In this document: positions 1-64,000 of the stretch, piece after piece
Layout of the letters: the number at the start of each line of letters is the position of its first letter
Position numbering within the stretch: the first letter of the stretch is position 1
Assembly (NCBI RefSeq): GCF_963662735.1
Contig: NZ_OY759744.1
Span: forward strand, 1,344,153-1,408,152
DNA from: an uncultured Methanoregula sp.
Lineage (GTDB): Archaea; Halobacteriota; Methanomicrobia; Methanomicrobiales; Methanospirillaceae
Direction: 5' to 3'
DNA: 64,000 nucleotides
Notes under the pieces: model-generated
What the model saw: the letters and a program-made list of their open reading frames with translations, nothing else
Databases searched by the model: none
Told to the model about the DNA's origin: nothing
Translations under genes and position numbers: made by a program

Positions 1-130
1 ATACGATCTGACTATACATATTCGATTTTAACCTTTTTATAGCCATTGTTTCGTAATTTTGTAATTCATAAGGATTTCGCATAACTTAATCAGACCAAAT
101 TTTCCCTGATGGATCCCGGGCTTCAGGCGC

Positions 131-139
131 CCTTATAAT
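131..139 (+). promoter_or_regulatory. TATA box of the endA operon
   Basis: The AT-rich stretch TTATAATCA lies about 27 nt before the GTG start at 164. This is normal archaeal TATA-to-start-site spacing, so the mRNA would have almost no leader. The match is by eye. Confidence 0.45.
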
Positions 140-163
140 CATCCGAAGATAATATATCCGGTA

Positions 164-1174
164 GTGAAGGCAATTTTTGATGGGAAAACCATCCACACGG
201 GGAAGGATGGAAAGGTGCTGTACGAGCAGAGCGGCTATGGCAGACCGGAAGCCGACGGTCTCCGGCTCTCCCCGCAGGAAGCAGTCTACCTCCTCCACCG
301 CCAGAAGATCGAAGTTCCCGGCTATTCGTTCGATACTCTCTTTGCCGAGCTATCGAATGAGCCCAACTTCATGCGCAGTTTTCTGGTGTACCGCGACCTC
401 CGGGAGCGCGGGTACGTGGTCCAGACCGGCCCGCACGATTTCCGGGTCTTCCGTCGGGGCGAAAGGCCGGGGAAGGGCGAGTCCGTGTACCTTGTCCGTG
501 TCCTGTCAGAGCGGGATCCGATTCGATTCGAGAAACTTATCGAGGAAGTTATGGCTTCCCGGAATATGCGCAAACAGTATGTCCTTGCCGTGGTAGATGA
601 TGAAGAGGAGCTCACGTTCTATGAGATCAAGCTCCAGAAACTTGCCGATGCCACAAGCCCGCTTCCAACACTCGGGCAACACGAGGCCATGCTGATCGGG
701 AAGTCCGCGATTGTGAGGACACCCCCTCAGTCCGATCTTGAACTTGCAGGGTATGGAAAACGCCTCGATCCGGAACGCCTGATACTCGGCCCTGTGGAAC
801 TCCTCTCCCTCATGGAGAACGGGACGATCCTGCTCACGCGGGGTTCAGAGATGATCAGCATTGAGGAGTTTCTCTCCCTTGCCAGCGAGACTGACAATGA
901 ACTCACCGGGAAGATTGCGGTGTACAACGAGCTCCGTCAGCACCAGTTCACTCCCCGGACCGGCTACAAGTTCGGCCACCACTTCCGGGTCTACTGCGGG
1001 AAGAATGTCCACTCTGACCTGCTCGTCCATGCTGTCGAGAAGGAGTCCGTTCTCCCGATGAGCGTCATCTCCCGCTCCGTGCGGATGGCGCACAGCGTCA
1101 AAAAGAAGATGTTCTTTGGCGCCGTACATTCTTCCGGAATCCAGTTCGTCGAATTTGCACGGATCAAACTGTGA
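164..1174 (+). CDS. endA: tRNA-splicing endonuclease EndA (two-repeat archaeal form)
   Basis: Cuts introns out of precursor tRNAs at bulge-helix-bulge motifs. At 336 residues it is the long, internally duplicated euryarchaeal form that works as a homodimer, with a degenerate N-terminal half and a catalytic C-terminal half. The triad is visible near the C-terminus: Tyr about 277 in FRVY, His about 283 in VHSDLLV, and Lys about 314 in HSVKKKM. The GTG at 164 is the start because the MKAIFDG opening fits the family and a TATA box lies about 25 nt upstream. It ends 7 nt before trpS and heads an operon with three aminoacyl-tRNA synthetase genes, so tRNA processing and charging are co-transcribed. 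Confidence 0.93.
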   Translation: MKAIFDGKTIHTGKDGKVLYEQSGYGRPEADGLRLSPQEAVYLLHRQKIEVPGYSFDTLFAELSNEPNFMRSFLVYRDLRERGYVVQTGPHDFRVFRRGERPGKGESVYLVRVLSERDPIRFEKLIEEVMASRNMRKQYVLAVVDDEEELTFYEIKLQKLADATSPLPTLGQHEAMLIGKSAIVRTPPQSDLELAGYGKRLDPERLILGPVELLSLMENGTILLTRGSEMISIEEFLSLASETDNELTGKIAVYNELRQHQFTPRTGYKFGHHFRVYCGKNVHSDLLVHAVEKESVLPMSVISRSVRMAHSVKKKMFFGAVHSSGIQFVEFARIKL

Positions 1175-1181
1175 TACAATC

Positions 1182-2438
1182 ATGCCAGACCCGCAGATCA
1201 ACCCCTGGTCAAGCACTCCGTCCCTTGATATCGAGAAGACGTTTGCCGAATTCGGTATCGACCCTATAGCCCCCGCGATACAAGAACTCCCTGAGGTCCC
1301 GTATTTCATGCGCCGGGGTATCGTAGTTGGTCACCGCGACTACAACCAGATAGCCCACGCGATCAAAACAAAAAGCCCTTTCCACATCCTGACCGGGTTC
1401 ATGCCGAGCGGCCATCCCCATCTCGGCCACCTGATGGTGATGAAAGAGGTGGTCTGGCACGTGCAGCAGGGCGGCAACGGCTACATCACGATCGCTGACC
1501 GGGAAGCCCACGCGGTCCGGGGCCTCTCGTGGGAGAAGTGCAATGATTACGGGAAAGAGTATCTTGCCTGTCTCTATGCTCTCGGGTTTGAAGGCGAGAC
1601 CTATTTCCAGAGCCGGAACAACCGGCTCAAGGATCTGGCATTCGAGGCAGCAACGAAGGTCAATTTCTCGGAACTCTCGGCCATCTACGGGTTCTCGCAG
1701 GAGACGAATCTTGCCCATGCGGACAGCGTCATCACGCAGGTAGCGGATATCCTCTATCCCCAGATCGATCGCGAACCAGCGCCGACCCTTGTCCCGGTCG
1801 GAGTGGATCAGGACCCACACATCCGCCTGACCCGGGGCATTGCCCACAAGATGCGGATGTTCACGGTCGAGGAGCGGGACGGGTACATCAGCGTCCGGTC
1901 CAAGAACGCTCCTGAGGCAGCACTCGAAGCGGTCAAGAAGGCGTTCCCGCATGCCAAGAAGTACGAGGGGCACGTTGATATTAAAGGGGCGCAGTGCGCA
2001 GATGTGAAAGGCAAAGTCCGCGAGATCGAGAGGGCAAACGGCGGGTTTGCGTTCTATACCCCCTCGTCCACGTACCATATCTTCATGCCGGGTCTTACCG
2101 GTGGCAAGATGTCTTCAAGCGTGCCGGAGAGTTTCATCTCTTTCCATGAGCCTGAGGCAACTGTCCGAAAGAAAGTGATGAGCGGGATCACCGGTGGGAG
2201 GATGACCCTTGAGGAACAGAAGCGCCTTGGCGGCGAGCCGGACAAGTGCTCGCTCTTCCTCCTCAATCTCTTCCACATGGTAACAGACGATCTTGAACTC
2301 GCGGAGATCCGGCGGAAATGCACGGCCGGTGAGATAACCTGTGGCCAGTGCAAGAAAGAGACGGCCGAGCGGGTGGTGGCGTTCTTAAAAGACTTCCGGG
2401 AGAAGATGGACGCAGCGGCAGACAGGATTGTGGTGTGA
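1182..2438 (+). CDS. trpS: tryptophanyl-tRNA synthetase
   Basis: Class I synthetase that charges tRNA-Trp. The Rossmann ATP-binding signature (HIGH-type, seen as SGHPHLGH) is near residue 80 and the KMSSS loop is near residue 310, in the order expected for an archaeal/eukaryotic TrpRS of about 420 residues. The ATG at 1182, 7 nt after the endA stop, gives a normal N-terminus; the frame is open further upstream but that part overlaps endA. Its stop is followed one base later by the pheS ATG, which suggests translational coupling. Confidence 0.95.
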   Translation: MPDPQINPWSSTPSLDIEKTFAEFGIDPIAPAIQELPEVPYFMRRGIVVGHRDYNQIAHAIKTKSPFHILTGFMPSGHPHLGHLMVMKEVVWHVQQGGNGYITIADREAHAVRGLSWEKCNDYGKEYLACLYALGFEGETYFQSRNNRLKDLAFEAATKVNFSELSAIYGFSQETNLAHADSVITQVADILYPQIDREPAPTLVPVGVDQDPHIRLTRGIAHKMRMFTVEERDGYISVRSKNAPEAALEAVKKAFPHAKKYEGHVDIKGAQCADVKGKVREIERANGGFAFYTPSSTYHIFMPGLTGGKMSSSVPESFISFHEPEATVRKKVMSGITGGRMTLEEQKRLGGEPDKCSLFLLNLFHMVTDDLELAEIRRKCTAGEITCGQCKKETAERVVAFLKDFREKMDAAADRIVV

Positions 2439-2439
2439 T

Positions 2440-3882
2440 ATGGCGGAACTGACGCAGAACGAGAAGCGGTTGCTTGCAATGCTTGAGAACGAGAAGATGG
2501 CGGATGCCCCGCATCTCTCCGGCCTGATGGGGGCAACACCCGAAGCCGTGGTGCAGTGGGCCCATCTTCTTGAGGATAAGGGACTTGCCACCGTCAAGCG
2601 GATCGTGGCAAAGGAGTTTGTGCTCACGGACGAGGGAAATGCCTATGCAAAGAACGGCCTTCCCGAGACCCAGCTCCTCCGCTTCATCTTGCCCGGCACA
2701 ACGCTTGCCGATCTCCAGAAACACGAGGCGTTCAAAATCGGTTTTGGCCAGCTGAGGAAGAAGGGACTTGTCAAAGTCGAGAGAACCGCTGTTTCAAAAA
2801 CGCCGGGAGCCTCCACGGATGCGGACGAGGCTGCGCTTCGGAACCCGGATGCAGCTGATCCTAAAACAAAGGATCTTCTCAAACGCGGGATCCTCCAGGA
2901 GTGCGAGACCGTCCGGTACTCCCTTGCCATTACTCCTGAAGGTCTCGCGGTTGCCAAAAAAGGTCTCGACCTCCGATCAGAGACCGGCACCCTCACCCGC
3001 GACCAGATCATATCAGGCGAATGGAAGAATCTCAATCTCCGCAAATACGACGTGAGCAAACTCCCGAAGAAGGCGTACCCCGGCAAGATTCACCCGTACC
3101 AGCGGATCATCGCCGAAATGCGGGAGATCCTCCTCGAGATGGGCTTCGAGGAACTCTACGGCGGTATTGTCCAGCAGTCCTTCTGGAACTTCGATGCTCT
3201 CTTCCAGCCGCAGGATCACCCGGCCCGGGAGATGCAGGATACATTCTACCTCAAAGAGACCCTCCCGCTCCCGAAAGGGTACGAGAAAGTCAAAGCCATG
3301 CACATATCCGGCGGGGAGACTTCATCCACCGGCTGGGGGGGCATATGGCGGGAGGAGAAAGCCGAACAGTGCGTGCTCCGCACCCACACAACAAGCGTCT
3401 CCATCCAGCACCTTGCACAGAACTTAAAGCCGCCGGTCAAGGCCTTCTGCGTTGGCCGTGTCTACCGGCGCGAGACGATCGACACCACCCATCTTGCCGA
3501 GTTCGAGCAGCTCGAAGGGATTGTCATGGATGAGAACGTCTCGTTTGGGAACCTGCTCGGGATCCTCCGCGAGTTCTACAACCGGATGGGTTTCGAGAGC
3601 GTACGGTTCAAGCCATCGTTCTATCCCTACACCGAGCCAAGCCTGGATGCTGAAGTGTATGTTGAAGGCATTGGCTGGATCGAGATGGGCGGGGCCGGCG
3701 TCTTCCGCGAGGAGGTTACTGCACCGCTCGGGGTAACCTATCCCGTTCTTGCCTGGGGTCTCGGTGTGAGCCGGATCGCGATGCTCCGGCTCGGCCTCAA
3801 GGACCTCCGCCTCCTGCACAAGAGCGATGTGGCGTTCCTCCGGGAGACCCCTTCCCTGCGGCATTCGAAAGGAGGGCTCTGA
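2440..3882 (+). CDS. pheS: phenylalanyl-tRNA synthetase alpha subunit
   Basis: Catalytic subunit of the (alpha-beta)2 class II PheRS. The archaeal-type N-terminal winged-helix region covers roughly residues 1-200 and resembles HTH modules. The class II catalytic core follows, with the Gly-rich C-terminal motif [13 protein letters not shown] near residue 455 (motif 3). At 480 residues it has the archaeal length. The ATG at 2440 directly follows the trpS stop. It ends one base before pheT, as expected for subunits made in equal amounts. Confidence 0.95.
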
Positions 3883-3883
3883 A

Positions 3884-5512
3884 ATGGCAGTCATCACGCT
3901 CCCCTACAAGTATCTCGAGCGGCTCACCCGTACCGACAAAAAGACGATCCTTGAGAATGTCCCTCTCATCGGTTCCGATGTGGAGCGTATCGAGGAGGAC
4001 CATGCAGACGTGGAGTTCTTCCCCGACCGCCCTGACCTCTTCAGCCCCGAAGGCGTTGCCCGGGCCATGCGGGGTTATCTCGGGATCGAGACCGGCCTCC
4101 CGGCCTATTCGGTAAAGCCGTCCGGCATCAAATTCACGATCGATCCCCAGCTTGCGGAGATCCGCCCAGTGCTCGGGGCCGCTGTCATCCGGGGCGTCTC
4201 GTTCGATGATGAGTCTATCCAGAGCATCATGTCCCTCCAGGAATCGCTCCACTGGGCGGTTGGCCGTGGCAGGTCCAAGGTTGCCATTGGCATCCATGAT
4301 ATGGACACCGTCAAACCCCCGTTCCATTACATCGCCTCGCGCCGGAGCCGGGGTTTCATCCCGCTCGACTTTAAAGAGAAGATGACGATGGACGAGATCC
4401 TCGAGAAGCACCCGAAAGGCCGGGATTACGCGAAGATCGTAAAAGACTTCCCGCTCTTCCCGCTGATCGTGGACGACGATGATCACGTCCTCTCGTTCCC
4501 GCCGATCATCAACGGGGAACGGACCCGGGTGACGATCGACACGAAGAATATCCTCCTCGATACGACCGGCACCGACAAGCGGGCGGTCAGCGTTGCCGTC
4601 AACATCATCTGCACGGCTATGGCCGAAGCCGGTGCGAGCATCGAGAGCGTGGAGATCGGCGGCGTGCAGACCCCGACGCTTGCCCCCACCGAGAGGATCC
4701 TCAGTGTATCGGAATGCTCCAGGATTCTCGGAGTCAGTTTGACACCGGCGTCCATGGCAGGGTATCTCCAGCGGATGCGCTTCGGTGCCGAACCGGCCGG
4801 TGCAGACAAAGTGAAGGTCCAGGTGCCCTGCTACCGGGCCGATATCATGCACGACTGGGACGTCTTTGAGGATGTGGCCATCGCCTACGGCTATGATAAG
4901 CTTGAATCCCAGCCGCCCAAGTCTTACACCGTGGGAAAACCTCACCCGGTCCAGGTCAATGCGGCCCTGGCCCGCGAAGCCTTCACGGGACTTGGCTACC
5001 TCGAAGTGATGCCGTTCACACTGACCAACGAGGACGTGCTCTATAAGCGGATGCAGCGGGATGAGACAAAAGGTGTCCTCCGCGTTATGCACCCGATCAG
5101 CATTGAGAATACTGTCGTCAGGACCGAACTCCTGCCCCTCCTCCTTGAATTCCTCACGTTAAACCGGCACCGCGAGCTTCCCCAGCGCCTCTTTACGGTT
5201 GGCGACGTGGTACTGGACTGCCGCACGCACCAGCAGGCGGCAGGAGTCAGCACCCACCCGGACGCGGACTTCTCGGAAGCGTACGCTTCGGCCGATGCAG
5301 TGCTCCACGAGCTCTCGATTGATTACACGGTGAAGGAATCTGCCGATACGGCCTTCATCGAAGGGCGCCGTGGCGATATCATCGTGAACGGGAAAAAAGT
5401 GGGTGTCTTTGGCGAGATCCATCCCGCCGCGCTCGTGGCCTTCGAGCTCGAACACTCCGTTGCAGCCTTCGAGTTCGATCTCAGAGCCGTACCGGGATAT
5501 CCCGCGATCTGA
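3884..5512 (+). CDS. pheT: phenylalanyl-tRNA synthetase beta subunit
   Basis: Non-catalytic PheRS subunit carrying the B3/B4 editing domain and B5 domain, which hydrolyses Tyr-tRNA-Phe and recognises tRNA. At 542 residues it is the short archaeal/eukaryotic form without the bacterial EMAP-like and anticodon-binding extensions. A GGAGGG ribosome-binding site lies about 8 nt before the ATG at 3884. Its last 32 bp overlap the 3' end of hisF on the other strand, so the two genes converge with no spacer. Confidence 0.95.
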
Positions 5513-6287
5513 GATACTCTTTTACTTCTTTTACGGTGAATTCCCCGTAGTGGAAGACACTTGCCGCAAGGCATGCATCAGCTTTTCCCCTGGTGAACCC
5601 GTCGTAAAAATGGGCAAGCGTCCCGACCCCGCCGCTTGCGATGACCGGGATGCCCGCTGCATCGGAGATGGCTGACGTGATGGCGATATCAAAACCGTTT
5701 TTCGTTCCATCGGTCTCCATGCTGGTGAGGAGGATCTCGCCGGCGCCCCGCTCCTCCGCCTCCTTTGCCCAGGCAACGGCATCGATGCCGGTCGGCTTGC
5801 TCCCGCCATAGATGACAACCTCGTACCAACAGGCCCGGCCATATTCGAGAATAACAGGAATTGCTTTTTCGTTCGGTGTGAAGTTCCGGCGCACATCCAT
5901 GGCACAGACCATGCACTGGGTGCCGAACGCCTCAGCGCCCCGGGTGATGAGCGTGGGATCGTGGACCGCGCTCGTGTTGAGGCTCACCTTGTCGGCACCG
6001 GCCCGGAGGATCTGCTGGATATCGTCGAGGGATTTGAGTCCCCCGCCGACCGTCAGCGGGAGGAAGAGCTGGTCGGCGGCCCGTTTTATGAGCTCGATGA
6101 TGATTCCCCGCTTCTCTTTGGAAGCCGTTATATCGAGGAATACTACTTCATCTGCACCCTGCTCGTTATATCTCTCGGCAAGTTCCACCGGGTCCCCGGC
6201 ATCGCGGAGCCCGAGAAAATTTGTACCCTTCACAACCCTGCCGTCTTTGAGATCGAGACAGGGAATGATCCGTCGCGTCAGCACCAT
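5481..6287 (-). CDS. hisF: imidazole glycerol phosphate synthase, cyclase subunit HisF
   Basis: A (beta/alpha)8-barrel cyclase that takes ammonia from HisH and converts PRFAR to imidazole glycerol phosphate and AICAR in histidine synthesis. The catalytic N-terminal strand [17 protein letters not shown] is intact, with Asp about 11. The second catalytic Asp is near residue 130 in CAMDV. Length is 268 residues against the usual 250-275. No other his gene is in the window, so it stands alone here. Its 3' end overlaps pheT by 32 bp in convergent orientation. Confidence 0.96.
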
Positions 6288-6390
6288 TGAATACAGGTTT
6301 TGGCGGATGATCCTATCTATATTGCGTGATTTTAGCTTTCACAGAGTTTTATGTAATTTGGCCTCCCTATTCATAGGGTAGTCAGTATTC

Positions 6391-6415
6391 GGGCAGGCCG
6401 GTTCTCGGCCTTCCC
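6391..6415 (+). promoter_or_regulatory. leader hairpin before the SAH hydrolase-family gene
   Basis: GGG-CA-GGCCG, loop GTTCT, CGGCC-TT-CCC forms an 8-bp stem with a 2x2 internal loop, ending 4 nt before the GAGG ribosome-binding site. A second short inverted repeat (CCCTA/TAGGG) lies at 6365-6378. The pairing is visible in the sequence; a regulatory role is inferred from position. Confidence 0.4.
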
Positions 6416-6429
6416 AAACGAGGATGTTC

Positions 6430-7656
6430 ATGAGCTCAGGAAAGCTGAAGATCGAATGGGCAGCGCAGTACATGCCGGTGCTCGCAGCCATAAAAAAACA
6501 GTTTGTCAAGGAAAAACCGTTTGCTGGTATGACGATTGGCATGGCTCTCCATGTTGAGGCCAAGACAGCAAATCTCGTGTCCACGCTCGCTGCTGGAGGT
6601 GCCGAGGTGCATATCACCGGCTGCAACCCGCTCTCCACGCAGGATGATGTGGCAGAGGCCCTCAATGACGTGAAAAATGTTCACTGCTATGCAAAGCGGG
6701 CCTGCTCAGTGGACGAGTACTATGCTGCCATCGATCAGGTGCTGGATGCAAAGCCGGTCATCACCATCGATGACGGTATGGATCTCATCCACTACATCCA
6801 CACCAAGCGCCGCGACCTCATCAAGAGGGTTATCGGGGGCTGCGAGGAGACCACTACCGGTATTCACCGGCTTAAGGCAATGGCTGCCGAAGGCAAGCTG
6901 GAGTTCCCCGTTGTTGCCGTTAACGATACCCCTATGAAACATTTCTTCGATAATGTCCATGGCACCGGAGAGAGTGTCCTCTCGTCTATCATGATCACCA
7001 CGAACACCCTCATTGCCGGGAAATACTTCGTGGTTGCCGGGTACGGCTACTGCGGCCGGGGCCTTGCCAGGAAAGCCCACGGGCTTGGCGCAAAAGTCGT
7101 TGTGACCGAGATCGATCCCCGCCGTGCCCTTGAAGCGCACATGGATGGGTTCATGGTCATGACCATGGAAGATGCAGCAGCTATTGGCGATATCTTCGTC
7201 ACCACGACCGGCAACATGGGTGTGATTGCGGCAAAACACTTTAAAAAACTCAAGAATGGAGCAATCCTCGCAAATGCCGGCCACTTCAATGTCGAGATCG
7301 ATATCGACTGGCTACGAAAGAACGCAGACACTATTATCGAACGTGATGGCATCGAGACATTTGTGCTCGGCAAAAAGTCAGTCCACGTCCTTGCTGAGGG
7401 CCGTCTCGTGAATCTCGCCACGCCCAAGGGGATGGGCCACCCGATCGAGGTCATGGACCTGAGCTTCGCGCTCCAGGCGCTCTGCACCCTTCACATTGCA
7501 AAGAACGGCAGGAATATGAAGGGCGGCGTGTACGATGTGCCGAACGAAATCGACGAACAGGTTGCGAATCTCAAGCTCGGTTCACTCGGCCTTTCGATCG
7601 ATTCGCTGAGTAAGGAACAGAAGAAATATTCCTGCAGCTGGGATATCGGGACATAA
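6430..7656 (+). CDS. ahcY: adenosylhomocysteinase family protein (SAH or S-inosylhomocysteine hydrolase)
   Basis: NAD-dependent thioether hydrolase that recycles the by-product of SAM-dependent methylation. The NAD-binding Rossmann motif (GYGYCGRGLARKAHGLGAKV) is near residue 205, followed by the family's VTEIDPRRALEAHMDGF. The C-terminal region that closes the active site is present. In methanogens the characterised homologue from Methanocaldococcus acts on S-inosylhomocysteine, so substrate preference is open. I place the start at the second ATG (6430), 6 nt after GAGG; an ATG at 6424 abuts GAGG and is too close. The protein has 408 residues. A T-rich run follows the stop. Confidence 0.93.
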   Translation: MSSGKLKIEWAAQYMPVLAAIKKQFVKEKPFAGMTIGMALHVEAKTANLVSTLAAGGAEVHITGCNPLSTQDDVAEALNDVKNVHCYAKRACSVDEYYAAIDQVLDAKPVITIDDGMDLIHYIHTKRRDLIKRVIGGCEETTTGIHRLKAMAAEGKLEFPVVAVNDTPMKHFFDNVHGTGESVLSSIMITTNTLIAGKYFVVAGYGYCGRGLARKAHGLGAKVVVTEIDPRRALEAHMDGFMVMTMEDAAAIGDIFVTTTGNMGVIAAKHFKKLKNGAILANAGHFNVEIDIDWLRKNADTIIERDGIETFVLGKKSVHVLAEGRLVNLATPKGMGHPIEVMDLSFALQALCTLHIAKNGRNMKGGVYDVPNEIDEQVANLKLGSLGLSIDSLSKEQKKYSCSWDIGT

Positions 7657-7666
7657 CTGTCCGAAA

Positions 7667-7683
7667 CATTCTTTTCTTTTTTG
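7667..7683 (+). terminator. T-rich terminator after the SAH hydrolase-family gene
   Basis: The run TTCTTTTCTTTTTTGAT begins about 12 nt after the stop. Archaeal RNA polymerase terminates at such oligo-T stretches without needing a hairpin. Inferred from composition. Confidence 0.4.
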
Positions 7684-7741
7684 ATACTATTCCGCACCGG
7701 TCTACATACCGTGTCGCTAACATACCCGGAGGGATGTCCAA

Positions 7742-7921
7742 ATGGCGGAAGCTAATCCACAGGACTACATGGAGCGGATGAAAATTTACCCCTCTCTTGC
7801 CGCATACAAATACTCCTGCGCATACCCGCAATATTCCCCGAAATGTTCCCGGGCAAACCTGCGGATTCTGTCATATTCCCGCCCGGTCAGCTGGGAATCC
7901 ATGCCCAGTTCCGGAAGATAG
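7742..7921 (+). pseudogene. possible gene start cut off by the glycosylase gene
   Basis: A good ribosome-binding site (GGAGGG, 7728-7733) lies 8 nt before an ATG that opens a 59-residue frame. The first 14 residues (MAEANPQDYMERMK) look like a real N-terminus. From about residue 15 the frame runs antisense through the 3' end of the convergent glycosylase gene and its composition becomes poor. It could be the stump of a truncated gene, a genuine small protein, or chance. I do not recognise a family. Confidence 0.2.
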
Positions 7922-8634
7922 TGCTGTTGCATAATCCTGCGAATCCAGACATCCACCGGAAACGCTTCGTACTTCTGGAACGCGAAGAGAAGGATGCAGT
8001 CCGCGGCTTTCGGACCAACGCCATGGAGTTTCATCAGTTCTTTTCTTGCATCTTCATAGGGGAGCCCGCGAATTGTCTCTTCCCACTTCGTCTCATCGGT
8101 GATCGTGCAGGACGTTCCAAAAACATAGGGATGTCGGTACCCCAGCCGGCATTCCGTGAGGCCCTCATGCCCCCCACAGGAAATGGACGACGGTGGCGGG
8201 AAAGTGAAATAGGTTCTTCCTTCAAAGTTGACCGGCTTACCGTATTTCTCTGCAATGGAGGCTATCCTGCGTCGGATCGTGGGAATGTTGGAGTTTGTCG
8301 AACAGATGTAGGACACGGTGCATTCCCACGGTGGCTGGCGCACGAGACGGAGCCCGGGGTTTTTCAGGATGGCTTCATGGATGAACGGATCATTATCTGC
8401 CGATGCGAGAATTGCATCGAGATTCCCGTCAAGGGAGAAATAATGACGGATGAACGATGCTGGCGCCCCTGCAAATGTGAGCCTGCTTTTGTCCTGTCGG
8501 ATTTTAATGACCCGTGTCCCGACAACCCCGTGCCACCATCCGTCCTCTCCCTTATCCCAGCGAAAGACCTGCCCGCAGGACAGGGTTGCGTCCAGGTTAA
8601 ATGGCTCTGAATAGTGCAGTGTGAGGGATGGCAT
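7786..8634 (-). CDS. 8-oxoguanine DNA glycosylase/AP lyase (OGG1-type)
   Basis: Base-excision repair enzyme expected to remove 8-oxoguanine and nick the abasic site. It begins with the OGG N-terminal domain, including SCGQVFRW near residue 20, followed by a helix-hairpin-helix GPD domain. In HGVGPKAADC, Lys about 209 is the Schiff-base nucleophile. In AFPVDVW, Asp about 228 is the catalytic acid. Length 282 residues is normal for the eukaryote-like OGG1 family also found in methanogens. It is monocistronic and convergent with the upstream hydrolase gene. Confidence 0.9.
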   Translation of the reverse strand: MPSLTLHYSEPFNLDATLSCGQVFRWDKGEDGWWHGVVGTRVIKIRQDKSRLTFAGAPASFIRHYFSLDGNLDAILASADNDPFIHEAILKNPGLRLVRQPPWECTVSYICSTNSNIPTIRRRIASIAEKYGKPVNFEGRTYFTFPPPSSISCGGHEGLTECRLGYRHPYVFGTSCTITDETKWEETIRGLPYEDARKELMKLHGVGPKAADCILLFAFQKYEAFPVDVWIRRIMQQHYLPELGMDSQLTGREYDRIRRFAREHFGEYCGYAQEYLYAAREG

Positions 8635-8770
8635 AATGGCGTCCTGTGTTCACCGGTTTGTTCTGTAATCATATTATGCTGCGTCCGTGGGTTTCAGTTC
8701 GATGATTCTCTCTGAATAGTCCTCACTGATAGTTCCCTTGGCCGCATACCCGGATCAGAACGAATAGCCT

Positions 8771-8780
8771 TTTAATATAT
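8771..8780 (+). promoter_or_regulatory. TATA box giving a probably leaderless mRNA
   Basis: TTAATATATA lies about 23 nt before the ATG at 8799, so transcription should begin at or within a base or two of the start codon. No ribosome-binding site is seen, which agrees. Confidence 0.5.
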
Positions 8781-8798
8781 AACTCGAAAGTTCTTCTT

Positions 8799-9128
8799 AT
8801 GGAATTAACTAAAACCCTCAAGGAATTTATCGAAGACGGACAGGACTGGGAGCGCAAACCCACCTCGGTAAAAGGAGTAGCGCTTATCCGTTTGCCGGCC
8901 ACCAAGAACCGGGCTGCTTCTCTCGCTATCGATATCAACCCGGTTGGTGAAAACGGTCTCCCCATGAAAAAGAAAGGGATTATGATTATGAACTCCGCTG
9001 AGCTTGCAGCATTCCGGGCAACTTTCAATAATGAAAAAGTGGACAGCCTGATTGCGGCACTCGAAGAGGTTCTGCCCGAACGGAAAACTGCAGGGAAACC
9101 GGCAAAAACTGACGTCCTGCAAATCTGA
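8799..9128 (+). CDS. conserved small hypothetical protein
   Basis: A 109-residue acidic/basic mixed protein without signal peptide or membrane segment. The middle (IDINPVGENGLPMKKKGIMI, about residues 45-64) looks like beta strands around a charged turn; the C-terminal third is helical and ends in a Lys-rich tail. It resembles small conserved euryarchaeal proteins of unknown role, but I cannot name a family with confidence. Its own TATA box and apparently leaderless start argue that it is a real gene. It is followed closely by a lipoprotein gene. Confidence 0.75.
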   Translation: MELTKTLKEFIEDGQDWERKPTSVKGVALIRLPATKNRAASLAIDINPVGENGLPMKKKGIMIMNSAELAAFRATFNNEKVDSLIAALEEVLPERKTAGKPAKTDVLQI

Positions 9129-9157
9129 TCTCAGTATACAGCAGAAAATTCGGAGGG

Positions 9158-9643
9158 ATGCTTATCAGGAAATGGGTAATCATATGTTCAGTTGTTCTTC
9201 TGATTGCACTGGTATTCTCCGGGTGCCTTTGGGTAAAGACGCCTGTTGTATCTCAGACCGCACCTCCCTCGATCTTCGTTGATTACCACCGTACTGGGGG
9301 GATTGCGGGACTTGGCGACCGTCTGGTGCTTTTTGACAACGGGGCGGGAATTATCTCCGGCAGGACCAGAAATACCGAGATTACCCTGAACCAGACCGAT
9401 CTCGATCGTATCTCGACCCTGTTTGACCAGGCCCAGTTCTCTATGCTCGAGGGAAATTATACTTCCCGGCATGGCAGTGCTGATTTAATCCAGTACAGTA
9501 TCAGTTATCACGGTAAAACTGTAAAAACAGAGGATTCGGCAACGCCGCCTGCACTACAACCCGTGATCGATGAACTTAATCGCATAGTAAGCCAGAGTGA
9601 GAGAGCCAGTCTCATCCCCGCTCTATCCCGCATCCCGACATAG
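9158..9643 (+). CDS. small predicted lipoprotein
   Basis: A 161-residue secreted protein. A basic N-terminus and hydrophobic stretch (residues 6-20) end in a lipobox, VFSGC, so Cys about 23 should be lipid-anchored outside the membrane. The rest is a small soluble domain with no motif I recognise, containing a Gly/Asp-rich part (RLVLFDNGAGIIS) that looks like beta strands. The ATG at 9158 abuts a GGAGG sequence, unusually close for a ribosome-binding site, but no better in-frame start retains the signal peptide. It may be co-transcribed with the preceding gene. Confidence 0.7.
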   Translation: MLIRKWVIICSVVLLIALVFSGCLWVKTPVVSQTAPPSIFVDYHRTGGIAGLGDRLVLFDNGAGIISGRTRNTEITLNQTDLDRISTLFDQAQFSMLEGNYTSRHGSADLIQYSISYHGKTVKTEDSATPPALQPVIDELNRIVSQSERASLIPALSRIPT

Positions 9644-9817
9644 TCAGGCCGTTTCCTCAAAAGCGAGATATCCTGATGCAACTTTTTTGTATCAATGGAT
9701 TTACTGGCTGGCTCGGTGAGACATCCGCCAACGGCTTGATACCGTAAACCGGGTGAAGATTGTCGGGCCTGATGTGACCGTCCTGAAAATGATCCCGCGT
9801 TTTTCTAAAAAAATGGT

Positions 9818-10708
9818 TTATTTCTCGTACATACACGATTGGACGTCGTGACCCAGTTTACCGATTGCGTCAGCGCGACACCGCTGGCAGTGGCGCATCT
9901 GCTTGACGTATTTGCCACATTCGTCCTGCATTTTCTTCTTCATCTCCGGGGTCGGGGGAGCAATATTGGCAAACTTGTACTGGGCTATGAGCGGGATTAA
10001 GTTGAATGTATAGACCCCCATTTCACCGACTTTCTTTGCGATAGCGGGAATGTGGTCTTCGTTGATGCCGGGAATATACACGGTGTTGATCTTGACGATC
10101 ATCTTGCGCTTCACCGCCTCTTCGATCCCTTTCATCTGTTGGGAGAGGAGGAGTTTTGCAGCTTCAAGGCCCGTGTAGCGTTTTCCCTGGTAATCGACAT
10201 GCTGGTAGATTTTTGCCCCGATATCGGGGTCGATGGCGTTGAGGGTGACGGTGATGTTCCCGACATCGTATTTCTCAAGGAGGTCAATCTTGTCCGGCAG
10301 GAGAAGACCATTCGTACTGATGCACTTGATGACATTCGGGTACTGTTCGTGCAGTCTTTTCAGGGTTTCGAATGTTTCCTCGTTGTCCAGGGGATCTCCG
10401 GGCCCGGCAATACCCACGACCTTGATGTAATTATATTTTTCCACGACCTTTTTCACAAGATCCATGGACTCGTCCGGGTTGAGGACTTTCGTTGTGACGC
10501 CAGGGCGGCTCTCGTTCACGCAATCGAAATCACGGACACAATAGTTACACTGGATATTGCATTTGGGGGCGACCGGGATATGGCACCTGCCAAATCCATG
10601 GCACGCCTTCTCGGAGAAACAGGGGTGCTCCTGAATCCTGCGCATTTGTGCCGGATCCCACTGGACCTTTTTCCCATTGACGTCTGCGATCCTCACTTCA
10701 TCAGCCAT
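9818..10708 (-). CDS. nifB: NifB-type radical SAM protein (FeMo-cofactor core synthesis)
   Basis: Radical SAM enzyme of the NifB family, which builds the carbide-containing 8Fe NifB-co precursor of nitrogenase cofactor. The CX3CX2C cluster motif is at Cys 50, 54 and 57 (CNIQCNYC), preceded by VAPKC and followed by CVNESRPGV, both diagnostic of NifB. The C-terminus carries CQRCRADAIGKLG. It is the short archaeal form (296 residues) without a NifX-like domain. The ATG at 10708 is chosen because a TATA box at 10738-10745 would start transcription about 10 nt before it; the frame upstream of that is not transcribed. No other nif gene is nearby. Confidence 0.92.
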   Translation of the reverse strand: MADEVRIADVNGKKVQWDPAQMRRIQEHPCFSEKACHGFGRCHIPVAPKCNIQCNYCVRDFDCVNESRPGVTTKVLNPDESMDLVKKVVEKYNYIKVVGIAGPGDPLDNEETFETLKRLHEQYPNVIKCISTNGLLLPDKIDLLEKYDVGNITVTLNAIDPDIGAKIYQHVDYQGKRYTGLEAAKLLLSQQMKGIEEAVKRKMIVKINTVYIPGINEDHIPAIAKKVGEMGVYTFNLIPLIAQYKFANIAPPTPEMKKKMQDECGKYVKQMRHCQRCRADAIGKLGHDVQSCMYEK

Positions 10709-10737
10709 ATTCAACAATACCGGATGCGCTGTGCAGC

Positions 10738-10745
10738 TATAAATA
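10738..10745 (-). promoter_or_regulatory. TATA box of nifB
   Basis: On the minus strand the sequence reads TATTTATA, about 30 nt before the chosen ATG. Its position decides the nifB start. Confidence 0.55.
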
Positions 10746-10845
10746 CCGTGCAATTGTGATAGCGTATCTGTCTCCTGCCGGGATCTGCCAGCGCCGGTTG
10801 GGCAAGTGTATAAGGTTTACCGGAAAATCCTTATGGGAAGATACT

Positions 10846-11418
10846 ATGAAAAAATCTGAAAAGGTCAAGGGAAAAGAGGCGGTTGCTGCGAAAAGAACGC
10901 GAAACCGGTTGTATGCGGGTATTGCCATTGCCGTGATCCTTGTAGTTGTTGCGGCTGTTGCTGCATTTTTCCTGTTCAATACTTCTGGTGCACGGGCAGG
11001 AGATTCCGTTTCCGTGTATTATACAGGCACTCTTGATGATGGTACTGTTTTTTATTCAAATCTGAATAGTTCCCCCCTGACATTCACCATGGGTGATGTA
11101 AATCTGATCCCCGGTTTTGAAGAAGCAATAACCGGTATGACCCCGGGTATGACAAAGACCGTCAGGGTACCTGTCGACAAGGCCTACGGGGCTTACAAAC
11201 AGGATCTCGTGCATGTCGTGAACCGTTCAACGCTTCCCTCTGATATGGACCCGGTCATCGGCGCACATTATACTATTCGGAGGACCACGGATGGGGCGAA
11301 TGCCTATGTCAGGATCATCAACGTAACCCCTTCAACGGTCACCTGGGATGAGAACCACGATCTCGCAGGAAAAGACCTGACCTATACAATCACCGTGACA
11401 GCGGTTGAAAAGAAATAA
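10846..11418 (+). CDS. membrane-anchored FKBP-type peptidyl-prolyl isomerase
   Basis: Prolyl isomerase and probable folding chaperone facing the cell exterior. A Lys/Arg-rich N-terminus (residues 1-22) is followed by a transmembrane anchor (about 24-46) and an FKBP domain beginning GDSVSVYYTGTLDDG. The insert and C-terminal return strands (VTWDENHDLAGKDLTY) fit the SlyD-like archaeal FKBP layout with an insert-in-flap domain. The ATG at 10846 gives 190 residues; the frame extends upstream but that part has no suitable start. It is divergent from nifB. Confidence 0.88.
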   Translation: MKKSEKVKGKEAVAAKRTRNRLYAGIAIAVILVVVAAVAAFFLFNTSGARAGDSVSVYYTGTLDDGTVFYSNLNSSPLTFTMGDVNLIPGFEEAITGMTPGMTKTVRVPVDKAYGAYKQDLVHVVNRSTLPSDMDPVIGAHYTIRRTTDGANAYVRIINVTPSTVTWDENHDLAGKDLTYTITVTAVEKK

Positions 11419-11419
11419 G

Positions 11420-11437
11420 AATCTTCTCTTTTTTCTC
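11420..11437 (+). terminator. T-rich terminator between the FKBP gene and tRNA-Val
   Basis: A pyrimidine/T-rich run (TCTTCTCTTTTTTCTCG) directly after the FKBP stop and before the convergent tRNA gene. As a plus-strand T run it would serve the FKBP gene. Confidence 0.4.
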
Positions 11438-11451
11438 GTGCCAAAAAAGGA

Positions 11452-11525
11452 TGGGCCCGGCCGGATTCGAACCGGCGACCTCCGCCGTGTAAGGGCGACG
11501 TCATAACCGACTAGACCACGAGCCC
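11452..11525 (-). tRNA. tRNA-Val (anticodon UAC)
   Basis: Read on the minus strand it folds fully. The acceptor stem is GGGCUCG/CGGGCCC. The anticodon arm is UCGCC-CUUACAC-GGCGG with anticodon UAC (valine, GUA codons). The T arm is GCCGG-UUCGAAU-CCGGC and the discriminator base is A. No intron is seen and CCA is not encoded. It lies between the convergent FKBP gene and porB. Confidence 0.96.
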
Positions 11526-11632
11526 GATAACCTACTAATGTCGTTCTGGAGGTTAATTAACATTGTTGGTATGTCTGTTTGAACAGGTACGGGTACAACT
11601 TCATTGAAGTATTGCTTTAAAGAAAAAGGGTA

Positions 11633-12535
11633 TTATTCTTTCTTTGGCGGGAGCTTGATGTCGATCCCGTATTTTTCTGCGTTTCGGTCCGCAATTGCCT
11701 GGATAGCTGCTAACTCGGCATCCTGTCTCTTTGGTTTGAAGAGATGGCGGAATCTCTTCTGGGTCTTGAGGTAATCCTCAACGGGCTTCCGAACGACTTT
11801 TTTCACTTTCACTACTTTGCCATCCACCATCTCGAAGTTCACCCAGAGCCCGGTCTCGATGGCGAGTTTTGCAATGGCAATCGTTTGTTCGCCTTCGAAT
11901 CCCCAGCCCGTGCAGCATGGAGCATGGACCTGCACATAGCAGGGGCCTTTGGTGTTGAGCGCTTTCTCCACTTTTTGCATGAGGTCAGTCGGGTAAGCAA
12001 TGGATGCGGTAGCAACGTATGGGGCTCCGTGAGCCGCAAGTATTCCCGGCATGTCCTTCTTGGGCCGCTTGTTGCCAAATGAATGTGAGCCTGCGGGGCT
12101 TGTCGTAGTGCTGGCATCGTAGGGGGTTGCACCGGACCGCTGGATACCGGTGTTCATGTACGCCTCGTTGTCGTAGCAGATGTAGGTGAAGTCGTGGCCG
12201 CGCTCGAAGGCGCCGCTTATGGAGATCATACCGATATCGAAGGTTGCCCCGTCACCGGCCATGATCACGATCTTCTCTTTCCTGCCCTGTTTCTTGAGCG
12301 CTGCATCGATACCCGATGCTACTGCAGCCGCATTCTCGAAGAGCGAGTGGATCCACGGGACTTTCCAGGCAGTCTCAGGATAGGGTGTAGAGAAGACTTC
12401 CATACATCCCGTAGATGATACGAAGATAGATTCAGGTCCTGCGGCCTGGGTAACGAGCCGGGCGGCAAGCGCGGCACCGCAGCCCCCGCAGGCACGGTGG
12501 CCCGCATCGAAAAGTTCACACGTTTTGCATGCCAT
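11633..12535 (-). CDS. porB: pyruvate:ferredoxin oxidoreductase, beta subunit
   Basis: Thiamine-diphosphate-binding subunit of archaeal PFOR, which interconverts pyruvate and acetyl-CoA plus CO2 with ferredoxin; in methanogens it mainly works to make pyruvate. The TPP motif is visible as GDGATFDIG followed by the metal-ligand Asn in [11 protein letters not shown]-terminal cysteines (CGGCG near residue 17, Cys 3 and 6) and a later Cys would hold the proximal 4Fe-4S cluster. At 300 residues it has the usual size. It is last in porC-D-A-B. Confidence 0.95.
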
Positions 12536-12536
12536 T

Positions 12537-13694
12537 TCAGATCAACTCCTTCCTGAGGCCATAAAATTGATCGCCAACACCTTTCTCCGAGAGTGAGACA
12601 ATCTCTTTGATATCCTTTTTCCGGATGTCCCTTCCGCCAAGTCCGAGGACATATCCCTTGATGGGGGTGGTTGATCCGTACATTGCGTCCCGCACCTCAA
12701 TAGCGGTGGCACCGCCTTTTCCCCCGAGCGAGATATTCTTGTCGAGCACTGCAACCCGCTTTACGTGCGAGAGCGCCTTTGCGATCTCCTCGGACGGGAA
12801 CGGCCGGAAGACCCGGATCTTGAGAAGCCCGACTTTCTTCCCTTCTGCCCGCATCTCGTCGATAGCGTCCTTGACCGTACCGCATATTGAACCCATGGCA
12901 ACGATAGCGGTCTCCGCATCCTCCAGCCGGTATCCTTCGATCAGGGCACTATAGTCCCTGCCAAAGAGGTGGCCGAACTCCTTGCCGTACTTTGCGATAA
13001 CACCCTTTGCCCGTTTCTGGGCTTCGTCCATCTCATACCGGAATTCGAGGTAGTATTCAGGAGTCGCGTACATACCGAAACTGATGGGGTCTTTTGCGTC
13101 CAGGCGCTCGGCCGGGGCGAATTTCGGGAGATAGGAGTCGACCTGTTCCTGCGAGAGTATGTCCACGGGTTCATAGGTATGGGAGAGGATGAAACCGTCG
13201 AAACAGACAAAGGCCGGGAGCTGGATCGTGGGGTCTTCTGCCACCTTGTATGCGAGGAAATGCAGGTCAGTTGCCTCCTGGTTATCCTCGGCATAGAACT
13301 GGAGCCAGCCGGCATCGCGCAGCGAGATCGAGTCCTGCATGTCGTTCCAGATCGAAAGGGGAGCACCCATGGCCCGGTTGGCAATGGACATGATGATTGG
13401 CAGGCGCATGCCTGCTGCGTTGAATACGACCTCGGCCATCAGCATAAGGCCCTGCGATGTAGTTGCGGAGTAGGTCCTGGAACCGGCTGCGCTTGCACCG
13501 ACACAGGCAGAGAGTGCCGAGAGCTCGTTCTCGACAGTGATATATTCAGCATCGAGGGTATTGTTTGCCACGAAATCGGCAAGTGCCTCGACGATGTGGG
13601 TCTGGGGTGTGATCGGATATGCCGAGACAACCTGGGGCCGGCAGAGGCGAACCGCTTCGGCAACCGCGTGCGACCCTTCAGTAATTTCCATCAT
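12537..13694 (-). CDS. porA: pyruvate:ferredoxin oxidoreductase, alpha subunit
   Basis: Pyrimidine-binding subunit that pairs with PorB to form the active site. The opening [20 protein letters not shown] and the following [15 protein letters not shown] are typical of the family, and the central [11 protein letters not shown] region binds substrate. Length 385 residues matches archaeal PorA. The stop codon is separated from the porB ATG by one base, so translation is probably coupled. Confidence 0.96.
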
Positions 13695-13955
13695 CTACTT
13701 CTCCTCCTGTTTCATGGTTATTGCATCCTTGGGACATTCGGCAGCGCAGATCCCGCAGCCTTTGCAGTAGGCATAATCGGGATCGAAGAAACCTTCGGCT
13801 TCCTCGTAAATGCATCCTTCAGGACAGAGGGTTTTGCACATTCCGCACTTCGAACACTTCTCGTGGTCGAAGATGGGTTTGAAGACCCGCCACGAACCGG
13901 TCTTGTTATCCCGTGATTTGCCCGGCCTTGCCCGGCATCCTACGGCGAGTGCCAT
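13695..13955 (-). CDS. porD: pyruvate:ferredoxin oxidoreductase, delta (ferredoxin) subunit
   Basis: Two-cluster ferredoxin subunit that carries electrons out of PFOR. Two complete 4Fe-4S motifs are visible, CSKCGMCKTLCPEGC and CKGCGICAAECPKDA, in the C-terminal 50 residues. At 86 residues it is normal for PorD. The start overlaps the porC stop by one base and its own stop abuts porA, so all four genes form one tightly packed transcript. Confidence 0.96.
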   Translation of the reverse strand: MALAVGCRARPGKSRDNKTGSWRVFKPIFDHEKCSKCGMCKTLCPEGCIYEEAEGFFDPDYAYCKGCGICAAECPKDAITMKQEEK

Positions 13956-14497
13956 TATGCAGCCCCCTTGACGTTATCAAAGGCAATCTTTGCGGCAGCG
14001 ATGTTCTTGGTTGCCAGATCGGCGGGGAACCGGTGCCTGAGTGCATTTTCAAGTGCCGTAAACTGGATCTCACCGGAAGCTGCAGCAAACGCCCCCATGA
14101 GGGTTGTGTTGGTAATCGGGAGACCGATTGCCTTGAGGGCTATGGTAGTTGCATCGATCGTGATGAGTTTCACGCCATCCGGTACCTTGTAATCCGGTGT
14201 CTTCTCCGTGTTGACGATAACGATCCCGCCCTTCTTTACTCCCATGAAAACGTTGACATCCTTGATCAGGGTGCTGTCCTGGACGATAATATAGTCCGGC
14301 TCGTAAACCTGACTGCGCAGCCGGATCTTCTTGTCATCGAACCTGACAAATGCCTGAACCGGTGCCCCACGCCGCTCAACGCCAAACGCAGGGAATGCCT
14401 GGGCATAGACACCGCCTTCAAAGGCGGCGACAGCAATTAGCTCGGCAGCAGTGACTGACCCTTGGCCACCCCTGCCGTGGATACGTAATTCTCTCAA
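13955..14497 (-). CDS. porC: pyruvate:ferredoxin oxidoreductase, gamma subunit
   Basis: Gamma subunit of PFOR, first gene of the operon. The opening RELRIHGRGGQGSVTAAELI is the family signature. I place the start at the TTG at 14497: it gives the family N-terminus, and a TATA box lies only about 32-40 nt upstream, so the longer frame (to 14632) begins before the promoter and cannot be translated from this transcript. The protein has 180 residues. Confidence 0.94.
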   Translation of the reverse strand: MRELRIHGRGGQGSVTAAELIAVAAFEGGVYAQAFPAFGVERRGAPVQAFVRFDDKKIRLRSQVYEPDYIIVQDSTLIKDVNVFMGVKKGGIVIVNTEKTPDYKVPDGVKLITIDATTIALKAIGLPITNTTLMGAFAAASGEIQFTALENALRHRFPADLATKNIAAAKIAFDNVKGAA

Positions 14498-14528
14498 GAA
14501 AATCCCTAATAATTTTACATGATAAATC

Positions 14529-14537
14529 AATATAAAT
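14529..14537 (-). promoter_or_regulatory. TATA box of the por operon
   Basis: Minus-strand ATTTATATT lies about 35 nt before the TTG start. It is squeezed between porC and the stop codon of the upstream gene, so por has its own promoter in a 40-bp gap. Confidence 0.55.
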
Positions 14538-15410
14538 CTAGAGATCTGTATCGAGCCCAAGGATCGTTTTTCTCCCGGAAAAGACATCCCGGGCGATTTT
14601 GGATAAACCCCGCGATGCACACCATTCATCATAAACGGTCACATCGCAGCCCAGAATGGATTCGACTTCCTGTGCAATGAGCGGCGCAAGACTTCCGGCA
14701 AGAGCAATGGGAGCGCGGGGGTTCAGAAGGCGCAGCGCGGCACATTCCATTGCTGCAAAGAGTGCAATTGCCGGAAGTCTCTCTTCTTCCGGCAGGGAGA
14801 AATTCACCCCGGCGTGCTGGAATGCCTCGTTTGCCGTGCATTCATTGGCATCGATCCTCCGGATCGCGTCCACGTCCAGTGCCCCGTGCTGGGTGCCCGG
14901 TGCAAATATGCAGGCATCGAACGCACCGACAATTTTTCCTCCTGAAACCAGGAGCGAAACCGTGTTGGAGCTCACATCTGATACGATAGCATCTCTGCCG
15001 AGTTTTTCACAGACTTCGTATGCAATACCGATCTTCTCCGGGCTCGTCTGGTGGGAATAAACCTTGAAGCGGGGGTCGGTAGGAGAGCCCCGGTGAAGCC
15101 CGGGAATCACGATGGCAGGAATCCCGCTCGCGGCAACTTCGTCATAGACCCTCGTACCTCCCCCGATATGTTTTCCCGCTCCTTCGCGACTGACCAATCC
15201 TCGGTTACTGAGTTTTTCGATCCGGGTGATCTTCGAGAAATTATCTCCCATTGAATAACAGACCGCGATTCCTTCGATCTCATCGACAGGGCAGATCCTG
15301 GCAAGATCGTTAATCGAGAAGTCCTTCGCCGCTTCGCGCGAGATCTTGAACTCCCCTTTCTCACCGGCAAACCTCATTGCGGTTGTGCCGTGATCGATCC
15401 CGATGAACAT
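14538..15410 (-). CDS. methanogenesis marker protein 12
   Basis: Member of the marker-12 family (TIGR03281), conserved in methanogens and related by fold to ASKHA kinases/acetate kinase-like ATPases. The N-terminal phosphate-1 loop reads MFIGIDHGTTAMRF, and the phosphate-2-like stretch IVSDVSSNTVSLLV is near residue 150. Biochemical function is not established to my knowledge. The ATG at 15410 starts exactly at the ASKHA loop; the longer frame adds 57 residues unlike the family and runs into the divergent epimerase. Protein length 290. Confidence 0.88.
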   Translation of the reverse strand: MFIGIDHGTTAMRFAGEKGEFKISREAAKDFSINDLARICPVDEIEGIAVCYSMGDNFSKITRIEKLSNRGLVSREGAGKHIGGGTRVYDEVAASGIPAIVIPGLHRGSPTDPRFKVYSHQTSPEKIGIAYEVCEKLGRDAIVSDVSSNTVSLLVSGGKIVGAFDACIFAPGTQHGALDVDAIRRIDANECTANEAFQHAGVNFSLPEEERLPAIALFAAMECAALRLLNPRAPIALAGSLAPLIAQEVESILGCDVTVYDEWCASRGLSKIARDVFSGRKTILGLDTDL

Positions 15411-15449
15411 AGCAGTAATCCTATAGCATGGGTGACATATTAGGTATTG

Positions 15450-16385
15450 ATGTTTGATGTGGTGACAGGCGGGGCCGGATTCATCGGCTCCCATCTGGTG
15501 GACACGCTCGTTGCACAGGGCAACGAGGTTCTTGTGATCGATTCCCTCTGTGCCGGGCGCAGGGAGACGATTGCCCGGCATATCGATGACAATAAAGTAC
15601 GATTCATGAAAAAAGACCTGCTTGGCGATGGCTGGCAGGATTCGATCGAGGGAGCGGACCGGTTATTCCACCTCGCAGCAGACCCCGATGTGCGGCAGAG
15701 TGCGGTCAACCCCGATCCAACCATGCAGAACAACGTTATGGCCACCTACCGGGTACTCGAAGCCATGCGCCTGCACAATGTCCCCGAACTGGTGTTCACT
15801 TCCACGTCAACGGTTTATGGCGATGCGACAATCATTCCCACTCCTGAGAACTATACCCCGCTCGAACCTATCTCGATTTATGGGGCAAGCAAACTTGCCT
15901 GCGAGGCATTGATCTCCGCGTACTGCCACTCGTTTGGCATGAAAGCCTGGATATTCCGATTCGCCAATATCATTGGGGAACGAAGCGGTCACGGTGTTAT
16001 CACCGACTTCATCCGGAAACTTGAGGAAAATCCCAAGGAGCTTGAAATCCTTGGGGATGGGAAGCAGACAAAGTCCTATCTCGAAATTCATGAATGCATT
16101 GCGGCCATGCTCTATGCTACGGGAAAGGCCCGGGGTACGGTCAACACGTTTAATATCGGCTCCGAGGACTGGATCGATGTGAAGAGCATCGCAGAGATCG
16201 TGACTGAAGAGATGCACCTTCCCGATACAACGTTCCGGTTCACCGGTGGCGACCGCGGCTGGGTCGGCGATGTGCCGAAGATGCAACTCTCTATCGAGAA
16301 GATCAAGGGACTCCGGTGGAAACCGCAGACCGGGTCCCGTGAGAGTGTCCGGATCGCGGTCCGGGACCTGCTTGCCAACCGGTGA
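15450..16385 (+). CDS. NAD-dependent sugar-nucleotide epimerase/dehydratase (GalE-like)
   Basis: Extended short-chain dehydrogenase acting on nucleotide sugars, probably a UDP-glucose 4-epimerase type enzyme for surface glycans. The NAD-binding motif TGGAGFIGSHL begins at residue 7. The catalytic Ser/Thr is in FTSTSTVYG and the YxxxK pair is in YGASK. Length 311 residues is normal. The exact sugar cannot be read from sequence. It is divergent from marker protein 12 with 39 bp between starts and is followed 6 nt later by the mutase gene. Confidence 0.88.
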   Translation: MFDVVTGGAGFIGSHLVDTLVAQGNEVLVIDSLCAGRRETIARHIDDNKVRFMKKDLLGDGWQDSIEGADRLFHLAADPDVRQSAVNPDPTMQNNVMATYRVLEAMRLHNVPELVFTSTSTVYGDATIIPTPENYTPLEPISIYGASKLACEALISAYCHSFGMKAWIFRFANIIGERSGHGVITDFIRKLEENPKELEILGDGKQTKSYLEIHECIAAMLYATGKARGTVNTFNIGSEDWIDVKSIAEIVTEEMHLPDTTFRFTGGDRGWVGDVPKMQLSIEKIKGLRWKPQTGSRESVRIAVRDLLANR

Positions 16386-16391
16386 GGCTTC

Positions 16392-17543
16392 ATGAAATAT
16401 ATCGTTGTTCTCGGTGACGGCATGGCGGATGAGCCGCTCGCAGAGCTTGGCGGAAAAACCCCGCTCGAATCTGCAAAAACGCCGAATATGGACCGGCTCG
16501 CCCGTGAGGGGATCTGCGGGATGCTCAGGACCATCCCTGACGGGTTCGAGGCAGGCAGCGATATCGCCAACATGTCCGTCCTCGGGTATGCCCCTGAGGA
16601 GTACTATACCGGCCGCGGCCCGCTCGAAGCCCTGAGCATGGGGGTTGACCTTGGACCGGGTGACGTGGCGTACCGCTGCAACCTTGTCACCATTGCGGAG
16701 AACACCATGGAGGATTTCTCGGCGGGACACATATCGAGCGAAGAGGGTAAGGCACTCTTCGATTCGCTCCAGCCGGAACTCCCTGAGGTTATGGTACGGG
16801 CCGGGGTCAGTTACCGAAACCTGCTCGTGGTTCCCGGTGGCAAAGGTGCCGCTTCCACTCCCCCGCATGATATTGTCGGCCAGGGGATCTCACCGTTCCT
16901 GCCCAAAGGTGGCGATGCCGACCTTCTTCTCCATTGCATGAGTGTGAGCCGGAATGTTTTCGATAACCACCCGGTAAATATTGCGCGGGCAAATGCCGGG
17001 AAACGCCCGGCAACCCGGATCTGGCCGTGGAGTGGTGGTCACAAGCCGGCGTTCCCGCCATTCGAGAAGAAATACGGGAAGAAAGGCGGGATGATCTCGG
17101 CAGTGGATCTCCTCAACGGGATTGGCTGCTGTGCGGGAATGGAGATCATCCGGGTTCCCGGGGCAACCGGCTACCTCGACACGGATTATGGTGCGAAAGC
17201 CCGCTATGCCCTCGACGCAATCCGGCATCTCGATTTCGTCTATCTCCACATCGAGGCCCCGGATGAGGCCGGGCATCTGGGAAGTATCGAAGAGAAAGTC
17301 AGGGCGATTGAGAACGTGGATGGGGTTGTCGGGACGATCCTTGAGGAGTTCGATGGCGTTGTTGCCGTGCTCCCCGATCATCCCACGCCTATTTGTATAA
17401 AGACTCATTCCCGTGACCCGGTTCCCTTTGCGGTCAGGGGAAAAGGCACGGATGTGACCGTTCAGTTCTCGGAGAAAGAGGCCCGGTCGGGAAGTGCAGG
17501 AATGAAAAACGCGGTGGATTTCCTGGATTACCTCTTCTCGTGA
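16392..17543 (+). CDS. apgM: ApgM-family cofactor-independent phosphoglycerate mutase (or homoserine kinase-like)
   Basis: Alkaline phosphatase-superfamily enzyme. The N-terminal metal site is visible (VVLGDGMADEP), followed by the nucleophile region GSDIANMSVLGY, with metal ligands near the C-terminus (EAPDEAGHLG, VAVLPDHPTP). Archaeal members of this family (COG3635) interconvert 2- and 3-phosphoglycerate. A close subfamily has been proposed as a non-homologous homoserine kinase, and this sequence could belong to either. Length 383 residues. Co-oriented with the epimerase, 6 nt apart. Confidence 0.85.
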   Translation: MKYIVVLGDGMADEPLAELGGKTPLESAKTPNMDRLAREGICGMLRTIPDGFEAGSDIANMSVLGYAPEEYYTGRGPLEALSMGVDLGPGDVAYRCNLVTIAENTMEDFSAGHISSEEGKALFDSLQPELPEVMVRAGVSYRNLLVVPGGKGAASTPPHDIVGQGISPFLPKGGDADLLLHCMSVSRNVFDNHPVNIARANAGKRPATRIWPWSGGHKPAFPPFEKKYGKKGGMISAVDLLNGIGCCAGMEIIRVPGATGYLDTDYGAKARYALDAIRHLDFVYLHIEAPDEAGHLGSIEEKVRAIENVDGVVGTILEEFDGVVAVLPDHPTPICIKTHSRDPVPFAVRGKGTDVTVQFSEKEARSGSAGMKNAVDFLDYLFS

Positions 17544-17739
17544 GGAGTCCTTGTAAGTGTGGCATCAGACCCCTGCGTCATCATCACATCAGTGGGGGTA
17601 ACTTTCATCATCTGCCGCACTCCGTCTTTTGTTTCGTTTGCCGGACAATATAGATTTTTCTGGTTGGATGTCCGCGTGCAAAATACGGTGGGATGAGCGG
17701 GGGTGACCCCCCCACCATTATTTTTTTATTTTGCATGGA

Positions 17740-17761
17740 CCCCCCTACCCGGATAGGGGGG
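17740..17761. repeat. perfect inverted repeat, CCCCCCTA/TAGGGGGG
   Basis: Eight-base arms flank a 6-base centre (CCCGGA). One of two G/C-rich dyads in the candidate origin. Confidence 0.7.
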
Positions 17762-17913
17762 AGGTATGCCGGCAACCTCCCCTCCCTCATATGCCCGGGA
17801 TACCCCCCAACTCATTTTCGGGTAGCTCGCGGATTGCAGTGATGACGTCTCACGTTCCCGGCAAAAATGTATCCGGGGATCGCGGGAAAATGCCCTATAC
17901 TCATCTTTGAGGT

Positions 17914-17936
17914 GGGGGGTCTGCGGGAGACCCCCC
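17914..17936. repeat. perfect inverted repeat, GGGGGGTCT/AGACCCCCC
   Basis: Nine-base arms flank GCGGG. It is the strongest dyad of the candidate origin, about 160 bp before the cdc6 start. Confidence 0.7.
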
Positions 17937-18094
17937 CTCTGGTATTTTTCTAAAACGATCTGACCCCCCACCCCGGTTTTTCCGGCTGGGCCCTACCCCC
18001 CCACTAAAACAATTGAAAACGAGGGTTTTGTTTTTTAGAACACGCAGCAAAAATCCAATGGAGTTATTACCAATTACATGAGAGGTGTAGTGAG

Positions 18095-19219
18095 ATGAAG
18101 AAGAACCTGCTGATGTGGGATGAGACCCTCTTCCGTGACCCCGAGGTCCTTGAGATCGACTACCTGCCCGAGCAGTTCGAGTTCCGCGACAGCCAGATGC
18201 GGGAACTGGCGTTCCAGATAAAGCCCGGGCTTCGTGGGGGCAGGCCGCTCAATACCGTTTGCAAGGGATTGCCCGGAACGGGAAAGACCACAAGTATCAA
18301 AAAGCTCTTCCATGAGATCGAGGAGACCACAAAGAAGCTCGTCCCGGTTTACATCAACTGCCAGATCGACAATACCAAGTTTGCCATAGTTTCCCAGATT
18401 TACCGGAAACTTGTCGGCCACCTTCCGCCTTCATCGGGGACCTCCTTCAAGCAGGTCTTCGACGCAGTTGCCCGTATCCTTGTCAAAGAAGAGATCGTAC
18501 TGCTGGTCGCCCTTGACGATGCCAACTATCTCCTCTACGAGAATGAGATCAACAAAGTCCTTTATACCCTGCTCCGCTCCCATGAAACCTATGAAGGGAC
18601 ACGGATCGGTGTGATCGTCATCATCAGCGACATGGATGTTGACTTGTCCCGGGCGGTGGATGCACGGGTCGCATCTGTGTTCCGCCCCACGGAGATTTAC
18701 TTCCCGCCCTATGCAGATGCCGAAGTGCGCGAGATCATGAAAGCCCGCGTCATGCAGGGGCTCTTTACCGGTGTGTTATCGGACAATCTTCTTGATCTTG
18801 TGGTGGAGCAGACCCTGAAAAGCGGCGATCTCCGGGTAGGAATCGATCTTCTCAAGCGTGCAACGCTGTCTGCAGAAAGGGCAGCCCGGCGCAGTATTGA
18901 GCGGGAGGATATCTGCGGGGCGTATGAGATCTCAAAATACCTCCACCTGAATTATACCGTGAAGACCCTCAAAGACGAGGAGAGACAAATCCTCCGGTTC
19001 CTTGCCGAACGGAGCATCAGGGATCACGAGATGAATGCCGGGGATGTTTACAAGGCCGTCAAGGAATCGGTTTCCATTGGATACACCCGGTTCTACGAGA
19101 TCGTGAAAAAGATGGACGCGGTGAGGCTAGTGAACCTCCAGTACAGGGAAGGTAAAGGGCGGACACGGATCATCACGCTTCGTTATGACCCGGAGAAAGT
19201 TCTCGAATACCTTTTATAA
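18095..19219 (+). CDS. cdc6: Orc1/Cdc6-family replication initiator
   Basis: AAA+ ATPase that binds origin DNA and loads MCM helicase. Walker A is GLPGTGKTTS near residue 64. The Walker B strand reads LVALDDANYLL near residue 138, with Asp-Asp where the family usually has Asp-Glu. A C-terminal winged-helix domain (about residues 290-374) would bind the origin. A strong ribosome-binding site (GAGGTG) lies 8 nt before the ATG. At 374 residues it is slightly short. The divergent Walker B suggests the second archaeal paralogue (Orc2-type) rather than Orc1-1. Confidence 0.9.
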   Translation: MKKNLLMWDETLFRDPEVLEIDYLPEQFEFRDSQMRELAFQIKPGLRGGRPLNTVCKGLPGTGKTTSIKKLFHEIEETTKKLVPVYINCQIDNTKFAIVSQIYRKLVGHLPPSSGTSFKQVFDAVARILVKEEIVLLVALDDANYLLYENEINKVLYTLLRSHETYEGTRIGVIVIISDMDVDLSRAVDARVASVFRPTEIYFPPYADAEVREIMKARVMQGLFTGVLSDNLLDLVVEQTLKSGDLRVGIDLLKRATLSAERAARRSIEREDICGAYEISKYLHLNYTVKTLKDEERQILRFLAERSIRDHEMNAGDVYKAVKESVSIGYTRFYEIVKKMDAVRLVNLQYREGKGRTRIITLRYDPEKVLEYLL

Positions 19220-19288
19220 ACCCGGCATTTTTTTGAAAAATATTATCTATTCCCAGCCCCCTCTTTTATGATACAGGGGTTATTCATA

Positions 19289-20233
19289 ATGTTAAGTGTT
19301 AACGAACTGGCACTGGAAATTTTTGATAATCTGGCAGATTTGGCAGAGGAATTCAACTGCGCCTACCATGAACTGGATAATGGTGCACGCATCGTCGATT
19401 GTGGTGTAAGTGTCCGGGGCGGCTACGCAGCAGGCCGGGCATTTACCGAGATCTGCATGGGCGGCCTTGGGGAAGTAAACTTCCGGATGGGGCAGATCAA
19501 GGATTTCCCGATGCCATTCATCGATGTCAATACTGATTTCCCGTCGATTGCTTGCCTTGGTGCGCAGAAGGCGGGCTGGACCGTCAAGGTCGGCAACTTC
19601 TTTGCAATGGGCAGCGGCCCTGCCCGGGCACTCTCCTTAAAGCCGAAGCACACCTTTGAAGTCATTGAATATGAGGATGACTACGACTGTGCAGTCATCT
19701 GTCTTGAGAGCGACCACCTTCCCAATGCCGAAGTCATGGAGAAAATTGCAGAGGAATGCCACATTGATGTGGCCAATGTCTGCGCTGTCGTCGCTCCGAC
19801 CTCCTCCATGGTCGGGTCCATCCAGGTGTCCGGCCGCTGTGTCGAGACCGCGATCTACAAGCTCAACGAGCTCGGGTTTGACACCAAGAAAATCATCGCC
19901 GCTATCGGCACTGCACCCATCCCGCCGGTCAGGGGTCCAAAGCTCGCCATGGGCGTGACAAACGACGCCACCATCTACCACGGGCGGATCAACCTTACCA
20001 TGAAGGCACCCGAGATCAAGGACTACCTCGACAGGATCCCGAGCAACAAGTCCAAGGGATACGGCAAGCCGTTCAACGACATCTTCAAGGAAGCAGGGTA
20101 CGATTTCTATAAGATCGATACGTCCCTCTTCTCTCCCGCAGAAGTTATCATCAACGAACTTTCAACGGGATCGGTCTACCATGTCGGTGCAGTCAATACC
20201 GATGTGACCCTGAAGTCCTTCGGGCTTCAGTAA
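19289..20233 (+). CDS. mch: methenyltetrahydromethanopterin cyclohydrolase
   Basis: Converts methenyl-H4MPT to formyl-H4MPT, one step of CO2 reduction to methane and a diagnostic methanogen gene. The sequence matches the family throughout, for example VDCGVSVRGGYAAGRAFTE and GSGPARALS. The ATG at 19289 gives 314 residues, close to the usual 315-320; the frame extends 7 codons upstream but those are not needed. A TATA-like stretch (AAATATTATC, near 19236) precedes it. A T-run follows the stop. Confidence 0.96.
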   Translation: MLSVNELALEIFDNLADLAEEFNCAYHELDNGARIVDCGVSVRGGYAAGRAFTEICMGGLGEVNFRMGQIKDFPMPFIDVNTDFPSIACLGAQKAGWTVKVGNFFAMGSGPARALSLKPKHTFEVIEYEDDYDCAVICLESDHLPNAEVMEKIAEECHIDVANVCAVVAPTSSMVGSIQVSGRCVETAIYKLNELGFDTKKIIAAIGTAPIPPVRGPKLAMGVTNDATIYHGRINLTMKAPEIKDYLDRIPSNKSKGYGKPFNDIFKEAGYDFYKIDTSLFSPAEVIINELSTGSVYHVGAVNTDVTLKSFGLQ

Positions 20234-20245
20234 CTTTTTTTTAAC
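20233..20245 (+). terminator. T-run terminator after mch
   Basis: AACTTTTTTTTAA begins at the stop codon. Oligo-T is the archaeal intrinsic termination signal. Confidence 0.4.
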
Positions 20246-20299
20246 TCATCGTTTCGCGCCCTTCTGATACGTTTCCTGTATCACGCTAGTTGCGGGCAT

Positions 20300-20560
20300 T
20301 CAGCAGTTTAAGCCGGTGCTGCACCCTGAAAAGGTTGAATGTGACTGATGCAGGCACGTTTCTAAATGGGTGACATCCGGGGAGGTAGTTTGTGATGGAA
20401 CTGGACCTGGTGATGCGGGAACGGTCTGGGTTGGAACCTGGGTAACCGCAGGAGTTGCGGAAGAGAGTGCTTGCGGATTGATGGTAACCTGGATGCATCC
20501 ACAAAAAAAGATCAGCAGTGCCAACAGTAGAACAAAGGCGATTCCTGCCTGCGATTTCAT
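20300..20560 (-). CDS. small putative lipoprotein
   Basis: An 86-residue product with a convincing signal: Lys-3, a hydrophobic core of about 17 residues, then a lipobox-like FFCGC. The remainder is Thr/Pro/Ser-rich (residues 30-65), a linker composition common in archaeal surface proteins, and ends in a short Cys-containing tail without a domain. It could be a truncated or frameshifted larger lipoprotein, since the frame breaks soon after the linker. No recognised family. Confidence 0.4.
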   Translation of the reverse strand: MKSQAGIAFVLLLALLIFFCGCIQVTINPQALSSATPAVTQVPTQTVPASPGPVPSQTTSPDVTHLETCLHQSHSTFSGCSTGLNC

Positions 20561-20680
20561 TAGTTACGGTAACTATCCGGTTCACTGTATTAGAAACAAT
20601 AGGATTTGTTCACTTTCACAGCCTGCCCCTTGAGGTAAAATACTCCCATGACCTATATCAGATCCGGAGTTGCCTGTACC

Positions 20681-21154
20681 ATGATCGTGATCGGCATAGA
20701 CCCCGGGCTGGCGCGGCTGGGATATGGTGTTATCAGCAGTGAAAACGGGAAGATCCGGCCGGTCGCGTACGGATGTATCGAAACTTCAGGCAAGAATGCC
20801 CGTGCCTCTGAACGTCTCCTGCAGATTTCCGATGCAGTGGAAGCCCTCTTCGAGAAATACTCTCCCGCTCACCTTTCTATCGAGAAACTGTTCTTTACTA
20901 ACAATATCACCTCGGCCATGAGCGTCAGCGAGGTGAGGGGTGTTGTTCTTCTGGCAGCAGAACGCAGGAAGATCTCAATTGCGGAATATACGCCGAACCA
21001 GATCAAGCAGGCGATCACCGGTTCCGGGCGTGCCGACAAACGCCAGATGCAGGAGATGATTATGCGTCTTCTCCATCTCGAAGAGATCCCCCAACCCGAT
21101 GACGCAGCGGATGCACTTTCGATTGCCTTATGTCATATCCATATCCTGAGGTAG
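20681..21154 (+). CDS. ruvC: Holliday junction endonuclease RuvC
   Basis: Bacterial-type resolvase that cuts four-way DNA junctions. All four acidic residues can be placed: Asp 7 in GIDPGL, Glu about 67 in LSIEKLFF, and the Asp pair in PQPDDAADAL near residue 140. The ATG at 20681 is chosen because RuvC proteins begin MIxxGIDPG and a GGAG site lies about 12 nt upstream; the frame opens 11 codons earlier. Length 157 residues. First of a ruvC-ruvA-ruvB operon. Archaea normally use Hjc instead, so bacterial origin is inferred. Confidence 0.93.
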   Translation: MIVIGIDPGLARLGYGVISSENGKIRPVAYGCIETSGKNARASERLLQISDAVEALFEKYSPAHLSIEKLFFTNNITSAMSVSEVRGVVLLAAERRKISIAEYTPNQIKQAITGSGRADKRQMQEMIMRLLHLEEIPQPDDAADALSIALCHIHILR

Positions 21155-21158
21155 TACA

Positions 21159-21755
21159 ATGATTGCACAGCTGCGGGGCGACGTGGTCCAGGCAGGAGAC
21201 CGCTGGGTAGTAATCGACGTCCATGGGATCGGCTACCAGGTCCAGGTGACCCAGCCGGCCCTCGTGGTCCTCTCCCATTCGCAGGAGAATGTCACGCTTT
21301 ATACCCATATGGTGGTCCGGGAGGATGCCATCACGCTGTTTGGGTTCCTGCACAAGAGCGAACTTGAGATGTTCCGGATCCTGATCGGGGTCACTGGTAT
21401 CGGCCCCCAGACTGCCATGAACCTCCTCTCCCAGATCGGGATTGAGGAGTTCGCAATCGCGATCCTCAATGAGGATGAGAAAGCCCTGACCCGGATATCC
21501 GGGATCGGGGCCAAGAGTGCCAAACGGCTGATCCTTGAACTGCGGGACAAGATGAAGAGCGTAAGCAGGGCACTTGCTTCCGGTGAGACAGGTCGAATCA
21601 GTCCCGTGGTCAACGATGCGATCAGCGCCCTGATCTCGCTGGGGTTTGCCGAAAAAGAATCGCGGGATGCGGTCATGAAGGCATCTCCCGGTGCAAAATC
21701 ATCCTCTGTGCAGGATCTCATCAAAGCGGCTCTCACCCAGCTCAAGGAACGGTAA
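21159..21755 (+). CDS. ruvA: Holliday junction branch-migration protein RuvA
   Basis: Tetrameric junction-binding protein that positions RuvB. It has an N-terminal OB fold (residues 1-63, opening MIAQLRGDVV), two helix-hairpin-helix motifs (GVTGIGPQTAMNLL near residue 75 and RISGIGAKSAKRLI near 110), and the flexible C-terminal domain that contacts RuvB (about 150-198). At 198 residues it is full length. It begins 4 nt after the ruvC stop. Confidence 0.95.
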   Translation: MIAQLRGDVVQAGDRWVVIDVHGIGYQVQVTQPALVVLSHSQENVTLYTHMVVREDAITLFGFLHKSELEMFRILIGVTGIGPQTAMNLLSQIGIEEFAIAILNEDEKALTRISGIGAKSAKRLILELRDKMKSVSRALASGETGRISPVVNDAISALISLGFAEKESRDAVMKASPGAKSSSVQDLIKAALTQLKER

Positions 21756-21761
21756 GTCCCT

Positions 21762-22763
21762 ATGTCAGAACGGATTATTTCCCCGAACCCTGTCCCGGAC
21801 GAAAGCGATGATCTCACGATCCGGCCGGCACGGCTTGAGGAATTTGTCGGGCAGGTCCAGGTCAAGGATGCGCTGAAGATTGCAATCGAGGCAGCACAAA
21901 AGCGCGGTGAATCTCTGGATCACATCCTCTTTTCGGGACCACCGGGCCTTGGCAAAACCACGCTTGCGCATATCATTGCCCGCGAGATGGGGGCCGATAT
22001 CCGGGCTACGACCGGCCCGGTACTGGAGAAACCCGGGGATATCGCAGCGCTCCTGACCCCGTTAAAAGCCGGGGATATTCTTTTTATCGATGAGATCCAC
22101 CGGATAAATCCCGTTGTCGAGGAAGTACTGTATCCCGCTATGGAGGATTTTTTTATTGACGTGATGATCGGAGAGGGCCCGAGTGCCCGGTCGATTAAGC
22201 TCAACCTCGAACATTTCACGCTTATCGGGGCCACCACAAAACAGGGCCTTCTCGGTGCACCGTTCCGGGACCGGTTTGGCATTATCTCGCGGCTTGACCT
22301 CTATTCCCCGGAAGAGCTTGTCAGGATCGTGACCCGGAGCGCATCTATCCTGAAGATCCCGATCACTCCTGACGGGGCGGAGGAGATTGCCCGGCGCAGC
22401 CGGGGTACCCCCCGGATCGTTAACCGGCTGCTCCGCAGGGTCAGGGATTACGCGACCGTGAAAGGAGACGGGACCATCACCCGGGAGATCACCGCAAACG
22501 CACTACGGATGATGCAGATCGATGAACTTGGCCTGGACGAACTGGACCGGCGCATCATTTCAGTAATTGCAAACGATTTCGATGGCGGGCCGGTCGGGGT
22601 GAAGACCATTGCCATCTCGGTAGGGGAGGAGGTACGGACCATCGAAGATGTGTACGAGCCGTTCCTGATCCAGATCGGTTTTGTCAAGCGCACTCCGCAG
22701 GGGCGGGAAGTTACGCCTGCCGCAAAAAAACATCTCAACAATCCGCAGAAAACGCTGCTTTAA
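21762..22763 (+). CDS. ruvB: Holliday junction branch-migration ATPase RuvB
   Basis: Hexameric AAA+ motor. Walker A is [14 protein letters not shown] near residue 63. Walker B is LFIDEIHRI near 110. Sensor 1 is LIGATT, the arginine finger region is GAPFRDRFG, and the C-terminal winged helix covers about 255-333. It is 333 residues, a full-length bacterial-type RuvB. It starts 6 nt after ruvA, so branch migration and resolution genes are one transcript. Confidence 0.96.
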
Positions 22764-22943
22764 ATGGGTAGTTGTCGAGTCTGCTTCTGCACCGGATGCT
22801 TTGAAAGAAGGGTCACATTTCCGGCAGCAGTGAATGTGCGCTTGAGCTGTTTTGGATTTCCGGATACGATAGATACAGATTCTCCGATTCCCGCACAGGT
22901 TTAGCGGGGGAACATTTCGAGGTTTGATATCTAAAAAAAGAGT

Positions 22944-23579
22944 TCATTCTTTTCTTTTCATGCTGATGACAAATGGCAGCAGGAGTACAACGGCTATTAT
23001 TCCCAGGAACTGCAGGAAAATGTACAAAAGTTCCTCCTGGCTTTTCGAATAGAACCGCAGGTCAAATGAATACGATTTGTTCCACTTGACCGATGTTGAA
23101 TTATCGGGATACCGGGTAACATTTGCACCCGAGCTGATACCGGCAAGCAGCGGGTTTTGGATGTCAAATTCTTTGGGAATTGTCACGTTGACCTGGTATG
23201 GTTTTTCAAACGTGGCCTGGATATCGTTATTTTTCAGGGGCGCGATATAGCTGACCGTATAATTTCCCCTGGGAAAGGTGATTGCCGAAACCCCGCCCCA
23301 CGACCTGCTCCAGTTGTACTCGCAGGGAGAGCAGTTCCCGGAAATATTAACATCCCCTACGGTAACCGGAACGTTCTCTCCCATGAACCCTGTCTCGGCA
23401 AACTCGTAACGGGCAGCGTCGGTGATATCTATAGCTGCCCGGTATGCAGTACCGTTGGGGAAAATCTGGTAATCTGCCGATAACGCACCCGCAGGGGGGA
23501 TTGCCATCAGCAGGATTACAAGTGCAGCGCAGAGAGCAGCGAGGGCAGATCTGCGTTGATCTCTGTCGGGGGTTCGCAT
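22944..23579 (-). CDS. secreted membrane-anchored protein (DUF5803-like)
   Basis: A 211-residue surface protein: signal peptide (residues 10-32, ending PAGALS), an extracellular beta-rich domain, a C-terminal transmembrane helix (about 185-205) and a basic tail SMKRKE. It resembles the archaeal DUF5803 family, with moderate confidence; function unknown. Its ATG lies 64 bp inside the 3' end of thrC on the same strand. There is no alternative start that keeps the signal peptide, so this long overlap seems real and suggests translational coupling. Confidence 0.75.
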   Translation of the reverse strand: MRTPDRDQRRSALAALCAALVILLMAIPPAGALSADYQIFPNGTAYRAAIDITDAARYEFAETGFMGENVPVTVGDVNISGNCSPCEYNWSRSWGGVSAITFPRGNYTVSYIAPLKNNDIQATFEKPYQVNVTIPKEFDIQNPLLAGISSGANVTRYPDNSTSVKWNKSYSFDLRFYSKSQEELLYIFLQFLGIIAVVLLLPFVISMKRKE

Positions 23580-24721
23580 TGTTTGATCACCGAGTCCGGG
23601 TCTTTTAGCAGGTGGCCGGTAACGACACAGACAATCCGCTCGTTCCGGTCGATCCTGCCACTTTCCACGAGTTTACGTATACCTGCAACCGACGCCGCGG
23701 ATGCCGGCTCAACACCTATCCCTTCCTTGCGGGCGAGATCGCGCTGCATCTGCAGGATCTCCTCATCGGTCACCGACTCCGCAAGTCCGCCTGTCATCCT
23801 GATGGCGGTGAGGGCTTTTTCTGCATTTACGGGGGCCCCGATCCTTATCGCAGTTGCCACGGTCTCGGGATTATCCTCAGGAATTACTTCCGGAAGATTC
23901 TCGCGGATTGCACGTACGACCGGGCTGGAACCTGCTGCCTGGATCCCGGTCATCATCGGAAGCCGGTCCATGAACCCGAGTTCCTGTAATTCAAGAAATC
24001 CCTTGTACACTGCTGAAATATTCCCGGCATTGCCGACCGGGAGGACGAACCGGTCAGGAATCTGGCCAAGCTGGTCGAGTGCCTCGAACCCGATGGTCTT
24101 CTGGCCTTCCAGCCGGTACGGGTTAATGGAATTCAGGAGATAGAGGCCGTGCGAGAGGCAGAGATCGTGGACCATCTCGAGGGCACGGTCGAAATTGCCC
24201 CGGATGGAGATGACTTTTGCCCCGTGCATCAGTGCCTGGGCAACCTTACCGACCGCCACCTTCCCTGCCGGGAGCAGGACCACTGCAGGGATGCCTGCCT
24301 TTGCAGCGTAGACTGCAAGGCTTGCGGAGGTGTTACCGGTGCTGGCACAGGCAACGCTCTTCTTTCCGAGCTGGAGGGCCATCGAGACGCCAACGGTCAT
24401 GCCCCGGTCCTTGAACGAACCCGACGGGTTCATCCCCTCGTGCTTGGCATAGAGATGGGGAAGCCCGAGTTCTTCCCCGATACGTTTCAAGTGATAAAGG
24501 GGTGTGCCGCCTTCCTGGAGGGTAACCGGATCGATTGTTACCGGAAGCAGTTCCCGGTATCGCCAGACCGAAAGCGGACGGCTGTTCCATATTGCCCTTG
24601 AAACAGAGATCTCATCCAGCGGGTACTTCACCGCCAGAAGGTGACCGCATTTTTTACAGTTATAGAGGATCTCGTCAGCGGGGTATGTGGCACCACAGTT
24701 GACGCATGCGAGATGATACAT
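23516..24721 (-). CDS. thrC: threonine synthase
   Basis: PLP enzyme that makes threonine from O-phosphohomoserine. The N-terminal zinc ribbon typical of the archaeal/plant-like form is visible (Cys 6, 9, 22, 25). The PLP lysine is Lys 104 in SGSFKDRG and the phosphate-binding loop is GNAGN near residue 230. At 401 residues it is normal. A TATA-like CTATATGTAT lies about 25-35 nt upstream. Its 3' end overlaps the next gene by 64 bp. Confidence 0.94.
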   Translation of the reverse strand: MYHLACVNCGATYPADEILYNCKKCGHLLAVKYPLDEISVSRAIWNSRPLSVWRYRELLPVTIDPVTLQEGGTPLYHLKRIGEELGLPHLYAKHEGMNPSGSFKDRGMTVGVSMALQLGKKSVACASTGNTSASLAVYAAKAGIPAVVLLPAGKVAVGKVAQALMHGAKVISIRGNFDRALEMVHDLCLSHGLYLLNSINPYRLEGQKTIGFEALDQLGQIPDRFVLPVGNAGNISAVYKGFLELQELGFMDRLPMMTGIQAAGSSPVVRAIRENLPEVIPEDNPETVATAIRIGAPVNAEKALTAIRMTGGLAESVTDEEILQMQRDLARKEGIGVEPASAASVAGIRKLVESGRIDRNERIVCVVTGHLLKDPDSVIKQCEPPTEINADLPSLLSALHL

Positions 24722-24800
24722 GCGATCTTATTGGCGGGCCAGATACATATAGGCGTGCGGTTTTTGAGAGTCCGGTTACGCCTTGTCCGGTGCATCTGGA

Positions 24801-25649
24801 TTATCCATGATTTGCTAGCGAATGATAGAGTGCGTTTCTGCGATCCCGTTCAACAGGGAACGATTCCCGGGATGCCTGCACTTCGGAAATCCGGAGATCC
24901 GAAAAGAGGAGTTGTTCAGCATTGTTCGCCCGTGCAATGATTGTCCCGTGCGGATCGATTGTCATGGACGAACCGGAATAGGTATCGACAGGAGTTGTGC
25001 CGGTTGTGTTCACCCCTATTACATACATCTGGTTTTCGGCTGCCCGTGCCGTGAGGAAAAGTTCCCAGTGCCGGATGCGTTTCTCCGGCCACGCAGCCGG
25101 AACAAAAACCGCCTGCACCCCCTTCTCTCTATAGATGCGGAAGAGTTCCGGAAAGCGGAGATCATAGCAGATCGCAATGCCGCATGTCAGTGGGCCAAGC
25201 GGAAAGATCCCGAGCTCTGATCCGGAGGAGAATCCCCGGTCTTCTTTACCCGGGGAGAACAGGTGCATCTTCGCGTACGTTGCCAGTATCCTGCCATCAC
25301 TTCCGATAACCACTGCCGTATTTTTCGGGCGGGGACGTGCTCTCTCACGAAACGATCCGAGAATAGCAATTGAATTGTCCTGCGCGGATTTTTTCAGGGA
25401 AGATACGATGAGACCTGAAAGGGTGTCAGCATTTGTATCTGCTTCCGGATCCCACCCGGTTGCAAATTGTTCCGGAAAGCAGATGAGCGATGCTCCGGAT
25501 TGCGCTGCGTGGCGGATGAATACATCTGCCTTTTCCAATGTTTTTTCCGGCTCTTCAAAAAAACCGGTGATCTGGGCACTGCATACCCGGATAACCTCAG
25601 TTTTTCCGGTATCCCGGTCACTTCGGACCGGGCTCTTTCCGTGTGCCAT
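24801..25649 (-). CDS. carbon-nitrogen hydrolase (nitrilase superfamily)
   Basis: Amidase with the nitrilase Glu-Lys-Cys triad: Glu 60 (FPEQFATGW), Lys 127 (YAKMHLF) and Cys 161 (AICYDLRFPELF). Such enzymes hydrolyse omega-amides or carbamoyl compounds; the substrate cannot be told here. The ATG at 25649 overlaps the end of the upstream small membrane gene by 32 bp; no in-frame start lies between it and the domain, so the overlap is likely real. Length 282 residues. Last gene of marC-small protein-nitrilase. Confidence 0.85.
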   Translation of the reverse strand: MAHGKSPVRSDRDTGKTEVIRVCSAQITGFFEEPEKTLEKADVFIRHAAQSGASLICFPEQFATGWDPEADTNADTLSGLIVSSLKKSAQDNSIAILGSFRERARPRPKNTAVVIGSDGRILATYAKMHLFSPGKEDRGFSSGSELGIFPLGPLTCGIAICYDLRFPELFRIYREKGVQAVFVPAAWPEKRIRHWELFLTARAAENQMYVIGVNTTGTTPVDTYSGSSMTIDPHGTIIARANNAEQLLFSDLRISEVQASRESFPVERDRRNALYHSLANHG

Positions 25650-25821
25650 AATAGGTGATGACCCCGGCACTCATGACGACCAGGAATGCGGTTGTCAGGA
25701 GCAGGAACGGAGCCTGTGGTACGGGCATTCCCAGAAGCATTGCTGCAATAATGACACCGGCAACCGTAATGCTGCTCCCGATGAGCACTAGTCCGACCGA
25801 CGTAAGATCCCAGTTTCCCAT
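25618..25821 (-). CDS. small two-helix membrane protein
   Basis: A 67-residue protein with two hydrophobic segments (about residues 6-27 and 34-54) joined by a short Pro-rich turn and ending in a charged tail, TRKEPGPK. The ATG at 25821 is supported by a GGAGG site 6 nt upstream, and the marC stop is one base before it. Function unknown. Co-transcription with a transporter-like gene suggests a membrane role. Confidence 0.7.
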   Translation of the reverse strand: MGNWDLTSVGLVLIGSSITVAGVIIAAMLLGMPVPQAPFLLLTTAFLVVMSAGVITYYGTRKEPGPK

Positions 25822-25822
25822 A

Positions 25823-26473
25823 TTATCCTCCGCCAAGCAGGGGAAATGCGGTCCTGATACCGGTAATAACGAACTGCACAGCGATAGCAATGAGCAGCAT
25901 ACCCATCAGCCGGTTGATTGCCCGGTATTCCCTCTGCCCGATTCTCTTCATGATATAATCTGAATGCCTCATCATATAATACGTGATCCCGATGGAAAAT
26001 GCAATGGACAGGAAAAGGATAACGATTGCGAGCGGGGAAATGACGATTGCCTCGTTCATCATGACGATGGTCGTCGTGATTGCCCCCGGCCCGGCTATCA
26101 TCGGGATAGCAAGCGGCATGATGGCAACATCATCCGTATCCCGGGACTCGTATTTTTCCGTTGCCGTAAGTTTTGTACGGGATGTTTTGGCATAGACCAT
26201 CTCCATACCGATGCCAAACAGGAGAATTCCCCCGGCAATCCGGAATGCCTCAAGACTGATGCCGAAGAGCTGGAGAATCCAGGCCCCCAGCAGCGCCACT
26301 AACAGAAGGAGAAGCAGGGCAAAACGGCAGGCATCCCGTGCAATAGTGTCCCGGACATTCTGTTCAAGGGATGTTGTCAGGGAGACGTAGAGAAGGGTTG
26401 CACCCAGCGGGTTGATGATAATAATGATGGATGAGATGGCAAGCAGGGTGAAACTCAGGACATCTCCGGCCAT
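25823..26473 (-). CDS. MarC-family integral membrane protein
   Basis: Six-helix membrane protein of the MarC/UPF0056 family. The features are the opening ITNP-type turn (IIIINPLGATLLY), the middle AIPMIAGPGAITTTIV loop repeated in the family, and the end INRLMGMLLIAIAVQFVITGI. Two inverted halves of three helices are evident. Despite the name (multiple antibiotic resistance), no transport activity is established for the family. Length 216 residues. It heads the three-gene operon ending with the nitrilase. Confidence 0.88.
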   Translation of the reverse strand: MAGDVLSFTLLAISSIIIIINPLGATLLYVSLTTSLEQNVRDTIARDACRFALLLLLLVALLGAWILQLFGISLEAFRIAGGILLFGIGMEMVYAKTSRTKLTATEKYESRDTDDVAIMPLAIPMIAGPGAITTTIVMMNEAIVISPLAIVILFLSIAFSIGITYYMMRHSDYIMKRIGQREYRAINRLMGMLLIAIAVQFVITGIRTAFPLLGGG

Positions 26474-26537
26474 TATGGATAGTGCGGTTTTGAAGGATTA
26501 TAGAGATTATGGTTGAAAATACCAAAAAGAAAAAGAT

Positions 26538-26990
26538 CTAGTATTCGTATAACACGGACTCGTCGATCCGGGTATACGTTGAAAGTTCGGTCTGTTTGAA
26601 ATGGATTGCAATCTCGCGGGCTGCACTCTCGGGGGAATCGGATGCGTGGATCACGTTCCTTCCGATGTCGATACCGAAATCGCCCCGGATCGTGCCGGGT
26701 GCTGCTTCCTGCGGGTTTGTTGCCCCGATCACCTTGCGGACGATCGCAACAACATTTCTGCCTTCCCATACCATGAGGAACACGGGTCCGCCCATGATAT
26801 ACTGCTTGAGGGAGGGGAAGAACGGTTTGGACAGGTGTTCCTTGTACTGGTCCGTCACCCGTGGTTCCGGCAGAACCTCAAACCGTGCTGCCACGAGTTT
26901 GAGCCCTTTTGCTTCAAGCCTTGAGACGACTTCACCCACAAGACCGCGCTGAACGCCGTCGGGCTTGATCATGACGAATGTGCGGTCCAT
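26538..26990 (-). CDS. ndk: nucleoside diphosphate kinase
   Basis: Transfers phosphate among nucleoside di- and triphosphates through a phosphohistidine. The active-site NVIHASDS (His 115) is intact. Length 150 residues. It lies at the end of the conserved archaeal cluster rpl7ae-rps28e-rpl24e-ndk, 6 nt after rpl24e, so nucleotide supply is co-regulated with ribosome components. Confidence 0.97.
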
Positions 26991-26996
26991 GGGAGC

Positions 26997-27188
26997 TCAC
27001 TCCTTGCCCAGTGCTTTCCTGCCGGCATTGGTCCACTGGACACGCCGGGGAACTCTGCCGAGTTTGTAGTTGTTCTGGCACTTGGTGCCGCAGAAGTAAA
27101 AGATCGTGCCGTCCTTGCGGATGTACATCTTGCCGGTTCCCGGCTCCAGCTGGACGCCGCAGAAACTGCAGACATGCTGTTCGACCAT
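26997..27188 (-). CDS. rpl24e: ribosomal protein L24e
   Basis: Small zinc-binding large-subunit protein. Four zinc ligands are visible, CSFCG near residue 7 and CGTKC near residue 33. Length 63 residues is normal for archaea. Three bases separate it from rps28e. Confidence 0.96.
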
Positions 27189-27191
27189 GTT

Positions 27192-27401
27192 TTACCGCCT
27201 CGACATTTTCTTTGCTTCGCGCTCGGTCTCGAGGAGCATGATGATGTCTCCCTCGCGAATCGGTCCAACCGTGTTGCGGGTGATGATCCGGCCCTTGTTG
27301 TTGCCGTCGAGGATACGGCACTTGACCTGCATTGCCTCACCGTGCATACCGGTGGAGCCTACAACCTCGATAACTTCTGCCGGCGTTGCATCGTCTGCCA
27401 T
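27192..27401 (-). CDS. rps28e: ribosomal protein S28e
   Basis: Small-subunit OB-fold protein near the decoding centre. The C-terminal [16 protein letters not shown] is the family signature. Length 69 residues. Ten bases separate it from rpl7ae. Confidence 0.96.
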
Positions 27402-27411
27402 GGTAAGAACC

Positions 27412-27780
27412 TCACGCCTTCAGCGCGGCAAGCTGCTTTGCAAGTTCTTCGATCGTCTCTTTTGCCTTGCCGGGCTTGACAACTGCTGCTGCGGCTGATC
27501 CAACGTCAAGACCGCTGGCTGCGCCAATGTCGTTCTGCTTGTTGATGAAGATGTACGGAACTTTCTTCTCATCGCAGAGTGGTGCAAGGTGCATCACGAT
27601 CTCTTCGGGTTCTACATCAGCACCAATGACCACGAGTGCTGCAATGCCGCGCTCGATGGCTTTTGTTGCTTCGTTGGATCCCTTCTTGATCTTCCCGGTG
27701 TCACGTGCGACTTCAAGGGCTTCAAGCGCCTTGTTCTGGAGCTCTTCTGGAGCCTCGGTTTTAACGTAGCCTTTTGCCAT
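27412..27780 (-). CDS. rpl7ae: ribosomal protein L7Ae
   Basis: Multifunctional kink-turn RNA-binding protein found in the large subunit, in box C/D and H/ACA guide RNPs and in RNase P. The RNA-binding loop region [13 protein letters not shown] and [13 protein letters not shown] are conserved. Length 122 residues. A very strong ribosome-binding site (GAGGTGAG) lies just before the ATG, and upstream is a possible kink-turn (separate entry). First gene of its operon. Confidence 0.97.
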
Positions 27781-27792
27781 AAACTCACCTCA

Positions 27793-27820
27793 TTCAGGAG
27801 TAGAATGCTCCTTCATTACT
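27793..27820 (-). promoter_or_regulatory. possible kink-turn in the rpl7ae leader
   Basis: On the minus strand a 5-bp stem AGGAG/CUCCU (27796-27812) is flanked on both sides by GA, which can form the tandem sheared G-A pairs of a kink-turn, with AAU as a possible 3-nt bulge. The outer stem is weak (about 2 bp). It sits 4 nt before the ribosome-binding site. L7Ae binds kink-turns and is known to control its own mRNA in some archaea; autoregulation here is inference. Confidence 0.35.
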
Positions 27821-27863
27821 CATCAGTTTGCAATGATGTAGCCATATCATTACGACAAGAACG

Positions 27864-27872
27864 GAAATAAAT
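27864..27872 (-). promoter_or_regulatory. TATA box of the rpl7ae operon
   Basis: Minus-strand CATTTATTT lies about 85-95 nt before the ATG, implying a leader of about 60 nt that contains the predicted kink-turn. Confidence 0.45.
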
Positions 27873-27943
27873 GTTTGTGAACCCGAGAACACTCAAAACA
27901 GTTTTACCGGGAATAGTGGCATAATATCAGGGCCAGGCACAAT

Positions 27944-29962
27944 TCATGAAGCCAGCCTGTAAATTTCCGTACCCTTGGCGGAATAGACCTGCTTAAGTCC
28001 CGTTCCGGTGATGGTTACGTTATATCTCTCGCGTTCAGAATCCCCGACATACAGGAGCGTTGCATTATATTTTTTCATCAGGGGAACCGTTTTGTCCTGC
28101 TTTTCATAGATAGATCTGATATCTGCCATCCGTGTACTGAACCATCCCGTATCGTCACTTCTCCACATGAACTCATGGAATGGCATACCTATGATTGCGG
28201 GGATACCGGTAAACGAGGACACCCGCGAATAATAGGTATAGTCTCCGCCTTCCGCTTCGACAATCCGTTCGTCTCCTGAAATGGTTCTCAAATAGGCAAC
28301 TGCTCCTGCATCCCCGGGGTGGGTATTCTCCAGGTATGCAAGTCCGTCAATAGTTCCTGTCCCATAGTCCACGTTGAACTGGGCTGCAAACGGCAGGATA
28401 AACAACAGGCAGACGGCTGTGACGGTAACCACTGCGATGGTGCGGGAAGAAAAAATTGGGATCTTCCGGGATTCCTCCAGCCACCTGCCGGTGAGAGCGA
28501 AGGCCCCCGTCCCGAGCAGGAGCCATGCAGGCAGATAACACTTGAAGACCGTGTTCATCCTGAAATAGGTCTCGCCCATGTTGTCCTTGAGATAGAAGAG
28601 CTCGCAGAATACAAGAATGGCGAGTCCCAGCATGGAGAGGATTTCCGGGAGTTGCCATGGTCTTCTGACAATCAGGTATACGAGGGGAATTACCGCGATT
28701 CCTGCAGAGGTGTAGCCTGCGATGATAAATGGCACGATCACAAGGAGCAGGTAAGGGCGCCGGATGATGTCCCGGTACAGGAACGCAAGTACAATTCCGA
28801 TAAAGAGTCCGTTCACCAGCAGGAATTCGACCGGAATTGATGGGGTGTGCACAACTGCGATCATACCGGTATGGGTCTGGAGTTGCAGGTAGAAGGGCAG
28901 GTAACACAGGATGGCAAGAGGTGGAACGGCACAGAAATACCAGAGTGATAGCCTGCTGAACAGTGACGTCCTGTTCCTCCAGAGGATCAATGCCAGGAAC
29001 AGTATTGTTACCGGGGCATAGATAAGGACATCCCAGGTATTGATCAGGGGCATGGAGCCCAGACTGATGGCAGCAAGGATTGATAAGAGAATTTTCCCCC
29101 GCGTTTCGAGAGATTCCCATTTTTTAAATGCATAGAGGAGCAGGAATATCAGGAAAACCTGGTTGAATATCGATATTACATGGGCGTGAACATCTCCCCA
29201 GATAAACGAGAAGAGCGGGTACTCGTTGATGGTGTTGGTGATAGTCCGGGTACTGTCCCAGAGAACTGCATTCATTGCTTTTCCCTGGGCGATCTGGTAG
29301 AAAAACGAAGGGTTCGGGATAAAGAAGACGAGAAGCGGCAGCCAGCGGAACCGGTTAAGCAGGAGAGTACCGATTGCATATACATTCACGGCAGCTATTC
29401 CAAAAACGGTCGGGAGTGCAAGATTGAAGGCGATATTCGATGGAACCCCGCTGACAATCGCAAGACATCCGAACATCCAGTAACCAAGATAATAATATAC
29501 ATTGAGTGTTCCCCCGGAAAACCACGGGTCCAGCGGAGGAATGACCGGTGCCCTTATCACCGATGCCAGAAACGCATGATCCATGAATTTCTCTGCGTAC
29601 GAGATTGTGGGGTTGACAAACCGCACATCCAGCATAAGGAAGAAACAGATGAGGAACAGGGCTTCCCAGTGCCATTCGGCTTTCAGCTCGCTGATCCGGT
29701 AATTGCGGCGATACACGTTATAGGCCAGGAGCCCCAGGAACGGAAGGAGAGCCACGTGGACGGGGAGTCGTACGAGGCCACAGTACCACGTGATGATGGT
29801 GAATACCAGAAGTGAGGCTGAAAATGATACCGGGAACGCAAACTGCCCGAAGGTCTTTTTCAGGCAGGGATAGAATGCCAGCTGGAGAAGGGTTATGACG
29901 ATAAGCCAACTCAGTACGGAGAAAACCTGAAGCTCAGCAGTCAGGTTCTTTCCCTCCGCCAA
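27944..29962 (-). CDS. DUF2298 (Chlor_Arch_YYY) multi-pass membrane protein
   Basis: A 672-residue membrane protein with more than ten hydrophobic helices. The YYY signature of the TIGR03662/DUF2298 family is visible as NVYYYLGYWMFG near residue 153. An extracytoplasmic C-terminal region starts near residue 535. The family resembles lipid-linked-sugar glycosyltransferases in layout, but the reaction is unknown. Its start overlaps the upstream UPF0104 gene by 29 bp. It closes a four-gene overlapping operon that likely makes or moves lipid-linked glycans. Confidence 0.88.
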   Translation of the reverse strand: MAEGKNLTAELQVFSVLSWLIVITLLQLAFYPCLKKTFGQFAFPVSFSASLLVFTIITWYCGLVRLPVHVALLPFLGLLAYNVYRRNYRISELKAEWHWEALFLICFFLMLDVRFVNPTISYAEKFMDHAFLASVIRAPVIPPLDPWFSGGTLNVYYYLGYWMFGCLAIVSGVPSNIAFNLALPTVFGIAAVNVYAIGTLLLNRFRWLPLLVFFIPNPSFFYQIAQGKAMNAVLWDSTRTITNTINEYPLFSFIWGDVHAHVISIFNQVFLIFLLLYAFKKWESLETRGKILLSILAAISLGSMPLINTWDVLIYAPVTILFLALILWRNRTSLFSRLSLWYFCAVPPLAILCYLPFYLQLQTHTGMIAVVHTPSIPVEFLLVNGLFIGIVLAFLYRDIIRRPYLLLVIVPFIIAGYTSAGIAVIPLVYLIVRRPWQLPEILSMLGLAILVFCELFYLKDNMGETYFRMNTVFKCYLPAWLLLGTGAFALTGRWLEESRKIPIFSSRTIAVVTVTAVCLLFILPFAAQFNVDYGTGTIDGLAYLENTHPGDAGAVAYLRTISGDERIVEAEGGDYTYYSRVSSFTGIPAIIGMPFHEFMWRSDDTGWFSTRMADIRSIYEKQDKTVPLMKKYNATLLYVGDSERERYNVTITGTGLKQVYSAKGTEIYRLAS

Positions 29963-30905
29963 ATTTTGAATTGAGAGCTTCTTTGATACTTGGGATCACC
30001 CAGTCCCCAAGATAGTAAATTGAGATTACCCCCCCACCAAGGGTTACGAGGTTCTTGATCAGGTGATCGATAACCGCGATAAGTGCCGCGACTGCAGGAT
30101 CAACCTTGTCAAGTCCGAATATTAATGCTACTGAGATCTCGTAGGTTCCTATACCCCCCGGGGTTATCGGGATTGCTTTTACCAGGTTTCCGACAACAAT
30201 CGCAAGAACGATCACCGCAAACGAGATGTGCTGCTGGAACATCAGCACGACGGCACAACAGACGAGGATATCGAGAAGCCATATGACTATGGAAGAGCTG
30301 CCCAGAACGATGATCGATCGGGCGGTAAGGGAAGCTTTCTTAATCTCGTGCAGCATCGTGAGGATGATTGCGATATACTTGTTTTCTGATGAAAATCTGC
30401 CGATGAATAATAAAAAAATAAAAAAAATCCCGCCGGCAAGGATCGGGATTATGATGAGCAGAACGAACTCCGGAGGCACATTGAGGACAAAGAATATGGA
30501 GATGGCTCCAAGGAGTGCTATAGTGAAAATATCAAAGACCCGTTCGACTACAAGAGATGATACGCCCTCCGAGTAACTCGTATTATATTCGTGTTTCAGG
30601 ATGAAGACACGGACAAAATCGCCGAGCCGTGCAGGCACAACCAGGTTGACGGTCTGGCTGACAAAAATGCATGCCGTTGCAAACCGGACACTTACGCGAC
30701 AATTGAGGTTTTTAAGAATGGATTGATATCGCCATCCCCGGAGCCACCATGCAGCGAGGCAGATTAAAACTGCAACGAGTAGGTATTCAGGTATTACCAG
30801 GTGGAGTGCTGTAAGGAGCTCGGCCCTCACGCTGTAGAGCATGTAGGCAATGATGCCTACCGCGATAACTGTCGGGATGACGATAGCGCTAATCTTTCGA
30901 TACAT
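29934..30905 (-). CDS. UPF0104/LPG synthase-like flippase-type membrane protein
   Basis: Member of the lysylphosphatidylglycerol synthase transmembrane family (PF03706), with about eight helices. Conserved stretches are the early VVPARLGDFVRVFILK and the late ITPGGIGTYE motif. Proteins of this family often sit beside GT2 genes and may flip lipid-linked sugars; no lysyl-transfer domain is present. The ATG at 30905 is preferred over the frame start at 30947. It overlaps the GT2 gene by 17 bp. Length 323 residues. Confidence 0.87.
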   Translation of the reverse strand: MYRKISAIVIPTVIAVGIIAYMLYSVRAELLTALHLVIPEYLLVAVLICLAAWWLRGWRYQSILKNLNCRVSVRFATACIFVSQTVNLVVPARLGDFVRVFILKHEYNTSYSEGVSSLVVERVFDIFTIALLGAISIFFVLNVPPEFVLLIIIPILAGGIFFIFLLFIGRFSSENKYIAIILTMLHEIKKASLTARSIIVLGSSSIVIWLLDILVCCAVVLMFQQHISFAVIVLAIVVGNLVKAIPITPGGIGTYEISVALIFGLDKVDPAVAALIAVIDHLIKNLVTLGGGVISIYYLGDWVIPSIKEALNSKFGGGKEPDC

Positions 30906-31605
30906 GGATCTGCCACCATAACCGCAGGATTGCGGAACCCATCTCAAACACGTCCTTTATCCTTACTGTTGTTCCCTTTCCTGCACGCCAGTGAACGGGG
31001 AATTCTTTTACCCAGAATCCCATTCTCTGTCCGCGGACAAGGATCTCCGTGTCCCAGAACCAGTGGTTTGATCGAATGGTTGGGAGAACCGGGAGAATGC
31101 GTTCTTTATTGAATGCTTTGAATCCGCACTGGTGATCGAAGATTACACTCCCCAGAACGGCCCTGACAAGAACATTATACGATCGGCTTGCGATCTCGCG
31201 CCCGCCGGTCCTGACGATGTCGCTTTCCGGGAGCAGTCGGGAACCGGTTGACATATCGTATCCTTCCCGAATGGCCCCGATGAGTTCTTTGAGGTGCTGC
31301 ATGTCAGTTGCCAGATCCACATCATAGTAGCAGACAATTGACCCTCCGGCTTCACGTATCGCCCGGTTAAGGGCTTTTCCACGGCCCTGTCGTTCATCCC
31401 TGTGGAGGAGGCGGATACGTGGATCACGTTTCTCATATTCCTGAACGTATTCTGTACTTCCATCCGTGCTACCGTCCTCTGCAACAATAATCTCGAATGC
31501 TGGTGTTATCCCGGCAAGGGTTTCAAGGGATCTCGGGATAGCGATCTCAAGAGAATGACGATCATTGTAAACGGGAATAATAGCCGTTACTTCGGGCTTA
31601 CTCAT
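30889..31605 (-). CDS. family 2 glycosyltransferase (dolichyl-phosphate sugar synthase-like)
   Basis: Transfers a sugar from a nucleotide donor, probably to dolichyl phosphate for protein or lipid glycosylation. The GT-A fold is clear: VTAIIPVYND at the start, EDGSTDGS near residue 37, and the metal-binding DVD in CYYDVDLATD near residue 83. The HWRAGKGTTV end is typical of dolichyl-phosphate glucose/mannose synthases. The ATG at 31605 matches the family start; it overlaps the FAD oxidoreductase stop by 8 bp. Length 238 residues. Confidence 0.9.
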   Translation of the reverse strand: MSKPEVTAIIPVYNDRHSLEIAIPRSLETLAGITPAFEIIVAEDGSTDGSTEYVQEYEKRDPRIRLLHRDERQGRGKALNRAIREAGGSIVCYYDVDLATDMQHLKELIGAIREGYDMSTGSRLLPESDIVRTGGREIASRSYNVLVRAVLGSVIFDHQCGFKAFNKERILPVLPTIRSNHWFWDTEILVRGQRMGFWVKEFPVHWRAGKGTTVRIKDVFEMGSAILRLWWQIHVSKD

Positions 31606-32830
31606 GGGAATTCCGTTTCTGTACGCATGCTGCAATGTCGAGACCTGCACGTATGGATCCTTCCATGCTCCGCTCTGGGTAATTTGTCTTTGAAAACATC
31701 CCTGCCATGAAAAGTCCGCTCTGTTCATAGGCAGGAATCAGCGATCCGTAACCGGTAGTGTAAACCGGGCCAGCCCACGGATCCACTGCCATCCTGTGCC
31801 AGTGGATCTCCTGCCTTGGAACACCAAAACGGGTACAGAAATCTGCCATCATCCGTTCATCGAGCTGCGGGAATACTGTCCCCGAAAAGTACGATGCAAG
31901 GTAGACGATGTGTTCCCCATATCTTGCTGACGGAATAAAATTCGTGTGGGAAACCACGGCCCCGTACGGGGCCGAATCTTTCATGTTCAGCCAGTATATT
32001 CCTTCAGTCACTTGACGATCCATGGCAAGGGTCAGGCAGGCTGCACCCTGGTATGGGATCGGGGGCAGGGCAGGGCCACCCATACTTTCCAATTCCTGCG
32101 GGGGAATCGTGGAGACTACGGCATCATACCGGGTGTCGTTTATTACCCAGTTATCTCCGGAATGCGAAAGTGTGGAAACGGGCATCTGTTTGTGGATTTT
32201 CCCTCCCTTTGAAGTGATGGATAATTCAAGGGCCGCGACCAGCTGGTGGAATCCCCCGTCGAGGTATCCGAGTCGCTCCCCGGCAACACCGCGATTTGAA
32301 CGGATGGCAATCCGGCTCATCAGCCAGGCTGCCGATACCTCTTTTCTCCGGTCGCCGAACTTGCTTTTCAGGAGTGGTTCGAAAAAGGAAGTATAGATGT
32401 TCCATCCGAGGTGTTCTATGATATACTGGTCAGCCGGGATCTGGTCGAGGACATTGAGATCCGCTTTTTTTGCAGTCAGGGTCAGCCAGGCAAGCCGGGC
32501 TTTGTCCGGGATAGACAATTCAGGATATTTCAGTATCTGGAGCGGCGTATTCAGGGGATAAATGGTGTTCCGGGCATAATAGCCGGTAGTCCCGTTCATC
32601 CATTCGAGCTTATCGGAAAGGTCCAGCTCACCAAGGAGAGAAAACAGCGCAGTATCCCCGGAAAAACAGTGGTGGTAATACCGCTCGATCCAGTAATTCT
32701 CCATGTTATATGAGGAAAGACATCCTCCAAGATAGGGCAGTTTCTCGTACAGGTCCACCTCGTTCTCCTGAACAAGTGCGTGGGCAGCGACAAGCCCGGT
32801 CAATCCCCCGCCAATTATCCCAATCTTCAT
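31598..32830 (-). CDS. FAD-dependent oxidoreductase (protoporphyrinogen oxidase/phytoene desaturase-like)
   Basis: Amine-oxidase-superfamily flavoprotein. The dinucleotide-binding motif IGIIGGGLTGLVAAHAL is at the N-terminus, followed by the acidic EKLPYLGG. The C-terminal FAD motif is GLFMAGMFSK near residue 375. The substrate is unknown. In this operon with a GT2, a flippase-type protein and DUF2298 it may modify an isoprenoid lipid carrier or a glycan; that is inference from neighbours. Length 410 residues. First gene of the operon, divergent from cetZ. Confidence 0.83.
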   Translation of the reverse strand: MKIGIIGGGLTGLVAAHALVQENEVDLYEKLPYLGGCLSSYNMENYWIERYYHHCFSGDTALFSLLGELDLSDKLEWMNGTTGYYARNTIYPLNTPLQILKYPELSIPDKARLAWLTLTAKKADLNVLDQIPADQYIIEHLGWNIYTSFFEPLLKSKFGDRRKEVSAAWLMSRIAIRSNRGVAGERLGYLDGGFHQLVAALELSITSKGGKIHKQMPVSTLSHSGDNWVINDTRYDAVVSTIPPQELESMGGPALPPIPYQGAACLTLAMDRQVTEGIYWLNMKDSAPYGAVVSHTNFIPSARYGEHIVYLASYFSGTVFPQLDERMMADFCTRFGVPRQEIHWHRMAVDPWAGPVYTTGYGSLIPAYEQSGLFMAGMFSKTNYPERSMEGSIRAGLDIAACVQKRNSHE

Positions 32831-33024
32831 GATAAATGATCTATAGTATTTTCGTGGCGAAATGAAAAAGGCTCCGCAAAAAAAGTCCAGATACTTGCAT
32901 ATAACCTCGAAGACCGTATAAGAAAGTTTTTGTACTGTCGAAATAAAAGGTCATATCAGCAAAAGGGCTTAAAAGAAATAAAAATAAAGTAATTAACTGT
33001 TAGCCTATTGGATGGTGTAACCGG

Positions 33025-34206
33025 ATGCGGGTATTTTTCATAGGGTTTGGCCAGGCTGGCGGCAAAATTGTCGATATGTTCATCGAGCAGGATAAAAAGC
33101 TCGGAACCAACAGCTTCAGAGGAATTGCCGTCAATACCGCGCGAACGGATCTGATGGGGCTCAAGAACATCGAGATGAAGGACAGAATCCTCATCGGTCA
33201 GACCATGGTGAAAGGGCACGGGGTGGGCACCGACAACGTGACCGGCGCCAGGGTTACTGCCGATGAAATTGACAGCATCATCAGTGCCGTTGACTCCCGG
33301 GGGACGCATGACGTCGATGCGTTTGTCATTGTGGCTGGTCTCGGAGGGGGAACAGGATCCGGCGGGTCGCCGGTTCTTGCCCGCCATCTCAAACGGATTT
33401 ACCGCGAACCCGTATATGCCATTGGCATTATCCCGGCACCTGAGGAAGGGAGGCTTTATTCGTATAATGCTGCCCGGAGCCTGACGACGCTTGTGAATGA
33501 AGCCGATAATACATTTATTTTTGATAACAGTGCCTGGAAAAATGAAGGCGAAAGCGTCAAGAGCGCATTTCAACGACTGAATAATGAAGTGGTCCGGCGT
33601 TTTAGTGTTCTGTTCCGTGCCGGGGAAGTGAACAAGGGTATGGGCGTTGGCGAGATGGTTGTTGACTCCAGCGAGATTATCAACACGCTCCGCGGAGGTG
33701 GCATTACGTCCGTAGGATATGCGCTCAGTGATGTTATCAGCAAGCGGACAAAACAACAGCGGGGGCTTCTGGGCGGTCTTAAGGATAAGTTCGGTGGTAA
33801 AAAAGAGGCAAACGAAGAGGTATTAATGGGGGAGGACCGCTCAGCGAAGATCGTTGCACTTGTGCGCAGGGCAATGCTTGGGCGACTTACCCTCCCATGC
33901 GATTATTCAACAGCCGAACGTGCCCTGGTCCTTCTGGCAGGTCCCCCGGACGAGATGGATCGTAAGGGTATCGAGAAGGCCAAGAGCTGGGTTGAGGAGA
34001 ACATTGCGGGTGTCGAAGTGCGTGGCGGAGATTACCCGGTTAATAGCGAGTATATTGCTGCGGTCGTGATGCTTGCAACGGTGGGAAATGCCCCGCGAAT
34101 CAAAGAACTCCTTGATATTGCAAAAGAAACAAAGGAAGATGTTATTAAGTCAAAAGAGAAAAAATCCAGTATGTTTGAAGAGGGCATTGACCCCTTGTTC
34201 GAGTGA
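33025..34206 (+). CDS. cetZ: CetZ, tubulin/FtsZ-like cytoskeletal GTPase
   Basis: Archaeal tubulin-superfamily protein; CetZs control cell shape in haloarchaea rather than division. The GTPase T4 loop GGGTGSGG is at residues 107-114 and the N-terminal glycine loop is FGQAGGK. The NTARTDLMGL stretch and C-terminal activation domain are as in CetZ rather than FtsZ1/FtsZ2. Length 393 residues. It is coupled to the next gene, whose start overlaps or closely follows its stop, so the two probably work together at the membrane. Confidence 0.9.
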   Translation: MRVFFIGFGQAGGKIVDMFIEQDKKLGTNSFRGIAVNTARTDLMGLKNIEMKDRILIGQTMVKGHGVGTDNVTGARVTADEIDSIISAVDSRGTHDVDAFVIVAGLGGGTGSGGSPVLARHLKRIYREPVYAIGIIPAPEEGRLYSYNAARSLTTLVNEADNTFIFDNSAWKNEGESVKSAFQRLNNEVVRRFSVLFRAGEVNKGMGVGEMVVDSSEIINTLRGGGITSVGYALSDVISKRTKQQRGLLGGLKDKFGGKKEANEEVLMGEDRSAKIVALVRRAMLGRLTLPCDYSTAERALVLLAGPPDEMDRKGIEKAKSWVEENIAGVEVRGGDYPVNSEYIAAVVMLATVGNAPRIKELLDIAKETKEDVIKSKEKKSSMFEEGIDPLFE

Positions 34207-34208
34207 GG

Positions 34209-35342
34209 ATGATGATGAAGGGATTCAATAAGTGGATATTAATTGCGGCATCATTTTTATTGTGTATTCAGGCAGTTTCAGCATTTTCGGTATCTTCGAT
34301 AACGATCGACCCGTCCGGAGATCTGACTCCAGGTACCCCGGTCACCGTATCGTATAAAATCGATTTTCAGTCAGGTACCGGCAGTACTACGTTTTCTTCT
34401 TCAAATGATATGCAGATGAGCACGGATCTTGCCAATCCAAAGTGGACCTATACGATTCTTCTTGACGGTGTTGAAAATCCAAGGCAGCCTACCGGCGGGA
34501 AAGCACTTACAATAACCGGTTTTGAGTTGTCATACAAATCCGGCATTGAAGAATCGGTCAGGGTTACTCTTGAAGGAACCGCACCGACGGTTACTACAAC
34601 TACTGATAAAACAATTGTAAAAATTCAGGAAATTGACAGCAGCAATGCTGCAATTACCAGTTCTATCGTTGAAAAGAAAGCAAAGGTAATCAATACTGGT
34701 GAAATAACCGCTGCGATATCTGCTCGCACCAACGATCTGCAGTCCTTCCGTTCTCAAATCGATGAAAAGGCTGCCCTTGGGATTGACACCTCGAATGCCG
34801 AATCCAAATATAATGAGGCCAAGTCAAAAATTGACGCAGCCACAGCCCTGCCCTCCAGTCAGTACACAACTCAAATGACATACCTGACTGATGCAGGAAC
34901 AGCGATAACTGATGGGGGAAAGGCCCTTGAGAAGGCGTGGGCAGAATATGAGGTGGCGAATGCCCAGACGCCGATCAATAATGTAGATGCAGTAATTGCC
35001 TGGTTTAAAGGAAACTCGAGCACGGCAAATGATGTAAACCTCCCTACCATCATTACGAAACGTGAATTGGCAGTCGGTTATATATCATCTGCAAATGATG
35101 AAATTGCCAATGGAAACTATGCCCAAGCCCGCACGAAAGCAGATGAAGCATATGCCAAGGGCAATGAGTCATATAATGATGCCCTCGCCCTCCAGAAGAA
35201 ACTCAGCTCGGGATGGAGTTTCCCCGCTCTCCCCAGTATTGGTGGTTCCGTCTTCATCATTATTGGTATAATTGTTGTTGTCGTTGTCATTGTGGGAATT
35301 GTAATTTACCGGAAACGTTCCCGCTGGGATGAACTCGGATAA
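34209..35342 (+). CDS. surface/membrane protein with coiled-coil region, coupled to cetZ
   Basis: About 377 residues: signal peptide (to about residue 25, AVSAFS), an extracellular beta-sandwich-like domain (25-135), a long Ala/Lys/Glu-rich helical part likely forming coiled coils (155-330), and a C-terminal transmembrane helix with a basic tail YRKRSRWDELG. Several starts are possible: GTG 34203 and ATG 34209, 34212 or 34215. GAGG at 34205-34208 favours 34215. I know no family for it. Coupling to cetZ suggests a membrane partner of the filament, but its bulk lies outside, so any contact would be through the short tail. Confidence 0.8.
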   Translation: MMMKGFNKWILIAASFLLCIQAVSAFSVSSITIDPSGDLTPGTPVTVSYKIDFQSGTGSTTFSSSNDMQMSTDLANPKWTYTILLDGVENPRQPTGGKALTITGFELSYKSGIEESVRVTLEGTAPTVTTTTDKTIVKIQEIDSSNAAITSSIVEKKAKVINTGEITAAISARTNDLQSFRSQIDEKAALGIDTSNAESKYNEAKSKIDAATALPSSQYTTQMTYLTDAGTAITDGGKALEKAWAEYEVANAQTPINNVDAVIAWFKGNSSTANDVNLPTIITKRELAVGYISSANDEIANGNYAQARTKADEAYAKGNESYNDALALQKKLSSGWSFPALPSIGGSVFIIIGIIVVVVVIVGIVIYRKRSRWDELG

Positions 35343-35774
35343 TTTACCCGATAAATTTTATTTTTACTGTTTTAATAGCAATTTTATGTTTTATTCAGTC
35401 GCTGATGAGTTCAACTTTTGATGCGATTAGAAGTCCGAATATTTTCCTTGGGTTAACAGAGATATCCGCGATTTTTTCAAGAGCGTAAACCTTGAATAAT
35501 TTACCGGAAAACAGGGTCGTCAAGCCGGTTATCATTCTTGACATTGCTATCGTCCTTCCTGCACTTGGTGCGATTTTGGCAGAAATTTTCTACCCGTATA
35601 TATCGGTTGTATGGATTTCGCCAATCTTCCCGGAAGACCGATGAAAATCAGATACACGTTATGTAGGGTTGCCGTTCTCTTAAGATGGAATTCCCTGTTG
35701 AGCATCTGCCTTCAGGATCCTTTTTCTGACTGTGATGAAACGGCTAATAGATTTTTCAGGCTCGTCTAAAAAAA
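35343..35774. other. 432-bp gap with one possible small ORF
   Basis: Between convergent genes. Nothing is certain here except the 49-codon minus-strand frame at 35395-35544, listed separately. The plus-strand frame beginning TTG at 35492 is probably its shadow. Confidence 0.5.
35395..35544 (-). CDS. possible 49-residue small protein
   Basis: The ATG at 35544 is preceded by GGAAGGA about 9 nt upstream. The peptide has natural composition (for example ALEKIADISVNPRKIF) with two amphipathic helical stretches and ends SKVELISD. It may be a genuine small gene or the C-terminal remnant of a longer one, since the frame remains open for about 15 codons upstream without a start. Unknown function. Confidence 0.35.
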   Translation of the reverse strand: MSRMITGLTTLFSGKLFKVYALEKIADISVNPRKIFGLLIASKVELISD

Positions 35775-37388
35775 TTATGCGGTTTTAGTTGGGGTAAAGA
35801 CATCGATATTGATGCTCCCCATCTTGCCGTCTCTGTGTAGGTAGTAATCGATCAGCCGGTTCTGGTTATCGTAGACCGAGAACCAGTAACTCAGTTTGTA
35901 TGTGGTCTTGTCGTATCCCTCCAGGGAAGGATAACTCTCGGTATCGTGGAGAATAATGACTCCCGGATGGTTTTGCGTAAGGGTATCTTCATCCGTAAGA
36001 TTCCCATAAAATGAAATCTTATTCCATCGATCACCACGATAATACCAGGGAAGCGGCCAGTAATCTTTGGATGCGACCACGACATGATCCGATGCATCTA
36101 TCAGCTGCATAACCGTATGCATGTCTTCGGAATTCTGGACCTGGACAATAGGCTCGTTGATGTCTGCCGGGATGAATGCAACATGCCATGTCATTACAAC
36201 TAGGAATATACATCCGACAATGGCAACCGCGGTTTTCTGCCAGTTCAGTTTGTATACTGCCACAAAGCACATCGGCAGGAGCTGGTGGATGAGCAGCCAG
36301 GGGACTTTCTCGCCGACATAGGCATAAAATGCCATGGTGAGGAGCATCCAGTAGATACAGAACCTGAAAAATTCGTCGGATTTGGAGTATCCCTGTCCTT
36401 TTTCTTTCAGCTGGCGAAGTGTTGTTTCTGCCAGCTGGGCTGTTGTGAGCCTGCGATCACGGTTACGGATCCAGTTTTTCAGCTGCATCATCCGTGAGGA
36501 TGGGTGAATGCCAGAACCCATAAACTGGATGACACCTATGACTGCGAGAACAAAGATTGGCAGTTCGTAGAGCAGGAAGAGCGGGATATAGAAGAACCAT
36601 GGGCCGCCCAGCCGCTGCTGGTTGTGCATATCAGTCCAGTGCCGGATTGCCTCGAGCCAGCCACTCTGGAGTGTTTCCGGGTGTACGCCAAAAGCGGAAT
36701 ACAGGATTGCCAATAGTGCAATGAGGGTAATAATCCCAAGGACAAGATCGTGTTTCCAGTGTGGGGGCAGGGCAATTCTGCCTTTCCAGATGGCGTAGAG
36801 GAAAAATGTTGCAAAAATGAGAAGGATTATCGGCATCTCTTCTTTGCAGGCAAGACTCCCCGCTGCGGCTATTGCGGCAATAATCGCGAACCGTGTCTGT
36901 CCCCGCTCAAAATAATAGAGCAGGGCGACCAGGAGGAGGAGGGTGAAAAAAAGCATGAAAATGTCGTGGCGGAGGAAGCGGGAGAAATACACCATATCCG
37001 GGGATAACACGAGAAAAATCGCTACCACGAGTGTTTGTGCCTTGTTGATATATCCGAGCCGGTAAATGCAATAGACCAGCGGGATGAGCAGGGTGCCAAA
37101 GAGTGCCGGCAGGAGCCGGGCCACCAGATCGGAATCCCCGAAAAGCGAGAACATACCTGCGGTCACGTAATACAGGAACGGACCGTGGTAACTGGGATCA
37201 TATACCCATATACCCCTGGTAAGGAGCTCGTATGAGAACCAGGAATGGATTGCCTCGTCGTGATGAAAGAGCTTGAGATCGAGGTTCCAGAATCGTACCG
37301 CTATGGCAACGAGAAGGATTAGGAAAAAAATCCTTTCAAAAGTAAATAATTGTTTGAGTTTTTGGGAAAAAAAAGCGGCCTGCTGCAC
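35775..37388 (-). CDS. agl23: Agl23-type flippase-associated membrane protein (TIGR03663)
   Basis: A 537-residue multi-pass protein with the GT39/ArnT-like layout. The early acidic motif FHHDEAIHSWF (near residue 42) corresponds to the catalytic loop of lipid-dependent glycosyltransferases. The next loops read DPSYHGPFLYY and FSRFLRHDIF. The family is annotated as flippase-activity-associated Agl23. The GTG at 37388 has an AAGGTG site upstream inside the 9-bp gap and rps10 end, so it is the likely start. It follows tuf and rps10, an odd place for a surface-glycan gene. Confidence 0.82.
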   Translation of the reverse strand: MQQAAFFSQKLKQLFTFERIFFLILLVAIAVRFWNLDLKLFHHDEAIHSWFSYELLTRGIWVYDPSYHGPFLYYVTAGMFSLFGDSDLVARLLPALFGTLLIPLVYCIYRLGYINKAQTLVVAIFLVLSPDMVYFSRFLRHDIFMLFFTLLLLVALLYYFERGQTRFAIIAAIAAAGSLACKEEMPIILLIFATFFLYAIWKGRIALPPHWKHDLVLGIITLIALLAILYSAFGVHPETLQSGWLEAIRHWTDMHNQQRLGGPWFFYIPLFLLYELPIFVLAVIGVIQFMGSGIHPSSRMMQLKNWIRNRDRRLTTAQLAETTLRQLKEKGQGYSKSDEFFRFCIYWMLLTMAFYAYVGEKVPWLLIHQLLPMCFVAVYKLNWQKTAVAIVGCIFLVVMTWHVAFIPADINEPIVQVQNSEDMHTVMQLIDASDHVVVASKDYWPLPWYYRGDRWNKISFYGNLTDEDTLTQNHPGVIILHDTESYPSLEGYDKTTYKLSYWFSVYDNQNRLIDYYLHRDGKMGSINIDVFTPTKTA

Positions 37389-37397
37389 GCCGCACCT

Positions 37398-37706
37398 TCA
37401 ACTCTCGAGAACAATTTCAATGCCGATATCTTTTGGCACCTGAATACGCATCAGCTGACGAAGTGCACGTTCGTCAGCATCGATGTCGATAAGGCGTTTG
37501 TGGACACGCAGCTGCCAGCGGTCCCATGTTGCAGTTCCTTCCCCATCCGGGCTCTTGCGGATTGGAACAACCAGCCGCTTGGTTGGAAGGGGTATCGGGC
37601 CGGCCAGATTCACACCTGTGCGCTCTGCAATTTCCCGGATTCTATCACAGACCATCTCTACTTTGTTGAAATCAGTCCCTGTCAGGCGAATTCTGGCTTT
37701 CTGCAT
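37398..37706 (-). CDS. rps10: ribosomal protein S10
   Basis: Small-subunit protein (archaeal S10/eukaryotic S20). The [11 protein letters not shown] loop is conserved. Length 102 residues. It lies 18 nt downstream of EF-1alpha, the classical archaeal tuf-rps10 pair, with a GGAG site before the ATG. Confidence 0.97.
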
Positions 37707-37724
37707 GTTTCGTCTCCAAAAAAA

Positions 37725-39002
37725 TTATAGCATCTGTTTTGGCTGGATCGCAATACACATTCCAGCGGCAATGGTCGAGCCCATATCACGGACTGCAAAC
37801 CTGCCAAGCTGCGGGAGCTCCTTGACATTCTCGATGACCATCGGCTTTGTCGGCTTGATGACGACAATGGCGGCATCTCCTGACTTGAGAAATGTCGGGT
37901 TCTCTTCCTTGGTCTGGCCGGTGCGGGGATCAAGCTTCTTCTTGAGTTCCATGAACGTGCAGGCGGTCTGGGTGGTGTGGCAGTGGAATACAGGCGTGTA
38001 TCCTACGGTCAGTGCACTCGGGTGCTGGAGCACGACAATCTGTGCAGTGAACTCATCGGCAACGGTCGGGGGTGCTTCTGCCGGGCCCATAACATCGCCG
38101 CGGCGGATGTCGCCCTTACCGATACCACGAACGTTGAAACCAACGTTGTCGCCGGGAAGTGCCTGCGGAATCTCTTCGTGGTGCATCTCAATGGACTTGA
38201 TTTCCCCAACCTTGTTGGCGGGCATGAAGGAGACTTTCATTCCCTTCTTCACGATACCGGTCTCAACACGGCCGACTGGAACGGTTCCGATACCGCTGAT
38301 GCTGTAAACATCCTGAATGGGCAGGCGCATTGGCTTGTCGGTCGGTTTATCGGGTTCCTTGAATGTGTCAAGTGCTGAAATAAGTGGCAGGCCTTTGTAC
38401 CAGGCCATCTCAGGGCTGTTAACCTTGATGTTCTGGCCGCCGAGTGAACTGATCGGGATGAAAAGAGTCTCGTCGGGCTTGTAACCGACCATCTTGATGA
38501 GTTCGGAGAGATCCTTCTTGACCTCGTTGAACCGCTTCTCATCGAACTTGACTGCGTCCATCTTGTTGACGGCGATGATGATCTGGGTGATACCGAGGGT
38601 TCTTGCAAGGAAAACATGCTCCTTGGTCTGTTCCATAACCCCATCGGGAGCTGCAACAACAAGCACTGCTGCATCTGCCTGAGATGCACCAGTGATCATG
38701 TTCTTGACGAAGTCTCTGTGTCCTGGGCAGTCTACAACCGTGAAGTAGAACTTGGCAGTGTCGAACCGCTTGTGAGCGATATCAATGGTGATACCTCTCT
38801 CACGTTCCTCTTTCAGGTTGTCCATAACCCATGCAAATTCGAAGGTCGCCTTACCCTTGGATTCAGCTTCCTTGCGGTACCCTTCAATGATGTGGGCCGG
38901 TACAGCGCCGGTCTCGAACATCATCCGTCCGACGGTAGTTGACTTTCCGTGGTCGATATGGCCGATTACGGCCAGATTCATGTGGGGCTTGTCAGATGCC
39001 AT
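37725..39002 (-). CDS. tuf: translation elongation factor 1-alpha
   Basis: GTPase that delivers aminoacyl-tRNA to the ribosome. G1 is GHIDHGKST near residue 12, G3 is DCPGHRDF near 93, and G4 is NKMD near 149. All three domains are present in 425 residues. A GGAGGA site lies 8 nt before the ATG, and a stem-loop lies just upstream in the leader (separate entry). Confidence 0.98.
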
Positions 39003-39025
39003 TTATGTAATCCTCCAAAATTTGG

Positions 39026-39043
39026 GACTGTCCGCTTACAGTC
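39026..39043 (-). promoter_or_regulatory. stem-loop in the EF-1alpha leader
   Basis: Minus-strand GACTGT-AAGCGG-ACAGTC, a perfect 6-bp stem, lies 9 nt before the ribosome-binding site (39011-39016). TTGGG and CCCAA further out could close it into a longer structure. A role in translation control is inferred. Confidence 0.35.
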
Positions 39044-39079
39044 AATTTATGCGAGTATTACTTATATGAGACCCAACTA

Positions 39080-39090
39080 TTTAAAATATT
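39080..39090 (-). promoter_or_regulatory. TATA box of the tuf-rps10 operon
   Basis: Minus-strand AATATTTTAAA lies about 80 nt before the ATG, implying a leader of about 50 nt including the stem-loop. Confidence 0.45.
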
Positions 39091-39167
39091 TCGATTGACA
39101 AGGCCGGTTTTCCGGTGAAGATCTCACATCGGCATTATCATATCCGATGTCAGAATATCTTTTCTGT

Positions 39168-39464
39168 ATGAAGAGACTGGAATTCCAGCGGGATGAGAAG
39201 AAACAACGCGTCACGGTAGCCTGTGCCGATGGCGATGTCTCCGTCTACAGTCATTGCGCGTACTGCCGTCATTGTTCAGGTGTCTGGGTTGGAAAACGGT
39301 CAGTCCCGACACCCCAGAACCAGGCACTTACCGAAATGCGAAGCGGGAAGGCCTCCGACGATATGCTGATGAACGCAGCGATGATGTTCAACACCCTGAT
39401 CCGTGACGGGTCCGCCATCGAATGTGGTGACGACGAAAACAGGGGATTTGTCACCCGCTATTAA
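39168..39464 (+). CDS. small cysteine-containing hypothetical protein
   Basis: A 98-residue soluble protein. The central CAYCRHCSG (about residues 25-33) could bind a metal or cluster together with Cys 14. The C-terminal half is helical and ends near GFVTRY. The ATG at 39168 is preferred to 39147 because a TATA-like ATTATCATATCC lies 25-30 nt upstream of the start region. It is convergent with the Dsr-like gene, 4 bp apart. Unknown family. Confidence 0.6.
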   Translation: MKRLEFQRDEKKQRVTVACADGDVSVYSHCAYCRHCSGVWVGKRSVPTPQNQALTEMRSGKASDDMLMNAAMMFNTLIRDGSAIECGDDENRGFVTRY

Positions 39465-39468
39465 CCAT

Positions 39469-40338
39469 TTATACCTGTTTTTTTGCAATCTCTTCTGATA
39501 TTTCGGCCCGGAGCTTATCGAAGTGGAGATCATCGAGCTGCTCTGAAAGGAGCCGCCCGCTCCATGCGCGGCGATAAACCCAGTTCACAATTTTTTCTAC
39601 GGCGTAAATAACCTGTTCTTCATGTTCCACCATAAGAAGTTCCCTGCCGATTCTCGGGTGCCTGCCTCTTCTGCCTCCCACCGTTATGAGGTAATGACTG
39701 TGCTTGGTCTTGAGGAGATCGAACGGGCAGGACTGGACACATACCCCGCACTGGACGCATTTGTCGTCTTTCAGGATCGAGATGCCGTTTTTTATGACGA
39801 TTGCTTTTTCCTTGCAGTATTCGACACAGGTGCCGCATCCGGTACACAACCCTTCCGTCCGCTCAGGCATTACCCGTCCGATAATCCCGATCTCGTTGAG
39901 CATGGGGCTCGTACAGGCATTGGGGCAACCGGAAAGAGCAATCCGCATCTTGACGGGCATCTCTTTCCCGAAAAGTTTTGCATCGATCTGCCGGGCAAGA
40001 CCTATCGTATCGATATTGGCAAATTTGCACCGTTCTATCCCGGGGCAGGCAATGATATTAACAATCTCGTCCCGCTCCGAACCGATCGGTGTACCATTCT
40101 TCTGCAGATCTTTTTCAACTGCCTTGAGCTTGGCCGGATTGACGTGCGGGATTTCGAGGGTCTGCCGTGTAGTGCAGTGGACTTCCGCGCGTCCGTATTT
40201 TTTCGCGATTTTGGCGATACCGCGAATTTGCGCTATCGATAAAATACCTGCGGGCGACCTGATGCGGACGGTACAGAAATTTGCATTGCGTTCAGTAATG
40301 ACCCCCCCTTTCATGTGCACGCCAAAATTTGTCTGCAT
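39469..40338 (-). CDS. Dsr-like siroheme/4Fe-4S protein with ferredoxin domain
   Basis: Member of the nitrite/sulfite reductase 4Fe-4S family, of the short Dsr-LP type found in methanogens. An N-terminal ferredoxin-like half-domain (CTVRIRSPAGIL, residues 20-100) is followed by the siroheme-cluster ligands CPGIERC near 99 and SGCPNAC near 136. Two inserted 4Fe-4S motifs follow (CTGCGTCVEYC and CVQCGVCVQSC). The substrate is unknown; sulfite reduction is possible but not shown for this group. Start 40338 or the internal ATG 40314. Length 289 residues. Confidence 0.85.
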   Translation of the reverse strand: MQTNFGVHMKGGVITERNANFCTVRIRSPAGILSIAQIRGIAKIAKKYGRAEVHCTTRQTLEIPHVNPAKLKAVEKDLQKNGTPIGSERDEIVNIIACPGIERCKFANIDTIGLARQIDAKLFGKEMPVKMRIALSGCPNACTSPMLNEIGIIGRVMPERTEGLCTGCGTCVEYCKEKAIVIKNGISILKDDKCVQCGVCVQSCPFDLLKTKHSHYLITVGGRRGRHPRIGRELLMVEHEEQVIYAVEKIVNWVYRRAWSGRLLSEQLDDLHFDKLRAEISEEIAKKQV

Positions 40339-40389
40339 TCAAGTGTACTCGGGTGGATTTGAATATTAATGATGGTGTTGTGACAGGGA

Positions 40390-41100
40390 TCAGATCAGTA
40401 CCATGGCGAGAATGACACACGCCCGGGTGATCTCATTTGACGCCCCGGCCACATCCCCGTTTACCCCCCCGAAAAGGCGCCGGGAAACGAGGAGCAGAAT
40501 AATCGGGCACAGGACCATCATAATACCTGCCCCGGCGAGTTTCATGGGCGAGACCGGGAGAAGAACGAGCGGTATACACAGCAGTGCTGCAAGAGCCGGG
40601 AAATATGGGTGAGAAAACTGGTGGAGGTAACTATGAATACCCTGCCGGAATGGTGCCCCGTATGCAGTGAGAAATGCCATGGAGAATTTTGCACAGACTT
40701 CGCCAATGATGAGTGCACAGACAATCGATGATGAGGCCTGCAGACCCGCAAAGAGGAGAATGGTAACTGCAATACCAAGAGACACTCCCCCTGCCCCGAT
40801 GTGGATGTCGGTAAGAGCCCGGATACGTTTTTCCCGGTCTCCGTGCGCCATCAGGGCGTCGCCAAGATCCAGCAGCCCGTCAAAATGATGGGCCCCGGTC
40901 AGCAGGAGAAGGCCGGCAATGGCAATCGCGGCAGCGATCGTGTGGTCGGGAATAAAAAATACTGCAAGGGCAACAATTCCTCCGATAAGGTAGCCTGCAA
41001 TGGGGTACAGGTACGAATGGCGGGCAAACTGTTCGAGATCCTGCTGTTTCCCGAAGGGCAGGATTGTTGTAAATTGTATAAGGGAGAAGAGCGGTTTCAT
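40390..41100 (-). CDS. cobS: cobalamin synthase CobS
   Basis: Membrane enzyme joining GDP-cobinamide with alpha-ribazole(-phosphate) in the last assembly of cobalamin. The acidic signature HHFDGLLDLGDALMAHG near residue 73 is diagnostic, and about six transmembrane helices follow. Methanogens need corrinoids for methyl transfer. The start at 41100 overlaps the upstream cobZ stop; an ATG at 41106 is also possible. Length 236 residues. Confidence 0.93.
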   Translation of the reverse strand: MKPLFSLIQFTTILPFGKQQDLEQFARHSYLYPIAGYLIGGIVALAVFFIPDHTIAAAIAIAGLLLLTGAHHFDGLLDLGDALMAHGDREKRIRALTDIHIGAGGVSLGIAVTILLFAGLQASSSIVCALIIGEVCAKFSMAFLTAYGAPFRQGIHSYLHQFSHPYFPALAALLCIPLVLLPVSPMKLAGAGIMMVLCPIILLLVSRRLFGGVNGDVAGASNEITRACVILAMVLI

Positions 41101-41531
41101 AGGCATTCGCTGTACAGACGTGAGGTGCAGCCGGCGATCAATCCTGCGACAGCATCGTCAAGGAATGGCCCGAGCTTTGAGAGGATGCCGGGTTTCTTCT
41201 GGTCGTAGCGGGTGAACTCAAAACGGGCATACGTTCCTCCGATACATTCGGCAATTGCCATGCCGATGATCTCATCGCTGAGCAGAAATACCGGATCATC
41301 GGCAATTTCGGAATTTTTCCGCTTCGTGTAGAGTTCCTCCTCAAGGAGAATTGCTCCGAGGAGAAGTGAAGCAACATTGGGATCATCCAGGAATTTTTTG
41401 ATTTTTTTCTTTATCTCACGTGCCGCCTCCTCCTCCGGCATACCATGGGACACGTACAGCCCCATAGCTGCTGTCACCATATCATCGATAGTGATACCCT
41501 GAGCCCGCAACCGCTGTTCGATCTCAAACAT
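41097..41531 (-). CDS. cobZ: alpha-ribazole phosphatase CobZ (PgpA-related)
   Basis: Archaeal replacement for bacterial CobC, removing the 5'-phosphate from alpha-ribazole-phosphate or adenosylcobalamin-phosphate. The acidic DDAVAGLIAGC end, the LSDEIIGMAIAECIGG segment and its small size (144 residues) fit the PgpA-like CobZ family, also annotated as phosphatidylglycerophosphatase A. Overlap with cobS by 4 bp and the divergent cobT support a cobalamin role. Confidence 0.87.
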   Translation of the reverse strand: MFEIEQRLRAQGITIDDMVTAAMGLYVSHGMPEEEAAREIKKKIKKFLDDPNVASLLLGAILLEEELYTKRKNSEIADDPVFLLSDEIIGMAIAECIGGTYARFEFTRYDQKKPGILSKLGPFLDDAVAGLIAGCTSRLYSECL

Positions 41532-41630
41532 GTGAATAGGTGTTGGAATGGCAGGACTATTATATCGTTGCGGATTTTTCCCTTCCGATATCTTGAAACT
41601 TAAAGAACGGAGATGTATGTGAGGATGGTT

Positions 41631-42641
41631 ATGAGTTTCTTATCCAGACTGCCTGATATTGCATTTACGAAACCTCTCTTCTGCAGTATCCTTGGTAATA
41701 CACTTCTCTCTACGGTGCCGGGAATCTCCGGTGCCGGGCCAAGTCCGGAAGGTACCCTGTTTACCCCGGTACTTGATGCCGAACTGGTAACCCGCGGTGC
41801 CATAACGAGTTTCCCCATGAAACCGAATACGCCGACAGGATGCCCGACGCCCGCATCCATCACCCGGGCGATGATGGAATTGTCCGAAATCAGGCCGCTG
41901 TTTATCAATGCCGGGCTGCGTCATCCGCCAACGGTTCCCTGTTTCGATGTTTATGGGGACGTGGGAGGCGATCCCCGGTACGGGGATGCTGTTCCCCGTG
42001 CCAATGAACTCTTTGCCCGGGGTGAGATGATGGGGGAGATTCTTTCAGATACCAGCGATCTCCTGGTCCTCGGGGAGTGTGTTCCAGGTGGTACTACCAC
42101 GGCGCTCTGTGTTTTGCGGGCGCTTGGGTATAATGCTGCGGTTAGCAGCAGTTTTGCCAAAAATCCCGTTTCTCAGAAGGAGGATATCTGCCGGCTTGTG
42201 CTGGAACGAATCCATAATGCGGGTGTAACCAAGCCCCTGGACATTGTCCGGTTTGCAGGAGATCCGATGATGCCGGTTGCAGCGGGAATTGCAAAAAAGT
42301 ATACGGGCAGTCTCCTGTTTGCCGGTGGTACCCAGATGCTTGCGGTCTGTGCGGTCATAAAGGCAATGGGGGGCACCCAGCCCGCCGTTGTGACAACATC
42401 TTATGTCCGTGACGATCCTTCTGCCAATGTCCAGGCTCTTGCTGACCAGATCGGTACTGACATAATCTATGTTGACCCGGGTTTTGGCGATCTGGGCCAT
42501 TCAGGTCTTGCCCGGTACTGCATCGGTGAAGTGAAAGAGGGGATGGGAGCCGGTGGTGCGATGTGTCTGGCCTATCTCACCGGCCATTCTGCAGATGAGA
42601 TCCGGAACAAGATTCTCACCTCGGTGAGTGCCTACAGTTGA
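41631..42641 (+). CDS. cobT: archaeal CobT-like nicotinate mononucleotide:base phosphoribosyltransferase (UPF0284)
   Basis: Expected to activate the lower-ligand base of the corrinoid by making its alpha-ribotide. It matches the archaeal TIGR00303/UPF0284 family: SGAGPSPEGTLFTPVLDAE near residue 34, GECVPGGTTTAL near 145 and a final GAGGAMCLAYLTGHS. The ATG at 41631 is 6 nt after GAGG; an ATG at 41625 is too close. Length 336 residues. Divergent from cobZ-cobS, so three nucleotide-loop genes share an intergenic region. Confidence 0.9.
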   Translation: MSFLSRLPDIAFTKPLFCSILGNTLLSTVPGISGAGPSPEGTLFTPVLDAELVTRGAITSFPMKPNTPTGCPTPASITRAMMELSEIRPLFINAGLRHPPTVPCFDVYGDVGGDPRYGDAVPRANELFARGEMMGEILSDTSDLLVLGECVPGGTTTALCVLRALGYNAAVSSSFAKNPVSQKEDICRLVLERIHNAGVTKPLDIVRFAGDPMMPVAAGIAKKYTGSLLFAGGTQMLAVCAVIKAMGGTQPAVVTTSYVRDDPSANVQALADQIGTDIIYVDPGFGDLGHSGLARYCIGEVKEGMGAGGAMCLAYLTGHSADEIRNKILTSVSAYS

Positions 42642-42678
42642 ACAGACTTATAGTACCCCAGCACAAATCTTAAGGATA

Positions 42679-43242
42679 ATGCTTCCCATTTACGTTGTCA
42701 ATAATTTCGGGCAGTTCAATCACCTGATCCACCGGGCGCTCCGGGATCTGGAGATCGAAGCCACCATCATCCCCAATACAACCCCCGCTGAACAAGTCCG
42801 GGAAGAGTGCCGTGGGATCATTCTTGGTGGCGGGCCTGCAATAGAGCGGGCAGGAAACTGCGCTCAGTACCTGGATCTTGGACTTCCGGTGCTTGGGATC
42901 TGTCTTGGGCTTCATATTATCGCCACGAGGTTCGGTGGAACGGTCCACCCGGGGCGCAGTGGCGGGTATGGTCCGGTAGAAGTGGAAATCTGTGAGCCTG
43001 ACGATATTCTTGCCGGCTATCCCTCGAAGATCAATGTCTGGGCATCCCATGCGGATGAAGTGTCACAGATACCTTCCACGTTCACCTGTCTGGCCCGGTC
43101 GAATATCTGCAGTGCGGAATCCATAGCACTTTCAGAAAAACAGATCTATGGCCTGCAGTGGCACCCTGAAGTGAGCCACACGTTCGAAGGTTACCGGGTC
43201 TTTGAAAACTTCAATAAGATCATTCTTGAAAACCGGTCATAA
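42679..43242 (+). CDS. guaA: GMP synthase, glutaminase subunit A
   Basis: Archaea split GMP synthase into two proteins; this one releases ammonia from glutamine for subunit B, which is not in the window. The class I triad is visible: Cys 75 in LGICLGLH, and His 162 and Glu 164 in WHPEVSHT. Length 187 residues is normal. The ATG at 42679 is 3-5 nt after an AAGGA site. Thirty-seven bases after cobT, so possibly co-transcribed. Confidence 0.94.
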   Translation: MLPIYVVNNFGQFNHLIHRALRDLEIEATIIPNTTPAEQVREECRGIILGGGPAIERAGNCAQYLDLGLPVLGICLGLHIIATRFGGTVHPGRSGGYGPVEVEICEPDDILAGYPSKINVWASHADEVSQIPSTFTCLARSNICSAESIALSEKQIYGLQWHPEVSHTFEGYRVFENFNKIILENRS

Positions 43243-43327
43243 TCCTGTTTTTCCTTCAACTCTGTATGAAGAATTTTTGCGCAAGCCGGTTCAAAATGTT
43301 TAATCGCGATTGCGACCCTGCCTGAAA

Positions 43328-43345
43328 AATTGATCCGGATCAATC
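43328..43345. repeat. 16-bp palindrome ATTGATCCGGATCAAT
   Basis: Self-complementary sequence in the unit just before block 1. A near copy, AATCCGGATCAACC, occurs at 43613-43626 before block 3. Confidence 0.6.
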
Positions 43346-43583
43346 AAACCTTGATTTGAAATTTTCAATCAAACCATGATTTTTTATTTTCAAGCAGACT
43401 TTGATTGAAAATTTTTGACCAGACCTTGATTGAAAATTGAGACTCATAACCCAACTACCGGCGGTGAATGCTTTCTGGACCTGATTCAAACCTGGTTAAC
43501 TTTTTGCAACCGTACCTTGATTGAAAAAATTTCAGCAGACTCGGCTTAAATTTTTTTCATCAAACATTGATTCAAAAATTTTC

Positions 43584-43603
43584 ATCGCGATCATGATCGC
43601 GAT
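43584..43603. repeat. 20-bp perfect palindrome
   Basis: ATCGCGATCATGATCGCGAT is fully self-complementary and lies between blocks 2 and 3 of the array. A related ATCGCGATTGCG occurs at 43303-43314 before the array. Confidence 0.75.
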
Positions 43604-43842
43604 TGAAAAACCAATCCGGATCAACCAGACCCTGATTAAAAATTATTGAGTAACCCTTGATTGGGAAAAACTGCCGGTGTTTTTGGTGAGTAATCTATGT
43701 TGCCGGTGTTCGGTACTGATCTGTGACATATACCTGGAGATCCTTCGCCTACTTTTCCCGGGTGTTCTTTATACCCGGGGAGAATGACCGTAAATACGAA
43801 TTATACTATCCTTTAGTATGCCGGACTCACTCTTTTGTTACC

Positions 43843-43851
43843 TTTAAATAT
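43843..43851 (+). promoter_or_regulatory. TATA box of the surface-protein gene
   Basis: TTTAAATAT lies about 20 nt before the ATG pair at 43866/43872, so the mRNA is probably leaderless. Confidence 0.5.
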
Positions 43852-43865
43852 TGAAACGAAACACG

Positions 43866-44903
43866 ATGATTATGCAGACTAAAAACGGTCGATACTGGTG
43901 TATTCTTCTTATCGGATCCCTTTTTTTAATAGGGGCCGTCCAGGGAGCAATTAACACTATTAGTGCCGGTAATACCGTGTTTATTGGTGAACAGGGGCTT
44001 AACATCGCTCCTGCAATGGGCTCCGATACCAAAATCGGATGGTGGGCTTCGGGGGCAGATATCCGCGGGTCCGCACCATCAAATTCCATTGATGTGGCTT
44101 CACGACTGAATTCCTTCGCGGTCAGCTCATCCGAATTCTCAGGATATCCTGGCAACTGGTACCGGCTCGACAGTTCGGGCAATGCCGATGGCACAGCATT
44201 CACGGTTGCAAATCCACAAATCGATCTACGGGTTGAAGATACAACGGTGAATATTGATGCAACCAACAAGTGGGTTCCGAGTGGCGACGAGATGCAGTTC
44301 GTGATAACTACCAATCTGGTATCGCTTACCCAGAGGGGTGGTGGAAATCCCATAACCCTGAAAGTCCAGTCTCCGAACGGGGGTACCTACTCATCTCTGG
44401 CAAATAATGCAGGAACACTGACTCCAATCACCAATTATCAAGTCACAACGAGTCCCCAATCAACAGGTTCAATCTGGGGCACTGCCAACCGTGACACCTA
44501 TGCTCCGGGAACCTATACTATCTGGGCTGAAAGCTATGCGAATTCCCAATCTTCTACTACGCCATTCTACACGAGTGGAAAAGTCAGTGTACTTGTCCAG
44601 GACCAGAATCCCCTGATCGGGAATAAGGGGTACGTGACAAATCCCACAACTGCGGTCACAACGAATCCTACAACCCGTACTACTACGGTCCTGCCAACAA
44701 CCACTCTTCGTACTATTGTAATCACCCCGGCAACAACGCCCCCTACTAGCTTACCAACTACTGTACCGACAACAGCTGTGACTTCCAATCCTGCAACCAC
44801 GGTTCCGGTCTCCCCCTCACCAACCAAAACACCCGGGTTCGAATCAGCCCTTGCCGGCATATCCCTTATTGCTGGCTTTATTGTTTATCATAAAAGAAAC
44901 TGA
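43866..44903 (+). CDS. DUF3821-type surface protein with PGF-CTERM anchor
   Basis: About 345 residues exported to the cell surface: signal peptide (to about residue 28, IGAVQGA), then a DUF3821-like domain opening INTISAGNTVFIGEQGLNI, common in Methanomicrobiales surface proteins. A Thr/Pro-rich, probably glycosylated linker covers about residues 255-320. A C-terminal sorting signal follows: TPGFESALAG, hydrophobic helix, KRN. That tail is the PGF-CTERM signal cleaved by archaeosortase and replaced by a lipid. Start 43866 or 43872. It lies directly downstream of the repeat array. Confidence 0.85.
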   Translation: MIMQTKNGRYWCILLIGSLFLIGAVQGAINTISAGNTVFIGEQGLNIAPAMGSDTKIGWWASGADIRGSAPSNSIDVASRLNSFAVSSSEFSGYPGNWYRLDSSGNADGTAFTVANPQIDLRVEDTTVNIDATNKWVPSGDEMQFVITTNLVSLTQRGGGNPITLKVQSPNGGTYSSLANNAGTLTPITNYQVTTSPQSTGSIWGTANRDTYAPGTYTIWAESYANSQSSTTPFYTSGKVSVLVQDQNPLIGNKGYVTNPTTAVTTNPTTRTTTVLPTTTLRTIVITPATTPPTSLPTTVPTTAVTSNPATTVPVSPSPTKTPGFESALAGISLIAGFIVYHKRN

Positions 44904-44953
44904 ACTCTGATTTATCCCCAATTTTTATCTTCCCTTATTACCCAATCCGGTGT

Positions 44954-45460
44954 ATGAACATAGTAACTACCATAATAAAATCCCGGCATAGTGTAAGGAA
45001 GTTCAAATCCGATCCCATCGATGACACAATGATCCAGGATGCTCTGGAATGCGCCCTGCAGGCCCCGACTGCAATGAACCTCCAGCCTTACTTGTTCGTT
45101 GTTGTGAAACAGAAAGAAACCCTTGCAAAGATCGCCGGACTTGCCGATCACGGAAAATTTATCGCGGATTCTGCAGCCTGCTTTGCGGTTTTTGGTGAAA
45201 AGAAAGAAACTTATTATCTTGAGGATTGTTGTGCGGCGACTGAGAATCTTATCCTGGCACTTCAGGCATATGGTGTGTGTTCCTGCTGGGTTGCGGGTGA
45301 CAAAAAATCCTATGCAGAGCCGGTGAGAGATCTTCTTGGAGTTCCCGGAAAATATACGCTGGTGTCCTTAGTTGCAGCTGGATATCCGGCAGAAGTTCCG
45401 CTTGCAAAGAAAAAACCCGTGAATACGATTGTATTCATGGAAAAATATGAAGAAAAATAA
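44954..45460 (+). CDS. nitroreductase-family flavoprotein
   Basis: FMN-dependent NAD(P)H (or F420H2-linked) oxidoreductase. The N-terminal FMN-binding SRHSVRKF near residue 10 and ALQAPTAMNLQPY near 33 are typical. The C-terminal LGVPGKYTLVSLVAAGYPAE completes the fold. Length 168 residues. The natural substrate is unknown, as for most members. Monocistronic, divergent context unclear. Confidence 0.88.
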   Translation: MNIVTTIIKSRHSVRKFKSDPIDDTMIQDALECALQAPTAMNLQPYLFVVVKQKETLAKIAGLADHGKFIADSAACFAVFGEKKETYYLEDCCAATENLILALQAYGVCSCWVAGDKKSYAEPVRDLLGVPGKYTLVSLVAAGYPAEVPLAKKKPVNTIVFMEKYEEK

Positions 45461-45617
45461 CATTTATAACCCTTTTTAACATGGTCCTGTGCAACCGCAT
45501 TCATCTGAATGATGAGGGCGTCGGACTCCTTTTGTTCTGCCTAAGCGGGATGAGCCCGACATTGTCGTAAAATCCTTCTCGCAATTATTAAGCCTGTGGC
45601 ACATCAGATCAGTGATC

Positions 45618-46904
45618 ATGAAAAAAGCGATTCTGCAGGTAGCATTGGATATCCTTGAGCTCAAAAGAGGTTTGCAGATCGCACAGGAATCTCTTGATGG
45701 AGGAGCAGACTGGATCGAAGTCGGAACTCCTCTTATAAAGAGCGAAGGTATGACGGCGATAAGGGCAATGAGGGATCAGTTTCCGGATTCGGTCATTGTT
45801 GCCGATATGAAGATTGCCGACACCGGAACCCTGGAAGTCGAGATGGCTGCAAAAGCGGGTGCAAACATTGTCTGTATCCTTGCAGATGCCGATGATTCCG
45901 TTATTGCCGAAGCGGTCCGGGCGTCCCGTCTCTATGGAACGCAGCTCATGGCTGACCTGATAAATGTCTCGGATCCAGTCTCCCGTGCATGCCAGCTGGA
46001 ATCGCTGGGCGTTGATATCATCTGTGCCCACGTGGGAATTGATCAGCAGATGATCGGGAAAAGTTCCATTGACCTTCTCACAACTCTTTCCGACCAGGTC
46101 CACATCACCCTCGCAGTGGCCGGAGGAATTGATGCGGCAACGGCAGGGCAGGCCGTGGCCTGTGGTGCGGACATCGTAATTGTCGGGGGATGGATTGCCC
46201 GATCTGCGGACGTTACGGGATCAACAGAACGGATCCGGACGGAGATGGACACCCCCTCCCTGGTACACAAGGAGAGACGTTCTCAGGATGAGGAAATTTA
46301 TGATCTCCTGATGCAGGTTTCCTCCCCAAACGTTACTGATGCAATGCACCGGAAAGGTGCCATGCAGGACCTCATCTCCATTTCCGGTAATGTCAGGATG
46401 GCTGGGAAAGCAGTAACAGTGCAGACCGTTGCTGGTGATTGGGCAAAACCTGTTGAAGCGATAGATATTGCACACAAGCATGATGTTATCGTTATAAACA
46501 ATGACGGGTGCATCCATGTGGCCCCCTGGGGGGAACTGGCTACCATGAGTTGCATAACTAAAGAAATTTCCGGTGTTGTTATCGATGGCGCTGTGCGCGA
46601 TGTGGATGATATACGGGCAATGAAATTCCCCCTCTTTGCAAAAGCTGTAGTACCCAACGCCGGGGAGCCTAAAGGATTCGGGGAGATCAACGCAGAGATC
46701 AGGTGCTGTGGGCAGCAGGTCTCTCCCGGTGACTGGATTATCGGTGATGAGAGTGGTGTTGTGGTAATTCCTGCGGGACGTGCCTATGAAATTGCACGGC
46801 GGGCTCTGGAAGTCCGGAAGAACGAGGAACGGATCCGGGAAGAGATCCGGCGGGGGAGCACATTGTCCACGATCTCGGAACTGATAAAATGGGAGAAAAG
46901 GTGA
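45618..46904 (+). CDS. fused 3-hexulose-6-phosphate synthase / RraA-like protein
   Basis: Two domains. Residues 1-210 form an orotidine-decarboxylase-type barrel (LQVALDILEL, and the catalytic VADMKIADTG near residue 68) matching hexulose-6-phosphate synthase, which in methanogens runs toward ribulose-5-phosphate plus formaldehyde to make pentoses. Residues about 230-420 match the RraA/demethylmenaquinone methyltransferase-like fold (GDWAKPVEAIDIAH, GVVIDGAVRDVDDI). The fusion is known in archaea; what the RraA part does there is not clear. ATG 45618 is chosen over GTG 45612. Length 428 residues. Confidence 0.9.
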   Translation: MKKAILQVALDILELKRGLQIAQESLDGGADWIEVGTPLIKSEGMTAIRAMRDQFPDSVIVADMKIADTGTLEVEMAAKAGANIVCILADADDSVIAEAVRASRLYGTQLMADLINVSDPVSRACQLESLGVDIICAHVGIDQQMIGKSSIDLLTTLSDQVHITLAVAGGIDAATAGQAVACGADIVIVGGWIARSADVTGSTERIRTEMDTPSLVHKERRSQDEEIYDLLMQVSSPNVTDAMHRKGAMQDLISISGNVRMAGKAVTVQTVAGDWAKPVEAIDIAHKHDVIVINNDGCIHVAPWGELATMSCITKEISGVVIDGAVRDVDDIRAMKFPLFAKAVVPNAGEPKGFGEINAEIRCCGQQVSPGDWIIGDESGVVVIPAGRAYEIARRALEVRKNEERIREEIRRGSTLSTISELIKWEKR

Positions 46905-46908
46905 AAAG

Positions 46909-47346
46909 TTATCCGTGGAAGGTGGATCGTTCCAGGAGGGACGCCCCGGAATGGCTGATCTTTTTTATTGCTTCCTCAACGTGATCCACCCTGAGGATAA
47001 GGACAGCCCCTTCTTTTCCTGAATAAGCATAGGAGTACTCGATGTTGATCCCGCTGTCCCCCAGGATCTTTGCAACTTCGTAGAGCCCGCCAGGCTGGTC
47101 TTTCATTTTTACGGCGATTACTTCCGTGAATGCTATGTTGAATCCCAGCGACTGGAGTTTATCGTGAGCTTTCTCCGGGTGATCAACAAGAGCCCTGACG
47201 ACTCCAAAACCATTTGCCTCAGCAATACTGAATGCCAGGATATTGATCTTCTCCTCTCCGAGAGCATGGGCAATAGCCGCAAGTCTTCCCGGGCGGTTTT
47301 CAGAGAAGATGGATATCTGCCTGATCACAAATTTCTGTGTGTCCAT
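46909..47346 (-). CDS. tandem ACT-domain protein
   Basis: A 145-residue protein made of two ACT domains (residues 7-70 and 75-140), each with the ligand-loop pattern ENRPGRLAAIAHAL and DQPGGLYEVAKIL. ACT domains bind amino acids and regulate enzymes. Its ATG directly follows the stop of the paaK-type gene, so it probably senses an aromatic or other amino acid to control the ligases upstream. Family members are commonly found next to phenylacetate-CoA ligase genes. Confidence 0.88.
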   Translation of the reverse strand: MDTQKFVIRQISIFSENRPGRLAAIAHALGEEKINILAFSIAEANGFGVVRALVDHPEKAHDKLQSLGFNIAFTEVIAVKMKDQPGGLYEVAKILGDSGINIEYSYAYSGKEGAVLILRVDHVEEAIKKISHSGASLLERSTFHG

Positions 47347-48648
47347 TTACATCGACCTCCTGTCTATGACTTTTTTCGATTTTCCTTCAAATCGAGGTAA
47401 GGAACCAGGTTCAACCAGTTCCACCTCAGCGTTCACGTTCAGTGCGTTCCTGAGCCGGTGCTCTACCATCCGTCGCACCTGCATGAGATCATTGATCTTG
47501 TCGCTGAACGATTCCTTGTTGAGTTCAACCCGTACCAGCATATCGTCAAGAGCACCTTTCCGTTCGACAATGATCTGGAAATGCTGTCCGACTTCAGGGA
47601 TGGTCATCAGGGTATATTCGATCTGCGATGGGAAGACATTGATTCCCCTGATGATCAGCATGTCGTCCACCCGTCCCTGAATGCGCTGGATTCTGGGATG
47701 TGTTCTCCCGCATGAACAGACCTCTTCTTCCATGGATGAGATGTCACCTATACGGTACCTGACCATGGGAAGTGCCTCTTTCTGGAGCATGGTGATGGTA
47801 ACCTCTCCTTTCTCCCCCGGTTCGAGGGGTTCTTCCGTCTTCGGATCAATGATTTCAACAAGTGCCATATCAGACCAGATGTGGAACCCCTGTTGCTCGG
47901 AGCATTCCGTGAACATTGGCCCGGAAAGTTCGCTTGTACCGTAAATATCAAAGGCTTTGATCCCCAGCCAGTCTTCTATCCGGGTACGCATACTCTCGGT
48001 CCATGGTTCGGCACCCAGGATCCCTGTCTTGAGGCAGGTGTCGTTTTTGATACTGACTCCCATCTTTTCTGCAACTTCGCCCATATGGAGAAGATATGAG
48101 GGAGTACAGGCAATAGCCGTGGCCTTCAGGTCCTGCATGAGTTCGATCTGCCGCTCAGTGTTGCCGACGCTGGTCGGTAAAACGGTCGCCCCGATTCGCT
48201 CAGCACCGTAATGAAGCCCGAGTCCCCCGGTAAACAGACCGTATCCATAACTCACCTGGATAACATCTCCCCTCCCGAGACCGATTGAGGTAAGGCCCCG
48301 GGCAAGTGAGGTTGTCCAGGTATCCAGATCGTTCTGGGTATATCCGACAACGGTTGGTTTACCCGTAGTTCCCGAGGAAACGTGGTATCTGACAAGTTCT
48401 TCCTGCGATGCAGTAAAGATCCTGTCCGGGTAATTGTCCCGCAGATCGCGTTTGAACATGAAGGGAAGTTTCCTTACATCTGAAATATCCCGGATGTCAT
48501 CGGGATGAACTTTCTGCTCCTTCATACGATCATGATAAAATGGTGAGAAACTATACAGCCGATATACAAGACTTTTCAGTAATTTATACTGCATCTTCTT
48601 GAGGTCTGCTTGGGGTATCTTCTCAATACGCGGATCCCAGTATGTCAT
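47347..48648 (-). CDS. paaK: phenylacetate-CoA ligase family protein (second copy)
   Basis: AMP-forming ligase of the PaaK family, 433 residues. The phosphate-binding loop SSGTTGKPTVVGYT is near residue 91 and the core motif DIYGTSELSGP near 237. A C-terminal lid domain is present. In archaea such enzymes may make aryl-CoA thioesters for reductive synthesis of aromatic amino acids. The F390 synthetase of methanogens belongs to the same family, so the adenylylated substrate is uncertain. Starts inside the stop of its paralogue (ATGA overlap). Confidence 0.88.
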   Translation of the reverse strand: MTYWDPRIEKIPQADLKKMQYKLLKSLVYRLYSFSPFYHDRMKEQKVHPDDIRDISDVRKLPFMFKRDLRDNYPDRIFTASQEELVRYHVSSGTTGKPTVVGYTQNDLDTWTTSLARGLTSIGLGRGDVIQVSYGYGLFTGGLGLHYGAERIGATVLPTSVGNTERQIELMQDLKATAIACTPSYLLHMGEVAEKMGVSIKNDTCLKTGILGAEPWTESMRTRIEDWLGIKAFDIYGTSELSGPMFTECSEQQGFHIWSDMALVEIIDPKTEEPLEPGEKGEVTITMLQKEALPMVRYRIGDISSMEEEVCSCGRTHPRIQRIQGRVDDMLIIRGINVFPSQIEYTLMTIPEVGQHFQIIVERKGALDDMLVRVELNKESFSDKINDLMQVRRMVEHRLRNALNVNAEVELVEPGSLPRFEGKSKKVIDRRSM

Positions 48649-49934
48649 TCTGCCCCTCTCCGGTCAATCACTCGTTTTGCTTTTCCTTCAAACCGGGGAA
48701 GTGATCCCGGTTCCACAAGAGTGACCGTTGTCCGTAACTCAAGGGTATCCCGGAGCTCTTTGACCACTTTTTTCTGCAGCCTGGCAAGATCTGCCAGCTC
48801 GCCGCTGAAAAATTCCCGGTTGATCTCCACTTCGACGGTCATCTCGTCCAGATGATTTATTCTGTCGATATATACCATAAATTGATTGCCTACTTCCGGA
48901 ATCCTGAGCAGGACATGCTCTATCTGGGACGGGAACACGTTTATTCCCCGGATGACCAGCATGTCATCACTCCTTCCGGTAATCCGTGCGATTTTTTTGC
49001 CTCTCCTGCACAGGCACCCGTCCTCCATCAGCATCGTTATATCCCCGGTCCGGTACCGCAACAGGGGCATCGCTTCTTTTGCAAGGGGGGTTACTACCAG
49101 TTCCCCTCGCTCTCCATCAGCGACCTGCTCCCCTGTCTTCGGGTCAATGATCTCGACCAGGTAACTGTCATGCCAGATATGGAGGCCATTTCGCTCAGCG
49201 CATTCAAATGCAACACCGGGACCGAACAATTCGCTTAAGCCGTAGGAATCATATGCGGTAATTCCGAGCCGGTTTTCCAGGGTTTTCCGGGTGCTTTCTG
49301 ACCACGACTCAGCCCCGAAAAGCCCGGTTTTCAGGCTGTCAAGCGATGTTCCCATCTCTTCAGCCACTTCTGACAGATGCATGGCATAGCTGGGTGTGCA
49401 ATGAATCGTTGTAACCCCAAAATCATTTATCATCTCGATCTGCCGCTTTGTATTGCCCGTTGCACTGGGAATAACCGTCATCCCGATTTTTTCTGCACCG
49501 TAATGGAAACCAAGACCACCGGTGAACATACCATAATTGACCATGTTCTGGAAGACATCTTCATCGGTTATGCCCACCATCGTCATATTCCGGGCTATCA
49601 GATCTGACCACGTATCAAGATCTTTTCTGGTATATCCCACAACGGTAGGTTTTCCTGTGGTCCCCGAAGTAGTATGAATCCGAACAACCTGTTTAAGGGG
49701 TACTGCAAAAAAACCAAACGGATATCCGTCCCTGAGGTCCTGTTTCCTGGTGAAAGGGATTTTCGTAATATCGTCCAAGGATTTTATTGAGGTTTTCTGG
49801 ATGCCTGCACTTTTAAACTGTTTACGGTAAAAATCAACATTCTGCGCCAGACTCATAGTCTTTTTCAACCGTTTGAGCTGGAGTGCGTGCAGGGCATCGG
49901 GCTTCAGGGTCTCAATCTTTTCATTCCAGTACAT
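48645..49934 (-). CDS. paaK: phenylacetate-CoA ligase family protein (first copy)
   Basis: Paralogue of the following gene with the same architecture: HTTSGTTGKPTVVGYT near residue 89, DSYGLSELFGP near 237, and a shared ending (GSLPRFEGKAKRVIDRR). Length 429 residues. The two copies are clearly duplicated but diverged, so they probably handle different acids or form a heteromer. Operon order is paaK-paaK-ACT. Divergent from cas1 with 225 bp between starts. Confidence 0.88.
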   Translation of the reverse strand: MYWNEKIETLKPDALHALQLKRLKKTMSLAQNVDFYRKQFKSAGIQKTSIKSLDDITKIPFTRKQDLRDGYPFGFFAVPLKQVVRIHTTSGTTGKPTVVGYTRKDLDTWSDLIARNMTMVGITDEDVFQNMVNYGMFTGGLGFHYGAEKIGMTVIPSATGNTKRQIEMINDFGVTTIHCTPSYAMHLSEVAEEMGTSLDSLKTGLFGAESWSESTRKTLENRLGITAYDSYGLSELFGPGVAFECAERNGLHIWHDSYLVEIIDPKTGEQVADGERGELVVTPLAKEAMPLLRYRTGDITMLMEDGCLCRRGKKIARITGRSDDMLVIRGINVFPSQIEHVLLRIPEVGNQFMVYIDRINHLDEMTVEVEINREFFSGELADLARLQKKVVKELRDTLELRTTVTLVEPGSLPRFEGKAKRVIDRRGAE

Positions 49935-50121
49935 CTGCCACCCTTGTTATGCTAATGCATGACAAGTGGATATATGGTGTTTTCAACGGTTTATATTCAC
50001 CGAAATGTCGATCTCATTTGAGAAATCACCGTCGGGATGGGGGAGGAATTCAATAAAATCGTTTAAACAACGATGCACCGGACCGCGCAAAACGATGAAT
50101 TAATCAATCGATATGAGATAG

Positions 50122-50134
50122 TAAATAGATAAAA
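50122..50134 (+). promoter_or_regulatory. TATA box of the stand-alone cas1
   Basis: TAAATAGATAAAA lies 25-38 nt before the GTG at 50160, consistent with a leaderless or nearly leaderless transcript and independent expression. Confidence 0.45.
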
Positions 50135-50159
50135 CGGATCTGTATTTTTGGGGTTAATA

Positions 50160-51089
50160 GTGACGAATTATTCATGGCTGCCAGTCACCGGTTTTGGGGC
50201 CCACATAAAATCCACCCAGAAGCAACTCATAGTGCAGAAAAAAAATACCACAGAAGTCTATCCTATTGACTCTTTCAAGCACCTCCTCATCGTTGGAGGA
50301 CATACGATCAATTCAACAACCGTCATGCAGCTCATTAAAAATGGTGCATACATCTCGTTTTTTGATACGGATGGTTCACCGGTGGGAACAATACAACCGT
50401 TCGGTGATGGAGGCATGGCTGAATTGCATGCACTCCAGCAGAGTGTTCCCCGCCACAGGTACGCTATCGCCGTTGCAGATGGGGCTCTCAGATCACGGCT
50501 GTTATCGATCACCCGGGCTCAGGAAGTACGCCAAACAACCCTGTTTTACGAAGGGGAACTGGAATTCTTAAAAAACGCCCAGGAAGAACTGGTTTATCTG
50601 ATCAAACTGGATGAAATACGACGTCTTCATCGCATGACCTCAGATATGTATTATGAGATAATGGCCCGGGACCTTCCCCCCGACTGGGGGTTCAGGAGGA
50701 GGACCGATAGACCTCATACCGATCCCATCAATGCTATGCTCTCATTTGGATATGCGATGCTCTATGGTACGTGTTCTGTCTCAGTTATTGGAGCGTTTCT
50801 TGATCCAGATACCGGGCTGTTACACGATGGGAAGGGAAGCCTGATACAGGATCTTATTGAACCGCTGAAAGCGGAAATGGTGGACCGGTTAGTATTTCAG
50901 ATTGCAAAAGATAGCCTGAAACCTGCAGATTTTGAATTGACTACGAATCGTTGTATTCTCTCAGAGAGCCTCATCAGGATGATGATTGATCTGTTTTATA
51001 CGACAATCAATGCTGAAAAGATCAACGTGCATGTATCTGGTTTCTGTAACTCAATGAAAAATAATTCTGAATTCAGAGTGCAGTACTGA
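50160..51089 (+). CDS. cas1: stand-alone Cas1 integrase
   Basis: Cas1-family integrase of 309 residues. The N-terminal beta domain covers about residues 1-85 and includes LLIVGGHTINSTTVMQLIKNG. The C-terminal helical domain holds the active site: Glu 166 in MYYEIMA, His 222 in DPDTGLLHDG, and Asp 231 with Glu 234 in IQDLIEPLKAEMVDRLVF. All key positions look intact, so it should be catalytic. GTG 50160 is chosen by its TATA box; TTG 50148 is an alternative. There is no CRISPR array, cas2, cas4 or effector gene in the window, and no transposon polymerase. Solo Cas1 lineages in methanogens have been described; their role is unknown. Confidence 0.92.
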   Translation: MTNYSWLPVTGFGAHIKSTQKQLIVQKKNTTEVYPIDSFKHLLIVGGHTINSTTVMQLIKNGAYISFFDTDGSPVGTIQPFGDGGMAELHALQQSVPRHRYAIAVADGALRSRLLSITRAQEVRQTTLFYEGELEFLKNAQEELVYLIKLDEIRRLHRMTSDMYYEIMARDLPPDWGFRRRTDRPHTDPINAMLSFGYAMLYGTCSVSVIGAFLDPDTGLLHDGKGSLIQDLIEPLKAEMVDRLVFQIAKDSLKPADFELTTNRCILSESLIRMMIDLFYTTINAEKINVHVSGFCNSMKNNSEFRVQY

Positions 51090-51366
51090 CTCTTCCGTCA
51101 CCTTTGATGATGGAGAAATCATCGAAATTTTCCAGGGGAATTTCCACGAGATGGATATCCCGGATGATTGCCCGGGGACACCCGTATACCATTGAGACAA
51201 ATTTTTCAAGAATCATTGCTTCTCCTGAAGCATAGATGTGGACTCTCCCATCCGAGAGGTTCATGACGGTTCCCGTCACGTTCAAATCTGTTGCAATTCT
51301 TCGGATACATGCTCGGAATCCGACTTTCTGGACTCTTCCGGTAATGAATATCTCAATGGTTTTCAC
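51073..51366 (-). CDS. acyP: acylphosphatase
   Basis: Small hydrolase of acyl phosphates (carbamoyl and acetyl phosphate). The catalytic Arg 18 in GRVQKVGFRACIRR and Asn 36 in VMNLSDGRV are both present. Length 97 residues. Its last 17 bp overlap the 3' end of cas1 in convergent orientation, and it follows the 1185-residue gene by 2 bp on the same strand, suggesting co-transcription with it. Confidence 0.93.
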   Translation of the reverse strand: MKTIEIFITGRVQKVGFRACIRRIATDLNVTGTVMNLSDGRVHIYASGEAMILEKFVSMVYGCPRAIIRDIHLVEIPLENFDDFSIIKGDGRVSTAL

Positions 51367-51368
51367 CC

Positions 51369-54300
51369 TTACATCCCCTGCATGATTTTTATCGCCAGTC
51401 CCAGCTCGTCAAACACATCGTCCCGTACAGATGCCTGTCGGATGTTTGTTGCAGAATCTATTGCATAATCGAGGATTTCCTGTGCGGCCTCGTGGCTCCC
51501 TGAGGCATATATCTTCAGGGCTATATCGCACATCACGTATGAGCGACGGGAAAGCGGCCGGATGATCCGGGCTTCTTTTACTGCACACTGTATCATTCTC
51601 TGGGCAAGCCTCCCTTCTCCTGCTCTTTTGAAAAAAATGGCAAGGTCGCAGAAAAATAGTGCTTCTTTACCCCTGTCCGCAGCCGATCGGACGAGGTGTT
51701 CAAGGGATGTAATCTGGCTGGAATGGGAGTTCTCCCGTAACATTTTTTCCGAAAGTGCCTTGATTTTTATATACCGGGAATTCTCATCAATCGGCTCTTT
51801 CTGGCCGGTTTGCTGGAGATGATGGATACGGACTTCATCATTATCGATGGTATGTATTATCCTGTTCGCAAGATCGAGGAATATCTTATCCTTGCCCTTC
51901 TGGTACAGGACAAGGTAAATCTGGGCCATATTTTCCCGGATAATATCGGCGATATACTGGATGTTGATCTTTCCGGACAGGGTATCGGCTTTTGCCAGCA
52001 GGCTTAATGAAATTTCAATATTGTCGTTCTGGAGAGCCAGAGGAACCAGATCAATAATCGTAGAAGCCCTTTCGTACGGTGAAGAAATTTTTTCGACCGT
52101 TGCAGCCATTATTTTCAGGAGGTTATTGCATTGATCCTTATCGTGACTGAACATATTGTAGACCGCAACCAGGGAACTGATGTATTCTATTGGGTCAGTT
52201 ATTTTCTGGACCACATCCAGAGCTACCTGTATCCATTTACTCTCCGGTGCAACGGAATTCACTCGGACTATGGCGAGAACAACCTGACGCCGGACTTCCG
52301 AAGTTTTCTCAGGTTCGACCAATTCCAATAGCCGAATCCCCTGGTTTAAATATATTGATGCTGTTTTTGGATCGATGTCGGAATAGATTGTTGCCATGTC
52401 GGCAAGGATCATTATCTGCTGGTATTCTGCAGACAGATTCCTGATGTCGTTATGGATCTGGTTCATCAACTGGCGTGCACGCTCGATATCTCCCAGTTTT
52501 ATTGAGGCGTCCGCAAGATTACACAATCCGGAAAATCGTACATATGGATCGTGTATCCTTTGCAGGATCTGGAAGATCAGGTTGAGAACGACAGGATTAG
52601 TTTTTGAGATATCGTTCCTGAAAAGGTGATTTGCCATTATCTCGTACGGGTCCGTTGTTCCGCTATGGGGAATATTGTCCCGCATGCTGGAAATTATCCG
52701 GGCCATCATGGCATCCCGTTCATATGTATTGGCGATCTCAGATGCGTACAATGCCAGCATGACCGCATAATCGGGGTTGTCGTTTGACTGGGAATACGAT
52801 ATTATAATGTCGATGAAACAGGCAATTTTGAGGGATATCTGGTGGGATTTGCTGTTTTTTTTGATGATATCCATTCCCCGTCCAAATAGGTTAAGGACGG
52901 ATGTTATCTGGTTCCCATCAGTAGGATAGAGTGGATCCTGCAGGAGGATGCACCCTATTTTTACAAACCCTTCGGCGATTTTTTCCAGCAAATGTGTTTT
53001 TAGGGCGGGATCGTTCACATCTTCTGTGATCCTTGCTGCCTCTTCGAGTGCTCCTGCCGACTGCTGGTCGATGGCATATTTTATGATCCCATCGATAATA
53101 TTTGCCAGGGCATAGGTTGCCAGCTTCGGCTCAAGGAGAGAGCTGCTCCAGACTTTCATTCTTAGCAGGAGATCCAGATCTCCCTGCTGGGCTGCGAGAA
53201 TTGCTGCTTCATCAATAATGCTGCTCAAAGCAGCTGAACGGGTATCCTGCCCTTCAATCTCGCATGTCAATCCGACTGCTCTCTGGAGCAGGTCGCGGTT
53301 TCTTGCATGGACTCCAATCTTGGCAATCTTGATTACGATGAGAGAAATCGCTCTTTCTTTAATGGACTGGTCACTGATGGTATCGGTAAGATGGATGAGG
53401 ATATCTGGATTACAGTTATCAAGAAAACCACGATCGACTAGGATGGTGATGCTTTCAAGCAGTATATGATCCCGCTTTGGGTGAAGGGTAAGAAGATCAA
53501 TTACTGATGGTATGTGGGGAATTATCTCTTCGGAAGGAGCTTCTTTGCACAACTCAGTAATTGTTCGCGCGATTGCAGCATTTACGACTTTGAGATTGAC
53601 CTGTGCCAGAAGTGATGTGTTTATAAGGAGTATTCGATCATTCAGAATCCCTTTCTTAAGAAGATGTGTCAGTGTGTCTGCATAGAGAGGCGTGCTCTCC
53701 AGATTCTGGCTGATTTTTTCAAAAATTCCTAATGCAGAACTGAAATCATCAAACGTGAGCATTATCTGTGAAAATTGCAGATAAATACGGGATGATACCG
53801 CGGGTTCTAAATTTTCATCGATTAACGGAACGAGATCGACTAAAATATGCATGTTTTTGGTATTTTTTGCAACCGAGATTCCGGCACGGACCAGCTCTCT
53901 AACCGGGTATGGCTCCGATTTAAGCAGGTGCCGCTGTAAATCCAGGGCCGATGAGAGGAACCAGGGATCTCCCGACCGTTCAGCTTTCTTTAAAAGATCG
54001 AGAACAAGGATTTCTGTGACGGAAGGATTGTTTTTGCACAGTGTCTGGAGCGTTTCCAGTATCAGGTTTTTATCTTTAACCCGGTCAAGCATCTGTTCTG
54101 TGAGGGCACTGATTATCTCGAGGTACGCGTCGTGAGGTATTTTCTGGAAATTGGTAATGAAGAGCGGCACGTCTGCCATCTCTCTTCCGAAAATGGATCT
54201 GGATCCTTTCTCTATGATGAAAACAAGGCAATCATGTCTCCGGTTTTTCTGGTGGATCCCCGTTGCCTGGTTGATGCTATCGAAAAATGATGAACGGTTT

Positions 54301-54926
54301 TTCTCGAGAACGGCAATTGTCGCAAGAGCCTTTGCAAGCTCTGAATGCAGTACTGCACGTTTGGAGATATCGCCAATCTCTTCTATGAGTTCAAGGGAAG
54401 TATAGATTAATTCTTGATCGCGGGTTGTGATCGCCCACACAATAAGAAGTGGAATAATATCGATCATTATCTCTGATCGATATTTTCTGAAACTGATCTT
54501 TTGCAGTACGATCATTCCGTCCCGAATAAACCGGGGATCTGATCTGGATACGCCTTTATCGATAAGATCCCGCGCAATCCTGGCAAAAATTCGCGACTGA
54601 TTGCTTTTTTTCCCCATCTTTTCGGAAAGCGAAAAAATTGGATTGAACCAACGTTCATCTTTTGTACTGATGTAATGATTTATGATCTGCGAGAACAGGT
54701 CCTCTGTTTCTTCTTCAGATATTTCAGGAAGTTCGTTCAGCAATGTTGCATCATTGCGTTTTATTGAAATATCTATAACAATTCTGTTGATTTCCCGGAG
54801 GATATTTTTCTGGGATTTTCTTCCCGCATTTAAGGTAACGTCCGGTATAGCTGATTCTATGCTCATCCAGACATCCCTTGGCAGGGCCTGCTGGAGTTTT
54901 CCGAGAATCTCACTGGACTGAACCAT
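51369..54926 (-). CDS. very large all-helical repeat protein of unknown function
   Basis: An 1185-residue protein with no signal peptide, membrane segment, Walker motif or metal site that I can see. It is built almost wholly of paired amphipathic helices of 35-45 residues, often with the pattern hxxxA...hh...D/E-P near turns (for example KITDPIEYISSLVAVYN, EKISSPYERASTIIDL, QRIHDPYVRFSGLCNL). This suggests a TPR/HEAT-like solenoid. Such proteins act as scaffolds. The unit recurs near residues 780-1010 most clearly. It precedes acyP (2 bp) and converges on cas1. I do not recognise a family. Confidence 0.85.
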   Translation of the reverse strand: MVQSSEILGKLQQALPRDVWMSIESAIPDVTLNAGRKSQKNILREINRIVIDISIKRNDATLLNELPEISEEETEDLFSQIINHYISTKDERWFNPIFSLSEKMGKKSNQSRIFARIARDLIDKGVSRSDPRFIRDGMIVLQKISFRKYRSEIMIDIIPLLIVWAITTRDQELIYTSLELIEEIGDISKRAVLHSELAKALATIAVLEKNRSSFFDSINQATGIHQKNRRHDCLVFIIEKGSRSIFGREMADVPLFITNFQKIPHDAYLEIISALTEQMLDRVKDKNLILETLQTLCKNNPSVTEILVLDLLKKAERSGDPWFLSSALDLQRHLLKSEPYPVRELVRAGISVAKNTKNMHILVDLVPLIDENLEPAVSSRIYLQFSQIMLTFDDFSSALGIFEKISQNLESTPLYADTLTHLLKKGILNDRILLINTSLLAQVNLKVVNAAIARTITELCKEAPSEEIIPHIPSVIDLLTLHPKRDHILLESITILVDRGFLDNCNPDILIHLTDTISDQSIKERAISLIVIKIAKIGVHARNRDLLQRAVGLTCEIEGQDTRSAALSSIIDEAAILAAQQGDLDLLLRMKVWSSSLLEPKLATYALANIIDGIIKYAIDQQSAGALEEAARITEDVNDPALKTHLLEKIAEGFVKIGCILLQDPLYPTDGNQITSVLNLFGRGMDIIKKNSKSHQISLKIACFIDIIISYSQSNDNPDYAVMLALYASEIANTYERDAMMARIISSMRDNIPHSGTTDPYEIMANHLFRNDISKTNPVVLNLIFQILQRIHDPYVRFSGLCNLADASIKLGDIERARQLMNQIHNDIRNLSAEYQQIMILADMATIYSDIDPKTASIYLNQGIRLLELVEPEKTSEVRRQVVLAIVRVNSVAPESKWIQVALDVVQKITDPIEYISSLVAVYNMFSHDKDQCNNLLKIMAATVEKISSPYERASTIIDLVPLALQNDNIEISLSLLAKADTLSGKINIQYIADIIRENMAQIYLVLYQKGKDKIFLDLANRIIHTIDNDEVRIHHLQQTGQKEPIDENSRYIKIKALSEKMLRENSHSSQITSLEHLVRSAADRGKEALFFCDLAIFFKRAGEGRLAQRMIQCAVKEARIIRPLSRRSYVMCDIALKIYASGSHEAAQEILDYAIDSATNIRQASVRDDVFDELGLAIKIMQGM

Positions 54927-55058
54927 ATTCTTTCACGAAGGACACTGATGAATGAGTACTGTGAATTAGATTAAATTATTAATAAATATTTTGATACCAA
55001 TCAGGCTCAAATTTATTTATTTTTTGCATACTGGGCAATATTTAGCGATTTTCACGAA

Positions 55059-55079
55059 ATATCGCAGTATTGGCGATAT
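55059..55079. repeat. inverted repeat ATATCGC/GCGATAT
   Basis: Seven-base arms with a 7-base spacer in the 257-bp gap between glmM and the 1185-residue gene. Possibly an operator; otherwise the gap holds only AT-rich DNA and the TATA region of the large gene (near 54982-54998). Confidence 0.45.
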
Positions 55080-55183
55080 CACACCTGGGTATCGTTCGAA
55101 AACCGGTTAATCTGAATTATCCTAAAATAAAGGAACCCGTCTATCCAGTTGCATAAGATAAACTAAACCAGATAATTTTTAGT

Positions 55184-56545
55184 TCAACTATATGTCAGGA
55201 TTTTTTGTTTGATCTCTTTATGGAAATTCTGACATGTGTCAGGATCATCTGCGTCAACAATGATCCGGATTATCGGCTCAGTTCCTGACGCTCTCACGAG
55301 TATCCAGGCATTCTGCCTGATGATCTTAATCCCGTCAGTCTGATCGATTTTTTCATGAGTATATGCGGATTTAATTGCGTCCATAATCTCATCTCCTTTT
55401 GGGGTTCTGATCTTATCTTTGAGGACATATCTTCTAGGCAATTGACTGATGAGTTCTGAAACCTTTTTACCCGTTGAAGAGAGGATGGACACCATCATTG
55501 CTGCTGTCATACCCCCATCCCGACAAAACTGATGTTCGGGGAAGATCAGGCCACCATTTCCTTCACCCCCGAATATCACATTCACACCTTCATTCAGTAG
55601 TGAACGCATCGTACGGGCGACATAGATACTGCCAACAGGAGTGTATGTTACCGTTCCACCTTCCATGGTTATTACTTTCTCAACAACCTGGCCGGTACTG
55701 ACCGGAGTCACAACCGTTCCTTTTTTCTTATGGCAGATATACTGGGCAATAAGTGCAAACTGCTGATCTTCCTCAACGAATTTTCCTGTTTCATCAACGA
55801 ATACAGCGCGATCTGCATCCCCATCGTGGGCAACTCCGAATGCTGCTCCGCTGCTGATGACAAGTTCTGATAATGGACGGAGTCCTTCTATTGAAGGTTC
55901 GGGAAGCCGGCCTGGAAATGTTCCATCCATCTTTCCATTTATCGTTAAAACACAGCATCCCATTGCTGTGAGAATAACCGGGGTTGTAAGACAGGCAGGC
56001 CCGGATCCGGGATCTGCAACAACGGTAATTCCTTTTCCCGGACTGCCAGGAAAATGTCCTGAAATCGATGAACAATATTCCTGAATGAGATGGGGAGCAA
56101 TTGATTCGCTGCCTGCTTCTTTCCATGTCCCGAGAGGAAAAGAATTGCTGAAGATCAATGTTTCAAGTTTGATGGTTTCTTCATCCCCCATCTCGGTTCC
56201 ATCCGGCTCGATAATCTTGACACCGTTATATTCGGGGGGATTGTGAGAGGCCGTTATCATTACCCCTCCCTCGAAGTGTTCCCGAACAATATATTGGAGT
56301 GCAGGTGTAGGGAGAATTCCGCAGTCGGTTACGTTACATCCTGCTGCAAGGAGACCGGCTTTTACAGCCTTAATAAGGGATTCGCCGGAGGTTCGTGTAT
56401 CCCGGCCAACAGCAATTTGTCCGCTTCTCATGGATCCGAGAGACTGGCCGACCTTGATCATAAGTTCCGGTGTAATATCCTTACCAGTAACACCTCTCAC
56501 ACCGTTTGTACCGAACATTTGTTTTTTCATTTTTACTACGGTCAT
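55184..56545 (-). CDS. glmM: phosphoglucosamine mutase / phosphomannomutase family protein
   Basis: Alpha-D-phosphohexomutase that moves phosphate between C6 and C1 of a hexose(amine), feeding UDP-GlcNAc or GDP-mannose synthesis. The phosphoserine loop TASHNPPEYNG is near residue 100, the metal loop DGDADRAVFV near 240, and the phosphate-binding RASGTEPIIRI near 425. A GGGGAG site 6 nt before 56545 supports that ATG over the one at 56530. Length 453 residues. Last of a DUF5806-mobB-glmM operon. Confidence 0.92.
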   Translation of the reverse strand: MTVVKMKKQMFGTNGVRGVTGKDITPELMIKVGQSLGSMRSGQIAVGRDTRTSGESLIKAVKAGLLAAGCNVTDCGILPTPALQYIVREHFEGGVMITASHNPPEYNGVKIIEPDGTEMGDEETIKLETLIFSNSFPLGTWKEAGSESIAPHLIQEYCSSISGHFPGSPGKGITVVADPGSGPACLTTPVILTAMGCCVLTINGKMDGTFPGRLPEPSIEGLRPLSELVISSGAAFGVAHDGDADRAVFVDETGKFVEEDQQFALIAQYICHKKKGTVVTPVSTGQVVEKVITMEGGTVTYTPVGSIYVARTMRSLLNEGVNVIFGGEGNGGLIFPEHQFCRDGGMTAAMMVSILSSTGKKVSELISQLPRRYVLKDKIRTPKGDEIMDAIKSAYTHEKIDQTDGIKIIRQNAWILVRASGTEPIIRIIVDADDPDTCQNFHKEIKQKILTYS

Positions 56546-56547
56546 GG

Positions 56548-56982
56548 TTAACTCCCCTTTAGGGTTTTATCTAAAAACGTTTCAAAAAGATCAAGATTCA
56601 ATATGACCTGATCAATAGAGGGATTGTTCAGAGCGCATTTCTCGATCTCAAGACTACCGATCACGATTTTTGGGAAAGAGTACTGTTTGAAGCCTTCAAT
56701 TACTACAAAATCCATTTCCAGCCCTGCAAGCAGTTTTAATGCTTTATCCAGCTCGTTGTTCCGTATAACAACTACTGACTTTTGTGCGTCAATACCTACA
56801 GTAATGGTTGCACCGGCCTCAAAAAAAATGGTCGTATCCTTGCCGTCTTCGAGCTTATAATCATGATCTCCCAGATGTTTTATAACAGAAACGCTACCGA
56901 TTTTTTTTAATTCGGGAATCAGATTTTTGATAAATGTAGTTTTCCCGGAATTCGAACGGCCAACAACATGGATAATTTTCAT
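56548..56982 (-). CDS. mobB: molybdopterin-guanine dinucleotide biosynthesis protein MobB
   Basis: GTP-binding accessory protein for bis-MGD cofactor synthesis, needed for formylmethanofuran and formate dehydrogenases. The P-loop reads VVGRSNSGKTTFIKNL at the N-terminus. The EGFKQYSFPKIVI segment near residue 98 is typical. Length 144 residues. Starts inside the stop of the DUF5806 gene (4-bp overlap). Confidence 0.92.
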   Translation of the reverse strand: MKIIHVVGRSNSGKTTFIKNLIPELKKIGSVSVIKHLGDHDYKLEDGKDTTIFFEAGATITVGIDAQKSVVVIRNNELDKALKLLAGLEMDFVVIEGFKQYSFPKIVIGSLEIEKCALNNPSIDQVILNLDLFETFLDKTLKGS

Positions 56983-57734
56983 GATGGAAGTATCCCCTCA
57001 CCATTTTTTTTATCAGGGTGATTGTCCTGTTGATTTGCGTCTAATGTATTATTATGGTCTTTTACATACTCTGAATGGGTTTGATTAGTAGACTCCTCTT
57101 TGTCAGACAATTGCGAAGAATCATTTTTCTTTTGGATGATATCTGGGCTATCTATGCCGGTTGAATCAGATATTTGTACATCTGGCTGAGTGATATCCGC
57201 TATATTTGCCGGCATGGGGATGTCATTTTCTTCTCCCCGTGTCTTGAGTATGGTTTTTGCAGCTTCTCCCACACTTCTCATTACTGTGGTAATGCGATCC
57301 TCGATATCGATCTCTTCATCGATATCCAGTGTCGTTCCTTCTACTTCCAGGAGAAATCGTGCAACTTCGCTGGCTTCAAAAAGTAGATCATCGAGTTCAT
57401 CTGTGGTGAAAAAGCCGCACATAGCACCATAAAAAAAAGTTGCGCTTGCCTTTCTCACTTTTTTCTTGAATGAGTTGCGTGCCTGGTTTACTGCCTGGGG
57501 GGTATAAGTATCCTCCATGAAGGGGACGAGTTCGGGAAGATGCTTCCCGATGAAGGTCATCTCTGCTCCTCCGGATGTACGAAAATCGGTGCAGAGTCGG
57601 GCCAGAGCCCATTCCCTTGCTGTGATGTAGGTGCGCTTCCGTAAAAAGTGATTCACCTTTCGGTAAGTGGCTCCATCGACCTTCTTGAATTTTTTATATT
57701 TGTTGATCTCCTGCTGGATATCTCCCTCGTCCAT
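56979..57734 (-). CDS. DUF5806-family protein with acidic tail
   Basis: The N-terminal 165 residues match DUF5806, a family found in methanogens and haloarchaea with strongly conserved YRKVNHFLRKRTYITAREWA and TDTYTPQAVNQARNSF-type stretches (here EDTYTPQAVNQARN). The domain is helical and has no known function. The C-terminal 85 residues are Asp/Asn/Ser/Gln-rich and probably disordered. ATG 57734 is chosen from the family start; the longer frame to 57812 covers the promoter. First gene of an operon with mobB and glmM. Length 251 residues. Confidence 0.85.
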   Translation of the reverse strand: MDEGDIQQEINKYKKFKKVDGATYRKVNHFLRKRTYITAREWALARLCTDFRTSGGAEMTFIGKHLPELVPFMEDTYTPQAVNQARNSFKKKVRKASATFFYGAMCGFFTTDELDDLLFEASEVARFLLEVEGTTLDIDEEIDIEDRITTVMRSVGEAAKTILKTRGEENDIPMPANIADITQPDVQISDSTGIDSPDIIQKKNDSSQLSDKEESTNQTHSEYVKDHNNTLDANQQDNHPDKKNGEGILPS

Positions 57735-57983
57735 TGATGATACATCCTTATTTTTTGGTTTATTATCGTTTTTTGAATAATGGTAAAATAATCGACCTGT
57801 TTTGTATAGCATTATGGGGTTTATTCTTTATAAAAGATCTATGAATTCGGTATATTTTTCTATCGGCAAATTTTATTTTCCCGAGTGCGAAGATTCCATT
57901 CGCCAATTCTCTTCTCTCTGAAAGGCGATTCACAAAAAAGTGCTTTTGATCTGTGGGGAATTTGTTTCGAGTATACTTTATAT

Positions 57984-58331
57984 TTATTTGTTATCATGGG
58001 ATTGTTCTCCCATAATATCCCTGATGTAATATTTCATTTTGGATTTGTTGGGAGGTATTTCTTCTTTTTTATCCTGAACAAGGATTGTCTGATGAATATC
58101 TTTTTGTTCCTGATTGTTATTTGTAGTTGCATGGGCACCCGGTTTACCTGATCTGTTACTATTGACTTCAATAAAGGAATCAAGGGACTCTCTTGGTATT
58201 CTCCAGGCACGATAGGAAATTTTTATCCCCTGCAGTTTTCCTGAGCGAAGCCACAGGTGAACGGTTTTCTGATGAACCCCTAGTCTATCAGCAACCTCTT
58301 TAGGGGTCAGCATCTGGGTACTGTCTGCCAT
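57984..58331 (-). CDS. excisionase-type helix-turn-helix DNA-binding protein
   Basis: A 115-residue protein. Residues 6-57 form a MerR/excisionase-like winged HTH (LTPKEVADRLGVHQKTVHLWLRSGKL, ending IPRESLDSFI), the type encoded by many integrated elements. The C-terminal half is Gln/Asn/Lys-rich and lacks structure. Its promoter has a clear palindromic operator between TATA and ATG, suggesting self-repression. It stands near two recombinase genes in AT-rich DNA. Confidence 0.85.
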   Translation of the reverse strand: MADSTQMLTPKEVADRLGVHQKTVHLWLRSGKLQGIKISYRAWRIPRESLDSFIEVNSNRSGKPGAHATTNNNQEQKDIHQTILVQDKKEEIPPNKSKMKYYIRDIMGEQSHDNK

Positions 58332-58340
58332 AACGCAATA

Positions 58341-58363
58341 TTACCAATGATTCCCTTTGGTAA
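58341..58363. promoter_or_regulatory. operator palindrome TTACCAA-N9-TTGGTAA
   Basis: A perfect 7-bp inverted repeat in the promoter of the HTH gene, between its TATA element and its ATG, where a bound dimer would block transcription start. Single half-sites TTACCAA recur at 59843, 62752 and 63735 in the same island. Confidence 0.6.
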
Positions 58364-58373
58364 AAAATATAAC
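58363..58373 (-). promoter_or_regulatory. TATA box of the HTH gene
   Basis: Minus-strand GTTATATTTTT lies about 35-40 nt before the ATG, adjoining the operator palindrome. Confidence 0.5.
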
Positions 58374-59797
58374 TGCGAAGATATGTGAAAGGACAGATGA
58401 TTTCAATCCGACTTTTCGTTCTTATTTCAGGAAATTCTTCTGTTCTTGAGATTGCGGTTACCCGGTGTTAAGATTATACTTTCGCCAGGGATCGAATGGG
58501 TTATCTGGGCTTCGGGTATATGGTTTCCAAAATCATCTTTTGTATATAGCATCATATAGTTTATCGCCCATTTGCGATTAAAGATCTGATACGAAAAAAT
58601 CGATATTCTCGACGATAAAAGAATTTTGCCAAGCCTTTTTGTTGTGAATTTTATTGGTAAAATTGTTCGATTTAAATCCAGTTGGGAAAAAAAGGAGTTT
58701 CCGTCTCTAAAAAACAACGCTGGGACGCGGCAGAAATCATACCTCTATGGGGTAATCTATTCTGAACAACGTAGTGATTTAAGGAGCAGACTGCCTTATG
58801 AAGAAAAAATAACCTCGTCAGAACCGGACATTTAGATTGTTGAATTGACGTCCCGATTTGTCAGGAATTTCAATATCAGCCATCATTAGTCAAAATATTC
58901 TGAAAAAAATCTATCCATCGTTTGCTATGGTTTCAGCTGAATATGAACGGCCTGCGACGATTATCTCGATATCATTGAATTAACTGTGATTTGGCAATCT
59001 TCGCAAGGATATTACCTCAAAGAGGCCCCCCTTATTACTAACCATAAATTCTGCCAAGATGAGATTCCTAATATTTACCCTGGTGATCGACTGACTTATA
59101 GGTTAGTTTTGCGATCGAATCGAATGAGTAACGAATACCCCTAATTTCGTCGGGATTACCCTTACTAGGTTCTATCTGCTATCTCTCCAGGAGAACATAT
59201 AGTCTGAAAACGATTCAGATAACCCTCTGGATCCCTATTATTTCGGTTTGACAGTCTCGTATTCAGCTTGAATGTCCCCCTCGCCCCGCGAACTCGTGGC
59301 AATGTCCTGTGAAACGATTGTCTTATCTTTATGTCCTCTTCATGATGTTGCTTAAAGAAAATTCACTTAATGATTCAGAAAACATTCAATTCTTTTTCAT
59401 TCATTCCGGTCAAAATTGACATTGAATGGATAAGTGTGTATAAACAGAAGGGAAGCGTTTTGCTGTTTCTTCTGCTTGAAAAGCACTTCGTAAAAATAGT
59501 CAAGTGGGGAATGTCCCTCGTGAAACGGAAGAAATGGAAACTCTCTCAAAAGTAAGAAAAAATCGATGAGATTACCTTTAGATTTTTTTTCAATTTGCAA
59601 ATATTTCCAATAGCGCCTATCTGAAATGTTGCCAGCAGAACCTAAGATTTCACCAGCTGCGGGGTTTTAATGCAATCTATTGGGTTAATACAGTATCTAC
59701 GACGGAACTTGTTCCAGACCCTCATATTAGGCACTGGTTGGATGTTAATCCCTTTTTGTGTGCGTGATACCGACACAAGGAAAAGAACCCCCATTTT
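58374..59797. other. 1.4-kb AT-rich stretch without a convincing gene
   Basis: Short frames exist but none has a good start with a ribosome-binding site or a recognisable domain. The best is a 96-codon minus-strand frame at 58427-58717, whose last 45 residues have protein-like composition; it could be a decayed gene. A 61-codon plus-strand frame at 59370-59555 is Lys/Phe-rich and doubtful. The region is probably eroded or regulatory DNA of an integrated element. Confidence 0.5.
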
Positions 59798-59803
59798 ACA
59801 GAA

Positions 59804-59890
59804 TTTTGTCAAAAATCCTTTATCAAAAACGAGCATTAATAATTACCAAAATACTTATACCTTTTTGACAATGTATTCTTATCAAAAAGG
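59804..59890. repeat. TTRTCAAAAA repeats and inverted repeat in the recombinase promoter
   Basis: Four copies of TCAAAAA occur: direct at 59809, 59823 and 59882, and inverted at 59862-59868. The last pair forms an imperfect palindrome, CCTTTTTGACA (59860-59870) with TATCAAAAAGG (59880-59890), 10 of 11 bases matching, ending 7 nt before the recombinase ATG. This is where a res site or operator for a serine recombinase would lie. Confidence 0.55.
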
Positions 59891-59897
59891 AAGACTT

Positions 59898-60500
59898 ATG
59901 ATAAAAATTGGATATGTCCGGGTTTCCCGGGAAGATCAGAATGTTGAAAATCAGATCAATCTGCTTGAATCTGAAGGACTTCCCCGCGATTCTATCTTTG
60001 TGGATCGGATTTCAGGAATCTCCCCGGTAGAGGATCGTGAGGGATATGCAAAGATGATGCAGTGCATAAAAAACCGGACTTCGGGTGATATAATCACCTT
60101 GTATGTCTTTGAAATTTCTCGCCTGGGGCGTTCGTTCCTTGAAACACTGAATACCGTTAGGGTCCTTGAGGAATCCGGTGTCCGTGTATGGTCTCTTTCT
60201 CCGGCAGAATCCTGGAGCCGTATCGAAGATAAAAAACTCCGGGATCTGATGCTCTCGATCTTTTCCTGGGTAGCCGATCGTGAACGGGAGAACCTTATCG
60301 AAAGGACGAAACTTGGGCTTGCCCGGGCAAGGGCTGAGGGTAAGCATCTCGGCCGGCCAGAGCGGGTAATTCCGTGGAAAAGAGTGAAAGAACTGCAGGA
60401 AAAAGATATTTCCCTGGCTGCAATCTCCCGTATCCTTGATATCCCGTATACGACCCTGTACCGTCATAAATCACAACTTGATAAGGATACTTCCCTGTGA
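59898..60500 (+). CDS. small serine recombinase (resolvase/invertase family)
   Basis: A 200-residue site-specific recombinase. The catalytic Ser 10 is in GYVRVSREDQ, followed by the Arg-rich catalytic patch (FEISRLGRSF near 76 and ERENLIERTKLGLARARAEG near 135). The C-terminus is an HTH domain (LAAISRILDIPYTTLYRHKS). It is of the small resolvase/invertase class, not the large integrase class. ATG 59898 is the family start; the frame is open 76 codons upstream but that crosses the repeats. AT-rich flanks and a dyad after the stop suggest its target is local. Confidence 0.92.
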   Translation: MIKIGYVRVSREDQNVENQINLLESEGLPRDSIFVDRISGISPVEDREGYAKMMQCIKNRTSGDIITLYVFEISRLGRSFLETLNTVRVLEESGVRVWSLSPAESWSRIEDKKLRDLMLSIFSWVADRERENLIERTKLGLARARAEGKHLGRPERVIPWKRVKELQEKDISLAAISRILDIPYTTLYRHKSQLDKDTSL

Positions 60501-60894
60501 TTTTTTGTAGGTGTATGTTCCTGATTTCGTTAATAATCTGAATTTTCATCCAATGAAATTTCTGGATATTCAGATTATTCTCGCACGTGGAATCAATTTC
60601 CGGTTTCCTTTTTTAGCCTGATTGTACCGTCGATCTATTGGGAAAGAGGGCTATAGCGTGATTCTGTTGGCAATTATCCGTGTTTATGGGAAAAGTTACC
60701 TGCCGATCTGAAAAAACCCCCCTTTTGTGGAGTGTTGTTTTTCAGAACAGATTGTTTCAATTCGTCTCTGCCGTGAGTTATCCCGACAAATAGTACGGAG
60801 AAGTAAAATTCTGCTTCTGATTGAGAATCGGAGACTTCGCAGAATAGGTATTCTGCGCAAACCTTTATTTATTTGAGATAAAATAGAATAGAGC
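60501..60894. other. 394-bp gap between the two recombinase genes
   Basis: No credible gene. It contains the long inverted repeat at 60532-60579 and, at its end, the TATA region TTTATTTATTTGAG (60862-60875) of the tyrosine recombinase. Confidence 0.6.
60532..60579. repeat. long inverted repeat after the serine recombinase
   Basis: AATAATCTGAAT and ATTCAGATTATT, perfect 12-bp arms, enclose 24 bases with inner arms TCCA/TGGA. It begins 32 bp after the recombinase stop. It may be a recombination site or a transcript-end hairpin. Confidence 0.6.
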
Positions 60895-61815
60895 ATGGAA
60901 AGCGGGTATTTTTCGGAGTGGCTCAAGTCATACCGTACTTACCTCCGGATGCGAAACTATTCTGCCCGCACGCTTGACAGTTACGAACAGGTGATCAAGC
61001 ATTTCGGTTATTATGTCTGGCTCCGTCGGCATACTGAAGTAACAAAGCTTGTTATTTACTGGAAGGATATCGAGAAAGCCCGGCTCGACACCAGTGTTGA
61101 TGTCACGCCGTTGATGGTGACGGATTTCCTTTCCTTTGTTTCTTCAATGAGGACCTACAAACCCAAGACATATCATCGCATCATCTCCACACTCAGCTCT
61201 TTTTACCGTTTTTTATATACCCAGGGGGCGGTTACGGCAAATCCCCTGACGGGAATTGATCGTCCCCGAATAAAACAGCAGGATATCAAATACCTAAAGC
61301 ACAGCCAGGTGCTCCGTTTGATTGATTCGATTGAGGATCCGCGGGATAAACTGATTGTCAGGACGATCTATGCGACCGGGGTCCGGGTGTCTGAATTATG
61401 CAACATGAATATCGAGGATATTGATTTCGATGAGCATACCATCCGGATACGCGGAAAAGGAGACAAAACCAGGATTGTTTTCGTTGATGATGATACCTTA
61501 AAGGATCTTTCAGCGTTCATCGGCAACAGAATCGTTGGTCCCCTTTTTGTTGGTCAGCAGGGAAAACACATCTCTTCGCGGGCGATCCAGCATATCTTCA
61601 AGCATTATGCCCCGAATGGCATCACGCCTCATAAAATCCGTCACAGTTATGCCAGTGAATTGTATAAACGATCGAAAAATCTGCGGGTTGTTCAGGAAAA
61701 TCTCGGGCACACTTCCATTAAAACAACGGAAATCTATCTGCACACGGATATTGATGAGCGGCGGCAGATTTATCAGCAGTTTTTCCCCCTTTCGGGGTCA
61801 AATGATAAAGAATAA
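60895..61815 (+). CDS. tyrosine recombinase (XerA/XerD-like integrase)
   Basis: A 306-residue integrase. It has a SAM-like core-binding domain (residues 5-115, with NYSARTLDSYEQVIKHF) and a catalytic domain with all residues present: Arg 164 (TGVRVSEL), Lys 188 (RGKGDKTR), His 246 and Arg 249 (HKIRHSYAS), His 272 (LGHTSIKTTEIYLH) and Tyr 281. The size and sequence fit archaeal XerA, which resolves chromosome dimers at dif, but an element integrase is equally possible given the neighbouring resolvase and tRNA-Gln. The ATG has a TATA box about 25 nt upstream. Confidence 0.93.
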   Translation: MESGYFSEWLKSYRTYLRMRNYSARTLDSYEQVIKHFGYYVWLRRHTEVTKLVIYWKDIEKARLDTSVDVTPLMVTDFLSFVSSMRTYKPKTYHRIISTLSSFYRFLYTQGAVTANPLTGIDRPRIKQQDIKYLKHSQVLRLIDSIEDPRDKLIVRTIYATGVRVSELCNMNIEDIDFDEHTIRIRGKGDKTRIVFVDDDTLKDLSAFIGNRIVGPLFVGQQGKHISSRAIQHIFKHYAPNGITPHKIRHSYASELYKRSKNLRVVQENLGHTSIKTTEIYLHTDIDERRQIYQQFFPLSGSNDKE

Positions 61816-63186
61816 TTTTTTTTATCCCTCGATATAAACCATATGATGCTATACATACGTGCATAATTTTTTGCCGATACTGATTGATAAAAAATACCTG
61901 GTTCGTGCATGGTATGAAGTGCCCAATGGTTTCAAGATCCTCATCAAGAACTCTTGATAATCGCTTTTCGGGATAAAGTTACACAAAGTCATCACCCCGA
62001 TGGGGGATTTTCCAACGAACCTTCCCTATCATTCCCTATACGTGCAAGGAACAAACCCACGTTATGTTTTTCAGGCACTCGATTCCTTTATGAGGTGGAA
62101 TGGTATTATGGTGACAAATGAGTCTTTCCCGGACAATACTCTTAGGTATCGGTATTGCCCGTGATTGGGTTGCGATTGTAACAATCCTGAATATACTGGA
62201 TATTATTGTATCCCTGGACTTCAGGGCCGTGACGTAATCTGTTTGTTTTCATACAATCCTGATAATTTTTTAGTAAAAAAATTCGAGCAATTATTTCATT
62301 CAATGGTGCTCCCCCAATCTTGAATTATATCTTCCCCTATGAGGATTTCTATGCAATAAATCAACATTGATCCAATTATTCCAATGTCATAACGAAAAAA
62401 AGAATTTTTCCAAATATATTGTTTTCTGATTTCATTCGTAAATCGTTATAGTACAATTACTGCACTTTCCTTTATATTGTTATATTCATTTCTGAATTCA
62501 TTTATTGAATTTTCTGTCGGAATGTTCTGTAAAATAGAAATTTATCAAATCATTCACTTTTATGAAGTAATTTACAAATCTCCAAAAAATTAAATTCTTA
62601 ATCTCTCTCATAAAATGAATTACTCGTAAGAATATTCCATTCTACCACTGTATATTTTTTTGATTCTTCATATTTCTGATCTCTAATTATACCCGAATGT
62701 ATGCATAAAATTATGATTTATCGAATTGTTTCAATTCTCTGATGTAAATAATTACCAATAAAAAAATTTTGATTTCTTAATCATCGTCGTAATTAAGAAA
62801 CGTTATCCGGGAAAAATTCATTTTATGGGCAATTGGCTCAACATTAGTATCTAATATTTCTGTATTCGAATTTATCTCATTAATAGTCGTATATCTATTT
62901 TTTTCAAATTTTTCCAGTTATATACGTAATTTTGTTAAATCAAAAATTTCAGATTTCTCTTCCGTTAACGTAAATATAATAAAAATTCAAAATAGAATGA
63001 ATGTTTTTAAAATACGGGGTGGTTTAGTTACAGGATTTGGAGATATGCAAATTATTCTTTTAATGCATAATACCTCGTAGATTCTCATGCATTGTTGTCC
63101 GGATGGTATGGTGAATTGGAATATTTCGTCGAATGTATAACCACAATTCTTTTCTCTCCCCTTGTTGACATAGTTCCGGAGTATCA
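61816..63186. other. 1.37-kb strongly AT-rich stretch without a clear gene
   Basis: The lowest-G+C part of the window, especially 62280-63000. Frames are short and full of stops. A 32-codon frame from a GTG at 61859 has natural-looking residues (for example AWYEVPNGFKILIKN) and may be a relic. The 66-codon minus-strand frame at 62987-63187 abuts the next gene and has no ribosome-binding site. Decayed element DNA is the simplest reading. Confidence 0.55.
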
Positions 63187-63642
63187 ATGCCCAAAGTTCA
63201 CAAACGAAAATACGAAAAAGTAGAGGATGATGAAATAGATCTCGTGGTTAAGTGTAATGACAGCCATGAATTTTATGAGAAATATCGTGAAACATTCCCT
63301 ACTAAAAAGAAAGGAATTGACAGCATCAGCAAGATCTGGAAACGCCGCGGGGAATTCATAAAGAAACAGCCGGATGCTGCGCTGCCTGCTGAACCCGTCC
63401 TGGGAAATTCTGCTGAGCTTGAAAAACTATTGATTGCCCAGAATAAGATCCTTGAAGAATTGTCTGGTACGATGAAAGAACACCTCAAGGTGAGCAGGGA
63501 GATCCTGACCCATCTGCCAAAACATGTTCAGGGGTATGATGATCATGTCCCAATGCGATCAGAGATCAAGCACCCTGAACCAAAAGAACCGGTAAAACGG
63601 ATGGGTACGGAAAAGTCCAATGATATTATGATTGGGTCTTAA
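63187..63642 (+). CDS. small charged hypothetical protein (putative DNA-binding)
   Basis: A 151-residue soluble protein. Residues 1-60 are Lys/Glu-rich with HTH-like composition and an IDSISKIWKRRGEF end that looks like a recognition segment. The middle (about 75-115) is a Leu-rich helix likely to form a coiled coil, and the tail is disordered. CCGGAG lies 5 nt before the ATG. The protein is of normal archaeal composition amid AT-rich DNA. I do not recognise a named family; a regulator of the island is a guess. Confidence 0.65.
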   Translation: MPKVHKRKYEKVEDDEIDLVVKCNDSHEFYEKYRETFPTKKKGIDSISKIWKRRGEFIKKQPDAALPAEPVLGNSAELEKLLIAQNKILEELSGTMKEHLKVSREILTHLPKHVQGYDDHVPMRSEIKHPEPKEPVKRMGTEKSNDIMIGS

Positions 63643-63828
63643 GGCTGAAGTCGTTTCATCTGGATTTGCAATATCTTTTTTCCCTGATCTTTTTTAAGAT
63701 AATCAGGAACTTCTATTGGACTCTTCATTATCCGTTACCAAAGGTATCCTTATAGTCCTGAAATGCATATGAATTATGGTCTTTTCACGATGAAAGAAAA
63801 GGCGTGAAAATAAAATCCCGTACTCAAA

Positions 63829-63901
63829 ACCCCCGTAGTGTAGCGGTCAATCATGCAGGACTTTGGATCCGGCGACACCAGTTCGAATCTGGTCGGGGGT
63901 A
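63829..63901 (+). tRNA. tRNA-Gln (anticodon UUG)
   Basis: The acceptor stem is ACCCCCG/CGGGGGU. The anticodon loop is CUUUGGA with anticodon UUG (glutamine, CAA codons). The T arm is ACCAG-UUCGAAU-CUGGU and the discriminator base is A. The anticodon stem CAGGA/UCCGG has an A-G mismatch at its second pair; the rest pairs well. No intron; CCA not encoded. It bounds the AT-rich recombinase island and could have served as an attachment site. Confidence 0.93.
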
Positions 63902-64000
63902 TATTTGTTTTTGTATAGACACCTGATCCCGGTTTTATATCCCGATCGAAAAAAGAAAGTACGGCTTTTACGGCGTCTTAGTTACGTTTTATCCAACTGT

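What the first reader, a model, noticed from the sequence alone, without database searches (positions are those of the whole stretch)
50160..51089. Catalytically intact Cas1 with no CRISPR or cas partner
The protein keeps Glu 166, His 222 and Asp 231, has its own promoter, and sits between housekeeping genes. No repeat-spacer array, cas2, cas4, effector, casposon polymerase or terminal inverted repeats are visible within 10 kb either side. A working integrase without an adaptation partner implies another role, such as DNA repair, branched-DNA processing or integration elsewhere. The presence of ruvCAB in the same genome makes a junction-processing role worth testing.
Basis: partly seen in the sequence, partly recalled or inferred. 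Interest (0 to 1): 0.75.

Follow-up and report, generated by a model that had tools for sequence, protein, structure and literature searches.

The report
Order-wide Cas1 with dismantled active site
This gene is a stand-alone relative of the CRISPR integrase Cas1 that an entire order of methane-making archaea keeps even without CRISPR; its DNA-cutting site has decayed while the rest of the protein and a short DNA element in front of the gene are well conserved, so it probably does a non-cutting job that nobody has yet identified.

Summary
The gene is real: a full-length Cas1 homologue with no CRISPR, cas2, cas4 or casposon parts nearby. "Catalytically intact" is wrong. His222 is kept in 57 of 107. 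"No CRISPR partner" holds only locally: the same contig has a type I-B cas operon with cas1-cas2-cas4 and an array of about 32 repeats. The gene belongs to Cas1-solo group 1 (Krupovic et al. 2014), already reported as Methanomicrobiales-only without a full active site, later called probably vestigial. New here: near-universal (157 of 159 genomes), single clade, purifying selection (median dN/dS 0.14), kept in 62 genomes where no other Cas1 and no Cas2 was found, and 15 invariant residues while the active-site columns drift. An 18-bp element lies upstream of 71 of 99 loci; in held-out genera 39 of 69, against 4 of 387 upstreams of other genes. So it is neither vestigial nor, very probably, a working integrase. 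Best reading: a non-catalytic Cas1-fold protein, probably DNA-binding. Its function is untested.

The parts
50160..51089 (+). Cas1-solo group 1 gene (309 aa, GTG start)
   Evidence: PF01867 181.6 bits; orthologues in 157 of 159 genomes of the order
50628..50630 (+). codon of His157, the column of the canonical catalytic Glu
   Evidence: canonical E 39 of 40; solo E 4 of 107
   Evidence: solo 107 of 107, canonical 5 of 40
50823..50825 (+). codon of His222, column of the catalytic His (E. coli H208)
   Evidence: canonical 40 of 40, solo 57 of 107
50850..50852 (+). codon of Asp231 (E. coli D218 column)
   Evidence: 107 of 107 and 40 of 40
50859..50861 (+). codon of Glu234 (E. coli D221 column)
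   Evidence: solo E 59, D 38, N 4, G 3, A 3 of 107
50090..50107 (+). conserved 18-bp upstream element AAACGATGAATTAATCAA, ending 52 bp before the GTG
   Evidence: 28.9 bits, next best in the window 14.7; above 14 bits upstream of 71 of 99 solo loci; held-out test 39 of 69
51073..51366 (-). acylphosphatase gene, convergent with the solo gene and overlapping it by 17 bp; conserved neighbour
   Evidence: PF00708; adjacent and convergent in 89 of 98 solo loci
48645..49934 (-). AMP-binding enzyme (PaaK-like by recall), divergent upstream neighbour
   Evidence: PF00501 and PF14535, synteny

Best explanation
The gene is the Methanoregula member of Cas1-solo group 1: a Cas1 lineage present in or before the common ancestor of Methanomicrobiales and inherited vertically since then, nearly always in one copy. 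Whether it came from a CRISPR or a casposon-type ancestor is not resolved. Shown: it keeps the whole Cas1 fold, its active-site columns are no longer under tight constraint, a different set of residues is invariant, it is under purifying selection, it persists without CRISPR adaptation genes, and most members have a conserved upstream element. Inferred: it works without cutting or joining DNA, as a Cas1-like (probably dimeric) protein that binds DNA, either a specific site or a branched or end structure. It may regulate its own expression through the upstream element.
For: Fold: AlphaFold2 pLDDT 92.9, pTM 0.91; Foldseek best 4n06_A E 2.2e-20; VIA-align Z 32.7 over 308 residues, rmsd 2.6. Active-site decay: 39 of 40 canonical rows have all four residues, 1 of 107 solo rows (L133) does; 15 solo-invariant residues; the His222 state changes at least 9 times among 47 rows on the tree. 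Distribution: 157 of 159 genomes, all 33 genera; in 392 sampled genomes of the phylum the only matches at E <= 1e-30 outside the order are 3 near 1e-33, which group with the non-solo rows. One clade, SH-aLRT 100, quick tree. Selection: median dN/dS 0.14, maximum 0.30, 75 usable pairs of 79. CRISPR-independent: 72 of 72 Cas2 genomes and 85 of 87 genomes without Cas2 have it; six single-contig genomes with it alone have no Cas3 core over the cut-off. Upstream element: 71 of 99 loci against 13 in 3.35 million other positions, with a matrix built from these same loci; with a matrix from 30 Methanoregula-like loci, held-out loci 39 of 69, shuffled sequences 1.3%, upstreams of other genes 4 of 387. 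Prior report of the family and its missing residues: PMC4046053.
Against: No biochemistry exists here or in the passages read. Four of 107 solo rows have Glu in the catalytic column and one (L133) has all four residues, so catalysis cannot be excluded for that lineage. Asp231 is invariant and position 234 is acidic in 97 of 107, so some metal binding could remain. DNA binding and dimerisation are inferred from the fold only. The element is missing from 28 of 99 loci at 14 bits, including L182-L194 and L210, so it is not needed everywhere; its strict form is confined to one of 8 genera searched, and a loose form has 62 of 77 sites elsewhere in 24 genomes. The Cas3 test also fails to ring in G018, which has Cas2, so it does not see every CRISPR system.
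Confidence: 0.7

Rival explanations
1. Active nuclease or integrase with a rebuilt active site that uses solo-specific residues (Glu166, Asp231, Asp242, His48, Glu133) instead of the canonical set.
For: Glu166, Asp231, Asp242, His48 and Glu133 are invariant in 107 of 107 rows. Krupovic et al. [quoted passage not shown]
Against: Glu166 is nine residues after the catalytic Glu column on one helix (150-169), which puts it on roughly the opposite face (helix geometry, inference). Its helix neighbours Glu152, Arg155, Asp162 and Arg170 fall on about the same face and look more like an interface. No coordinates were available to measure this.
Confidence: 0.15
2. Helper or regulator of the host's CRISPR adaptation in trans, for example a decoy subunit of the canonical Cas1-Cas2 complex.
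For: The same genome has a canonical cas1-cas2-cas4 set, and both proteins share the Cas1 family. The own CRISPR repeat scores 9.9 bits with the upstream matrix, which about 0.06% of shuffled repeats reach.
Against: Kept in 85 of 87 genomes without Cas2 and in 62 genomes with no other Cas1 and no Cas2 found. Of 30 arrays only the own one and one with a near-identical repeat score above 8 bits.
Confidence: 0.07
3. Vestigial gene, decaying after loss of function.
For: Catalytic residues lost. PMC9755687 writes that earlier work indicated such Cas1-solo genes are probably vestigial (passages read).
Confidence: 0.03
4. Immobile casposon remnant, i.e. a casposase.
For: Stand-alone cas1 gene; casposases share the fold (6opm_A Z 30.9).
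Against: No inverted repeats, no DNA polymerase among the neighbours scanned, catalytic residues missing, and the four rows of about 400 aa taken for casposases by length fall among the non-solo rows. Same conserved neighbour in 89 of 98 loci.
Confidence: 0.02

Closest known systems
Cas1-solo group 1 (Makarova et al. 2013 as cited in Krupovic et al. 2014, PMC4046053)
   Same: Methanomicrobiales only, stand-alone, no sign of horizontal transfer, no full set of active-site residues: all recovered here, with one exception in 107 rows for the last
   Different: Published as unlikely to be active, later as probably vestigial or as a possible ancestor of Cas1 (PMC9755687). Here it is shown to be near-universal, constrained, CRISPR-independent and mostly accompanied by a conserved upstream element
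Canonical type I-B Cas1 of the same genome (C1:958715)
   Same: Same family; 26% identity over residues 11-255
   Different: Canonical gene has the full active site and lies in a cas operon with cas2 and cas4 next to an array; the solo gene has none of these
Casposase (Cas1-solo group 2; PDB 6opm)
   Same: Stand-alone Cas1-fold protein, Z 30.9
   Different: Integrase of a mobile element with PolB and terminal inverted repeats and all catalytic residues (PMC4046053); the solo gene stays in one place and lacks the active site

Membership tests
Cas1-solo group 1 | Cas1 homologue not next to CRISPR or cas genes | tested here: met
   array and cas operon only about 430 kb away
Cas1-solo group 1 | Restricted to Methanomicrobiales | tested here: met
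   157 of 159 in the order; in 392 sampled genomes of the phylum nothing outside it but 3 matches near 1e-33 that group with non-solo rows; other phyla not searched genome by genome
Cas1-solo group 1 | Incomplete active site | tested here: met
   window protein has His157 in place of Glu; 106 of 107 solo rows incomplete
Cas1-solo group 1 | Separate clade in the Cas1 tree, vertical inheritance | tested here: met
   47 rows one side of a branch, SH-aLRT 100, quick unrooted tree; conserved synteny
Cas1-solo group 1 | Direct identity with the published member sequences | not testable with these tools
CRISPR adaptation Cas1 | Glu-His-Asp/Glu active site | tested here: not met
   His157 in the Glu column
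CRISPR adaptation Cas1 | cas2 and array at the locus | tested here: not met
   own Cas2 match only at C1:959702; no array in the window
Casposase | PolB neighbour and terminal inverted repeats | tested here: not met
   nine neighbouring genes scanned
Casposase | All four catalytic residues | tested here: not met
Cas1 fold | Whole-length match to solved Cas1 structures | tested here: met

The most novel reading that the evidence does not exclude
An entire archaeal order has turned a Cas1-type integrase into a non-cutting, sequence-specific DNA-binding protein. It recognises an 18-bp element in front of its own gene, whose strict core occurs only once in this genome, and so controls itself, with some further chromosomal or structural DNA target as its real task.
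Probability: 0.2. Interest if true: 0.8.

Novelty: new member of a known kind. Interest (0 to 1): 0.5.

Why it matters
Cas1 is known as an integrase. An order-wide, selectively maintained Cas1 that has lost its catalytic site suggests that the fold can be taken over for a non-catalytic role, and argues against the 'vestigial' label. The upstream element gives a concrete first ligand to test. There is also a practical point: the window protein scores 143 bits against the NCBIfam cas1 equivalog (cut-off 71.7), and all 32 orthologues scanned match that model at E 1e-10 or better (their scores against the cut-off were not shown). Automatic annotation is therefore likely to call these proteins CRISPR endonucleases, and gene-presence surveys could credit the 62 of 159 genomes without another Cas1 or a Cas2 with an adaptation gene that they lack.

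Tried and rejected
Fossil CRISPR repeat: the type I-B repeat of the own genome scores 9.9 bits with the upstream matrix. Only about 0.06% of shuffled repeats reach that, so for this one repeat chance is unlikely, though about 2% over 30 tries. Of 30 arrays in 27 loci only that one and its near-identical relative L277 (8.4) exceed 8 bits, while the closely similar repeats of L275, L276 and L278 score -6.4 to 3.8. Rejected, but not beyond doubt. Conserved operon partner: the longest nearby upstream ORF is on the opposite strand in 73 of 96 loci; several of the 23 same-strand ones look like antisense reading frames (by eye); none pursued further. RuvCAB link: RuvC in 99 of 159 genomes; rejected. 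Large regulon of the upstream element: 77 sites of a loose pattern in 24 genomes against 23 for the reversed control, 15 of the 77 in front of the solo gene (counted by hand); the other 62 sites were not examined, so further targets are not excluded. General promoter element: only 4 of 387 upstreams of other genes carry it. RNA families in 44000-62000: none over the gathering score. Defence families: the 25 models shown of 32 for P0001 are all Cas1; none hit the two neighbours scanned. Dimer and DNA-complex prediction were not possible. Type III effectors and Cas2 families other than PF09827 were not searched in the CRISPR-poor genomes.

Rows dropped: one search examined 103 loci, five of which (L203, L204, L205, L208, L209) are canonical Cas1 loci, hence 89 of 98. 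One search printed 128 solo and 41 canonical rows that still held repeats of the same gene; one search removed them (107 and 40), and only those counts are used. The ranks first printed come from the unreduced set. One canonical row (L071) is a broken gene and is the exception in 39 of 40. The tree used 87 of 99 rows (twelve close or repeated rows left out) and is a quick tree with a long solo stem.

Full report
What is there. The ORF at 50160-51089 (+) encodes 309 aa from a GTG. It matches PF01867 over residues 9-279 at 181.6 bits, and its best solved relative by sequence is the Archaeoglobus Cas1 4n06 (E 2.1e-17). AlphaFold2 with an alignment of 70 sequences gives pLDDT 92.9 and pTM 0.91. 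The model aligns over its whole length with Cas1 structures (Foldseek 4n06_A E 2.2e-20; VIA-align Z 32.7, rmsd 2.6, 308 residues with 7mi4_A; casposase 6opm_A Z 30.9). The gene ends inside a convergent acylphosphatase gene (17-bp overlap) and lies 225 bp from a divergent AMP-binding enzyme gene.

The active site. The alignment of orthologues with canonical Cas1 proteins of the same and related genomes puts the canonical catalytic Glu in the column of His157, not Glu166. After removal of repeated rows there are 107 solo and 40 canonical rows. The Glu column is E in 39 of 40 canonical rows and 4 of 107 solo rows (H 64, S 18, F 7, E 4, others 14). The His222 column is H in 40 of 40 and 57 of 107. 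The column of E. coli D221 is E or D in 40 of 40 and 97 of 107. Asp231 (E. coli D218) is invariant in both. Only one solo row, L133, has all four. By entropy the Glu, His and D221 columns rank 6, 1 and 6 of 309 in canonical Cas1 and 179, 193 and 128 in the solo family, while Asp231 stays at rank 1. The E. coli residue numbers are those given in PMC4046053; their assignment to columns here is mine. Fifteen columns are invariant in the solo rows (W6, G11, G13, G46, H48, E133, R155, M163, Y164, E166, R170, L214, D231, D242, C265), several of them variable in canonical Cas1 (M163 rank 306, E133 rank 302, R170 rank 243, E166 rank 199).

CRISPR in the same genome. The window lies in a single 2.82-Mb contig with a second cas1 at C1:958715-959575. 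Around it are cas7, cas5, cas3, cas2 and cas4 by NCBIfam (the Cas7 match is to a type I-B model, the type I-B Cas5 model stays under its cut-off while the general Cas5 model passes; two further ORFs, of 575 and 237 aa, gave no match) and an array of 37-nt repeats, 31 copies and 32 by an exact-word count.

Distribution. A profile of 32 orthologues finds the solo protein in 157 of 159 genomes of the order that are at least 85% complete, in all 33 genera. The two misses are draft genomes of 91 and 96% completeness (G005, G094); two other draft genomes show two hits (G124, G040). In a sample of 392 genomes of the phylum, 86 match at E <= 1e-30; 83 are in the order, and the three others, near 1e-33, group with the non-solo rows. 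Cas2 (PF09827) is found in 72 of 159. All 72 also have the solo gene, as do 85 of 87 without Cas2. In 63 genomes the solo gene is the only PF01867 match, and 62 of these lack Cas2. Six single-contig genomes of this kind, and two others in 7 and 9 contigs, have no Cas3 core over the cut-off; the own genome does, but G018, which has Cas2, does not, so this test is not complete. Type III effectors and other Cas2 families were not searched. RuvC is present in 99 of 159, so it does not track the solo gene.

Descent. In a quick maximum-likelihood tree of 87 rows the 47 solo rows are one side of a branch with SH-aLRT 100 and a long stem (1.56 changes per column); four rows of about 400 aa, taken for casposases by length, fall among the other rows. 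The root is not inferred, and with such a stem the sister group is not reliable, so a CRISPR and a casposon-type ancestor are both open. The solo gene sits next to the same convergent acylphosphatase gene in 89 of 98 distinct loci with 3 kb of downstream sequence. The nine exceptions belong to two divergent groups, L182/L184-L186 and L190-L193/L210. Median dN/dS is 0.14 over 75 usable of 79 close pairs, maximum 0.30. This contradicts decay. On the tree the His222 state changes at least 9 times among 47 rows.

Upstream element. A listing of orthologous upstream regions showed a shared AAACGATGAATTAATC. The strict form AACGATGNNTTAATC occurs once in the own genome, in front of this gene, and in 12 of 25 genomes searched, all of one genus of the 8; 12 of the 13 sites are in front of the solo gene. 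A weight matrix built from the 99 solo upstream regions finds it in 71 of them above 14 bits, against 13 sites in 3.35 million other positions (73 against 157 at 8 bits). In the window the site 50090-50107 scores 28.9 bits, the next best 14.7. To avoid that circularity I trained on the 30 Methanoregula-like loci only: the matrix then finds it in 39 of 69 held-out loci at 8 bits, against 1.3% of shuffled upstream regions and 4 of 387 upstream regions of other genes in the same loci; I had seen upstream sequences of other genera before this test. In a second comparison the best own 14-mer is kept in 52 of 99 solo upstreams, against 7-33% for HPS_430, PaaK2, TPR1185, GlmM, MobB, g277 and nitroR. 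ACT_145, PaaK1, AcyP and GMPS_A reach 27-71%, which I put down to coding upstream sequence (GlmM and MobB also have that), and CobT342 had only three loci. The element is absent from 28 of 99 loci at 14 bits, including L182-L194 and L210. A looser pattern has 77 sites in 24 genomes, 15 of them in front of the solo gene, against 23 for the reversed control. It is an imperfect dyad (GAT...ATC). Whether it is an operator, a special promoter or a binding site of the protein itself is open.

What it most likely does. Shown: Cas1 fold, relaxed constraint on the active site, new invariant residues, purifying selection, independence of CRISPR adaptation genes, a conserved upstream element in most members. 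Inferred: a non-catalytic protein that still binds DNA as Cas1 does. The alternative of a rebuilt active site is less likely. Glu166 lies nine residues after the catalytic column on one helix (150-169), which is about half a turn out of phase, roughly in line with Glu152, Arg155, Asp162 and Arg170; this looks like an interface rather than a catalytic site (geometry argument, not measured).

What is known. Krupovic et al. [quoted passage not shown] A 2023 review repeats this (PMC9939771, passages). A 2022 paper writes that earlier work indicated such genes are probably vestigial, and speculates that inactive group 1 might be among recent ancestors of Cas1 (PMC9755687, passages). Makarova et al. 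2013, the first report, is not held and is known to me only through these citations. Searches for a functional study showed none in the listings seen, which are capped and cover open-licence papers only. No call looked in print for the upstream element itself.

Verdict. The question of what an order-wide, catalytically dismantled Cas1 does remains open, and is now better posed.

Noticed in passing
window 50090-50107 (+): Conserved 18-bp element upstream of the solo gene, of unknown function; its strict core occurs once in this genome. Duplicated in tandem in L171.
   Followed up: yes
window 50160-51089: NCBIfam TIGR00287 (cas1 equivalog, cut-off 71.7) scores 143 bits, and all 32 orthologues scanned match it, so the gene is likely to be auto-annotated as a CRISPR endonuclease; a possible source of false CRISPR calls in this order.
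   Followed up: partly
window 20687-21136 (+): RuvC gene in an archaeon; RuvC is patchy in Methanomicrobiales (99 of 159 genomes), which suggests gains or losses worth tracing.
   Followed up: partly
window 51369-54926 (-): 1185-aa protein with only sub-threshold TPR matches, near the solo gene in 63 of the 103 loci examined; function unknown.
   Followed up: no
window 59670-61815: A serine recombinase (PF00239) and a tyrosine integrase (PF00589) 394 bp apart, 8-10 kb from the solo gene; possible integrated element.
   Followed up: no
L133 8001-8909 and L144 8001-8909: Two related solo proteins carry Glu in the catalytic column, and L133 has all four active-site residues; a possible reversal or an unbroken ancestral state.
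   Followed up: partly
G027:C1:809917-810752 (L071): A canonical cas1 split over two adjacent reading frames, apparently broken.
   Followed up: no
L129: A contig filed as Geobacter sp. UBA4074 carries a Methanoregula-like solo cas1 with the usual neighbours; probably a contaminated genome bin.
   Followed up: no
L003 12691-12727 (own type I-B CRISPR repeat): The repeat scores 9.9 bits with the upstream-element matrix, more than nearly all shuffled repeats, but most other repeats of the order do not; unexplained resemblance.
   Followed up: partly
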